Below are positions 1 through 33,827 of a DNA stretch of 33,827 bases, one piece after another. The notes below the pieces were generated by a model. It was given only the letters and a program-made list of their open reading frames with translations. It had not been told where the DNA came from and searched no databases. Source of the stretch: Bacillota bacterium (GTDB lineage: Bacteria > Bacillota > Clostridia > Christensenellales > Pumilibacteraceae). The position numbers were made by a program, and so were the translations under genes. Within the stretch, counting starts at the first letter, position 1; each line of letters begins with the position of its first letter. The stretch covers positions 1 through 33,827 of the forward strand of contig WQYM01000005.1 in assembly GCA_009781235.1 (NCBI GenBank), written 5' to 3'.

Positions 1-139
1 CGGTTTTTAAATCCTTGGCGCAATCCACTTTAGAAACATTCACAAAACCCGAAACACGCGGATCCTGCAATTTACTTTGAATGGTCAGCGTCAAGCTTTT
101 GAGCATTTCGCTGTTGACTCGTTCGATACGGTGGGACAT
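1..139 (-). CDS. rbfA: Ribosome-binding factor A, 3' part cut by the window edge
   Basis: Reverse translation from ATG at 139: MSHRIERVNSEMLKSLTLTIQSKLQDPRVSGFVNVSKVDCAKDLK; follows infB as in the canonical operon. Confidence 0.9.
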   Translation of the reverse strand, partial: MSHRIERVNSEMLKSLTLTIQSKLQDPRVSGFVNVSKVDCAKDLKT

Positions 140-175
140 TGGAGTACTCCTTTAGTGCAGTAGTGCAGTAGTGCA

Positions 176-2914
176 CTATAGCACTTGCTCGAGACTAAAC
201 GCCTCAATCACATCCAGCTCCTTAACGTCCGAAAAGCCCTCGACGCTGATGCCGCACTCATAGCCCTCTGCAACGTCTTTGACGTCCTCTTTAAAGCGTT
301 TTAAGCCCTTTAAGCTGCCCTCGAAAATGATTTCGCCGAAGCGTAGCACACGGACTTTTTGGTTTCGGTAGATTTTACCGCTCAGCACATACGAGCCGGC
401 GACGATGCCCGAACCCGTAATCTTAAATACATTGCGCACCTCGGCGCGGCCCGTAATAAGCTCGCGGTATTTGGGCGTAAGCATGCCTTTTAAAACGCGT
501 TCGATGTCTTCAATCGCCTCGTAAATCACGCGGTACGTGCGGATTTCAACGCCTGCCATGTCGGCGAGCGACTTATTCTCGGTGTCGGGGCGCACGTTAA
601 ACCCGATAATCAGCGCTTTGGAAGCCTCCGCAAGCAAAATATCTGACTTGGTAACCGCGCCGACTCCCCCGCCGATGACGTTGACTCTCGCTTCCTCGTT
701 TTGCAATTTTGCCAGCGAATTGCGGAGCGCCTCGACCGAGCCCTGCACGTCGGCCTTTATGATGATATTTAGAGCCTTTAGCTGCGCCTCGCCGGTCTTT
801 TTTAACAGCTCGTCCAGCGTGAACTTTTGTCCCGGTGCGATTTGTCCGGCACGCAATTTATCCACGCGCTCGGAAGCCACTTGACGCGCCGTTTTCTCGT
901 CGGCAACCGCCAACACCGCGTCGCCGGCGCCCGGAACCTCGGTAAAGCCTAAAATGGAGACTGCCATCGAGGGGCCCGCTTCCTTTACGGCACATCCCGT
1001 ATCGTCGGTCATGGCGCGCACCTTGGCAACAGACGTGCCCGCGACTAAGTTGTCGCCGACGCGTAAGGTTCCATTTTGAACGATGACGTTGGCGACCGGC
1101 CCGCGGCCCTTATCGACGCGCGCCTCTATCACGGAGCCTCTGGCAAGCCTTGCCGGGTTTGCGCGGTAATTGTTGACCTCGGCAAGTAGCAGTATAGATT
1201 CGAGTAAGTTCTCAATCCCCTCACCCGTTTTGGCGGAAATCGGGACGACCATCGTCTCGCCGCCCCATTCTTCGGCAACCAAACCGTGCTCGGTCAGCAT
1301 TTCGCGCACCTTGGCAACGTTGGCGCCGGGCTTATCAATTTTATTGATGGCAACGATTACGGGCACGGAAGCGGCCTTGGCGTGATTCATCGCCTCAATA
1401 GATTGGGGCATGATGCCGTCGTCGGCCGCCACCACTAAAATCGCGATATCGGTAACCTGGGCGCCGCGCGCGCGCATCTCGGAGAACGCCTCGTGCCCCG
1501 GGGTGTCTAAAAAGGTGATGGTTTCGCCCTTGGCGGTAACCGAATACGCGCCGATGTGCTGCGTAATGCCGCCCGCCTCGCCCAGTGCGACGTTTGTTTT
1601 GCGGATACGGTCAAGCAGCGAGGTTTTGCCGTGGTCTACGTGGCCCATCACGGTGATGACCGGCGGACGCTTAATAAGGTCTGCCTCATCGTCGGCGATG
1701 TCGTGCCCGGCCTCTAAAATTTCTTCCTGGCTCTTGTCGAGCTTTAATTCGAGCTCAACGCCCAGCTCGTTGGCCACCAGCTCCATCGTCGGAAAATCCA
1801 CGACGCCGTTGATGGTGGTCATGATGCCCAGCAGCATGAGCTTTTTGATGATTTCCTGCGCCGTTTTTCCGATTTTTTCGGACAATATCTTAACGGTCAG
1901 GTTTTCGGTGGTGATGATTGCCTTATCGATTCGAACCAAGAGAGGCTTATGCACTTCGGCTTTACGCTTGTTTTTTAGCTTGCGCGACCCGACGCGTTCC
2001 TCGTCAAAGGCGTCGGCAATAAAGCCCTTGCGGATCAGCGTGCGCTTGGTCATGCCCTTTTTGTCGTCGCCGGGCTTTGAATACTCCTTCCTTTTGTCGG
2101 TTTTGCGCGCCGAGGTTGAGGATATCGGGGGGGCGGCCGTGCCGGGTTTTGGAAGCGACGGGACGCCTGGGCGTTGGAGTGTCCCCGGACCGCCGGGGAC
2201 GCCGGGGCGCTGGGGTGCGCCCGGGGCTCCGGGGCGCATCGGAGCGCCGGGACGGGCGGATCCGGGAGCGCCGGGGCGGCTGCCTTGACGCGAGGGAAAC
2301 GCTGTGGCCGCGCTCGCGGCGGCGGGAGACAGCTTTCCGCGAATGTAACTCGGGGTAATATCAAAAGAGCGCGTCCGGATGTTATCGGATTTTTCCGGTT
2401 TTTTGCCTATTCCTTGCAAAGATTTCGCTCCCGATGCGGCAGGCAGAGGCGCCTTTGCGGCAGTCGGTGCTTGATTCGGCCGGGGTTTTGAACCTGCCTC
2501 CGGCGTCGCAGCCGGTTTTTCGGACTTTTCGGGCTTTTCTTGCTTATCGCGCTTTTCGGATTTATCGGACTTTTCGGGCTTTTCTTGCTTATCGCGCTTT
2601 TCGGATTTATCGGATTTTTCGGGCTTTTCAGACTTTTTGTCCACTTTAGCGTCGGTTTCTTCCACCGCATCTTCAGCCACGACCGATGCAGCGGCAAGCT
2701 CCTGCTCCCGCTTTAGTTCCTCGCGACGGATACGTTCTAAATTCTTTAGCCGGTCGCGCTCGCCGGCCAAAACCACGTCCAGCGCTTTGCGCGCGGCGGT
2801 AAGCTTTTGGGCAAGCGTTGCGATGTCGCTGTCCTTTTGATTCAGTACGTTGAGAAGCTTGATGTTTTCAAAGCCTCCGCCGCTTTTCGTAGCTTCGGGT
2901 TCGGGATTGTTCAA
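176..2914 (-). CDS. infB: Translation initiation factor IF-2
   Basis: GTPase motifs [28 protein letters not shown]; operon context. Confidence 0.98.
2516..2640 (-). repeat. Internal Lys/Glu-rich tandem repeat in the IF-2 N-terminal region ([15 protein letters not shown], 15 aa/45 nt unit)
   Basis: [30 protein letters not shown] in the ORF translation. Confidence 0.8.
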
Positions 2915-2963
2915 GAAAAACCTCCGGGGTTTGATTCGGGATTCGGGATTCGGGGTTCGGGAT

Positions 2964-3290
2964 TTACGTATTCTTACTCTTCACAATCGCGGAAGCGATA
3001 TTAACGTCGGTTATCGCGACCGCTTTTACGCCGCCGCGGTGTACGAGCTCACAAAGCGGTTTTGCGGATAATAGCATGGGGATGGAGCATTCCTGCGCGT
3101 AACGCTCTAACTTTTTTTGCGCGTTGTCGGCCAAAGACGCGTCGTACAGGATTAAGTATTTGCAAGCTCTCAAAAAAAGTATGTTGTCGGTTCCGAAAAT
3201 GATTTTACCGGATTTAATTGCAAAACCGAGAAAAGTTGTCAGTTTGCAGTTATCAGTTTGCAGTCGGGTCTGTTTTTTCTGCTCGTTCAT
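2964..3290 (-). CDS. ylxQ: L7Ae-family ribosomal/RNA-binding protein, YlxQ-like
   Basis: FLGFAIKSGKIIFGTDNILFLRACKYLILYDASLADNAQKKL, located between ylxR and infB; N-terminal ~20 aa appear repeat-derived. Confidence 0.8.
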   Translation of the reverse strand: MNEQKKQTRLQTDNCKLTTFLGFAIKSGKIIFGTDNILFLRACKYLILYDASLADNAQKKLERYAQECSIPMLLSAKPLCELVHRGGVKAVAITDVNIASAIVKSKNT

Positions 3291-3350
3291 CCTATAAAAT
3301 AACTCCTAAAAAACTGACAACTGACAACTGACAACTGACAACTGACAACT

Positions 3351-3638
3351 TCACCGGGCGCCGAGTTCTTCCAAAATGCGGTCATAGACTTCCCTGCCGA
3401 CATCCATCGAAAACGCCTTGTGGATGAGCCTTGATTTGCAGCATTTTTGGATGCATGCCGCATCATTGCAAATATATGCGCCGCGGCCGTTCTTTTTGCC
3501 CGTAAAATCGAGCGAAATTTCGCCCTCCGGGCTTTTTACGATGCGGATAAGCGTCCGCTTATCCTTCATTTGTCGGCACGCAAGGCACATACGCATGGGG
3601 GGGGATTTTGGTTTGGCGGAACCAGGTTTGGGAGGCAT
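3351..3638 (-). CDS. ylxR: YlxR family RNA-binding protein (DUF448)
   Basis: MRMCLACRQMKDKRTLIRIVKSPEGEISLDFTGKKNGRGAYIC; start placed at MPPKPGS because the longer ORF begins in a TGCACTA repeat. Confidence 0.9.
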   Translation of the reverse strand: MPPKPGSAKPKSPPMRMCLACRQMKDKRTLIRIVKSPEGEISLDFTGKKNGRGAYICNDAACIQKCCKSRLIHKAFSMDVGREVYDRILEELGAR

Positions 3639-3682
3639 AATCAATCCTTTTTTATCGCCTAGTGCAGTAGTGCAGTAGTGCA

Positions 3683-4828
3683 TTATTCCAGGTCTCCCAG
3701 GTCTTCCTCGAACAAATCGAGGTCGATATCCTCGTCGGCGGCATGGGGATCCGTGGGCGCGGCAGTCGATTCCGCTTCCTCCGTCTCGTCGGCGCGCAGG
3801 GATGAGTACGGCTTTACGTCGATTTTCCAGCCGGTCAATTTGGCGGCGAGGCGCGCGTTTTGCCCGTCCTTGCCGATGGCCAAACTCAGCATATCGTCCA
3901 TAACTACGGCCTTGGCGCAGCGTTCGTCGTCGTTTGCCTGCACCATGATGACCTTAGCGGGACTAAGGGCGCGCGCGATAAACTCTAAGATGTCGTCGCA
4001 CCACGGGATGATGTCGATTTTTTCGCCTTCCAACTCCGAAACGACCGCGTTGACGCGCATACCGCGGTTGCCGACGCACGCGCCTACGGCATCGATTTCC
4101 GGGTCAACGGAGTAAACGGCCATTTTTGTGCGATACCCCGCCTCGCGTACGATGGATTTGATTGTGATGATGCCGCCGTTAATTTCCGGCACTTCCATCT
4201 CGAATAAACGCTTGACAAATCCGGAAACGGTGCGCGAAACGATGATTTGCGGACCCTTTTGACCCGCCTTAATCTTTTTGACGTACACCTTGATGCGGTC
4301 GCCCACGTTAAAGCGGTCATTGGGCATCTGGTCTTGCGGGTTTAGCACCGCCTCAAGCTTGTTGATTTCGACGTACACGTTCTTGTTGTCGATGCGGCGC
4401 ACGACGCACGAAACCAGTTCGTCCTCTTTTTGGGACAGTTCGCTGTACGCCATTTCGCCCTCGACCTCGCGCAGCTTTTGCATGATGACCTGCTTGGCGG
4501 TTTGGGCGGCGATGCGACCGAAATCCTTAGACGAAATTTCTTCCTGTACGCGGTCGCCCACCTTGTACTTTTTGCTGACAAGCCGGGCGTCCTCGAGGCT
4601 GATTTCTTTTTCTTTGTCCTCGACCTCTTCGACGACGTTTTGGAACGCGTAAACCTTAATCGTGTTGCGGTCGGGCAAAAGCCTAACCTCGACGGCCTTG
4701 GGGGTTCCGGTGTGCTTTTTGTACGCGATGACGAGCGCCGTTTCAAGCGCCTCTAAAAACACATCTTTTTTGATGCGCTTCTCGGCTTCTAAATCGTCCA
4801 GCGCCTGAAAAAAATCCTTGTTGATCAT
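3683..4828 (-). CDS. nusA: Transcription termination/antitermination factor NusA
   Basis: MINKDFFQALDDLEAEKRIKKDVFLEALE start, S1/KH region (GNRGMRVNAVVSELEGEKIDIIPW); start trimmed from 4942. Confidence 0.97.
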   Translation of the reverse strand: MINKDFFQALDDLEAEKRIKKDVFLEALETALVIAYKKHTGTPKAVEVRLLPDRNTIKVYAFQNVVEEVEDKEKEISLEDARLVSKKYKVGDRVQEEISSKDFGRIAAQTAKQVIMQKLREVEGEMAYSELSQKEDELVSCVVRRIDNKNVYVEINKLEAVLNPQDQMPNDRFNVGDRIKVYVKKIKAGQKGPQIIVSRTVSGFVKRLFEMEVPEINGGIITIKSIVREAGYRTKMAVYSVDPEIDAVGACVGNRGMRVNAVVSELEGEKIDIIPWCDDILEFIARALSPAKVIMVQANDDERCAKAVVMDDMLSLAIGKDGQNARLAAKLTGWKIDVKPYSSLRADETEEAESTAAPTDPHAADEDIDLDLFEEDLGDLE

Positions 4829-4972
4829 GAGCGTGCGGTTTCCTTGTGTAACATTTTTTGTATCTCCGGTTTTATTCAAATTATAAATGATAAATGATAA
4901 ATGATAAATTTTGGACATGATGGAAAGTGTAAAAAAATCCACAATTTATCATTTATCATTTATAATTTATCA

Positions 4973-5440
4973 TTATTCAAAGCTAACGTACGGCCGAACG
5001 TAGACGACCTTACTATCTTCAAACTGTATTCGCTCGTCGACTGCCTTTACGGTTACGGCAACGGTAACGGTGTGCTCCGCTTTTTCGATCAAAACGCCCT
5101 CGTACACTTTCTTGCCGCGATACGGGTCATAAAGCTTTACTTCTACCTTTTTGCCGTAGTTGCGCTCAAAATCGCGCAGGGTTTTAAAGGGCCGATCCAG
5201 GCCGGGGGACGAAACATTTAAGGTGTACGGCGCGCCCTTGGAGGGGTCTAATTCATCCAACACCGGGTCGATGGCGCGGTGTACCCGCTCGCAGTCGTCT
5301 AAAGTAATCCCGGCCTCGTTTGCAATAAAAAACGTCAAATGCGTATCGCCGCGTTTAACTTCGCATTCGACATCAAGGAGCTCGCAGCCCATGCTTTCGA
5401 CCACGGGCGCTATATGGGATTTGATGAGGGTGATATCCAT
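4973..5440 (-). CDS. rimP: Ribosome maturation factor RimP
   Basis: GCELLDVECEVKRG, LNVSSPGLDRPFKTLRDFERNYGKKVEVKL; upstream of nusA. Confidence 0.96.
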   Translation of the reverse strand: MDITLIKSHIAPVVESMGCELLDVECEVKRGDTHLTFFIANEAGITLDDCERVHRAIDPVLDELDPSKGAPYTLNVSSPGLDRPFKTLRDFERNYGKKVEVKLYDPYRGKKVYEGVLIEKAEHTVTVAVTVKAVDERIQFEDSKVVYVRPYVSFE

Positions 5441-5576
5441 AGTTACACAAAAGTTAGGAGCGGACCTTTCGGCCCGCTCCTAAATCCTACAATGCTAACT
5501 TATCATAGAGTTTATCACAAAATTTTGAAAAAATCAACCGTTCCACGCATGTTTTTAAAGGTTTTTTAAAAATGTT

Positions 5577-6720
5577 CTACTTTCTGCGGAGGATGATGAA
5601 GAACAACAGCCCTATGACCAGCAGGGCGCCGATGGCAATAAGCAGCCACGCTACGGGAGGCAGGCCGCCCGCGCCGCTGAGGTTTTCGACAATCGTGAGG
5701 CTTGTGGATAGCTTAACGCCGCCGCCAAAGGTGAACTCAACGTCGTAAACGCCCGCGCCGAGGCCCAAAAGGTAGCCGCTAGAGAGCGTGATTTCTGCGT
5801 CGTTCTCGCCGCTTACCGTGTAATCGCCTTCGCCCAAAGCCTCGCCGTTGACCGTGACGCCGGATACCCCGGACGTTACGCCGCTGAACGTGAAGGTGTA
5901 TCCGGCCGCGCTCACGACGCCCGCATCGCCTAAAAGCCCGCCGCCCTTACCAAGCGTTACCGTGCCGGACGCGCCCGTAATAAAGCTGACAGGACCCTGG
6001 GATTTGCCGTTGCCGCCCGGGTTGGGGACGGGCGTAAAGTTGTCTTTAATGTCGTCGGGGTCGATGTTGCCGTTATTCCCGCCGCCCGCAACATAGAGGC
6101 AAATCAGGCACAATAACGCCGTGTTGCCGTTCTGCGAGCCGTCCGGGTTGACCTGGCCGCCCGAGCCCGCCCAAATCAAGTCGTGCGCTTCTTTATCGCT
6201 GACCGCGTCGCAGCCGTAGTTTAAGCACTCGTGCCAGTGGCCGGCCGCATCGGACTTCCAACGGATGTCAAAGTTGTGATCTTCGGTGGTAACGTATACG
6301 CCCGCGGGAGCCGAGGCGTAGTCTACCAGCGTACCGCCGTCGCAAACCTCCGCCACGCGCACCTCAAAATAATGCGTGGAATTCGTTAGTAACCCGTCAA
6401 ACGTAATCACCGGCCGATCCGTGGACTGCATATCGTTTATGTCCGTCAATTCTATTTGGCTTAAAAACTCGTCAAACAGGATTATATCTTGGCAGGCGTA
6501 GTGGTCGAACTTGCCCGAATGCTTGTAATTGCTGACTTTGAACACATCGCCGTATTTATAGCCCAAAACACGGTTGACGAAGGTGGTTTTGCCCGTGCCT
6601 TCCGCGCCGTATATGTAGGTTGTGCGAATGGTGCGCTCGGTATTTTTGAACCTATCTCTTAAAAGGTTTTGCCGCGTCTTTTCAATCTTATCCCCCATAT
6701 TTATCATTTGATATAGATTT
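5577..6720 (-). CDS. Chimeric ORF: CRESS-type Rep superfamily 3 helicase fragment fused to a Gly-rich extracellular protein with a C-terminal membrane anchor
   Basis: N-terminal MINMGDKIEKTRQNLLRDRFKNTERTIRTTYIYGAEGTGKTTFVNRVLGYKYGDVFKVSNYKHSGKFDHYACQDIILFDEF (Walker A/B of Rep helicases); C-terminal LPPVAWLLIAIGALLVIGLLFFIILRRK transmembrane tail; ORF track extends to 6761. Confidence 0.6.
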
Positions 6721-7090
6721 GGTCTTTCGCGACAATCCAAACCTCGTTCACCGTGCCCCACGAGGCTTGGGCGGGGTAAGCGGTCGAGGAGGCGGGAACC
6801 GTAATTGTGCCTGTAAAACAGCTGCCGGGACTCGTAGTCGTAAAATGCCCGGAAACAATGTCCGCCGAACCGGCAATCGCTACGAACACTCCGTAATAAT
6901 CGCCCGAAAGAATGGTCAACGTGCCGCTGCTGACTCCTACCGCAACGCCGCTGGGGCCGGACGCGGAAACCGTCAAGCCGTCCAACGTTACGTCTCCGCC
7001 GAGCACGCCGATAGCGGACGTATGCAAGGTATTAATCACGGCGCCGTTTTTAAGCGTGACGTAGTACTTGACGTGCCACGGGGACGTAGT
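6704..7090 (-). pseudogene. Fragment of a secreted/surface beta-repeat protein lacking a normal N-terminus
   Basis: NGAVINTLHTSAIGVLGGDVTLDGLTVSASGPSGVAVGVSSGTLTILSGDYYGV; no signal peptide; 5' end runs into tandem repeats at 7072-7180. Confidence 0.5.
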
Positions 7091-7180
7091 GCCACGGGGA
7101 CGTAGTGCCACGGGGACGTAGTACTTGACAGGTCACGGGGGCGTGAGTTTGACCATGTCACGGGGGCGTGAGTTTGACCA
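7072..7180. repeat. Tandem arrays: ~3x 16 nt (GTGCCACGGGGACGTA) then ~2x 25 nt (TGTCACGGGGGCGTGAGTTTGACCA)
   Basis: Direct reading of the sequence. Confidence 0.9.
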
Positions 7181-7190
7181 CACCCACCCC

Positions 7191-7380
7191 CGTAGGGGTC
7201 GCAGTCCTCTGCGACCCGCTGCCGTTGTGCGGGCGAAAAAGCCGTGCCGGGGGGAGGTGTCGGGGGGACGGGGGTGTCGATTTCGGAAAGCAAGTTTCCG
7301 AAACCCCTTCGGGGCACTTCGCGCTGTGCGCTCGTGTCACCACGCCTCGGGCCGCCGTTCGGCGGCCCTCCGTCCCCGAG
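7191..7380 (+). repeat. Composite element copy 1: GTAGGGG palindrome plus multi-hairpin core (intergenic)
   Basis: GTAGGGGTCGCAGTCCTCTGCGACCC ... GTCGGGGGGACGGGGGTGTCGATTTCGGAAAGCAAGTTTCCGAA ... CCGTCCCCGAG. Confidence 0.9.
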
Positions 7381-7466
7381 CCGCCCAAACAAATTGCGCC
7401 CACAACAACAATTCAACGAGGCGGACAGCATTGGAAAGAAGTCGCTTACCGGGGTTGCCGATTCCC

Positions 7467-7592
7467 CGTAGGGGTCGATGCCCTCATCGACCCGCCGGAT
7501 TCCGATTCCCCCGTAGGGGTCGATCTACAGATCGACCCGCCGGAACAGTCATTTTTAATAAGGTGCGGGACGATGAGGGCATCGTCCCCTAC
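7467..7592. repeat. Three GTAGGGG-N-CGACCC palindromes (two direct, one inverted)
   Basis: CGTAGGGGTCGATGCCCTCATCGACCC, CGTAGGGGTCGATCTACAGATCGACCC, GACGATGAGGGCATCGTCCCCTAC. Confidence 0.9.
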
Positions 7593-7688
7593 AATAAAAA
7601 ACGCTTGGAACAAAAGAAAGAATCCCTTGAACCCGCTATCACTTATCCCTCGCTTTTTACTTTTAAGTTTTCATTTTTCACTCTTCAC

Positions 7689-8396
7689 TTAACTCCCCTC
7701 TCCCCGAATCACCGTGCCGACCTTTTCGCCCATGGCCGCCCTGTACAGGCTGTCGCCCTCCATTAGGCCGAACGCAATAATCGGGATGTTGTTTTCCTTA
7801 CACATGGTTATCGCCGTCATGTCCATGAGCGCCAGCTCCTTATTCATGACCTCCATATAGGTGGCAGACTCGAGCTTTTTGGCGCCGGGATTGCGTTTGG
7901 GGTCGGCGTCATATAAGCCGTCCACATTTTTTGCCATCAAAAGTACGTCCGCCTTAATTTCCGCCGCGCGCAACGCCGCGCCGCTGTCGGTGGAAAAATA
8001 CGGGTTGCCCGTGCCGCACGCAAAAATCACGATGCGGTTTTCTTCAAAGTGGCGCAGGGCTTTGCGCAAAATGTAGGGCTCGGCAACCGCAGGAATCGAT
8101 AATGCCGTCTGCACCCTACTGGGGACGCCTTTTTTTTCAATCGCGTCTTGCAACGCAAGCGCGTTCATGATGGTGGCAAGCATGCCCATGTGGTCCGCCG
8201 TTACGCGGTCCATGTTGATTCCCTGGCGCCCGCGCCAAAAATTGCCCCCGCCCACGACGACCGCGATTTGCACGCCCTTGCCGTGCAGTTTTACAAGCTG
8301 GCTTACGACGTGCTCGACCTTAGCGGGCCCGATGGCGTTTTTGGTCCCGTCCGCCAGCGCCTCTCCGCTGATTTTAAGTACGATCCGTTTGTACAT
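7689..8396 (-). CDS. pyrH: UMP kinase
   Basis: MYKRIVLKISGEALADGTKNAIGPAKVE, VVVGGGNFWRGRQG, LLMAKNVDGLYDADPKRNP; downstream of tsf. Confidence 0.97.
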   Translation of the reverse strand: MYKRIVLKISGEALADGTKNAIGPAKVEHVVSQLVKLHGKGVQIAVVVGGGNFWRGRQGINMDRVTADHMGMLATIMNALALQDAIEKKGVPSRVQTALSIPAVAEPYILRKALRHFEENRIVIFACGTGNPYFSTDSGAALRAAEIKADVLLMAKNVDGLYDADPKRNPGAKKLESATYMEVMNKELALMDMTAITMCKENNIPIIAFGLMEGDSLYRAAMGEKVGTVIRGEGS

Positions 8397-8411
8397 GTTA
8401 CACCTCCAATT

Positions 8412-8492
8412 CGTAGGGGTCGGAGCCTGCACCGACCCAATACAATATGCTTTGACGAAATCCTCGGGTCGGTGCAGGCCCCGACCCCTACG
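8412..8492. repeat. Long inverted repeat of the GTAGGGG family (27-bp arms, 1 mismatch)
   Basis: CGTAGGGGTCGGAGCCTGCACCGACCC / GGGTCGGTGCAGGCCCCGACCCCTACG. Confidence 0.92.
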
Positions 8493-8579
8493 ATTGCATC
8501 AAACACACCCAACCGTAGGGGCGGGGACCTGCACCCGCCCGTCTAACGCTTTTTTTCGGGAGGGATTTGTTAGTCCCGT

Positions 8580-8607
8580 AAAAAAAGGAACGGCAAAGCC
8601 TGTTCCT
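8580..8607 (-). terminator. Intrinsic terminator downstream of tsf
   Basis: GGAACAGGCTTTGCCGTTCC hairpin followed by TTTTTTT on the minus strand. Confidence 0.75.
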
Positions 8608-8619
8608 TCTTTTTTAAGA

Positions 8620-9549
8620 TTATTTTACTTGCATTTTGGCGACTTCTTCGGCGAGGTTGTCGCTCTTTTTTTCTAAGCCCTCGCCCATAATGAATTTAGA
8701 GAAACGGACAATTTTGATGTCGCAACCGAACTTCTTGGCGTTTTGAGCCACAAAAGCGCCGACCGTCAAGCTCGCGTCTTTAACGTATTCCTGCTCAACC
8801 AAACAGACTTCCTTTATAAACTTTTTAATCTTGCCGCCCGCCATCTTTTCTAAAATAGCCTCGGGCTTACTCTTGTTGGCGGGGTCGTTGGCAAGTTGCG
8901 CCTTGATAATCTCTTTTTCCTTGTCGATTTCGGATTGCGGCACCTCCGACTCATACACATATTTGGGCGAAATCGCGGCGATATGCATCGCGATATCGTG
9001 GCACATCGTAATAAACTCGGAATTTGCATTTAAGCATTGGCTCGTCTCCACCTCGAGTAGGACGCCGATTTTGCCGCCCATGTGGATGTAGGATTCCTCC
9101 CGCCCCAAGGCGATTTGTTGACGGACAAAGCGGCGAAGCGACAGCTTTTCGCCGATGGAGGCCGTGGCCGCCGTAATCAGCTCCGCCACCGTGCCGCCCT
9201 CCGCCGCTGCCGAGAGTAGCGCGTCTAAATCGGCGGGGTCGGCGGAAACAACCGCCGCGGCAACGTCGCCGCAAAGCTTTTGAAACGCCGGCGATTTGCC
9301 CACGAAGTCCGATTCGCAATTGAGCTCACAGAGTGCGCCGATTTTGCCGTTTGCCGACACGGCCGAGGCGACCGCGCCCTCGGAAGCGATGCGCCCCGCC
9401 TTTTTAGCGACGACGCTGATGCCCTGTTCTCTTAAGAACTCGCCCGCCTTTTCCATGTCCCCGTCTGTCGCGGTGAGGGCCTTTTTGCAGTCCATCATGC
9501 CCGCTCCGGTAATCTCGCGTAATTTTGCTACGTCTTGTGCTGTAAACAT
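8620..9549 (-). CDS. tsf: Elongation factor Ts
   Basis: MFTAQDVAKLREITGAGMMDCKKALTATDGDMEKAGEFLREQG. Confidence 0.98.
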   Translation of the reverse strand: MFTAQDVAKLREITGAGMMDCKKALTATDGDMEKAGEFLREQGISVVAKKAGRIASEGAVASAVSANGKIGALCELNCESDFVGKSPAFQKLCGDVAAAVVSADPADLDALLSAAAEGGTVAELITAATASIGEKLSLRRFVRQQIALGREESYIHMGGKIGVLLEVETSQCLNANSEFITMCHDIAMHIAAISPKYVYESEVPQSEIDKEKEIIKAQLANDPANKSKPEAILEKMAGGKIKKFIKEVCLVEQEYVKDASLTVGAFVAQNAKKFGCDIKIVRFSKFIMGEGLEKKSDNLAEEVAKMQVK

Positions 9550-9613
9550 TTTGTTTTGATTCTCCTGTTTCTGATTTGATTATTTGTATTTCTTGTTTTA
9601 TTTATTTGAACAA

Positions 9614-10060
9614 TTAACAACAAGGGTTGCACGGCGCGCACGGATTGCACGGCGCGCACGGGGCGCAATCCTTGTCGATTTTAAATATCATACTGCTTAA
9701 AACAACTACAAAAGCAAATGAGATATGAATAAAAATGTTATCGTAGTAGTGTGAATCTATCACTTGAACAAGCCAAGGAAAAAACCAAAACACCGATAAA
9801 AGTAAGACGATGCAGACATATTTAATAATCTTGATGGTGAGGCTGCTCTTTTTAAACGGAGATATACTTAAGGCCGAAAAAATATTCAGCATGATGCACG
9901 GCGCATAAACCGGGGCAAACCAAAGATAATAAGTCCAAACAGGAATATCTGTAATAATGCCCATTAAAACCACATGCGTTACCATGACTGCCGCCATACA
10001 TAATTGCAAAATATTGACACGTTCCGGTTTTCTGTTTGACAAGTTTATCCCCCACCTCAT
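9614..10060 (-). CDS. Small multi-pass membrane protein with a Cys-rich C-terminal tail (CAPCAPCNPCAPCNPCC)
   Basis: Several hydrophobic segments plus CxPC-type tail; lies between rpsB and tsf. Confidence 0.6.
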   Translation of the reverse strand: MRWGINLSNRKPERVNILQLCMAAVMVTHVVLMGIITDIPVWTYYLWFAPVYAPCIMLNIFSALSISPFKKSSLTIKIIKYVCIVLLLSVFWFFPWLVQVIDSHYYDNIFIHISFAFVVVLSSMIFKIDKDCAPCAPCNPCAPCNPCC

Positions 10061-10134
10061 TTCATTGCCGATTCACATTCGAAATTCGAGAAAATGCGTA
10101 CCGCACTGTGAACCATCTAAGGATAATTACCGTA

Positions 10135-11088
10135 TTATTCCTCGTCTTCGGTTTCCAGCGCTTCCGCTACCGAAACGGCTTCCTCTTGTTCGGCGGCCTC
10201 TTGGACTTCGGCCTCGCTAAAGGCCTCTTGGGCGGCCGCGATGATCTCGCCCTCAGCGTCGTTCGAGCCCTCGTCGGCATCTTCGAAGCCGGGTACAAAA
10301 TCGTCCCCGTCTACGGCGTCGGCCATATTTAATGCGGCAGCGGCCGCGGCGGATTCGGCCAAAATCTGCGCCTCGATTTCGCGGCGTTTGGCTAAGCCTT
10401 CCTCACCCTCGCGCGCCTCGATAACCGCGTCCGCCATCGCGCCCGCAATCAATTTGATCGCGCGGATTGCGTCGTCGTTGCCCGGGATTACGTAGTCTAC
10501 CTCGTCGGGGTCGCAGTTGGTGTCCACGATGCCGACAATCGGAATCTTTAATTTGCGCGCCTCGGCGACGGCCAAATGCTCTTTTTTGGGGTCTACCACA
10601 AACAGCGCGCCGGGGAGCACGCGCATTTCCTTAATCCCGCCTAAATTTTCCTCTAAGCCGTCGCGCTCCGCCTTTAATTTCATGACCTCTTTTTTGGGGA
10701 GAAGGCTAAACTCGTTCATTTTCTCCATCATGTTGAGCTTGTTCATGCGCTCGATGCGGGAGCGGATGGTCGTAAAGTTGGTTAAAGTGCCGCCGAGCCA
10801 GCGGGAGCGGACAAAGTACATGCCGCATTTGACGGCTTCGGCCGCGATGGCCTCTTGCGCCTGCTTTTTGGTGCCGACGAATAAAATCGACTTGCCGGAC
10901 GCGGCGACGTCGCGCACAAAGTTGTACGCCTCGTCAATCAGCACTACCGTTTTTTCTAAGTTGATAATGTAGATGTCGTTGCGAGCGGTGTAGATATACT
11001 TTTTCATCTTGGGGTTCCACTTGCGCGTGGGGTGGCCAAAATGCACGCCCGCCTCAAGCAGTTGCTTCATCGAAATGATGTTTGCCAT
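10135..11088 (-). CDS. rpsB: 30S ribosomal protein S2 with Ala/Glu-rich C-terminal extension
   Basis: [47 protein letters not shown]. Confidence 0.98.
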
Positions 11089-11342
11089 GGTTTAATTTCT
11101 CCTGTTTCTCGGGATCGCCCGCTTTGCGGGTACGTCCCTATCCTCCCCGCGCTTATTTGGTATTGCCGCAAAAAAATTTACGGCGAAAACCTGCCTGCCC
11201 TTTACACGTCCGGCATGAAAAATTTACCTGACGCAACAGAAAAGACAGATCCGCAACGGGTGCGAATTTTGAACAACCGAATTATAGCACAGAATTTTTG
11301 AATATGCAACCGAATTGCAACGGTATTTTTTTTGTTTTAAAT

Positions 11343-11400
11343 ATTGTCAGGGGGACGGTGGTGTTGACAATATTGTCACTACCACCGTCCCCCTGACAAT
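11343..11400. repeat. REP-like palindrome flanking the RAYT gene (29-bp arms, 2 mismatches)
   Basis: ATTGTCAGGGGGACGGTGGTGTTGACAAT/ATTGTCACTACCACCGTCCCCCTGACAAT. Confidence 0.95.
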
Positions 11401-12152
11401 TATTCTCTAAGCATGTTTCTTAGCTTTTCCCTGCTGACCCCAAGTAACACGGCGATGTCCCTAATGCTTGCGCCGCTTCTGTCTTTCAACTCCTCGACAA
11501 GCTTTCTTACCTGATTGACGTTCATGTTTCTTCCCGGAGTAATCTTGTAATCCTTGTTAAGCTCTAAAAAAACTTTCTCACAGTCTTCGTACTCTTTATC
11601 ATCGTGCTCAAGCCAACTTGTATCGGTTCTCTCCCCCATAATCGCCGTTATATTTTCAGGAGCAATATCATAAAAGATTGCTGCTTCGTCAAAATCGACA
11701 ATTCCCGTCCTTCTTAAATAGTTCGAGTAACTCGAAAACGGATAGTCCTCCGCTTTCTTAACCATTCCGGCTTTCAACGGATTATTCTGTATGTATGCCA
11801 TGCAATAAACCAACTGTCGTTCGCTTCGAATCATCTCACTCTTAAACCTATCTCTAAAAACGTACCCAACTCTGTTATTGATTCTATTGTAGTATCTCGC
11901 ATAATCCGCGTTCACGCGCTTAAAATACAAGGCCAATTCCTGCGCGTCAACAACGCTCAGTAAAATATGCGCGTGGTTTCCCATGACGCAAAACGCAAGT
12001 ATCTTTGCGGGATAATGAATCTTATTCTCTCGCAAGCAAGTCAAATAAAACCCCTTGCAGTGGTCATCGGGAAAAACAAATTCTTTCCCAATCCCCTGCA
12101 CCATCACGTGATAGTATTTTCCGTCTAAATCTTTTCTCGCTATCCTTGGCAT
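11400..12152 (-). CDS. REP-associated tyrosine transposase (Y1_Tnp/IS200-like)
   Basis: MPRIARKDLDGKYYHVMVQG, HUH-type motif FCVMGNHAHILL, YCMAYIQNNPLKAGMV; C-terminal helix-turn-helix-like segment. Confidence 0.92.
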   Translation of the reverse strand: MPRIARKDLDGKYYHVMVQGIGKEFVFPDDHCKGFYLTCLRENKIHYPAKILAFCVMGNHAHILLSVVDAQELALYFKRVNADYARYYNRINNRVGYVFRDRFKSEMIRSERQLVYCMAYIQNNPLKAGMVKKAEDYPFSSYSNYLRRTGIVDFDEAAIFYDIAPENITAIMGERTDTSWLEHDDKEYEDCEKVFLELNKDYKITPGRNMNVNQVRKLVEELKDRSGASIRDIAVLLGVSREKLRNMLRE

Positions 12153-12200
12153 ATCGACATAATATCACAATTTATTCGGTCTGTCAACTATTTTTTGCAA

Positions 12201-12260
12201 TATTGTCAGGGGGACGGTGGTAGTGACAATATTGTCACTACCACCGTCCCCCTGACAATA
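12201..12260. repeat. REP-like perfect palindrome (60 nt)
   Basis: TATTGTCAGGGGGACGGTGGTAGTGACAAT/ATTGTCACTACCACCGTCCCCCTGACAATA, exact inverted repeat. Confidence 0.97.
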
Positions 12261-12264
12261 ATTT

Positions 12265-14562
12265 TTACGGCCAGACTGCGGGCAGATCCGTTGCCGGGTC
12301 GTAATGCCAATGCCGGCCGTCCGCGACGGGGGCTTCGGAATAGTAATATACCGTCGCATTTTCAAGTCCCGGATTTTGCGCTTTGGCTATGGCATCCCAA
12401 GCCCCGGCTCCTGTGCCGCCGTAATACACGGCTTGCAGGTCAAAGTTAAACGCATCCAGCCCGATGAGCGTCACGGAAGCCGGTATCACAATGCTTATAA
12501 TGCCCGTGATCAAAAAAGCCCCTTGGCCGATATACTTTAAGCCCTCCGGCAACGTTACGCTCTTTAATTGGGAACAACTTTCAAATGCGTTTATGCCGAT
12601 AAACTCAACGGAATCCGGGAACGTGACGCGCTCTAAAAACCGGCAGCCCATAAAGGCCTCGGGGCAGATACCCCGCGTCGTGTCTTTCAGCGCGGCATGT
12701 AACATGTCCTGATCCGCAGCCGTCGGCCCTACCGCCCAATTGCTTAAATACCGAATACCGGCGACGGTTTCGTATTCCAGCTTAGTGCAGCCCTCAAAAC
12801 TCATGCCGCCGATTTCCGACACGCTGTCGGAAATCGTGATATTGATTAGCGAGCTGCAATTGAAAAACACGCAGTACCCGATGCTTATTGCACCGTTTAT
12901 CGTGATGTCCGTAATGGACGCGCAGCCGTAGAACGCGTAATCGCGGATACTGCCGCCGGTAACGGTTACCGATTTAAGCGACGCCGGAACCGAGGAATTT
13001 TGGTTGTTGTAGTTTGTCTCGCCGAAGATATACCCGAAATTGGTATTGCTTGTCGTCCACTTTGGGCCTGAACCAACAAACGGTAAGATGAGGCCCGTAA
13101 GCCCGTCGCAGCCCATGAATGCACCCAAATTAACGCTTTCAACACCGGAAGGAACCGTAAGGCTTAAAAGAGAACGGCAGCCCCAAAACGCGTACTCCCC
13201 GATGCTTCGCAAGCCGTCCGGCAGCGTAATGCTTTCTAAACTTTCGCAGCCCCAAAACGCAAAATCGCCGATGCTTGTCACGGAGGACGGTATTGTGACG
13301 CTCTTAAGCCGGCCCCAACCGGCAAACTCAAAGTCCCGGATACTTGCCGTGCCGCCCGGGATGACTGCGGTTTCCGGGTCTAGCTGCTGCGAGCTCTTGA
13401 GGCGCCCGAGCTCTCCCAGCACGGTTCCCTTGAGCACCGAACCGCCGGACACGTTGACCGGATAAAATACCCCGTTGCCGCTTTTCGCCATTTCCGCGTA
13501 AACGTCGCTCGCCGCGCTTTTGTCGGCTTCGGCGATACCGGAGTCGAAAACGCCCATGGCGGATAGCGTGACGCCGTCCGCCGCCATCGCCTTAATAGGC
13601 TCTAAAAACGCCCGATCGGCTTCGGCGGGGTACGGCCCCATACAGTTCATAAAAATAATATGTCTCTTGCAGGTCGGGATAATTTCATCCATGAACGTTT
13701 GCGCAGCGGCCGTCGCGGCGCCGTACACGCGGCCTTGCGTGGTGGCGATGCCGTTAATCGCGTCGTTAATCAAGACGGCGGCGCCCACCCTAGTTACCCC
13801 GGTCAATTCAAGCCGCTGCGTCGCGGTGGTGGCAAACGAAATAATCCCGACATAGTGGTTTTCGCCCATAGCGCTGACGGCCGTTTTCACGGCCTCGGCC
13901 TCCGCCCAAAGCCGGCTGCCAATCATAGTCGAGTCATACGGCCTCATGCCTGCCGTGGCATACGGTATGGCAGGCAGGCACATGGTAGTCGACGCGCCGA
14001 GCACAAACAACACCACCGTAGCATCCGCAAGTTTTTTTTCCTCTGCTTCTAATGCCGTCAGCGCTTCGGCGACGCCCGCGATGTTTTTTGCGTCCGCGCT
14101 AAGCCCGTCATAGCTGGAGCGCGCCGCAACGACTTTATCCCGGTACATCGGCATGGGCAAAAATGCATCGGCAGCGGCGGCCAGCGCGATAAACGCTCCC
14201 GCGGCGCTGACAGAGGGCCCTGGCACCCACTTTGCGTAAACGCTTACGGAGTCCGCGCCGTCGGGGATATCGGAAAAGCCGGTAAACGCCCGCCGAAACT
14301 CTACTTCGAAATACCAGCCGTCAAACAAATAACCCTCTTTTTGCGGGTTTTCCGGCATCGCCGTTCCGGGCTTTACCTCTACCGTTTGATAGATTTCGCC
14401 GCCTGAGATAAAGGTTACGGAAATTTGCTTGCCCGGCGGGTTATCCGGCGGTTTGCCCGTCCCGTCTTCCCCACCGCCCTTGATGCACGCCGCAAAACTA
14501 AACGCGCACAGCAACGCCGCCGCTATGATAACCGCGAGTTTGTTTATGCTTTTCATATACAT
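12265..14562 (-). CDS. Lipoprotein with InlB-like repeat, degenerate vWA-like region and BspA-type leucine-rich repeats
   Basis: Lipobox LLCAFSFAAC; VTFISGGEIYQTVEVKPGTAMPENPQKEGYLFDGWYFE; SVTIPSSVTSIGDFAFWGCESLESITLPDGLRSIGEYAFWGC. Confidence 0.85.
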   Translation of the reverse strand: MYMKSINKLAVIIAAALLCAFSFAACIKGGGEDGTGKPPDNPPGKQISVTFISGGEIYQTVEVKPGTAMPENPQKEGYLFDGWYFEVEFRRAFTGFSDIPDGADSVSVYAKWVPGPSVSAAGAFIALAAAADAFLPMPMYRDKVVAARSSYDGLSADAKNIAGVAEALTALEAEEKKLADATVVLFVLGASTTMCLPAIPYATAGMRPYDSTMIGSRLWAEAEAVKTAVSAMGENHYVGIISFATTATQRLELTGVTRVGAAVLINDAINGIATTQGRVYGAATAAAQTFMDEIIPTCKRHIIFMNCMGPYPAEADRAFLEPIKAMAADGVTLSAMGVFDSGIAEADKSAASDVYAEMAKSGNGVFYPVNVSGGSVLKGTVLGELGRLKSSQQLDPETAVIPGGTASIRDFEFAGWGRLKSVTIPSSVTSIGDFAFWGCESLESITLPDGLRSIGEYAFWGCRSLLSLTVPSGVESVNLGAFMGCDGLTGLILPFVGSGPKWTTSNTNFGYIFGETNYNNQNSSVPASLKSVTVTGGSIRDYAFYGCASITDITINGAISIGYCVFFNCSSLINITISDSVSEIGGMSFEGCTKLEYETVAGIRYLSNWAVGPTAADQDMLHAALKDTTRGICPEAFMGCRFLERVTFPDSVEFIGINAFESCSQLKSVTLPEGLKYIGQGAFLITGIISIVIPASVTLIGLDAFNFDLQAVYYGGTGAGAWDAIAKAQNPGLENATVYYYSEAPVADGRHWHYDPATDLPAVWP

Positions 14563-14694
14563 ATTTTACTACGATTGCGGCCGGCTGTCAACCGAATACG
14601 AGATTTCATTTGCTTTTTATGATATTATTTGCTATACTGCAAAAAACGGAGAAATCGTACGAAAGACCCTACACAGCAACAGAATATCGCCGAC

Positions 14695-16377
14695 ATGGTG
14701 ACGGCAAAGCTTAGTTTAGACGAAGAGTTTTACGATGCAAAAAATGCGGGGGGGGCGTCTACGGATGCCTCTCCGTCGCCGCGCGCCTCCACGCCCGGCA
14801 CAGCGCCGAGGGGCGACGATACCCCGCCACACCAAGCCGAAAACTCTCCTACCTGCGCAGACGCCCGCCCCGCCCCCGGCTCCGACGCCGGCTCTCCCGC
14901 TCCCGTAAACCCCTTGCGCGACGCGCCCGTCGGCAAGCTTTTAGTAAAATTGAGCCTGCCGGCCGTGATTGCCATGCTGGCTAACGCGATTTACAATATC
15001 GTAGACCGGGCGTTTATCGGCAACGCGCAGTACTTGGGCGAGGGCGGCGCGGCAGCCGCGATGGCGGCGCTGCAGTACTGCTTCCCGCCGATGATGATAA
15101 CTTTTGGCATCGCGCTGATGTTCGGCATCGGAGGCTCAGTCCTCTACTCGATTGCGCTCGGAAAACGCGACCACGAATCGGCCAAGCGCATCATGCACAC
15201 CGCGCTCGGGCTGACCCTCGCCGTTTCCGCCGTCCTTTTTATCTTAACGGTCGGCTTTACGGAATGGGTGATGAAGCCGTTTTTGCCCTCGCCCGGCAAA
15301 GGCGCATCCGCCCAAGACCTTGCGAGCCACCGCGCCGTGACGAATATGGCCGTCACATACTTCCGCATCACCTCGTGCGCCGTGATTTTTCAGGCGATTA
15401 ACGTGTTCGGCAACAATTTTATCCGCGCAAACGGCCACCCCATAACCAGTATGCTGGCAATTATGCTGGCGGCTCTTTTAAACGTCCTATTAGATTTTAT
15501 CTTTATTTTTGTGCTAAAGCTCGGCGTGACCGGGGCGGCGGTTGCGACGGTCATCGCGCAGGGGTGCTCCACCGCATGGATTCTCTATTACTTTTTCGGC
15601 AAAAAGAACGGCAAATTCTTTAAAACCGCGCGCTTTAGGCTCGAAATTAAAAAAATCCGGATTGAGCCCAAGCTCAGCCGGAGGATTATTGCGACGGGCT
15701 TCCCGATGTTTGTGTTTCAGGCGGCCAGCAGCATTTTGACGATTGTGCTGACATTCACCGTGTACCGCTATGTGCCGACGGAGGGCTTGGACGGAGCCGG
15801 CGTCGCGGCCGCGCGGGACGCCGCCGTCGCCTCGATTGCCGTCATCAATTCCATCCTGACGCTGCTTTTGATGCCGCTGACGGGCATAAATCAAGGCATG
15901 AACCCGATACTCGGATACAATTACGGCGCGCAAAACTACGGGCGCGTTAAAAAAACGCTTGCTTTGGGCACGGTTGCTGCAAGCGTCTTTGCCCTGTTGG
16001 TGTGGGGCGCGACCCGGCTGTTCCCGGACGAGGTCATCGGGTTTTTTACGCCCTACCCGGAGCTCGTCGACAAAATAAAGCCGGTGCTGAATGCGTGGCT
16101 ACTGGCAACGTTCCTTTTAGGCATTACGGTCGTGGGGGGCAATTATTTTCAAGGGACGGGCAAGGCGGGGCGCGCGATGCTGCTCTCGCTTTTACGCCAG
16201 GTTTTGATTGTGGTGCCGCTGGTGCTTGTACTGCCGCTGAGCTTGGGGTACGACGGGATTTTTTACGCCCAGCCGATTTCCGACGCCGCGGTTACGGCGG
16301 TAACGGTCATCCTGCTGGAATGGGAGTTTTTGAGGAACCCGAAGTACAGGGGGAAGAAAATAGTGAATAGTGAATAG
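14695..16377 (+). CDS. MATE-family efflux transporter
   Basis: LVKLSLPAVIAMLANAIYNIVDRAFIGN; MPLTGINQGMNPILGYNYGAQNYGRVKK; start at MVTAKLSLDEEF. Confidence 0.92.
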   Translation: MVTAKLSLDEEFYDAKNAGGASTDASPSPRASTPGTAPRGDDTPPHQAENSPTCADARPAPGSDAGSPAPVNPLRDAPVGKLLVKLSLPAVIAMLANAIYNIVDRAFIGNAQYLGEGGAAAAMAALQYCFPPMMITFGIALMFGIGGSVLYSIALGKRDHESAKRIMHTALGLTLAVSAVLFILTVGFTEWVMKPFLPSPGKGASAQDLASHRAVTNMAVTYFRITSCAVIFQAINVFGNNFIRANGHPITSMLAIMLAALLNVLLDFIFIFVLKLGVTGAAVATVIAQGCSTAWILYYFFGKKNGKFFKTARFRLEIKKIRIEPKLSRRIIATGFPMFVFQAASSILTIVLTFTVYRYVPTEGLDGAGVAAARDAAVASIAVINSILTLLLMPLTGINQGMNPILGYNYGAQNYGRVKKTLALGTVAASVFALLVWGATRLFPDEVIGFFTPYPELVDKIKPVLNAWLLATFLLGITVVGGNYFQGTGKAGRAMLLSLLRQVLIVVPLVLVLPLSLGYDGIFYAQPISDAAVTAVTVILLEWEFLRNPKYRGKKIVNSE

Positions 16378-16507
16378 TGAATAGCTGCGGATAAGTGTTT
16401 GTGTGAATAAGGGCAAATTTCTTTTGTTCCTTAGGAAAAAAAAGAACACTCCTACTGTACACAATCGCAATTATCCCTAACTATTCATTATTCACTATTC
16501 ACTATTC
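16358..16507. repeat. Inverted pair of heptad arrays (AATAGTG)n ... (CACTATT)n between convergent genes
   Basis: AATAGTGAATAGTGAATAG on the left, CTATTCATTATTCACTATTCACTATTCG on the right. Confidence 0.9.
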
Positions 16508-17218
16508 GTTCTCCTCCAGCTCCACCGCATGCGTCTTGCCCCCCTCGCTTTCTTCCCCGTCCGAAAAAATACACGCCTCCTCCGCTTCCCCATCCGCCTC
16601 CTCGTTTCCCGCACCTTCCTCCCCCGCGCCTTCTTCCGATGCGGGGGCGTTTTTTTCGTTTGCCGGTAGCGCGTCTGCCCGCAGCATATGCTTTTTGCAC
16701 AATTTTATCGCGCTTTTGTAGTTAAAAATCGTAAATACTCCGGCAGCCGCCGAAAACGCCGCGCCGGCCGACACCGTCAAAATCAGCGCAAAATCATTAA
16801 AAAATGCGAGTGCCGAAAACGCCGCAAACCCAGACACCGCCAGCTCGACAGAAAAAAATTTCGATGGCCGCGTGCACGGTGACCCGGTCACCGTGCACGC
16901 CCTCTTTTCGCGTTTGACATACTTGCCGTGAGGAAAATTATTGTACTTGCGTGATTCTTCGAATACGGGGGGACGGTGGTGTCGACAATTTTTCTTGCGC
17001 TTGCCCGGCGCTGATTTTTCGGGGTTGTCGAGGGGTCTAACCCCTCGACAACCCCTCGTTAAAAGCGATAAAAGTAATCCTGCTATGAACACGGCGGCGA
17101 TGGTTGCCACCAAAACATAAGCCGCAACATTGCCGTCTAAGCCTACAAAAAAGCTCCGTATATTTTGTGCCATAATACGGGTATCATAGCGCATTTTTGG
17201 CCGCGCACCGTACGGCAT
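16502..17218 (-). CDS. Hypothetical membrane protein with acidic C-terminus, apparently carrying in-frame palindromic inserts
   Basis: Hydrophobic segments VAAYVLVATIAAVFIAGLLLSLL and ILTVSAGAAFSAAAGVFTIFNY separated by repeat-encoded sequence. Confidence 0.5.
   Translation of the reverse strand: MPYGARPKMRYDTRIMAQNIRSFFVGLDGNVAAYVLVATIAAVFIAGLLLSLLTRGCRGVRPLDNPEKSAPGKRKKNCRHHRPPVFEESRKYNNFPHGKYVKREKRACTVTGSPCTRPSKFFSVELAVSGFAAFSALAFFNDFALILTVSAGAAFSAAAGVFTIFNYKSAIKLCKKHMLRADALPANEKNAPASEEGAGEEGAGNEEADGEAEEACIFSDGEESEGGKTHAVELEENE
16870..16900. repeat. Perfect hairpin, 14-bp stem, 3-nt loop
   Basis: GCGTGCACGGTGAC-CCG-GTCACCGTGCACGC. Confidence 0.95.
17021..17055. repeat. Perfect hairpin, 16-bp stem, 3-nt loop
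   Basis: GGGGTTGTCGAGGGGT-CTA-ACCCCTCGACAACCCC. Confidence 0.95.
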
Positions 17219-17309
17219 CCTGTCGAAAAAAAGTATATCGTGTTATACTTGACTTTGCCGTATGTAAACGCTATAATTGTTCCATGGAAAAAGGAGGAGA
17301 TTCAGAAAA

Positions 17310-17810
17310 GTGAACAAAGTGAACCCCGGCGGAATAGAAGAGATCCACACGAAAATTAAAGGCGGTTCCCATGCCTTATTAACCGGCGTCGTTATGTCGA
17401 TTCTGGTTGTTTTTTGTGCTATTGTTATGCTGATTGTATATAATGCCGACGCGTCTTTTGAGGACCCGCTTGGGAAGTATGTCGTGATGGCTGTCATTTT
17501 CTTTCCTTCACTCGGGTTTTTAATCACCTCCCTTGTGTTTATTTGGCGTGGATTCAAGCACAAAGCGATAGTGCGCCTTCTGTTTGCAAGCGGGTTATTG
17601 ACACGAGGATCCGTTGCGGAAGCGCGAATGAAGCATCTCAATAAGCATTGGTGGCAGCATAAATTAACGTATACCTACATTGACGACAAGGGAAGCGAGT
17701 ATACTGAGAAAATTGTCTTTATTACGCTTGGCCCAAGAGAATACATGCCAAAAGAGCGGATTACGATTGCCTTTTGCAACGGAATTTCCGCAATGGTGGT
17801 TTTAAGATAA
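17310..17810 (+). CDS. Hypothetical membrane protein, DUF3592-like layout
   Basis: RBS AAAGGAGGAGA upstream of GTG at 17310; two hydrophobic segments, then KLTYTYIDDKGSEYTEKIVF. Confidence 0.6.
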   Translation: MNKVNPGGIEEIHTKIKGGSHALLTGVVMSILVVFCAIVMLIVYNADASFEDPLGKYVVMAVIFFPSLGFLITSLVFIWRGFKHKAIVRLLFASGLLTRGSVAEARMKHLNKHWWQHKLTYTYIDDKGSEYTEKIVFITLGPREYMPKERITIAFCNGISAMVVLR

Positions 17811-17822
17811 CATCCGGATGTC

Positions 17823-20800
17823 TTACATTTCAATAAACTCGCCGCCGGAAACGGCGAAAACGCTTTTGCGGGCGACGCGCTTTTTAAGAATCCGTCCGGC
17901 TGCCAAAGCGTAAAGCCCGATTTGCCTACGATAGGAAGCCATGAATTCTTCGGCGAGTTTGCCCGTTTTATAGTCGACAATCTCCACCATACCGTCCGCG
18001 TCCTCTATAAGCAGGTCGATAACGCCTTGCAGCAGTACGCCGTTTTCCATGCAATAGATAAACGGCAGCTCGCGGTAAAATTTCCGCCTACTCACGCGCT
18101 CCGCTATTTTTTCAAGCGCGGTATTGGCGGTGTTTTTTTGCAAAAGCCGCGCAAAATCGGGGTAGTTTTTTGAGAAGCCGTCGAAATTTTCGGGGAACGG
18201 CTTAGAAAAATCGGCGGTTTCTAAGAATTTGTGATAGGCGTCCCCGACATCGGTTCCGTACGCAGGTTCGGGGGGCGGGACTCGGGGCTCGGGGTTCGGG
18301 ATTCGGGGGTCGGGGCTCGGGACTCGGGGCTCGGGATTCGGGATTCGGGGGTCGGGATTCGGGGTTCGGGATATTAACTCGTCTTCTTTTAACTGACCAC
18401 TGAAAACTTCCCACTGACCACTGTCCAGGGGCTCGGGGGTCGGGATGGTTACGTTCATTCCCGTAGGGGTCGATTTACAAATCGACCCGCGGGCTGCACA
18501 CCGTGCAACCCCTACGGCTTGCCGGCTCGCGTCCCCTCCGTCGTTTTCTCGCGTCGCTTCGCTCCCCGCGCCTGTAAAAAACATGCCGCCGGCATATTTT
18601 TGCGGCTTCGCCGCACTCCGCCAGCGCATTTTTCGTTTTTCGTTTTTCGTTTCATTTGTAATTTGTTCCGGGACGCCCGATGGGTCGTTCCCTACGGAAA
18701 ATCCCCCTTCGCGCGCCAGTTGCGTTACCGTCGTCTTTACGGGCAATTGCGGGTGCGGGTACACAAAATCCGTGAACTTTCGGACGCAGGCAACAAAGTT
18801 TTCGCTCCCCTGCTTTTCCGGGGGGAGGTGTCGGGGGGACGGGGGCGTTGATTCAAAAATGCAAGATTTTTGAACCCCTGCGGGGCACTTCGCTACGCTC
18901 GTGTCACCACGCCTCGGGTCGCCGGACGGCGACCCTCCGTCCCCGGGCAGAGCCGCAACCAAGGATTCCTGATTCCCCGTAGGGCGGGGACTTGCTCCCG
19001 CCGTTGGGCTTGCTCCCGCCCCTACGGATTGCCGGCTCGCGTCCCCTCCATCGTTTTTCGTTTTTCGTTTTTCGTTTTTCGTTATATTTACCATCGCCGG
19101 GTACAGCCAGTCAAGCCAGCAGCGCGCGTCTATTCCCTCTTTGGGCTCGTAATCCTTCTTGATGCGGCTAAACAGCGCGAGATGGAATTTAGCACGCGTA
19201 CAAGCGACGTACAAAATCCGCATTTCCTCCTCGCACAGTTTTTTGCGCACCTCCAAGACCGCCCGGCGGTACAGGCTGGTTTTGACGGTTTGCCCGCCAA
19301 AAAGATCAAACCACTTAAGCACCGCGCCGAACTTTACATCCAAAATGCAGTCCCTTTTTACATCGTCGAGGTTGAAATTTTTTGAGAGGTTCGGGAGTAT
19401 TACGAACGGGAACTCGAGCCCCTTGGCGGCGTGCACCGTCATAATCCGCACCGCGTCCGCCTCTCCGCCGCCCGAAAGCTTAACCGCGCCCGCCTCCGCC
19501 GCCAAAAGTGCGGCGGCAAAGTCGCGCCCCGCCGAAAGAGCGGAGAGCCTGTCCAAAAACTTAGACAGCCCGTCCGCGGCGTTATGGGCGTCCGGAAGGC
19601 TGAAGGCATATTTAAAATAGTCGTGCTCGGCGCAAACCTTGCCTGCCAAATCCGCAAAGCTGAGTACCCGGGAAAGGTTTTCATAGCGCGCAAGGTTTGC
19701 AAACAGGGCTTGGAGTTTTTGAGAAAGTTCGGGATTCGGGGGTCGGGGGTCGGGGGTCGGGGCTCGGGGGTCGGAGCTCGGGGGTAAGGTATCAGGGCAC
19801 AAGGCACAAGGCACAGGTAATGGATAACGCATATCACCGATACCTGTGACTTGTGCCCTGATACCTATGCCCTCACTCCCATTCTTTCCGTCTTCTTTCA
19901 ACTGACAACTGACAACTGAAAACTGACAACTGTCTCCGGGATTCGGGACGGTTGCGCACATTCCCGTAGGGGTCGAAAGTCCATCCTGCGACCCGCTGCC
20001 GTTGTACGAGGAAAGTGCCGTGCCGGGGGGAGGGGTTGTCACGGGGACATAGTACTTGACAACCCTAACTTTTCCGGGGGGAGGTGTCGGGGGGACGGGG
20101 ACGTCGATTTCGGAAAGCAAGTTTCCGAAACCCCTTCGGGGCACTTCGCGCTGTGCGCTCGTGTCGCCGTAAACCCGTCCCCGGGCAGAGCCGTAACCAC
20201 CACGTCTCGCGTCGCCGTGCGGCGGCCCTCCGTCCCCGGGCAGAGCCGTGCCTGAGCATTCCCGATTCCCCGTAGGGCGGGGACTTGCCCCCGCCGTAAA
20301 GCACGCCACGTCCCCGGGCAAAGCCGTAACCTCACCATCCGCCCCTACGCCCTGACTCCTAACCAAAAATTCCCTCCGACATTCCTCATTCCTAATTTCT
20401 AATTCCTCACTTTCCTGTCCACTGAAAACTTCCCACTGACCACTGACCCCCGTAGGGGTCGATTTACAAATCGACCCGCCGTCCCCGGGCAGAGCCGTAA
20501 TCAAGGATTCCCAATCCCCCGTAGAGGTCGGGTCGCCGGACGGCGACCCTCCGTCCCCCTGCTGTGCCGTAACCGTACAATATTTTTCACACGCCTCAAA
20601 AAACGGCCAATCGCCGCCATCCGGTTGGGCATCCGCCCACAGGCGAATTTGAGCCAATTCCCCGTCGGAAAAATAGCCGCCCAACGGAGACTTTAACACG
20701 GAGACAAGCGCGATATCGTCGCGGCGGTTGTCGATCAGCCGCAGGTAATTGATCAGCCCCCGGATCGCCGGGTTTTCCGCGCCGTCCGCGCTTTTTTGCA

Positions 20801-23207
20801 TCGTTACGGGAACGCCCGCGCGCCGCAGCTTTTCGCTCAAAACCCCGGCAAACTTCCCCATCGAGCGCAGCAGCACCGCGATGTCGCCGAATTCCGCCGC
20901 CCGTTCCGCGCCGTCCTCGGCGATAAACCGCTTTTTAAGCGACAAAATGTGCGCCGTCACCGCATCGGCCTCGGCAGCTTCGGCGGAGGTGTCCGCATCG
21001 GCATCGGGGAATACGTGGTTTTTTACGCTGTACGGGGCTCGGGGGTCGGGCGTCGGGGTTCGGGGTTCGGGACGAGGGAAATTAGGAATTAGGAATGAGG
21101 AGTGAGGAACGGTGGAGGGATTGGGTGTGTTCATTCCCGTAGGGGGCGATGTCCTCGCTGGCCCGCCGGTTGCCAAGTCCCCCGCCAGCGCTGCAAGGCC
21201 TCTCTGCTCCCCGCCTACCGTTGTGCGGGCGCTCATTGCCGTGCCGGGGGGAGGTGTCAGGGGGACGGGGGTGTTGATGCCGAAAGGCAAGCTTTCGCCC
21301 CCCCTACGGGGCACTTCGCGCTGCGCGCTCGTGTCACCACGCCTCGGGTCGCCGTTCGACGACCCTCCGTCCCCGGGCAGAGCCGCAGCCACGGAGTCCC
21401 TCCGACATTCCTCACTCCTCACTCCTAACTCCTCATTCTTCCGACATTCCTCACTCCTCACTCCTAACTCCTCATTCTTCCGACATTCCTCACTCCTCAC
21501 TCCTAACTCCTCATTTCCCACAAGCCGGCACACCACCGGCTCGACGCCCAGCGCGCCCAAGCCCGTCTCGTTAAAGCAAGCCGTGCCCGCATAATCGACG
21601 CCGCCAAACTCGCGGGTCATCGCATCACTAAACACGCGGTCGCAAAAGCGCAATATCCCGCTGTCGCTGCGAAAATTTGCGTTTAAGCGGATTACGAACT
21701 TTTCGTCCTCATAACCCGCAAATATCCCCGGGTCGGAAAGCCGAAAGCCGTAAATGGACTGCTTGACGTCGCCCACGTAAAACCTTTTTGCCGCAATGCG
21801 GGAAAAAATTGCGTCCTGCAAGGGGTTGACGTCCTGAAACTCGTCCACCATCAGCCACCGGAACCTTGCGCCGATTTCCGCAGCTGCATCGGGGTTGCAC
21901 AAAATGCGGTACGCCGCGCGCTCAATGTCGTTAAAATCGCACCGGCTTTTGCGGCGCTTTTTTGCAGCAAAAATTTTTGCGGCGCTTTTAGCAAGCTCGA
22001 CCAAAAGCGCTGTATGCCCCGCCGCAAGCGCAGGGTCGGCGTACGACAGCGCCTCGTCGCGCTCCGCGCAAAAATCCTTGTACGCGCCCCGCAACTTTTT
22101 ATAGCGCTCGTAAAGCGCGGCCTGCGCATCGGACGCGGGTTTAATGACCGGGAGCCTTTTAAGCTCGCCCGCATCGGCAGCAACCTCGTCGTAAAAAACC
22201 GCGACAGAAGCGGCGCAAGACACAAAGCCTGCGTGCTCGCAAGTCGTTTTTAACTCTGCCGCACGCCGTAAAAACCCCCCAAGCAGGCTTTTATAATTCT
22301 CGGAAAGCGCCGCGATATGCCCGGCATGGCCTTGCGTCGCCGCAGCCGATTTTTCAAACCACGCGTCGGGGTCGGGGTGAATGGCGGAGAATTCGTATAT
22401 CCTTTTTACGATAGCCGCCATCCGTTTGTCGTTTCGGCGCGGCGAAAGGATTTCAAAAAGCTCCAAAAAATCGCCTTGGGTCCGGGGTTCGGAGCTCGGG
22501 GCCCGGGGTTCGGGATTCGGGGTTCGGGATATTAACTCGTCTTCTTTTAACTGTCCACTGTCCACCGTCCACTGTCCACTGTCTTGCGCCGCTTCGGCAA
22601 TCGCCTCGTCTACGGAAAGGTTTAGCAGTGCGTCCGACTCGGCCTCGTCCAACACCTCGAACGCGGGGTCGATGTCGTCGGCATAATAAAAATATTCGCG
22701 CGCGATAGAGGCGCAAAACGCGTCTATCGTGGAAATCTGCGCCGTCGGAAGCTGCCCGATGGCACGGGAAGCCCAAGTGGGGGGGCGGGGGTTGGGGATC
22801 GGGGATCGGGGCTCTGTGGTTGGGTATAAGGTATCAGGGCACAAGGCACAAGGCACAGGTAATTGATTTTGCATATCACCGATACCTGTGCCTTGTGCCT
22901 TGATACCTATGCCTTTTTCGGAAGTCGGGATTCGGGACATAAATCCATCTTCTTTCAATTGTCCACCGCCCACTGTCCACTGTCCACTAAGCTGCTGAAG
23001 CAGCTTAGTGCGCATATCGGCAGCCGCGGCTTTGGTGAACGTGCAGACTACCATGGAAGAAAGCTCCTCCCCTGCCGTCAAAAGCCTGAGGATGCGCTGA
23101 ATCATCACGGTCGTTTTACCGCTGCCGGCAGAGGCGGAAACTAAAATTTCGTCGCAGTCGCTTAAGATGGCCGCACGCTGTGCGGGAGTGAATCGGTCTA
23201 AATCCAT
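17823..23207 (-). CDS. addA: ATP-dependent helicase/nuclease subunit A, expanded to 1794 aa by in-frame repeat inserts
   Basis: ILVSASAGSGKTTVMIQRIL, VDEFQDVNPLQDAIF, FYVGDVKQSIYGFR, LNANFRSD, IMTVHAAKGLEFPFVI, YVACTRAKFHLALF, VEIVDYKTGK. Confidence 0.95.
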   Translation of the reverse strand: MDLDRFTPAQRAAILSDCDEILVSASAGSGKTTVMIQRILRLLTAGEELSSMVVCTFTKAAAADMRTKLLQQLSGQWTVGGGQLKEDGFMSRIPTSEKGIGIKAQGTGIGDMQNQLPVPCALCPDTLYPTTEPRSPIPNPRPPTWASRAIGQLPTAQISTIDAFCASIAREYFYYADDIDPAFEVLDEAESDALLNLSVDEAIAEAAQDSGQWTVDSGQLKEDELISRTPNPEPRAPSSEPRTQGDFLELFEILSPRRNDKRMAAIVKRIYEFSAIHPDPDAWFEKSAAATQGHAGHIAALSENYKSLLGGFLRRAAELKTTCEHAGFVSCAASVAVFYDEVAADAGELKRLPVIKPASDAQAALYERYKKLRGAYKDFCAERDEALSYADPALAAGHTALLVELAKSAAKIFAAKKRRKSRCDFNDIERAAYRILCNPDAAAEIGARFRWLMVDEFQDVNPLQDAIFSRIAAKRFYVGDVKQSIYGFRLSDPGIFAGYEDEKFVIRLNANFRSDSGILRFCDRVFSDAMTREFGGVDYAGTACFNETGLGALGVEPVVCRLVGNEELGVRSEECRKNEELGVRSEECRKNEELGVRSEECRRDSVAAALPGDGGSSNGDPRRGDTSAQREVPRRGGESLPFGINTPVPLTPPPGTAMSARTTVGGEQRGLAALAGDLATGGPARTSPPTGMNTPNPSTVPHSSFLIPNFPRPEPRTPTPDPRAPYSVKNHVFPDADADTSAEAAEADAVTAHILSLKKRFIAEDGAERAAEFGDIAVLLRSMGKFAGVLSEKLRRAGVPVTMQKSADGAENPAIRGLINYLRLIDNRRDDIALVSVLKSPLGGYFSDGELAQIRLWADAQPDGGDWPFFEACEKYCTVTAQQGDGGSPSGDPTSTGDWESLITALPGDGGSICKSTPTGVSGQWEVFSGQESEELEIRNEECRREFLVRSQGVGADGEVTALPGDVACFTAGASPRPTGNRECSGTALPGDGGPPHGDARRGGYGSARGRVYGDTSAQREVPRRGFGNLLSEIDVPVPPTPPPGKVRVVKYYVPVTTPPPGTALSSYNGSGSQDGLSTPTGMCATVPNPGDSCQFSVVSCQLKEDGKNGSEGIGIRAQVTGIGDMRYPLPVPCALCPDTLPPSSDPRAPTPDPRPPNPELSQKLQALFANLARYENLSRVLSFADLAGKVCAEHDYFKYAFSLPDAHNAADGLSKFLDRLSALSAGRDFAAALLAAEAGAVKLSGGGEADAVRIMTVHAAKGLEFPFVILPNLSKNFNLDDVKRDCILDVKFGAVLKWFDLFGGQTVKTSLYRRAVLEVRKKLCEEEMRILYVACTRAKFHLALFSRIKKDYEPKEGIDARCWLDWLYPAMVNITKNEKRKTKNDGGDASRQSVGAGASPTAGASPRPTGNQESLVAALPGDGGSPSGDPRRGDTSVAKCPAGVQKSCIFESTPPSPRHLPPEKQGSENFVACVRKFTDFVYPHPQLPVKTTVTQLAREGGFSVGNDPSGVPEQITNETKNEKRKMRWRSAAKPQKYAGGMFFTGAGSEATRENDGGDASRQAVGVARCAARGSICKSTPTGMNVTIPTPEPLDSGQWEVFSGQLKEDELISRTPNPDPRIPNPEPRVPSPDPRIPNPEPRVPPPEPAYGTDVGDAYHKFLETADFSKPFPENFDGFSKNYPDFARLLQKNTANTALEKIAERVSRRKFYRELPFIYCMENGVLLQGVIDLLIEDADGMVEIVDYKTGKLAEEFMASYRRQIGLYALAAGRILKKRVARKSVFAVSGGEFIEM
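18265..18700. repeat. In-frame composite insert A5b in addA
   Basis: GGGATTCGGGG-type arrays, TCTTCTTTTAACTGACCACTG module, GTAGGGGTCGATTTACAAATCGACCC palindrome (18462-18488); between host segments TVTQLAREGGF and YGTDVGDAYHKFLE. Confidence 0.85.
18820..19085. repeat. In-frame composite insert A5a in addA, contains one multi-hairpin core
   Basis: GTCGGGGGGACGGGGGCGTTGATTCAAAAATGCAAGATTTTTGAA ... CCGTCCCCGGGCAGAGCCG, then TTTTTCG array. Confidence 0.88.
19728..20572. repeat. In-frame composite insert A4 in addA, the largest (~280 codons)
   Basis: Arrays, GGTATCAGGGCACAAGG inverted-repeat module, core copy, GTAGGGGTCGATTTACAAATCGACCC (20451-20477). Confidence 0.88.
21030..21518. repeat. In-frame composite insert A3 in addA with core and 3x39-bp array (21402-21518)
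   Basis: Encodes NEELGVRSEECRK x3 and ALPGDGGSSNGDPRRGDTSAQREVPRRG. Confidence 0.92.
22478..22585. repeat. In-frame insert A2 in addA
   Basis: CGGGGTTCGGGATTCGGGGTTCGGGATATTAACTCGTCTTCTTTTAACTGTCCACTGTCCACC. Confidence 0.85.
22775..22984. repeat. In-frame insert A1 in addA
   Basis: GGGGATCGGGGATCGGGG array, GGTATCAGGGCACAAGGCACAAGGCACAGGTA ... TACCTGTGCCTTGTGCCTTGATACC, then TGTCCAC array. Confidence 0.85.
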
Positions 23208-23209
23208 GA

Positions 23210-26200
23210 TTAGTCCTCTTTAGAAAAAATCTCTTCCCGCCCTACCTTTGCATACTTGCGAACCCTGCCTTCCCCGTCCGCGCCAAAGCCGCACATCGCG
23301 CCAAAGCTACAGTAATCGCACACACCCTCGGCGGGGCTTGGCGCAATGTAACCCCCGCACATCTCCTCTAAAGCCTGCTGCGCCACCCGCACGGCGTATT
23401 CCGTCAGCCCGCCAAGCTCCCCCGTGCCCATGCCATACTCCGACTTTGCCATCGGAATAACGCCGTCCGCACCGGGCTTAACATTGCGCTTCGCCTCGAT
23501 GACCGGGCTCTTATACCCGGGCTCGATCAAGCGGCGGTCTGCGGCCGCCAAAAGCTCCCCGGAGTCATTATACACCCCGCATAGGCTGCGCGGCGGCTCA
23601 CCCGCCTCGATTAGCGGCTTTGAGAGCGGAAAGTAAAACATGCCGGCCCCTTGATAGCCGTTTTCCTCCAGCACCTTGGCGTACAGCGGAAGCTGGAGCG
23701 CGCGCCCGTAGTAGAGCTCTGTAGCCGAAAACTTGGGGAGCTTGCCGGTTTTATAATCGATAACGCGCGCAAACCCCCCAAAGGTATCGACGCGGTCAAT
23801 CTTGCCGCGCAGATAAACCGGGGAGGGGCGGGATTCGGGTCGGGGAGAATTAGGAATTAGGAGTGAGGAGTGAGGAACGGTGGAGAGATTGGGTGTGTTC
23901 ATTCCCGTAGGGGTCGATGTCCTCGCTGGCCCGCCGGTTGCCAAGTCCCCCGTAGGGGGCGCAAGTCCTCTCTGCAGCCCGCTGCCGTTGTGCGGTGGCT
24001 CTTGCCGTGCCGGGGGGAGGTGTCGGGGGGACGGGGACGTTGATTCAAAAAGGCAAGCTTTTTGAACCTCCTGCGGAGGCACTCCGCTGCGCTCCGTGTC
24101 ACCGTACCCGTCCCCGGGCAGAGCCGCAGCCACGGAATCCCTCCGACGTTCCTCACTCCTCACTCCTAACTCCTCATTCTTCCGACATTCCTCACTCCTA
24201 ATTCCTAACTCCTCACTCTTCCGACATTCCTCACTCCTCACTCCTAACTCCTCACTTTCCTGACCCCTAGCCCCTAAAAACGCCACCGTTTTTAGGTCGT
24301 TGCCGCGCGCGTGGCCGAACCGCAGCTCTAGACCCAACGGTTTAAACGCGCCCGCCGTGTACGATTCCGCGATGCGCCCGGCAAGGCGCGCGGCCTCGTC
24401 TACCGCGCGCGCCAAGAGGCGCTTGTTTTTTTCCAGCAGCGCGCCGAATTCTTCTTTAGCAATCGAGCCGGCAATCGCCCTCATGCGGTTTTCGGCGTCC
24501 TTAAAGCCGTCTAAAAAGCAGGCTTCGACAAAACGTTCCGCCGCCCGGTGCAAAAAGCTGCCGATGTCGGTAGGCCTGATTTCGCCCGTGTCGCGCTCTT
24601 TTAGCCGCAGCCCCCCGGCGGCAAAGCACCGGTATGGGCAGGCCAAATATTCCTCGAGCCGCGTGGCCGAAACGGTATTATCGCGAAAATAGAGCAAGGG
24701 AGTCCGGGGCTCGGGGCTCGGGGGTCGGGATTCGGGACGAGGAAAATTAGGAATTAGTAGTGAGGAGTGAGGAATAGCGGAGGGATTGGGCATGTTGTTT
24801 CCCGTAGGGGTCGGAGCCCGGCAGTTCGACCCGCTGCCGTTGTGCGGTAACTCTTGCCTTGCCGGGGGGAGGTGTCGGGGGGACGGGGGTGTTGGTTCAA
24901 AAAGGCAAGCTTTTTGAACCTCCTGCGGAGGCACTTCGCGCTGTGCGCTCGTGTCACCACGCCTCGGGCCGCCGCTTAGCGGCTCTCCGTCCCCGGGCAG
25001 AGCCGTAACCGCAGGACTTCGATTCTCCGCCAACGGCGATGCCCTCATCGCCCCGCCGTCCCCCTGCTGTGACGTAACCAATTTACAAAGCTCCGCCGTC
25101 ATCGGCAAGCCCCTGCCGCCTGCCCGCATGTCCGACAGCGCGCCGAGCAAAAGCTCCGCCGCGTTTGAAAGGGTGGAGATTTCGGCCGCCATTTCATTCA
25201 TTTTGGCCGCGTCGTTATGTTCCACCGCGTTGCGGAACGAAAGCCCGTCCGCTAAGCTCCGCCGCGTTTTTTCGACGGAATTGTGTACGACGCTTTTTGC
25301 GCCGCGCGTAACTGCGGACGCCAAATCCGAAATCCGGCTGTCCCCCGCAAGCGAGTACGCCAAAAAAAGCCGGTCGGCGGACGCTAAAACGCGCACCGCC
25401 TCGCACCGGGCGGCGCGAGCCAGCGCATCCGAATCCGGCCCGGCAGCCTTTCCCGCCGCCGAAAGAACGGCGTTATCCGCGTCGGAAAAAAGCCCCCCGG
25501 CTTCCCGGGCTTCAGGCAGAACGCCCTCGCAAAAATCGACGGCGAACACCTCTTTAAACCTCCCCGCGCGGAACGTTTCCGCGCCGCCCACCACTACCGC
25601 GTCCGCCGTTTCGTTGACGAGCGAAATGCCGGTCGCGCCCACACCCTCGGAGAAGAGGGAGAAGAGGGAATGAGGAGTGAGAAGTGAGGGGTGAGGAACG
25701 GCGGATGGGGAATAGGGGATGGGGGATGGGAATACAAATCCGTCTTCTTTTAACTGATCATTGACCACTGACCCCTGACCACTGACCCCCGCCAGCGCTG
25801 CAAGGCCTCTCTGCAGCCCGCTGCCGTTGTGTGAGAAAACTGCCGTGCCGGGGGGGAGGTGTCGGGGGGACAGGGACGTTGATTCAAAAAGGCAAGCTTT
25901 TTGAACCTCCTGCGGAGACACTTCGCTGCGCTCCGTGTCACCGTACCCGTCCCCGGGCAGAGCCGTAACCTCACCATCCGCCGCTACACCCTGATTCCTA
26001 ACCCAAAAATCCCTCCGACATTCCTCACTCCTCACTCCTAACTCTTCATTCTTCCGACATTCCTCACTCCTAATTCCTAACTCTTCATTCTTCCGACATT
26101 CCTCACTCCTCACTCCTAACTCCTCACTCACCTCCCCCCTAACCCCTGAAAGCTGACCCCTGTCCACTGACTCCTGGCCCCTGAAAACCGAAGTTAAAAA

Positions 26201-27598
26201 CTCCGCGGCCTCCAAGAGCCCGTCGTAAATTTGCCCCAAATCCGCGCCCGCGATTTCCGAGAGTTCCGCCGTTTTCTCTTTTGCACCGCATAAGGTAAAT
26301 ACGCCGCGCAAAAAATCACGGAACGCCTCGCCCGTTTTGGCGGACGCGAAAAGCTTGGCGAATTCGGCCAAGAACCCAACGAGCGAGGCGCGCACATTCT
26401 CGGCGGTTTTGGATTCGGGACTCTGGATTCGGGACTCTGACAAATGTGACAAATGGGGACGGATCCATTTGTCATTTTGACAAATGGATCCGTCCCCATT
26501 TGTCACTGGCCACTGACCACTGTCCCCCGCAAACTCCTCCAAAAACCCCTTGTAATTAACGCCCCGGCTCAATACGTACTCCTCAAAAATATCTGCGGCA
26601 CGCTTGTCGATGCCGGAATAATAGTTTTTTGACAATGCAATCATGTCTTGGCGGCGAAAGCGCCCGGCCGCCGAAACGCAAAGCTCTAAAAACCGGAACA
26701 GCTCGGTATCGCGCAAGTTAAGCTTGCGGTCGATGAAAAACGGGATATCAAATTCGGTTAAAATCCGCTCGATCGGCGCGTAATCGGCGGGGGGCGCCAG
26801 GATGCAAAAATCCCGGAACCGTGCGCCCTCTATCACGCCGCGCCGGATGCGCTTTGCCGTCGCTTTGACGCGGTCAGAAATCTCGGCCGCCTCAAAAAAC
26901 TCCATCTCGCCGAATGCATACGTCAGGCTTTCGACGTCGAAAAAGGTATAGGAGGCGGCTTTATCTTCAAAAATCGCCAAAACGTCGCGCTCTAACGCGG
27001 TAAACCGGTCGAAACCCGCGACATAAAAATGCGTGCACGAGAGGTCGTCGTAGGCAATATCGCGTGCAAGCAGCCGCATCCGCCCGGCCAAATCGACGAA
27101 TTTGTTTTCCGTTTCGGCCAAAAACCGCGTGTAGACGCGTGCGATGTCGGCCAGCTTTAAGCCTGCCGCGCCGCCTTTGCCGACAAAATCGGACGGCGCC
27201 AAGCCCGCGTTTGCCGCGACCGAGATTGTTTCGTACATTTTAGCGGCAAAGCCCGGAAGGCGCGCGCTGCTTTTAAAAACGCGGAAATCCTTTTTTACCT
27301 CGTCTACGATGCCGCGCACCAGCATCACCGCGCCGCCCGCCGATAAAAACCCGGGGTCGCGGCGCACAAATTTTTGAAAAAGCCGGTTAAACGTCAGCAC
27401 CTCGACGTCAAACGCGCCGGTTCCCCTTGTAAACAAAAATCGCTCCATGTAAATGGAGCATTTATCCGGGACGACAACGTAATGTTTCACGGCCAAATCG
27501 ACCGTGCGCGCGCATAAGCAATCGCGCACGGCCAAAAATGACGCGTAAAAGTCAGTAAAGGTTTCGACCCGGATTCCCACACCGTAAGTATACGGCAT
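23210..27598 (-). CDS. addB: ATP-dependent nuclease subunit B, expanded to 1462 aa by in-frame repeat inserts
   Basis: C-terminal nuclease RVIDYKTGKLPKFSATELYYGRALQLPLYAKVLEE; cysteines CPYRC and CDYCSFGAMC; adjacent to addA. Confidence 0.92.
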   Translation of the reverse strand: MPYTYGVGIRVETFTDFYASFLAVRDCLCARTVDLAVKHYVVVPDKCSIYMERFLFTRGTGAFDVEVLTFNRLFQKFVRRDPGFLSAGGAVMLVRGIVDEVKKDFRVFKSSARLPGFAAKMYETISVAANAGLAPSDFVGKGGAAGLKLADIARVYTRFLAETENKFVDLAGRMRLLARDIAYDDLSCTHFYVAGFDRFTALERDVLAIFEDKAASYTFFDVESLTYAFGEMEFFEAAEISDRVKATAKRIRRGVIEGARFRDFCILAPPADYAPIERILTEFDIPFFIDRKLNLRDTELFRFLELCVSAAGRFRRQDMIALSKNYYSGIDKRAADIFEEYVLSRGVNYKGFLEEFAGDSGQWPVTNGDGSICQNDKWIRPHLSHLSESRIQSPESKTAENVRASLVGFLAEFAKLFASAKTGEAFRDFLRGVFTLCGAKEKTAELSEIAGADLGQIYDGLLEAAEFLTSVFRGQESVDRGQLSGVRGEVSEELGVRSEECRKNEELGIRSEECRKNEELGVRSEECRRDFWVRNQGVAADGEVTALPGDGYGDTERSEVSPQEVQKACLFESTSLSPRHLPPGTAVFSHNGSGLQRGLAALAGVSGQGSVVNDQLKEDGFVFPSPIPYSPSAVPHPSLLTPHSLFSLFSEGVGATGISLVNETADAVVVGGAETFRAGRFKEVFAVDFCEGVLPEAREAGGLFSDADNAVLSAAGKAAGPDSDALARAARCEAVRVLASADRLFLAYSLAGDSRISDLASAVTRGAKSVVHNSVEKTRRSLADGLSFRNAVEHNDAAKMNEMAAEISTLSNAAELLLGALSDMRAGGRGLPMTAELCKLVTSQQGDGGAMRASPLAENRSPAVTALPGDGEPLSGGPRRGDTSAQREVPPQEVQKACLFEPTPPSPRHLPPARQELPHNGSGSNCRAPTPTGNNMPNPSAIPHSSLLIPNFPRPESRPPSPEPRTPLLYFRDNTVSATRLEEYLACPYRCFAAGGLRLKERDTGEIRPTDIGSFLHRAAERFVEACFLDGFKDAENRMRAIAGSIAKEEFGALLEKNKRLLARAVDEAARLAGRIAESYTAGAFKPLGLELRFGHARGNDLKTVAFLGARGQESEELGVRSEECRKSEELGIRSEECRKNEELGVRSEERRRDSVAAALPGDGYGDTERSGVPPQEVQKACLFESTSPSPRHLPPARQEPPHNGSGLQRGLAPPTGDLATGGPARTSTPTGMNTPNLSTVPHSSLLIPNSPRPESRPSPVYLRGKIDRVDTFGGFARVIDYKTGKLPKFSATELYYGRALQLPLYAKVLEENGYQGAGMFYFPLSKPLIEAGEPPRSLCGVYNDSGELLAAADRRLIEPGYKSPVIEAKRNVKPGADGVIPMAKSEYGMGTGELGGLTEYAVRVAQQALEEMCGGYIAPSPAEGVCDYCSFGAMCGFGADGEGRVRKYAKVGREEIFSKED
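23825..24290. repeat. In-frame composite insert B4 in addB with core and 3x39-bp array (24143-24259)
   Basis: Encodes SEELGVRSEECRK-type repeats and ALPGDGYGDTERSGVPPQEVQKACLFESTSPSPRHLPP. Confidence 0.92.
24700..25080. repeat. In-frame composite insert B3 in addB with core
   Basis: Encodes ALPGDGEPLSGGPRRGDTSAQREVPPQEVQKACLFEPTPPSPRHLPP. Confidence 0.9.
25655..26190. repeat. In-frame composite insert B2 in addB with core and 3x39-bp array (26015-26131)
   Basis: Encodes NEELGVRSEECRK-type repeats and ALPGDGYGDTERSEVSPQEVQKACLFESTSLSPRHLPP. Confidence 0.92.
26446..26506. repeat. REP-like perfect hairpin inside addB coding sequence (29-bp stem, 3-nt loop)
   Basis: GTGACAAATGGGGACGGATCCATTTGTCA-TTT-TGACAAATGGATCCGTCCCCATTTGTCAC. 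Confidence 0.96.
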
Positions 27599-27739
27599 TT
27601 GAAACGATTTTGCAAATATAAAATGTAAAATACAAAATATAAATTTCGGATTTTTTTCGCAGTTCGGGGTTCGGGGTTGAAAGAATTAGGAATTAGGAAT
27701 TAGGAGTGAGGAATGATGGATGGGTTGGGGATATCGGAA

Positions 27740-27812
27740 TTTTTATCCGCATTTGTAATTTGTAATTTGTAATTTGTAATTTGCAATTTGTAATTTGTAA
27801 TTTGTAATTAGT
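27740..27812. repeat. (ATTTGTA)n heptad array between scpA and addB
   Basis: ATTTGTAATTTGTAATTTGTAATTTGTAATTTGCAATTTGTAATTTGTAATTTGTAATTAG. Confidence 0.92.
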
Positions 27813-28003
27813 TCCCGCCAGCGTCGCACGGTGTGCAGCCCGCCGGAACCGACACGGCATATATGGCGCGGGTCGCACGGTGTGCGACCCCTACGGTTGG
27901 ATTTGCGGACGCTCATGCTTTGCGGCTTCTCAATCCCATCCGACGTTTTTCGTTTTTCGTTTTTCGTTTAAAATCCCGGCCGACGTTTTTCAGTTTTCAG
28001 TTT

Positions 28004-28855
28004 TCAGTTTTCGTTATCGTCATCCGCCGCCCTGCGGCGGATGATGATTTCCCCGAAAATCTCGTCCTGCGCCGCAAGGCACGCCTGCATTTTTAAGAGC
28101 TCCAAGAGCGCCTGAAAGGTGGTGATGATTTCGCTCTTGGTGTAGTCGGATTCGAAAAGCTCCGTAAAACCCACTTCCTCGCGGATGAGTAATATGTCGC
28201 GGATGTGCCCCATTTTGTCGGCGACGGTAAAGCGGTCAAGCACGATTTTGCGCGGCGGAGCCGAAAACCCGCGCTGCTCCATCTTTAAAAACAGCTTCTG
28301 CATCGCGCCGATCATGCCTTCCATCGTCATGTCGCGCAATATAATCTGCGGGTCGCCCACGGAAGGGTCGGGCGGGCGGAAAAACAAGCCGACCGTCTCT
28401 TGCAGCTTCATCTTCTCCCCCGCTTCCTTAAACAGCTTGTATTCCTCTAAACGGCGGATTAGCTCCCTTTTGGCGTCGTTTTCGTCCGGGATTTCCGCTT
28501 CGGGCTTTGGCAGCAGCGCTTTTGACTTAATTTCGATTAAAATCGCGGCGGTTTCGATAAATTCGCTGGCTTTTTCTAAATCCGTCTCGGCCAAATCCTG
28601 CATCAATGCCAAATATTGCTCCGTAATCTTGGAGACAAAAATGTCCTCGATGTCAATCCGCGCCGCTTTAACCATAAAGAGCAATAAATCCAGCGGGCCG
28701 TCAAAGTCGTCGATTTTAACGTCCAAAGGGCCGTCGAACTCCTCCGCGCGGTCGGTTTTTAGCTTTTCTATGTACGCGCTCGTCCGCTCGTCCAAGCTTA
28801 AAGTGCGCGGCTTTGGGAGCTCGAACTCCGCAATCTTTTTTACTACAACGCCCAT
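28004..28855 (-). CDS. scpA: Segregation and condensation protein A
   Basis: VKIDDFDGPLDLLLFMVKAARIDIEDIFVSKITEQYLALM; LEYKLFKEA region; start at [11 protein letters not shown]. Confidence 0.92.
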   Translation of the reverse strand: MGVVVKKIAEFELPKPRTLSLDERTSAYIEKLKTDRAEEFDGPLDVKIDDFDGPLDLLLFMVKAARIDIEDIFVSKITEQYLALMQDLAETDLEKASEFIETAAILIEIKSKALLPKPEAEIPDENDAKRELIRRLEEYKLFKEAGEKMKLQETVGLFFRPPDPSVGDPQIILRDMTMEGMIGAMQKLFLKMEQRGFSAPPRKIVLDRFTVADKMGHIRDILLIREEVGFTELFESDYTKSEIITTFQALLELLKMQACLAAQDEIFGEIIIRRRAADDDNEN

Positions 28856-29595
28856 GACACCTTTACCCCGAACAAGAGTCGCCAAAAGTTTAAAAAGACG
28901 TTCCGTATCCCGCCGCCCACATAGTTCATCAAAAATCTGAGCGGATCCATCCATTCCGGATACCAATCGACATACCGCGCGGCCATGCCAGCAAGCAAGC
29001 TAAGCCCGATAAGCCCCAACAAAATATACGGCCCGAAGTCGCGCAAAAACTTGGTCGCCTTGTTGAGCGGCTTGGTCGCGGATTCTAAAATGCGATGCCC
29101 GTCGAGCGGCCAAATCGGAAGCAGGTTGAAAATCGTCAGGTTGATGTTGATAAGCATAAACAAATAAAAGAACCACGCCAAAATATATGCGGCCACGTTT
29201 GCGCCGTCGTAGAGGCCCAAAAGATACCCAAAATGCGGAACGCCGTTGACGCGCTCCAGTAGTGCGAGCACTAGGGCGCACACAAACGCCATGATTAGGT
29301 TGAGCGCGACGCCCGCGATTGCTACGAGAAAAAAGCCGAGCCTTTTGCGACGAAAGTTGTAGGGGTTGACCGGGACGGGCTTTGCAAACCCGAACCCCGC
29401 GAACAGCAGCATCATAAAGCCGAACGGGTCAAAATGCTTTATCGGATTCAGGGTAAGACGGCCGGAATCCTTAGCGGTGGTATCGCCGTTCCATTTTGCC
29501 ATATAGCCGTGCGCGCACTCATGCAGGACAATCGCGGTTACGATTGCCAGCACAAATATTAACATTTCTTGCGGGGCAAGGCCGAGTAGAAGCAT
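28843..29595 (-). CDS. Site-2 protease family (M50) membrane metalloprotease
   Basis: [51 protein letters not shown]. Confidence 0.93.
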
Positions 29596-29842
29596 GGGGA
29601 TAGGTTCCTTTAATTCTTTCTCTTTAAAAACGGTGGGTAGTATTAACGAAAAATGAAAAATGAAAAATGAAAAACGAGGGATAAGTGTTTGAGGGTTCAA
29701 GATATTCTTTCTTTTGTTCCCGCCAGCGTCGCACGGTGTGCGACCCGCCGGAACCAACACGGCTTATTACGATTGGATTTGCGGACGCTCATGCTTTGCG
29801 GCTTCCCTTTCCCGTCCGACGTTTTTCGTTTTTCGTTTTTCG

Positions 29843-31387
29843 TTATTCGCTATTCGTTAAATCCTCGTCGCGTGCGGCAACATCCGCATACCCCTGCGGC
29901 CGCACAATAACCTGCGCTTTGCCGTGCCCGCACAGCACCACCGGCGGGACGGGGTTGCGGTTGTAATTGGACGCCATCGAAAAGTTGTACGCACCGGTGG
30001 AGAGGACGGCCAAGATGTCGCCGGAGGCTACGGACGCGGGGAGAGCGACTTTCTCAATCAGCGTATCGGTTTCGCAGCACTTGCCGGCAACGGTGAAGTT
30101 TTCCGTTGCACTCTCAAGCGCCTTATTCGCTACAATTGCGTCGTACTTTGCGTCGTAAAGGGTGTAGCGCGGGTTTTCGAACAGGCCGCCGTCCACCGCG
30201 ACGTAGTTTTTGAGACCCGGGATTTTCTTGACCGCGCCGACGGTGTAGAGCGTGGTTCCCGCCTCCCCTACCAAAGACCGGCCGGGCTCGATGATGAGCT
30301 TGGGGGCGCCGATTGACTTTTGCGCGATGCACGCGTTTAGCTTATCCGCAATCGCGCCGACGAATTCGGATAAGGGGGGCGGCTCGTCGCCGGGCAGGTA
30401 GCGTATCGCGTAGCCGCCGCCCATGTTGAGCTCGCGGACATCCCCGCCGATTTCCTTGCGGATTACGGCGATTAAATCTGTCATCCGGTCAACCGCCGCC
30501 AAAAACGGCTCGATTTCGAATATTTGAGAGCCGATGTGGCAATGGATGCCTAAAAAATCGAGGCAAGGGTGCGAGAGGATTTCTTTGACGGCGGGGATGA
30601 CGTCCTCCGGCAAAAACCCGAATTTAGAATCTGCGCGCGCGGTTTGAATAAAGTGGTGGGTGTGCGCGTCCACCTCGGGGTTGATGCGGATAAGAACGCC
30701 TTGACGGCGGGGAGAATGACGAATGACGAGTGACGAGTGACGAATTTCGGATGGGATTGCAGCGGAGTTTCCCGTAGGGGGCAACCCATTGGGCACCCCG
30801 CCGATACAAGCATCCGTCGTTTTTTGCGGGGCGCCCAATGGGTCGCCCCCTACGAGTTCGTTATTATCTCCATCCGTATTTGTAATTTGTAATTTATAAT
30901 TTGTAATTTCTTCTGAATCCGCTGACCCCTGACCCCTGACCCCTGACCCCTGACCCCTCGCCACCTCGGCCAGTGTCTTGATTTCATCAAAATGGTCGAT
31001 AACAATCGCGTGCACGCCCGCGTTGGCGCCGGCGGCAAGCTCCGCGCGCGATTTATTGTTGCCGTGAAGGTATAACCGCTGCGGGTCAAAGCCCGCGGCC
31101 AAAGCGGTGTACAGTTCACCGCCCGAGGCGACGTCGGCGCCTAAACCTAAAGGAGCGATGATTTGATATATCGCCTTGCAACCGAAAGCCTTGGACGCAA
31201 AGCACACCAAATTGTCCGGGTATTTTTTATCAAGCGTGCTTTTCATCTCCAAAGCGGCGGATTCGATGCGTCCCCGCTCCATCACATACAGCGGCGTCCC
31301 GAATTCCTTTGCCAAATCTTCCGCATCGCACCCGCCAAGCTCAAGATGCCCGTTTTTATTTATCGTAAGCGTACTTCGTAAGTTCAT
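29843..31387 (-). CDS. lysA: Diaminopimelate decarboxylase carrying an in-frame repeat insert
   Basis: FASKAFGCKAIYQI, GADVASGGELYTALAAGF, GVLIRINPEVDAHTHHFIQTARADSKFGF, GIHCHIGSQI, IIEPGRSLVGEAG. Confidence 0.95.
   Translation of the reverse strand: MNLRSTLTINKNGHLELGGCDAEDLAKEFGTPLYVMERGRIESAALEMKSTLDKKYPDNLVCFASKAFGCKAIYQIIAPLGLGADVASGGELYTALAAGFDPQRLYLHGNNKSRAELAAGANAGVHAIVIDHFDEIKTLAEVARGQGSGVRGQGSADSEEITNYKLQITNTDGDNNELVGGDPLGAPQKTTDACIGGVPNGLPPTGNSAAIPSEIRHSSLVIRHSPRRQGVLIRINPEVDAHTHHFIQTARADSKFGFLPEDVIPAVKEILSHPCLDFLGIHCHIGSQIFEIEPFLAAVDRMTDLIAVIRKEIGGDVRELNMGGGYAIRYLPGDEPPPLSEFVGAIADKLNACIAQKSIGAPKLIIEPGRSLVGEAGTTLYTVGAVKKIPGLKNYVAVDGGLFENPRYTLYDAKYDAIVANKALESATENFTVAGKCCETDTLIEKVALPASVASGDILAVLSTGAYNFSMASNYNRNPVPPVVLCGHGKAQVIVRPQGYADVAARDEDLTNSE
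30705..30962. repeat. In-frame composite insert in lysA (two types of array flanking a 29-bp-stem palindrome)
   Basis: GACGAGTGACGAGTGACGAA array; CGTAGGGGGCAACCCATTGGGCACCCCGC (30773-30801) / GCGGGGCGCCCAATGGGTCGCCCCCTACG (30826-30854); ATTTGTA array; CCCCTGA array. Confidence 0.93.
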
Positions 31388-31412
31388 GAGGGTAGTATAG
31401 CACGAAATGAAG

Positions 31413-31441
31413 AAAAGAGCAAATAAATTACTTGCTCTTTT
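31413..31441 (-). terminator. Intrinsic terminator downstream of the 31468-33243 lipoprotein gene
   Basis: AAAGAGCAAGTAATTTATTTGCTCTTTT on the minus strand. Confidence 0.75.
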
Positions 31442-31467
31442 TGGGAATTAAGAAATCGAAAAATATT

Positions 31468-33243
31468 TTACCTCAGCGTCGGGTGTTTTCCGGCGGCGAA
31501 GTCGAGGCCGGTTAAATCCCAAACCGCGGCGTCCCAGCCGAGTTTGTCCGTATAGAACGATACGGAATTAAGGTCTTCCAAGGTACATACCAGGGTTGTG
31601 CTTCCGGAATCCGACGGGTTATGGTATTGGCCGGTGGATTCCCGGTAAAATTCCTGTCCTTCGTAACGGTAGGATTGCGCCCTGTGCCCTATCGCGCAAA
31701 GGCCGGCCATCGCCATCAAGCTGCCGATATTGATATCGGTTACCTCGGTGATATTGCCGGTCGCAAAGCAATTGAAAATCTTGCCCTTCGTTCTAGCCGG
31801 ATAATTGTCCGCATTATAACCGGCTAAGCCCCCCGCAGAATTCACGTATTCAATGGTTATATGGACGGACGCATAACAATTCTGCACCGTAGCCTTTTCT
31901 ATATACCCAACTAAACCGCCCGCAAACATAAATAGACTCATCGCCGGATTCGGATGCTTATTATACAAGTTCACGTTGCCGCCGGCCGCGTAACAATTTT
32001 CTACCAAGCCGTCTTCGGCAACAACTCCTACCAAGCCGCCGGCCATACAAGAAATAGCGGAGGAATTGGTTACGTCGATCATAAAGTTCTCCACACCCAA
32101 ATTTCGGATAACTCCGCGGCTTGCGCCGAATAAACCCACGCAATCATAAAAAACCGTAATGTTAAAATTGCTTACCGTATGGCCGCTCCCATTAAAAATG
32201 CCGGAAAAATACACGGTCTCCTTACCGCTTACAAATGCGCCTATCCCGATCGGCATCCACTCCGCACCCTCTAAATCAATATCCGCCGTCAACATGAAAT
32301 ACGTATCGGCAAAATCCATCCCAAGGTTCACCAATACGGATAACGCCCATAAGTCCTCGGCGTCGGCAATCAAAAAGGGGTATGCCTCCGTGCCCCATCC
32401 GCCTTCTTCCACCTCGTATTCGACCGGAAGCGACCAACCGGAATCGGCGTAGTTTTCTCCGTCGCCAGCCGCCAAAACCTTGATGGGATATATCCCGGGC
32501 GCCATCAATGCCGGTATCACTAAGTCGAACTCGGGCGCATCGGCGGTGCCGATTTCCGTGCCGTCGATGCTCACCTTATAGCCGGAAGCGCCCGAAACCG
32601 CGTCCCACGTAAGCGATGCGTCGTTAATCTGCAGGTTCGACGGCACGGCAAGGCTGACGACGGGGCGAATCACTTTATATTCAAAAACCGCAGACCAATC
32701 GGAATCGACGTAGTCTTCCCCGTCGCCGACCGCTTTTACCTTGATTTGATACGCCTTTGCTTCCGTTAAATCCGATAACGGGTAACTTGTAAGCTGCGCG
32801 GCGTATTCCGCGCCGTCGATGCTCACCTTGTAGCCGTTTGCGCCCGAAACCGCATCCCACGTAAGCAACGCGTCGTTAATCTGCAGGTTCGACGGCACGG
32901 CAAGGCTGACGACGGGGCGAATCACTTTATACTCAAAAACATTAGACCAATCGGAATCGACGTAGTTTTTCCCGTCGCCGACCGCTTTCACCTTGATTTG
33001 GTACGCCTTTGCTTCCGCAAAATCCGATAACGGATAACTTGTAAGCTGCGCGGCGTATTCCGCGCCGTCGATGCTCACCTTATAACCGGAAGCGTTGTCT
33101 ACGGGCGTCCATGAAAGAACCGCGCCGTCCGCTTGAAGGTTTTGAGGCGCGGCCAGCGGCCCGGCTTGGCGGCAAGCGGAAAAACATAACGCGGCAATCA
33201 ATGAAACGATCGTAATGCATACGGCTTTTTGCAAATTTTTCAT
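31468..33243 (-). CDS. Lipoprotein with fibronectin-III-like repeats and a GLUG-motif-like region
   Basis: Lipobox LIAALCFSAC; repeats LQINDALLTWDAVSGANGYKVSIDGAEYAAQLTSYPLSDL; GGLVGYIEKATVQNCYASVHITIEYVNSAGGLAGYN. Confidence 0.85.
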   Translation of the reverse strand: MKNLQKAVCITIVSLIAALCFSACRQAGPLAAPQNLQADGAVLSWTPVDNASGYKVSIDGAEYAAQLTSYPLSDFAEAKAYQIKVKAVGDGKNYVDSDWSNVFEYKVIRPVVSLAVPSNLQINDALLTWDAVSGANGYKVSIDGAEYAAQLTSYPLSDLTEAKAYQIKVKAVGDGEDYVDSDWSAVFEYKVIRPVVSLAVPSNLQINDASLTWDAVSGASGYKVSIDGTEIGTADAPEFDLVIPALMAPGIYPIKVLAAGDGENYADSGWSLPVEYEVEEGGWGTEAYPFLIADAEDLWALSVLVNLGMDFADTYFMLTADIDLEGAEWMPIGIGAFVSGKETVYFSGIFNGSGHTVSNFNITVFYDCVGLFGASRGVIRNLGVENFMIDVTNSSAISCMAGGLVGVVAEDGLVENCYAAGGNVNLYNKHPNPAMSLFMFAGGLVGYIEKATVQNCYASVHITIEYVNSAGGLAGYNADNYPARTKGKIFNCFATGNITEVTDINIGSLMAMAGLCAIGHRAQSYRYEGQEFYRESTGQYHNPSDSGSTTLVCTLEDLNSVSFYTDKLGWDAAVWDLTGLDFAAGKHPTLR

Positions 33244-33312
33244 ACCGTAACATTATCACAAGCCGAATAAAAAAGCAAGCGATTCGCCTACTCTTTTTGA
33301 GAGCGGGCATTT

Positions 33313-33371
33313 TGACAAATGGGGACGGGTCTATTTGCCAAATTGGCAAATAGACCCGTCCCCATTTGTCA
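33313..33371. repeat. REP-like perfect hairpin (29-bp stem, 1-nt loop) overlapping the dacA stop codon
   Basis: TGACAAATGGGGACGGGTCTATTTGCCAA-A-TTGGCAAATAGACCCGTCCCCATTTGTCA. Confidence 0.96.
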
Positions 33372-33827
33372 CCATCCGGCAATCGCATCGCCTACGATGT
33401 CTAAATACGTTTTCTTCTTGACGTCGTTTTCGGCGACGAGGTTTACGCGGCCCGCCTCGACGCCGTCCACTTTTACGACCAGCTCGCCCGCCACCTGATT
33501 CATCGCGACGGGCGCGGTGAGTTTTTGCACCGTCGGCTCGCTCGCCACCTCGCGCTTGCCCTTCTTGCCGAAATAATACAAATCGTCCGCAGGCACTACG
33601 TTCACAAATTCCGCCTTGCCTTTTTCGACGCGCACGGGGTCAACGACCGCCGCGCCCTTTTCGACAAGTCGGCGCGTCTCGTAATTGGCAAAGCCGTAGT
33701 TAAACAGCTTGGCGTTTTGGGCGTTGCGCTCTTTAGAGGTCGCCGCGCCCATCACCACGCTTATGAGCCGGGTTTGCCCGCGCTTAGCGGTGGCGGAGAG
33801 GCAGTACATCGCCTCGGTGGTAAAGCC
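33369..33827 (-). CDS. dacA: D-alanyl-D-alanine carboxypeptidase (PBP5/DacA family), 5' end beyond the window
   Basis: GFTTEAMYCLSATAKRGQTRLISVVMGAATSKERNAQNAKLFNYGFANYET. Confidence 0.88.
   Translation of the reverse strand, partial: GFTTEAMYCLSATAKRGQTRLISVVMGAATSKERNAQNAKLFNYGFANYETRRLVEKGAAVVDPVRVEKGKAEFVNVVPADDLYYFGKKGKREVASEPTVQKLTAPVAMNQVAGELVVKVDGVEAGRVNLVAENDVKKKTYLDIVGDAIAGW

Follow-up and report, generated by a model that had tools for sequence, protein, structure and literature searches.

The bcr1 element of Bacillus cereus and the pneumococcal BOX element are species-specific, modular, folded and dispersed repeats, and the element described here resembles them in this general description. 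REPINs, dispersed inverted doublets of REP sequences that form a hairpin or possibly a 'clover' and in which compensatory changes are common, accompany RAYT genes (REP-associated tyrosine transposases) flanked by the same REP (Bertels & Rainey 2011, PMC3116915). In TIRYT and TIRtron repeats, RAYT-like genes have flanking TIRs, often as dimers, with the motif GGGGWSAS, and in-frame REPs are carried by recBCD-type genes, uvr genes and DNA ligase, where the encoded inserts are mostly 20-30 aa long and clusters reach 43 to 82 aa (Di Nocera 2013, PMC3733652). Rickettsia palindromic elements (RPE) are palindromic mobile elements of about 150 bp that lie in frame in unrelated genes and encode a conserved peptide (Ogata 2000, 2002; reviewed in PMC10969869). 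All of these features, including the non-GTAG GGGGWSAS TIRs, are already published. As far as the literature consulted goes, what is new here is a four-way spacer conserved across two genera with different stems, an argument from the symmetry of wobble pairs, and the size of the inserts.

In this study, we have explored a 33,827-nt stretch of DNA from a Bacillota bacterium (the window), together with the rest of its genome (the home genome), in which a hairpin with a GCAAG loop at 7282 had been singled out from the sequence alone as a covarying structure. This hairpin, HP1, forms an arm of a four-way junction that has no linker bases. We put at about 75% the probability that the hairpin is part of a REPIN-like element, mobile at the DNA level but non-autonomous, which is probably spread by a transposase, with a RAYT as the candidate. 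Like REPINs, the element is an inverted REP doublet with a clover fold, compensatory changes and dispersed copies, in a genome with RAYT genes flanked by the same REP. Unlike REPINs, its arms are without the GTAG tag, many of its copies lie within genes, and its spacer is a conserved module of three or four hairpins in which the GCAAG (or TGTGG) loop hardly varies; the spacer of published REPINs is less conserved (PMC3116915). The TIRYT/TIRtron account, as far as consulted, makes no mention of a clover of this kind inside the repeat (PMC3733652).

A four-way clover and where it occurs

A hand alignment of 36 copies shows a single architecture, made of a closing stem P1, three hairpins (HP1, HP2 and HP3) and an optional HP4. 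In P1, GGGGACGGG-G-ACG-T-YGA pairs with TCR-C-CGT-n-CCCGTCCCC except at T·C and G·A mismatches, and this stem closes the three-hairpin junction with no linker bases. HP1 has either 9 bp with the loop GCAAG or 6 bp with the loop TGTGG; HP2 takes the forms CCCC-TNC-GGGG, CCTCC-TGC-GGAGG and CCC-TATC-GGG; HP3 is CAC..GCGC-NNN-GCGC..GTG, and HP4, in long copies, is GGGYCGCC....GGCGRCCC. The neighbouring stems quoted in the sequence-only reading (the first two HP2 forms and GGGYCGCC/GGCGRCCC) are therefore real, and so are its four versions of HP1: TTTCGGAAA-GCAAG-TTTCCGAAA lies at 7281-7303 and 20108-20130, TTCAAAAAT-GCAAG-ATTTTTGAA at 18852-18874, TTCAAAAAG-GCAAG-CTTTTTGAA at 24044, 24896 and 25883, and TGCCGAAAG-GCAAG-CTTTCGCCC at 21278. 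The GCAAG pentamer itself is common (113 in the window); as a loop on stems of at least 9 bp it occurs in the window in element copies only.

The element is found at seven places in the window, all on the + strand. Copy 1 (7258..7377 from REP arm to REP arm; covariance-model match 7259-7355, 83.9 bits) is intergenic and of the long form, with the 5' side of P1 at 7258-7280, HP1 at 7281-7303 (GCAAG at 7290-7294), HP2 at 7304-7314, HP3 at 7315-7336, HP4 at 7349-7368 and the 3' side of P1 running to 7377. The other six lie within the open reading frames of addA and addB, inside inserts and antisense to the gene: copies 2 (18829..18944, long), 3 (20085..20182, short) and 4 (21255..21374, long, with the TGCCGAAAG stem) in addA, and copies 5 (24021..24115, short), 6 (24873..24994, long) and 7 (25860..25954, short) in addB. 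Genome-wide counts of clovers and REPs come from BLAST, patterns and a covariance model; the last, built from nine copies, finds about 38 clovers in the home genome, and BLAST of the element region gives 62 matches there, fragments included.

Folding of a short copy, whether as RNA or as DNA, gives the four-way junction as the structure of lowest energy; other folded copies have P1 and most hairpins in common, and the remainder differs in part. DNA folding of the short copy gives z=-3.8 on the + strand and z=-4.9 on the - strand, and RNA folding of the element gives z of about -2.7 to -2.9. An unpaired position in P1 is kept in 30 of 33 copies, as T.C, C.C or swapped to C.T, and in E. coli, TnpA_REP depends on mismatches within its REP (PMC8266576). 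Group I and group II introns and other known RNAs were rejected as candidates, as no Rfam family matches the window at its gathering score; the best hit at E≤1 is a chance match to rox1 (E=0.46).

Among 74 genomes of the family, the covariance model finds the clover in two: the home genome and a genome of another genus (G017), which holds 19 diverged copies of the fold. BLAST in 60 relatives gave no copies, and the G017 family was revealed only by the covariance model. Its stems differ, the loop being GCAAG (or GTAAG) in one subfamily and shorter in the other, and the ends, for example TGTCATGGGGAC..GTCCCCATGACA, are intact in most copies. High numbers of the REP head TGTCRNGGGGACRG are confined to the same two genomes (128 in the home genome, 23 in G017 and at most 2 elsewhere among the 74). 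A search around the only RAYT found in G017 showed no REP flanks, so its mobiliser would be either missing from the assembly or another enzyme. In a phylum sample of 399 genomes no other clover genome appeared among the ten candidates scored per genome, and there was no clover match in plasmids or phages (by BLAST) or in viral contigs (by pattern). We also observed, at 1501-1700 of one G017 locus (L108), a clover 3' REP arm duplicated in tandem (GTGTCAACGAGTCCGTCCCCATGACAC twice).

REP ends and RAYT genes

The arms of the element begin with TGTCRGGGGGACGG, the 5' arm being TGTCRGGGGGACGG-N5-TYGA and the 3' arm a degenerate mirror, TCR-C-CGT..CCCGTCCCC, which in the home genome ends in ..CCCGTCCCCGGGCAG instead of ..CCGTCCCCCTGACA. 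This 14-mer occurs 106 times in the home genome, against 0 for its reversed control, and most occurrences form inverted pairs separated by roughly 30-130 nt. Such pairs form simple REPINs whose N5 covaries (TGGTG/CACCA, ACTCA/TGAGT, ACCCA/TGGGT), and in the clover itself P1 covaries; in both, an inverted REP doublet pairs across a spacer. The same REP flanks RAYT genes on contigs C5 and C44. In the window, a RAYT of 250 aa (11400..12152, - strand; Pfam Y1_Tnp, 4.4e-9), with an HAH motif and the tyrosine in YIQNNP, adjoins a simple REPIN, TGTCAGGGGGACGGTGGTGTTGACA...CCGTCCCCCTGACA, at 11345..11398 (a weak match to the element's covariance model, E=0.003) and has a second at 12204..12257 on its other side; the C44 gene is bracketed in the same way. 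The window RAYT matches TnpArep (PDB 4er8, 7e-5) and scores 75.7 bits against NF047646 REP_Tyr_transpos, whose cut-off is 80. It is one of four RAYT paralogs in the genome, the other three being 62-71% identical to it, and the paralogs fall just under the cut-off of the NCBI REP-associated tyrosine transposase model. From the counts of TGTCRGGGGGACGG, the inverted pairs and the flanking of RAYT genes, we therefore read the clover as a REPIN whose spacer has turned into a conserved set of hairpins. Speaking against this reading are the degenerate 3' arm of the home copies, the RAYT of G017 without such flanks and the RAYT scores just under the cut-off.

The classical tag is missing at the REP 5' end, where the arms begin with TGTCRGGGGGAC. 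As RAYTs with non-GTAG TIRs have been described, we claim the element as a relative of GTAG REPs and not as a member. The TIRYT motif GGGGWSAS (PMC3733652) is fitted by GGGGTCAG, which flanks the RAYT on contig C129, and by GGGGACAG, found in some home copies and in the G017 elements; GGGGACGG, the commonest form, found in most home copies, is one position off. GTAG is carried here by a different repeat, a second palindrome family, CCGTAGGGGTCG...CGACCCGCC, in which it adjoins the hairpin as in classical REPs. This family flanks many clover copies and is found in the window at 7187-7217, 7463-7545, 8412-8545, 18459-18516, 20260-20300 and other sites.

Other REP-like sequences were seen alongside these. 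The C129 RAYT gene of the home genome (L068, 1252-1420 and 2200-2233) has GCTGTCACGGGGTCAGGCTTACTGACAGC stem-loops on its flanks; they are a REP of a third type and fit GGGGWSAS. A RAYT-like open reading frame on contig C97 of the same genome (L072, 1435-2058) holds two in-frame copies of the GTAG palindrome, read as TPVGVAVLGDP and SPGTATPTGKS. Long near-perfect hairpins, GTGACAAATGGGGACGG...CCGTCCCCATTTGTCA, form a further REPIN-like family in the window, at 26446-26505 (within addB) and 33313-33372.

Covariation in RNA or in DNA

Using 44 distinct copies from two genera, in an alignment fitted to the structure, we found 94.9% of cells to be paired, against 82.5% in shuffles and 27-56% in slid controls. 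Change on both sides is seen at 20 of 35 pairs (12.1 in shuffles), the covariation score is 0.327 (shuffles, 0.113), and none of 500 shuffles reaches the observed paired fraction, two-sided pair count or covariation score. Since this alignment was fitted to the structure, an independent test with a tree-based null was made on a hand alignment of 33 home-genome copies, which is itself laid out by stems. Structure pairs are there 8 of the top 9 among all column pairs; four HP1 pairs reach E≤0.033, and P1 pairs are individually weaker, at E of about 0.7 over all pairs. The earlier observation that stems vary while their pairing is kept thus holds with more copies. The multibranched fold proposed with it stands as well, as a perfect four-way junction; whether that fold belonged to RNA or to single-stranded DNA had been left open, and the evidence favours DNA.

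The way in which the stems change bears on this choice. HP1 is 99% paired, with two-sided change at 8 of its 9 pairs in the 44 copies, and occurs in about ten stem types with one-sided intermediates at no pair; helix 4 shows no one-sided change in this set. Among the non-Watson-Crick cells over all stems, HP4 included, G·T accounts for 16 and A·C for 17. The test, which gives p=0.001 when a 3:1 excess is assumed, covers 33 cells that are partly non-independent, five of the A·C cells being one variant. Selection as RNA should favour G·T if it acted on the + strand and A·C, read on the + strand, if it acted on the - strand; neither is seen, so neither strand looks RNA-selected. Rewriting of a whole stem in a single event has been proposed for template switching during the replication of DNA (PMC8794818), and this could explain both the missing HP1 intermediates and the wobble symmetry. 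Inversion of the loop (GCAAG to CTTGC), a possible outcome of template switching, was seen in none of the aligned copies.

One possible reading would be that of a structured non-coding or cis-regulatory RNA (an attenuator, a 3'-UTR stabiliser or a guide-like RNA) maintained for its RNA fold, and both the strong covariation and the low-energy multibranched fold as RNA speak for it. We consider this unlikely in view of the lack of preference for G·U over A·C, the change of HP1 stems without intermediates and the lack of an Rfam match. In addition, the genic copies are always antisense, so that the mRNA carries the complement, and the clover is restricted to two of the 74 family genomes and absent from 398 other genomes in a shallow phylum sample. 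Very improbable, to our mind, is that the element is a plain repeat in which a few old subfamilies, copied often, give the appearance of covariation. The copies are indeed related and HP1 falls into about ten types, but the tree-based null keeps this relatedness and still leaves the four HP1 pairs, the slid controls lose most of the pairing, and copies of the other genus have other stems in the same position (TTGAAAAAT/ATTTTTCAA, TTGAGGCAA..TTGCCTCAA). We favour mobile DNA over structured RNA as the nature of the element, because of its REP/RAYT-type ends, its dispersed copies, the absence of a wobble preference, the exchange of HP1 without G-U intermediates and its antisense position in genes.

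Copies in reading frames and what they imply

The addA (17823..23207, - strand, 1794 aa) and addB (23210..27598, - strand, 1462 aa) genes are much longer than their same-genus orthologs, whose open reading frames are 1068 aa and 1009 aa (stop to stop for the latter). The orthologs align as contiguous blocks that leave five inserts in AddA and four in AddB, of 111-870 nt and 3849 nt in total, with approximate boundaries. Across these nine inserts the gene frame is free of stops, whereas the two other frames contain 50 and 54. Genome-wide, 14 clover copies lie within genes, three each in addA and addB among them. In ligA, the clover sits in a 96-aa insert flanked by the two Pfam halves; the assembly is 87% complete, and no other PF01653 gene was found in it. 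In uvrC the clover is in a 166-aa insert, and a further insert of 86 aa is without a clover. Inserts of 88 aa in whiA, 112 aa in a methionine-synthase-like gene and 130 aa in a P-type ATPase-like gene (named by eye, with no Pfam match) also hold it, as do a GH94 protein and two other genes. In six recounted inserts outside addAB, the gene frame again lacks stops while the two alternative frames have 20 and 30, so that 15 inserts (5883 nt) sum to 0 against 70 and 84.

As with the intragenic REPs of other bacteria, recBCD-type genes, a uvr gene and DNA ligase are among the hosts (PMC3733652), while the inserts here are larger than the published ones: a single insert, with the other repeats that it contains, can reach about 290 aa, and one AddA carries roughly 700 additional aa. 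Unlike RPE with their conserved peptide (PMC10969869), at least two different element frames are used: the six addAB copies are read in two frames (SPRHLPP and VPLTPPPG). All 14 genic copies are antisense. The probability of this is about 1.7e-4, as derived from open-frame counts of the element core alone for copies that may be non-independent; the bias fits strand-specific insertion and is otherwise unexplained.

Heptamer arrays and further repeats are also present in the inserts. The window has many arrays built of 7-nt units (TTCGGGA, AACTGAC, TTTTTCG, TAATTTG and GTGAGGA types), at 18251-18430, 19726-19937, 21400-21519, 22479-22587, 24131-24277, 26008-26190, 27745-27810 and other sites. 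Some lie within addA and addB and are open as 7-aa repeats, such as NPESRIPNPESR and DSGQWTVDSGQ, and two array types are connected by TTAAAAGAAGACG (QLKED), a core that recurs. An over-representation of heptamer repeats in bacteria has been reported (PMC4692102). Elsewhere in the window, at 32554-33057, a 252-nt unit is duplicated in tandem with 92% identity between the copies.

That the genic element is removed before the protein is made, by self-splicing or ribosome bypass, might be suggested by the long inserts in ligA, uvrC and addAB and by a folded element within the mRNA, but it is most unlikely given that the 15 inserts keep the gene frame open, which removal would not require, and that neither a group I/II intron nor any other Rfam family matches the window.

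We therefore return to a mobile element of the REPIN kind. Its fold, its covariation, the sharing of its REP ends with repeats beside RAYT genes, its dispersal and the open frames are shown by the data, and the following mechanism can be proposed. Two inverted REP arms pair into P1, and the spacer folds into three hairpins, or four in long copies, to give the four-way clover. One of the genomic RAYTs could recognise the REP ends in single-stranded folded DNA, excise the element and insert it elsewhere. The stems may drift as pairs, one arm templating the other at the DNA level by template switching or whole-hairpin exchange, and covariation could arise without RNA function because one arm templates the other in DNA. 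Genic copies would survive only if neither their length nor their sequence closes the reading frame, and would presumably be translated as extra loops. More tentatively, and we think this possible rather than probable, the clover as a whole, and not just its REP arms, could be the folded DNA recognised in transposition, with hairpins rewritten whole by template switching and strand-specific insertion placing all genic copies antisense.

In conclusion, our results emphasize that a structured RNA is not identified by its covariation alone, since a clover of mobile DNA can produce this signal as well, and that the ratio of G·T to A·C together with missing intermediates offers a simple way to tell the two apart. 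AddAB, UvrC and LigA, with large repeat-derived inserts and intact frames, are a clear case outside Rickettsia. This opens the way to tests of how repair and replication proteins tolerate such inserts and of whether a RAYT can mobilise a clover-shaped REPIN. If the clover were indeed recognised as a whole, this would make the genome an extreme example of how folded DNA that is translated can invade proteins from within, the product of the only ligA found among them.

Follow-up and report, generated by a model that had tools for sequence, protein, structure and literature searches.

This locus raises the question of how addA and addB can each be interrupted by long blocks of repeats and still be read as single open frames, and of what becomes of these blocks in the proteins. 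The window analysed is an entire contig (C5, 33,827 bp) from a 2.53 Mb MAG (247 contigs, 87% complete). A previous sequence-only reading of this DNA had proposed some ten in-frame repeat sites in the two genes, and this was confirmed by alignment with homologues, which gave six blocks in addA and four in addB (Table 1). Together the inserts account for about 1,120-1,190 aa, or 34-37% of the AddA and AddB pair; with slightly wider hand-set ranges the share is 42% for AddA and 31% for AddB. Without the inserts, AddA is ~1,050-1,120 aa and AddB ~1,015-1018 aa long, compared with 1032-1122 aa and 977-1035 aa, respectively, in an alignment of seven homologues. AddAB is also uninterrupted in two congeners, both without any copy of the composite repeat, so that the excess length is repeat-derived, as had been claimed. 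The explanation that we regard as likely is that palindromes resembling REPs and linked to REP-associated tyrosine transposases (RAYTs), together with slipping heptamer arrays, have colonised genes, and that inserts which left the frame intact were retained and now form disordered loops in the translated proteins.

Table 1. Coordinates of the addA and addB ORFs, of the repeat inserts and of the RAYT gene with its bracketing palindromes in the window.
Feature	Position	Strand	Description
TTGTCAGGGGGACGGTGGT palindrome, RAYT stop-codon side	11341..11402	.	overlaps last bases of RAYT
RAYT gene	11400..12152	-	250 aa; Y1_Tnp PF01797, E 4.4e-9
Same TTGTCAGGGGGACGGTGGT palindrome, RAYT start-codon side	12200..12261	.	
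addA ORF	17823..23207	-	1794 aa; six in-frame repeat blocks; TIGR02785 addA_Gpos matched in 7 stretches
AddA insert 6	18265..18692	-	aa ~1506-1645; precedes nuclease domain
AddA insert 5	18738..19089	-	aa ~1380-1490; upstream of short conserved-looking VTQLA stretch
AddA insert 4	19727..20574	-	aa ~894-1160; largest, about 267 aa; B. subtilis AddA 677|685
AddA insert 3	21018..21530	-	aa ~560-730; full composite; B. subtilis AddA between 508 and 551
AddA insert 2	22473..22583	-	aa ~213-245; heptamer arrays; B. subtilis AddA 149|160
AddA insert 1	22773..22986	-	aa ~78-145; holds 20-22 bp inverted repeat CAAGGCACAAGGCACAGGTA; B. subtilis AddA 84|95
addB ORF	23210..27598	-	1462 aa; four in-frame repeat blocks; TIGR02773 addB_Gpos matched in 5 stretches
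AddB insert 4	23813..24279	-	aa ~1115-1262; full composite; 53-nt outer inverted repeat of heptamer arrays (23843-23895 / 24131-24183)
AddB insert 3	24699..25066	-	aa ~845-950; composite
AddB insert 2	25661..26174	-	aa ~478-640; full composite
AddB insert 1	26426..26521	-	aa ~360-391; palindrome GACAAATGGGGACGGATCCATTTGTC
lysA in-frame insert	30707..30946	-	about 75-80 aa, within lysA (29843-31387)

Frame retention was examined in an unbiased test using congener ORFs (about 0.8 Mb sampled) as tblastn queries against 857 kb of the MAG. Repeat inserts were open and in the same frame in 19 of 20 cases (p about 1e-8 against an expectation of 1/3, for frame alone), including nine of the ten outside addAB, which lie in whiA, an arsenic efflux protein gene, uvrC (twice), cysS, a dipeptidase gene, trmFO, an ABC transporter gene and a methionine synthase gene. 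When AddAB was aligned by tblastn with congener proteins, the frame was unchanged from one flank of the inserts to the other, with no stop. In clusters of at least 200 bp, frames other than that of the gene were open in just 12%, so that frame retention is no by-product of generally stop-poor sequence. Heptamer arrays inside insert-bearing ORFs were sense-open in all 48 cases, a count to which the ORF definition contributes, and in 28 of these the opposite strand carries stops; stops were found in none of 15 sense-frame genic core copies and in about half of the others, a comparison that is partly circular because genic copies were defined by an open ORF. An apparent frame change at C20:12657 was an artefact caused by an antisense ORF spanning two genes.

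The sole frame-breaking insert of the 20 is located at the 3’ end of trmFO (C55:1846-2029, locus L075) and adjoins a GAATTGT/GGATTGT heptamer array, which points to either slippage or a miscounted assembly as the source of the frameshift; by arithmetic, one added unit restores the downstream frame. This case, the presence of long arrays within coding sequence and a repeat length of 7, which is not divisible by 3, are all in keeping with contingency loci, where slippage by one heptamer unit would toggle addA, addB and other genes and thereby give phase variation of recombination. Such switching is nevertheless quite unlikely, given that the arrays of most inserts are impure and short and that similar arrays occur in essential genes, where being switched off would be lethal.

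The inserts were not confined to addAB. In the sampled part of the MAG, about a third of the genome, clusters of at least 60 bp comprised 76 genic clusters, in frame in 46 ORFs, and 51 intergenic ones; in 20 contigs not selected for the repeat, there were 22 genic clusters in 19 ORFs and 4 intergenic clusters. The host genes include repair genes (ligA, pcrA, mutL, uvrC and dinB) along with cysS, murA, murI (glutamate racemase), carB, thrC, argJ, lysA, ispG, ribBA, rimO, trmFO, whiA, prmA and genes for formate-THF ligase, a RumA-type methyltransferase, a P-type ATPase and GH94. The GH94-type ORF (L057:6257-14053, contig C59) spans 2,599 aa with about ten in-frame repeat clusters and runs past the contig end. 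Several of the insert-bearing genes are essential in well-studied bacteria, which argues that the insert-bearing products work. The proposal of a composite dedicated to the AddA/AddB complex could not be upheld, because within 857 kb the same elements occupy at least 46 ORFs in frame, with every functional class represented, and an addAB-specific function was rejected since the elements are genome-wide; addA and addB are the most insert-loaded cases seen, yet they are not special, only extreme.

The composite gave ~100 matches in the MAG it comes from, against zero in the two congeners. The TGTCRGGGGGACGG palindrome was present in 69 copies in the sampled 857 kb and in none in the congener, GTAG palindromes (stem-loops) numbered 168 compared with 25, and masked heptamer arrays covered 3.2 kb in 400 kb of the MAG and 1.2 kb in 814 kb of the congener, with the proviso that in a fragmented MAG of short contigs array copy numbers may be collapsed and array lengths wrong. 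This difference in matches and the strong enrichment of heptamer arrays and palindromes show that the pattern is not due to chance. Among 395 other genomes of the order, 14 had matches to the composite, all of them weak and short and mainly to single heptamer arrays, and an element common to the whole order was rejected on this basis. In the two of these 14 genomes with most matches, four loci were inspected, and the arrays lay outside long ORFs, save one in a 328-aa ORF. The loci L170:4726-4806 and L169:4387-4417, from the distant same-order members G339 and G365, are long GAATTAG/TCATTCC heptamer arrays outside long ORFs, indicating that heptamer arrays extend wider than the genus. The nearest named matches of the window lysA were mostly from Clostridia.

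Fragmentation of the MAG also has to be considered as a source of the inserts themselves, through repeat collapse or chimerism in short-read assembly or binning, and assembly errors are among the consequences of tandem repeats described in PMC6868369. An artefact of this kind seems quite improbable, as dozens of inserts of variable length preserve the host reading frame at sites defined by homology, which random misjoins would not do, and housekeeping genes on the contig share one consistent repeat population. The bin is also without intact alternative copies: an uninterrupted addA or addB elsewhere in the genome, which the earlier reading had named as evidence against the inserts, was looked for in the bin and no second copy was found, and a scan of the genome contigs with the AddB N-terminus gave no match.

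The large insert load and the broken frame at the trmFO 3’ end could also be taken as signs of gene decay, with addAB and other genes being pseudogenes that, under relaxed selection in the lineage, are yet to accumulate stops. The helicase and nuclease motifs, which had been noted as kept, were all present in AddAB, as were the Fe-S motifs, and the AddAB cores shared higher identity between the window and genome G001 (48% and 46%) than between genomes G001 and G002 (37.5% and 39%), showing no acceleration of the cores. With the inserts being found in essential genes as well, decay is very unlikely, and split or inactive products, another of the outcomes considered initially, are disfavoured by the intact motifs and by cores evolving no faster than in congeners.

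The blocks are built from three kinds of module, namely heptamer arrays, GTAG-tagged palindromes and the TGTCRGGGGGACGG palindrome family. In the full composite at 23813-24279, outer inverted heptamer arrays form 53-nt arms that are 85% complementary, and the inner palindrome starts with TGTC(A/G)GGGGGACGG; this composite folded better than its shuffles (z = -3.1). Several inserts also carry GTAG-tagged stem-loops (GTAGGGGTCG...CGACCC), while other inserts contain some of the modules only, and certain ones consist of a heptamer array or a short palindrome alone. An Rfam search of the window gave no match at the gathering score, group I and II introns included, and a known RNA family or self-splicing intron was thus rejected; an intein was likewise rejected, since Pfam and NCBIfam scans of AddA, AddB and the further proteins examined showed neither an intein/Hint nor a homing endonuclease domain. 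Excision of the inserts from RNA or their bypass by ribosomes (intron-like or byp-like), both considered in the sequence-only reading and both resulting in proteins of normal length, would suit the strong hairpins, the core common to many copies and the insert ends at protein loops, but is very unlikely, since neither process would require the kept frames and stop-freedom seen in 19 of 20 inserts and in essential single-copy genes, Rfam families are without a match, and inserts this heterogeneous offer no common excision boundary.

Of the outcomes envisaged for the inserts, translation as disordered loops fits best, with frames open in essential single-copy genes and the LysA insert modelled as a loop. 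An AlphaFold2 model of LysA (25 homologues) showed a confident fold with TMt 0.90 to DAP decarboxylase structures, and residues 148-221, corresponding to the insert, had pLDDT < 50 between a helix (133-145) and a strand (229-235); the LysA insert is thus predicted to be a disordered loop in an otherwise kept fold. When placed on B. subtilis AddA, the inserts of AddA come to lie between short gaps (Table 1), and a LigA insert is at the linker that separates the zinc finger from the OB fold (E. coli 391|398). The inserts are hydrophilic and disorder-prone in composition, with P+G contents of 22-26% compared with 10-13% in the cores. From sequence and modelling, the most likely fate of the inserts is translation into flexible loops at the protein surface.

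As to the origin of the elements, the RAYT of the window matched NF047646 (REP_Tyr_transpos) with 75.7 bits and E 3.4e-21, slightly under the 80-bit cut-off. The bracketed gene (11341-12261) sits between rpsB (10135-11088) and a gene for a BspA-type LRR protein. Y1_Tnp (Pfam) matches were found at 7 loci in the MAG compared with 1 and 3 in the congeners, and besides the window copy there are four further matches of RAYT size in the MAG. In contigs C5 and C44 the RAYT is bracketed on both sides by palindromes of the TGTCRGGGGGACGG family; the flanking family is defined by TGTCRGGGGGACGG and the GTAG tag is not constant there, though GTAG stem-loops are enriched in the MAG. The elements would be moved by the RAYTs. 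Like a REPtron or REPIN-RAYT system, the locus combines a RAYT-type Y1/HUH transposase gene with high-copy dispersed inverted palindromes that bracket it. It differs in that REPtron palindromes are mostly extragenic, whereas those of the MAG are abundant within genes (22 genic and 4 intergenic clusters in the unselected contigs), and in the use of TGTCRGGGGGACGG, without a constant GTAG tag, as the flanking family.

In the explanation that we favour, REP-like palindromes linked to RAYTs would have spread through genes and intergenic DNA of a Clostridia lineage by RAYT-driven mobility, and the 7-base tandem arrays would have grown via slippage. The survivors are insertions that keep the frame without a stop codon, a pattern for which purifying selection would be the filter, and as suggested by frame retention and one structural model, they would be translated into disordered loops that occupy linkers and the turns between helices and strands in enzymes that are otherwise normal. 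As 7 and 3 share no common factor, a heptamer array free of stops should be readable in each frame of its strand, encoding one seven-residue unit, and each unit gained or lost should shift the downstream frame, so that slippage could also restore it; the coprime period and the unit-wise shift may explain how inserts come to be tuned into frame. Precise in-frame deletion would be rare, and inserts may thus accumulate in a ratchet-like manner. Genic clusters are, on the unselected contigs, commoner than simple random insertion plus purging suggests, which leaves the mechanism of insertion or growth incompletely explained. A more far-reaching interpretation, which is possible but doubtful, is that the mobile elements have adapted to coding DNA and that long selfish segments, tuned into frame by slippage and translated, have been built into a sizeable part of the proteome, the recombination, mismatch-repair and ligase enzymes among it, with possible effects on genome stability.

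Palindromic repeats within ORFs of known proteins were reported for GTAG/CGTC REPs by Di Nocera et al. 2013 (PMC3733652); these are mostly extragenic, are linked in the GTAG class to RAYT transposases, often lie, when intragenic, in genes for DNA synthesis and repair (uvrA/B, recBCD, DNA ligase) and in their largest intragenic clusters encode 43-82 aa. The MAG shares with them the palindromes inside ORFs, repair genes included, and the RAYT association. It differs in inserts of up to about 267 aa, proteins that are up to 42% insert, composites with heptamer arrays and a Clostridia host, a group absent from the list for GTAG repeats in PMC3733652. The likeness to Rickettsia palindromic elements (RPEs) pointed out previously is, by description of placement, among the best-fitting comparisons: RPEs, described in 2000 and 105-146 bp long, are palindromic elements that sit in frame within conserved genes unrelated to one another and add translated segments to the products (PMC10969869, PMC2229807), and palindromes in the MAG are also in frame in unrelated protein genes. 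In the passages of these two sources that deal with RPEs, no link to RAYTs and no heptamer arrays are described. In Xanthomonas and Nostoc, G-rich 7-base repeats (GGGAATC and GGGGATT types) are dispersed in the genome, with about a third being intragenic in Nostoc, and have been studied as simple arrays for G-quadruplexes and regulation (PMC4692102); dispersed and partly intragenic 7-base repeats are common to both cases, whereas the many heptamer types of the MAG flank or nest palindromes in large in-frame inserts. Intragenic in-frame REPs, even in repair genes, are therefore already known, with few similar cases and none on this scale, and what is new here is the scale, the composite make-up, the breadth over essential genes and the lineage.

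If the inserts are translated, they constitute an extreme natural experiment in the tolerance of essential enzymes to foreign low-complexity sequence and show selfish DNA spreading inside coding sequence rather than between genes. Dozens of insertion sites in well-characterised enzymes such as LigA, CysS, LysA and AddAB are open to testing. The findings also bring a Clostridia lineage into REP/RAYT biology and add it to the hosts of intragenic REPs, and they tie heptamer arrays, which are usually treated separately, to palindromic elements.

In addition to these elements, the window contains a 45-bp tandem repeat at 2516-2629, which falls within the N-terminal linker of IF-2 (infB), and a 252-bp tandem duplication (2.1 copies, 91%) at 32554-33094 in a 591-aa ORF with fn3/GLUG matches, the latter being likely a duplicated surface-protein domain.

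Follow-up and report, generated by a model that had tools for sequence, protein, structure and literature searches.

How one palindromic DNA repeat can be read in two frames inside genes that remain intact is the question raised by addA and addB in the 33,827-nt stretch of DNA analyzed here (the window). Both genes lie on the minus strand. The addA gene (17823..23207) encodes a helicase-nuclease subunit of 1794 aa with the Pfam domains UvrD-helicase, UvrD_C, and PDDEXK_1, and carries the repeat copies A3, A4, and A5a together with further repeat inserts. The addB gene (23210..27598; TIGR02773) encodes a protein of 1462 aa and carries copies B2, B3, and B4. The AddA proteins of same-genus relatives consist of 1068 and 1082 aa and their AddB proteins of 1009 and 1010 aa, and these proteins are without inserts. 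An earlier note on this DNA had attributed the two readings to a 2-nt difference in the length of one hairpin and proposed that the element tolerates frame changes. As described below, this idea reduces to drift in hairpin length filtered by stop codons.

The core of the element is a palindromic repeat of about 120 nt, in which an outer stem (GGGGACGG/CCGTCCCC) encloses three hairpins: H1, the GCAAG/CTTGC hairpin; H2, CCCC-GNA-GGGG, with variants of 10, 11, and 13 nt; and H3, GCGC-NNN-GCGC. On the minus strand, cores were located at 18813..18950 (A5a), 20069..20191 (A4), and 21239..21380 (A3) in addA and at 24005..24124 (B4), 24857..25000 (B3), and 25844..25964 (B2) in addB, and a further copy of this core lay outside any long ORF at 7242..7378 on the same strand. 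The fold of A4 consisted of the outer stem and three hairpins, with a z-score of -3.6. About 40 core copies were found in the genome, a fragmented MAG of 247 contigs and 87% completeness, with copy counts based on sequence searches and extracted genome stretches. Fourteen of them were inside long ORFs, all in the sense orientation. The covariation of H1 was strong, with 25 double-changed cells, a value reached by none of 500 shuffles. The core conserves DNA pairing rather than peptide sequence.

Copies A3 and A4 read on as ...PVPxTPPPG (frame X), and A5a, B2, B3, and B4 as ...SPRHLPP (frame Y), in agreement with the earlier note. Both readings were stop-free inside the genes, and the host ORFs of addA and addB continued. 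The cause, however, had been assigned to the wrong hairpin. Instead of being 21 nt long in some copies and 23 nt in others, H1 was 23 nt (9+5+9) at a constant offset in all 28 scorable genome copies. These included the six cited earlier, for which hairpin scoring placed H1 on the minus strand at 18852..18874 (A5a), 20108..20130 (A4), 21278..21300 (A3, with 7 of 9 pairs), 24044..24066 (B4, where it holds the TGA closing frame X), 24896..24918 (B3), and 25883..25905 (B2). The CTTGC loop was spaced exactly 24 nt from GTCCCCC in 14 of 14 intragenic and nearly all scorable intergenic copies. The frame difference arises elsewhere than in this hairpin, the very outcome that the earlier note had named as contradicting its claim.

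Anchor distances located the phase shift between GACAC and the start of H1, and all phase-changing length variation in the gene copies lay upstream of H1 (14, 15, 18, or 19 nt and 25, 26, or 28 nt). The distances from GACAC to H1 were 18+26 nt in A3 and A4, 18+28 nt in B3, 15+28 nt in B2 and B4, and 14+26 nt in A5a. It follows from these distances that the addB copies owe their 2-nt difference to H2 (CCCC-GNA-GGGG or CCTCC-GCA-GGAGG), whereas A5a has lost 4 nt in H3, the GCGC hairpin. The H2 of B4 (24067..24079, minus strand; CCTCC-GCA-GGAGG on the sense strand, 13 nt) carries the actual 2 additional nt relative to A3 and A4, and the H2 of A4 (20131..20141, minus strand) is CCCC-GAA-GGGG, 11 nt. 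Frame Y was reached by at least three routes: H2 +2 in addB, H3 -4 in A5a and the copy designated L031, and H2 -1 in ligA. The host frame had also been described as restored downstream of each copy. The ORFs are indeed intact, but the phase of A3 still differed from that of the addB copies at the next common anchor, CACAACGG. A3 and B4 rejoined phase a few nucleotides past this anchor via small spacer differences, and A5a passed directly into host sequence. A restored host frame therefore means only that the ORF is intact, i.e., that the inserted nucleotides add up to a multiple of three.

Judged from the codons present, frame use follows stop codons. All six gene copies in frame Y carried the TTCAAAAA-type stem, whose TGA closes frame X, and the other eight gene copies were all in frame X, three of them with a TGA in frame Y. 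In the stop-bearing variants, the TGA in CTTTTTGAA closes frame X and that in CCCCCTGAC closes frame Y. Since some copies are interrelated (the three in addB, and A5a with L031), this split of six and eight represents fewer than 14 independent events. The phase at GACAC was the same in 13 of the 14 gene copies, although a second phase was also open there, and stop avoidance alone does not account for this common phase. The GACAC-CTTGC distance was a multiple of three in 1 of 14 gene copies versus 5 of about 14 intergenic copies; with so few copies, this is at most suggestive of a hairpin-length bias specific to genes.

The number of open sense frames of the core, out of three, was 1.9 in genes, 1.6 outside genes, and approximately 1.5 in dinucleotide shuffles. 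This count is near the shuffled expectation, and thus the core is not specially frame-tolerant. The composite inserts that contain the cores were open in the host frame. In addA, the insert at 21022..21536, composed of 39-nt heptamer units, core A3, and CCCGANN heptamers, had 0 stops in the host frame and 12 and 9 in the other frames. The corresponding numbers were 0, 6, and 10 for the insert with core A4 (19740..20570) and 0, 12, and 4 for the insert region with core A5a (18241..19097), which also spans a small piece of the host gene. The inserts at 21022..21536 and 19740..20570 are not in the relatives. In addB, the composite inserts with cores B2, B3, and B4 are at 25679..26167, 24698..25099, and 23826..24277, respectively; all six inserts lie on the minus strand. 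Over nine insert regions in the two genes (about 3.9 kb), the stops numbered 0 in the host frame versus 54 in each of the remaining frames, with about 38 expected. The addAB inserts as wholes are frame-locked, open in one frame only, and each of the large ones was open in just one of the six readings. It is hardly credible, then, that a 2-nt change in the GCAAG hairpin switches the frame and that unusual frame tolerance maintains the element: two open readings do exist, and the core was open in one to three sense frames per gene copy, but the hairpin was 23 nt throughout, openness was near that of shuffled sequence, and stops blocked at least one of the two other frames of the inserts.

The inserts encode up to about 277 aa each, about 726 aa in sum in one protein, and the encoded peptides, such as GFGNLLSEIDVPVPPTPPPG and VQKACLFESTPPSPR, are rich in proline, glycine, and arginine. 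The length of these inserts in essential genes and their strong hairpins would be in keeping with removal or skipping by RNA splicing, byp-like translational bypassing, or protein excision, in which case the frame would be irrelevant. We regard this as very improbable, because an insert bypassed in the byp manner need be neither open nor a multiple of three in length, and skipping would not need the absence of host-frame stops found over the nine regions. In addition, no RNA family, ribozyme, or intron in Rfam matched the element.

Beyond addAB, the core was in frame and sense-oriented in ligA, uvrC, whiA, and metH, and sister heptamer cassettes were found in mutL, ileS, carB, and other genes. 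In total, in-frame repeat cassettes occurred in about 20 identified or long-ORF genes, and the sampled relatives were without cassettes. The core as a whole element was absent from 60 relatives and from about 395 other genomes sampled within the order, two of which contained core fragments of only 26-40 nt. The bacterium is a gut-type Clostridia, and its palindromic and seven-base repeats are species-specific and present in many genes. Considering the fragmented MAG and the highly repetitive loci, addA and addB might be decaying pseudogenes or products of mis-assembly, with inserts that have no functional meaning. This is very doubtful, as both ORFs are intact with Pfam domains on either side of the inserts, the same pattern was found in ileS, carB, ligA, metG, alr, and mutL on other contigs, and no second full-length AddA match was found in the genome. 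Several hosts function in DNA repair or recombination (AddA, AddB, UvrC, LigA, MutL, and RadC), a tendency shared by published intragenic REPs (PMC3733652), which could indicate that the inserts are beneficial as adaptive linkers or as a contingency system modulating DNA-repair proteins. We consider such a benefit improbable, given that tRNA synthetases, CarB, MetH, FolBK, Alr, and a P-type ATPase are hosts as well, and that the core keeps its DNA pairing while encoding part of peptides of the above composition.

Repeats with an arm similar to that of the core flank a transposase gene in the same window. An IS200-like Y1 transposase gene of the RAYT/TIRYT type (11400..12152, minus strand; Pfam PF01797, E = 4e-9), one of seven Y1_Tnp matches in the genome, is flanked by palindromic inverted repeats at 11339..11400, whose arm TGTCAGGGGGACGGTGGTGTTGA resembles a core arm, and at 12202..12263. 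One core arm was identical to the transposase-flanking repeat at 21-22 of 23 positions, with 22 of 23 at best (A3). The arm match scored 41, versus 26 for the best of 2000 shuffles, and the arm repeat family comprised 86 sites at ≤2 mismatches versus 1 for the reversed control. The second arm of the core is diverged, and the inner hairpins are missing from the transposase repeats.

Intragenic REPs are GTAG/CGTC-tagged repetitive palindromes (Di Nocera 2013, PMC3733652). Like the element described here, they are short, structured, dispersed palindromes, a minority of which lie in genes and are translated (in the present case, probably so), and they are partly associated with Y1 transposases; their hosts include DNA repair genes (recBCD, uvr genes, and ligase), and their larger clusters encode 43 to 82 aa (PMC3733652). 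REPs are defined by a palindrome of 20-40 nt with an unpaired GTAG/CGTC end, whereas the present core spans about 120 nt and forms several hairpins; no GTAG tag was seen in it, and CGTC occurs within the outer stem and not unpaired. It shares with them high copy number, dispersal, and covarying structure (about 40 copies; H1). It differs in its composite unit, which combines heptamer arrays with an outer stem and three hairpins, in the size of its inserts, and in its Clostridia host lineage. In TIRtrons/TIRYT, a Y1 transposase lies between long, partly self-complementary inverted repeats that are also dispersed as inverted pairs (PMC3733652). The Y1 transposase with such flanking repeats, which here too are dispersed as inverted pairs, is a common feature, and the GGGGACGG motif is near the published GGGGWSAS consensus (PMC3733652); unlike TIRtrons, the gene-embedded core has a diverged second arm and, between its arms, three additional hairpins. 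As outlined in the accounts cited, Rickettsia palindromic elements (RPEs) are palindromes of about 100-150 nt that have entered unrelated genes, often essential ones, in frame and encode a characteristic peptide (Ogata 2000; PMC10969869, PMC3733652). The 14 gene copies, all sense, are likewise in-frame insertions in unrelated genes with an open host frame, a likeness claimed by kind rather than by descent. Relative to RPEs as described there, the center of the present element is read in two frames depending on stop content, and its copies lie within larger heptamer cassettes.

Taken together, the element is most probably a palindromic repeat, related to Y1 transposase repeats, that entered protein-coding genes in one Clostridia lineage together with heptamer arrays and is translated there, its phase being set by indels and stop codons. 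The lengths of the hairpins drift while their pairing is preserved, and the copies in genes, as seen for addAB, are the subset with a net insert length that is a multiple of three and a stop-free host frame. As the sequences show, the two central readings arise because the phase of H1 depends on indels in H3 and H2, and stops in particular variants (CTTTTTGAA, CCCCCTGAC) decide which phase is usable. Conservation of the host frame suggests that the inserts are translated within the host protein. The Y1 transposase may mobilize the element, and the inserts may be placed harmlessly in protein loops. A rather unlikely extension of this reading is that the cassettes spread from gene to gene as coding-adapted, frame-locked units, so that the intragenic copies form a lineage selected for translatability; inserts open in one of six readings and the common GACAC phase would be explained in this way.

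The element is a large case of the biology of intragenic REPs and Rickettsia palindromic elements. Protein-coding palindromes are best known from Rickettsia and some Proteobacteria, and the element adds a Clostridia lineage in which they occur on a larger scale. With usually essential genes such as ileS, carB, ligA, and alr among its hosts, it amounts to a natural experiment on the quantity of unrelated sequence that essential enzymes can accommodate and on the entry of repeats into genes.

The addA–addB operon, in which an earlier note had placed a frame switch, comprises addA (17823-23207, minus strand, 1794 aa) and addB (23210-27598, minus strand, 1462 aa). The window holds seven copies of a palindromic core: addA and addB carry three each, and the seventh, at 7242, is not within a long ORF. 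Read along the coding strand, this core consists of GGCTCTGCCCGGGGACGG, an optional hairpin, GACAC, the small hairpins H3 (GCGC-NNN-GCGC) and H2 (CCCC-GNA-GGGG), the 9-bp hairpin H1 with a CTTGC loop, and CGTCCCCCCGACACCTCCCCCCGG. In the single-strand DNA fold of A4 (addA), a long outer stem encloses H3, H2, and H1 (z = -3.6); the same test gave z = -2.1 and -2.3 for A3 (addA) and B3 (addB), respectively.

The genome, a single 2.5-Mb draft MAG, contains about 40 core copies, which are not independent of one another. The core was not found in 60 relatives, and a sample of about 395 further genomes of the order yielded only 26-40 nt fragments, in two genomes. AddA and AddB of a same-genus relative consist of 1068 and 1009 aa, respectively, and alignments of relatives' proteins continue across the insert sites. 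Fourteen copies, every one sense-oriented, reside within long ORFs: addA and addB (three each), uvrC, ligA, whiA, metH, a P-type ATPase gene, a very long ORF without an NCBIfam match, and genes for two proteins without assigned names. The uvrC ORF (L039:1549-4095, minus) carries the core 5′ part (GGTTACGGCTCTGCC...GGTGACACGG) in several tandem copies (GDGYGDTGYGSA repeats). An ORF of >2300 aa at L033:3158-10099 (minus), with many repeat inserts, appeared glycoside phosphorylase-like by eye only and had no match in NCBIfam.

To locate the phase change, anchor-to-anchor distances and host codon phase at each anchor were determined for these 14 copies, and intergenic copies were compared. As the earlier note had proposed, the core is read in two frames within genes: eight copies end in frame X (GFGNLLSEID...PVPPTPPPG) and six in frame Y (VQKACLFEST...SPRHLPP), a split that represents fewer independent events because the counted copies include related ones. 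The proposed switch, a 21- versus 23-nt GCAAG hairpin, was not observed: H1 was 23 nt long in all 28 scorable copies, and its loop lay 24 nt from GTCCCCC in 14/14 intragenic copies. Within the core, the length differences that alter the phase lie upstream of H1, in the distances from GACAC to GTGCC (spanning H3; 14, 15, 18, or 19 nt) and from GTGCC to the H1 loop (spanning H2; 25, 26, or 28 nt). The H3 + H2 distances of frame X copies were 18 + 26 (A3, A4, uvrC, whiA, and L036), 15 + 26 (metH), and 19 + 25 (L053), and the L033 copy also reads X; those of frame Y copies were 18 + 28 (B3), 15 + 28 (B2 and B4 in addB), 14 + 26 (A5a in addA and L031), and 18 + 25 (ligA). A 2-nt difference does separate the addB copies from A3 and A4, but it is located in H2, and A5a attains frame Y by a 4-nt loss in H3. 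A frame difference arising outside the GCAAG hairpin is the outcome that the earlier note had named as its refutation. The frame-switch claim should not be carried forward in its original wording. The phase at GACAC was identical in 13/14 gene copies, although a second phase is open there.

H1 occurs as 13 distinct sequences, with arm pairing maintained through paired substitutions (25 cells in which both sides had changed, equalled in 0/500 shuffles). The TTCAAAAA variants contain the sequence CTTTTTGAA, whose TGA closes frame X, and all six intragenic TTCAAAAA-type copies use frame Y. A downstream CCCCCTGAC variant closes frame Y in A3, metH, and L033, all of which use X. Because intergenic TTCAAAAA-type copies have lengths of all three phases, the drift in length resembles the usual variation of hairpins, and the gene copies are the subset without stops.

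Palindromes flanking a Y1 (IS200-like) transposase gene (11400-12152) on both sides have arms such as TGTCAGGGGGACGGTGGTGTTGA, a 23-mer that recurs in the A3 core with one change and in other copies with two. With ≤2 mismatches allowed, 86 sites belong to this arm family, mostly in inverted pairs, versus one for the control. From this similarity, we infer that the core may be a derivative that such a transposase mobilised. Another family of palindromes (TGACAAATGGGGACGGATCCATTTGTCA; 26446-26505 and 33313-33372), with one copy in addB, has the same GGGGACGG motif. Separately, a predicted surface protein ORF contains two 252-nt tandem repeats with 92% identity, fibronectin-like by eye (32554-33094).

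The composite inserts also hold heptamer arrays. At equal strictness, tandem arrays in the window had period 7 only (27 windows), with none of periods 4-6 or 8-12; since 7 = 1 mod 3, three units traverse all codon phases. Many strict arrays with differing units (CCCGANN, AGTGGAC, TCACTCC, CGTTTTT, AACTGAC, and ATTTGTA) lie within 2933-30965. GGCACAA arrays at 19796-19860 and 22838-22900 form a long inverted repeat (GGTATCAAGGCACAAGGCACAGGTAT) within two addA inserts, and a lysA-like ORF (diaminopimelate-decarboxylase-like; 29843-31387, minus) has a heptamer/repeat insert of the same style at about 30690-30965. The search for sister heptamer-array cassettes gave 91 matches in the genome and no match among 30 relatives; the cassettes lie in frame within mutL, ileS, metG, fmt, carB, radC, folBK, alr, and apgM, among others.

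The unusual frame tolerance suggested for the element was not borne out. On average, 1.9 of the three sense frames of the core are open in genes and 1.6 outside, near the level of dinucleotide shuffles (about 1.5), and antisense openness is similar; the core has no special frame tolerance. The full inserts are frame-locked: the nine addA and addB insert regions contain no stops in the host frame versus 54 in each of the other two, where the expectation for any frame is about 38. This pattern points to translation of the inserts and to selection that keeps them open, and it speaks against their being skipped or spliced out, or the host genes decaying. The reported restoration of the host frame means no more than that the net length of every insert is divisible by three; A3 and the addB copies are still out of phase at the next shared anchor. 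Translated palindromes inside genes have been described as intragenic REPs (PMC3733652), which often lie in genes for DNA repair, among them recBCD, uvr genes, and DNA ligase, and as Rickettsia palindromic elements (PMC3733652 and PMC10969869). The present inserts are of the same kind, but they are larger, composite, and found in Clostridia.

Follow-up and report, generated by a model that had tools for sequence, protein, structure and literature searches.

The three tandem 39-nt arrays in the addA and addB genes of a Clostridia genome (family Pumilibacteraceae) are not self-standing features; each forms one end, rich in purines, of a larger composite insertion. In the fuller account, which we consider probable, a single hairpin-forming composite, of which the arrays constitute the purine arm, is present as three homologous copies and is a member of a genome-wide repeat population. 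The window (i.e. the whole 33,827-nt stretch of contig WQYM01000005.1 that was analysed) contains both genes and all three copies.

Structure and placement of the 39-nt arrays

A sequence-only reading of this DNA had claimed three equal arrays of three 39-nt units, and their placement was found to be exact at all three loci, on the minus strand at 21402–21518 in the addA ORF and at 24143–24259 and 26015–26131 in the addB ORF; none of the arrays was intergenic. Chance is excluded as their source. Each unit consists of five heptads plus 4 nt and encodes 13 codons on the minus (coding) strand with the consensus (G/K/E/V)(N/S)EELG(V/I)RSEE(C/R)R. The units of the addA array, which combines the purine arm of composite I3 with an TGTCGGAAG linker, are identical except for the outermost 3 nt, and the addB arrays exhibit 91–93% internal match (TRF). 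The two addB arrays have a common AATTAGG variant in their middle unit, and differences between units of separate arrays were 2.1 at the same position versus 3.0 at different positions, which is a modest signal. No further copy of a tandem 39-bp array with the CCGACATTCC linker was found in the genome, the next matches being partial or differently spaced.

Composite elements within addA and addB

The composites are 400–500 bp in length and are organized as a purine heptad arm, a core with an inverted GGGGACGG pair and a pyrimidine heptad arm. Three homologous array-bearing composites were identified on the minus strand, one in addA (I3, 21033–21518, pyrimidine arm 21033–21108) and two in addB (J4, 23804–24277, pyrimidine arm 23847–23876; J2, 25634–26191, pyrimidine arm about 25667–25697), with the arrays of addB forming the purine arms of J4 and J2. 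Homology extends past the arrays at 83–85% over about 350–460 bp; the flanking core and the pyrimidine arm are common to all three, and the arrays are located at the same end. A fourth insertion in addB (J3, 24689–25075, minus strand) has the core of the array-bearing composites without the 39-bp array. The REP-like inverted GGGGACGG pair in the core of I3 lies at 21261–21374, and similar pairs were detected at 24027–24115, 24879–24994, 20091–20182 and 18835–18944. The proposal that a composite had been copied is thus supported by the shared core, the shared pyrimidine arm and the middle-unit variant. As the arrays share a composite and a position-specific resemblance between units, a copy number of three was inherited and does not represent three independent outcomes.

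The transcript of composite I3 is predicted to form a strong hairpin with a stem closed by its arms (z −4.9), and the DNA fold of the core alone was unremarkable (z −0.85). In a comparison of 74 family genomes the core was almost confined to this one, the strict GGATAAGTG...CACTTATCC pattern was absent from every other family genome and a scan of the core peptide against 84,980 species genomes found no relative. An Rfam search of the window produced no match.

Enlargement of AddA and AddB

Both host proteins are enlarged by a total of about nine in-frame inserts. The addA ORF (17823–23207, minus strand) has a product of 1,794 aa, contains about five in-frame inserts and matches Pfam UvrD-helicase, UvrD_C and PDDEXK_1 as well as TIGR02785. 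The addB ORF (23210–27598, minus strand) has a product of 1,462 aa and contains about four in-frame inserts. Inserts account for roughly 45% of AddA and a third of AddB, and are absent in relatives, in which AddA reading frames are 980–1167 aa and AddB is about 1,000 aa. The helicase and nuclease motifs of AddA are intact (ASAGSGKT, VDEFQD and VDYKTGK), and AddB has the IDYKTGK motif and the Cys motifs CPYRC and CDYCSFGAMC. No stop was present in the inserts of the two genes, which amount to about 1,250 codons. Aside from the composites, the inserts (all on the minus strand) comprise I1 (22770–22997; SGQWTVGGGQLKED...PNPRPPT), I2 (22479–22583; AGTGGAC heptads, a 23-nt spacer and CCCGAAC heptads), I4 (19728–20579; nested repeats) and I5 (18276–19083; AAAAACG heptads to CCCGAAC heptads) in addA, and the short J1 (26414–26527) in addB.

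Genome-wide heptad arrays and their open frame in genes

Heptad arrays were examined in 61 stretches totalling 1.02 Mb, about 40% of a fragmented draft genome (247 contigs, 87% complete); 549 arrays were detected in this sample, which was picked partly for heptad matches, as compared to 0 after mononucleotide shuffling. None of these heptad repeats was found in two congeners. Gene spans contained 92 arrays, where an even spread would have placed about 147, such that arrays are depleted in genes and far from absent. Genes with inserts include metG, cysS, dnaX, mfd, uvrC and purD, and several insert-bearing genes are normally essential.

Stops in the other frames had been claimed for the arrays, and the three composites are indeed free of stops in the gene frame, with 7–12 in each other frame. 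Across 33 homology-supported genes, the gene frame was open in 92/92 arrays, noting that an array placed within one tblastn match is to a mild degree preselected for an open frame. Of the stop triplets in these in-gene arrays, none was in the gene frame (0/111) and the two remaining frames had 55 and 56, and single-frame arrays occurred in 32 of the 33 genes. Among the 914 strand readings located outside genes, 284 (about 31%) lacked any open frame (Fisher p about 2e-14). For matched AGGA-type arrays, all 17 in genes had one open frame while 34 of 67 outside genes had none. The length of array-bearing inserts was divisible by three in 19/20 cases, and 18/20 were also stop-free. Comparison with congener genes indicated that the frame was preserved in 25 of 27 inserts, the other two being out of frame; one in-frame gap contained ten stops and possibly does not represent a single gene.

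Selection for a frame-neutral unit, which the sequence-only reading had suggested, holds as a filter acting on all in-gene heptad insertions (92/92 open; 19/20 divisible by three). Selection for a 39-bp length or for a copy number of three is not supported, as other genes contain two-unit versions whose spacing differs, such as the 42 nt seen in contig C93. Substitutions between the composites are distributed evenly across codon positions (21/22/23) with no third-position excess, and indels of lengths other than multiples of three are mutually cancelling. The even spread of substitutions suggests that the frame is under constraint and that the inserted peptide seems not to be.

Alternative explanations

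A functional role for the arrays, with three NEELGVRSEECRK units selected as, for example, a binding or coiled-coil module joining AddA and AddB, would fit the equal peptide and copy number in two partner proteins and the constant frame. The arrays are, however, absent in the AddAB of relatives, the composites lack a third-position excess, similar arm peptides are present in unrelated genes and J3 has the core without an array; we regard this role as very improbable. The same low weight is given to removal of the inserts after transcription or bypass during translation (intron-like or hop-like), which would yield a protein of normal size. The strong, arm-closed hairpin of the I3 transcript and the retention of all AddA motifs are as expected from removal, but removal does not require open frames, yet no stop triplet of the in-gene arrays falls in the gene frame, and the window has no Rfam match.

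The two genes could instead be decaying pseudogenes that merely seem open, or the contig could be mis-assembled, given that the draft is fragmented, repeats are difficult to assemble and inserts make up nearly half of AddA. Against this, the inserted codons of both genes are stop-free, the catalytic motifs are intact and the same pattern recurs in 32/33 genes, including aminoacyl-tRNA synthetases and dnaX, leaving this explanation extremely unlikely. On the evidence set against each, we rejected the readings as functional repeats, as spliced inserts and as pseudogenes. Origin of the arrays at each locus through replication slippage of the local sequence, a mechanism proposed for Borg repeats, with their likeness due to heptads that recur genome-wide, is also unlikely: heptad array types are many and abundant and the identical addA units suggest a recent local expansion, but the copies have in common 350–460 bp that take in a non-repeat linker, the core and the opposite arm, together with a position-specific variant of the middle unit.

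A RAYT-like gene and associated REP palindromes

A REP-associated tyrosine transposase-like (Y1) gene of 250 aa (11400–12152, minus strand; PF01797) is a candidate mobiliser of the elements, although its score against NCBIfam NF047646 (75.7 bits) is just below the cut-off of 80. Palindromic REP pairs are present on either side of this gene (11346–11397 and 12205–12256). REP palindromes flank RAYT genes in two contigs and the same motif occurs inside composite cores, with positions 21256–21277 in the I3 core being one mismatch from a palindrome arm beside the RAYT gene. GGGGACGG pairs were inverted one way in 58 cases and the other way in 6, and half were within 250 bp of an array as compared to a background of 18%. 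Mobility of the elements via the resident RAYT/REPIN system is plausible from these sequence features. RAYT does not explain the arms, since one other genome (G012) lacks the heptad pattern despite its six Y1 genes, and in two genomes of another family (G377 and G401) arms of the same layout surround unrelated cores.

Proposed origin and persistence

Under the composite account, genome-wide repeats (purine heptad arm, core, pyrimidine heptad arm) would insert in genes as well as intergenically. The 39-nt unit (arm and linker) may have been triplicated once, by slippage or unequal exchange, with the triplicated composite then being copied within the add operon. Dispersal could occur by RAYT/REPIN-type single-strand transposition or by template-switch copying, RAYT being the better-supported candidate for GGGGACGG cores. 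Within genes, purifying selection on the host protein would spare only frame-restoring, stop-free insertions and indels, and the protein would tolerate the inserted peptide, which would form a proline-rich and probably disordered loop on the protein surface and have no function in itself. The extent of selfish-looking DNA that a bacterium tolerates in coding sequence is apparent from AddA, nearly half of which is inserted, and similar inserts are present in two tRNA synthetases and DnaX. These genes provide a natural experiment on residual selection in inserted protein segments, in which the frame and the absence of stops are kept and the peptide is not.

Comparison with known repeat systems

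Rickettsia palindromic elements (RPEs) comprise ten families of about 150 bp with 44 in-gene insertions in R. conorii (PMC10969869). Compared by description, RPEs resemble the present elements in being palindromic repeats located in frame inside unrelated conserved genes and apparently retained in the product (PMC10969869). Here the repeats are likewise in frame in conserved genes and absent from orthologues of relatives, and are palindromic in their complementary arms and transcript fold (z −4.9). They differ from RPEs in their tandem-heptad arms, nesting up to 850 bp in one gene, Clostridia host and arm sequences that vary between elements and match within one. RAYTs are described as always flanked by two inverted REPs (PMC2817692), as are the RAYT-size Y1 genes here; for the elements themselves, the resemblance to REPINs is confined to the core with its inverted GGGGACGG pair, the heptad arms being extra. 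REPs are described as extragenic, whereas the composite cores are inside addA and addB and have long heptad arms.

Heptanucleotide repeats are present in other bacteria (cyanobacterial STRR, TAACTGA in Beggiatoaceae and GGGAATC in Xanthomonas and Nostoc), and share with the present arrays a seven-base unit, genome-wide dispersal and a sporadic distribution among lineages (PMC4679880, PMC4692102). Those repeats lie mainly between genes and are scarce in coding regions; here the arrays, although depleted in genes, are present in at least 33 homology-supported genes, and they form purine-first inverted pairs. In-ORF units of Borg aaTRs are always divisible by three and their products are often disordered (PMC9879509). 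The in-ORF units of 39 nt, and of 42 nt in C93, share this divisibility, but aaTRs are thought to be local in origin and locus-specific whereas here a single dispersed element is present in copy at three loci, and the majority of units in this genome are 7 nt long. Eukaryotic foldback transposons (e.g. Tetris) are non-autonomous, with inverted arms of internal tandem repeats and a middle domain (PMC4079207). Inverted arms of tandem subrepeats around a middle domain are also present here, in elements that are much smaller, bacterial and without a known transposase link.

Pairing and polarity of the arms

Neighbouring arms were inverted in 97 cases and direct in 32, and complementary pairs were purine-first in 84 cases versus 2 in the opposite order. 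The same layout was observed in G377 and G401, where the elements examined were, as judged by eye, mostly intergenic. A tentative joint reading, to which we give somewhat less than even weight, is that these are foldback-like elements of this Clostridia order forming a distinct class, with two complementary heptad arms, the purine arm always first, and unrelated cores. The heptads would vary between elements and stay matched inside each, the arms would be copied from each other by hairpin-templated synthesis, and coding genes, including essential ones, would have been colonised in one lineage with the frame as sole constraint. The concerted arms and purine-first rule are regularities that recur in two genomes of another family, and they offer a way to test how bacterial heptad repeats originate and are copied. 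The same layout was also found outside the composites, in an element at 16359–16507 (AATAGTG arm, 97-bp core with GGATAAGTG...TTATCC ends and a complementary arm) and in a second small element at 4878–4974 (AAATGAT arm, 34-bp loop and a complementary arm).

Tandem arrays and composite insertions in addA and addB

Three arrays of three 39-nt units each, described in a sequence-only reading, were found where it had placed them, all coding on the minus strand. One (21402-21518) is housed in the AddA ORF (1,794 aa; UvrD helicase and PDDEXK nuclease, TIGR02785 match) and two (24143-24259 and 26015-26131) in the AddB ORF (1,462 aa). The unit consists of four heptads and a junction, TGTCGGAAG, and reads (K)NEELGVRSEECR in the gene frame; both alternative frames are stop-rich, confirming the earlier remark that they expose stops. 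In GAGTGAG arrays a TGA would enter the frame at every third heptad, where the 39-nt unit has TTAGGAG instead.

Homology runs past the arrays, and a composite insertion surrounds each of the three. Its order on the coding strand is the purine-rich 3 x 39 array, a GGATTCCGTGGCTGCGGCTCTGCCCGGGGACGG... core, then a pyrimidine-rich heptad array (CTCCTCACTCCTAATTCC) and CCCGAAC heptads. A fourth copy (addB, 24689-25075) has the core but lacks the array, and no other copy of array plus linker was present elsewhere in the genome. The arrays are the ends of a larger element and not stand-alone repeats. A further copy of the core lies outside the add genes at 7187-7522, adjoined at 7073-7122 by three perfect tandem copies of a REP-like motif, GTGCCACGGGGACGTA.

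Relative to full-length relatives, AddA contains about five inserts (about 800 residues in total) and AddB about four (about 500 residues), with borders accurate to a few codons; every one is in frame and stop-free. AddA of relatives lacks these inserts, with a reading frame of 1,068 aa in a congener and of 871-1167 aa in 16 other genomes of the family. The complete set of catalytic motifs is present in the AddA and AddB sequences. The AddA inserts are richer than the remaining protein in proline (14% versus 3%) and disorder-promoting residues (62% versus 51%).

Reading frame of inserts and arrays

ORFs of the congener, with a few from further relatives, served to locate 267 genes by homology without regard to reading frame. 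Among 27 inserts of at least 36 nt, 25 had lengths that are multiples of three, 24 of them free of stops; for the 20 holding arrays, 19 were divisible by three and 18 also stop-free. Exceptions lay in the sampled stretches L211 (1847-2028), L196 (1106-1218) and L070 (6212-8017), the last a 1.8-kb gap that may span two joined genes. Within 33 genes, 92 arrays were present and the gene's own frame was open in 92/92, although location by tblastn leans slightly to open frames where an array sits within one alignment; inserts between separate alignments are free of this bias. These arrays contain 111 stop triplets, none in the gene frame and 55 and 56 in the others. Outside the homology-located genes, 284 of 914 strand readings had no open frame (Fisher p ~2e-14). 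In a type-matched comparison, AGGA arrays in purine orientation had exactly one open frame in genes (17/17), and none in 34/67 cases outside. A single frame held throughout in 32 of the 33 array-bearing genes. The 10 array-bearing genes scanned included mfd, metG, cysS, purD, dnaX, uvrC and a dipeptidase; metG, cysS and dnaX are normally essential.

Indels between the three composites that are not multiples of three cancel out (e.g. -1, -2, +1, +1, -1, -1 between the array-bearing inserts I3 of addA and J4 of addB), so that the frame in which core stretches are read varies from copy to copy. In-register substitutions were spread 21/22/23 over the codon positions. This appears to be the pattern of a constrained frame and an unconstrained peptide, which leads us to read the inserts as probably tolerated segments rather than domains.

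The identical copy number had been attributed either to a copied composite or to selection for a frame-neutral unit. A single triplication of the 39-nt unit, with the entire composite copied afterwards, would make the common number three a matter of common descent. Consistent with copying, the three array-bearing composites are 83-85% identical across 350-460 bp and the two addB arrays have the same AATTAGG variant in their middle unit; units of different arrays differ slightly less at the same position (2.1 differences) than at different positions (3.0). Frame-neutral selection agrees with the open frame of the in-gene arrays, but the number three itself is better put down to common descent.

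Heptad elements across the genome

Heptad arrays of many types numbered 549 in 1.02 Mb sampled from this genome, a sample chosen partly by heptad hits, which affects array density and not the frame test. Mononucleotide shuffles yielded none and approximately 143 kb of relatives' AddAB regions yielded one. The pattern (TCCTMAY)3 had 123 matches in this genome and 11 in a single further genus of the family, but none in the two congeners.

Adjacent arrays formed 97 inverted, 32 direct and 148 unrelated pairs, as compared to 3.7% inverted among random pairs. The purine-rich arm came first in 84 inverted pairs and the pyrimidine-rich arm in 2, with a loop typically of ~81 bp. The heptad varies among elements (AATAGTG, AAAAACG, AATTAGG, AGTGATA, AAATGAT and others) and both arms match within one element. 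The purine-first layout recurs, with unrelated cores, in two genomes of another family in the order (G377 and G401): pattern counts, overlapping registers included, were 21 in this genome and 16 in each of the two, and the pyrimidine-first pattern had 0 matches in all three. The few G377 and G401 elements examined were apparently mostly intergenic. Purine-first hairpins in their stretches L290, L312, L318, L324 and others had quite different palindromic cores, and whole-genome heptad-pattern matches numbered 202 (G377) and 159 (G401). Small elements that have GGATAAGTG...CACTTATCC as their ends and enclose a TTCTTTTGTTCC/GGAACAAAAGAA hairpin were seen beside heptad arms of several types, in L286 (contig C99), L287 (contig C126) and at window 16359-16507.

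RAYT-like genes and REPIN-like cores

Seven Y1 transposase matches were found in the genome, five of the size of a REP-associated tyrosine transposase (RAYT) and one in the window (11400-12152). Inverted palindromes (GTCAGGGGGACGGTGGT...) lie on both sides of this gene and of a second copy on contig C44; with flanking near-perfect palindromes (TTGTCAGGGGGACGGTGGT...) the window unit spans 11346-12256, and the second unit L208:14787-15822. The addA composite core contains GTCAGGGGGACGGGGGTGTTGA, which has a single mismatch to the palindrome arm beside the RAYT-like gene. Inverted GGGGACGG pairs occurred 58 times in one order versus 6 in the other, and half lie no more than 250 bp from a heptad array, as compared to 18% of the sample. 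On these grounds the larger cores look like REPINs (i.e. pairs of inverted REPs) dressed with heptad arms. The RAYT might move such cores; Y1 genes and heptads did not track one another across relatives, which counts against a RAYT explanation of the heptads.

Individual features have precedents. For palindromic repeats that lie in frame within genes of bacteria, the closest is the Rickettsia palindromic element (PMC10969869). Borgs have ORF repeats with units divisible by three (PMC9879509), as in the 39-nt unit, and eukaryotic foldback elements have as their defining trait inverted arms built from tandem subrepeats (PMC4079207), like the heptad arms here. Known bacterial heptad repeats are reported as mainly intergenic (PMC4679880, PMC4692102), whereas the present elements are also inside genes. 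In the open-licence literature, none of these systems was found to join insertion into genes with heptad arms and REPIN-like cores.

Other repeats in the window

A 23-bp run of TAGTGCAG (2.9 perfect copies) is identical at 153-175 and 3660-3682, directly downstream of minus-strand ORFs 176-2914 and 3683-4942. The former ORF (912 aa) contains a 9-bp-based 45-bp x 2.5 repeat at 2516-2637 (97% matched), whose period is likewise divisible by three. Minus-strand ORF 31468-33243 holds a 252-bp tandem duplication (32554-33094; 91% matched), which may correspond to a repeated protein domain.
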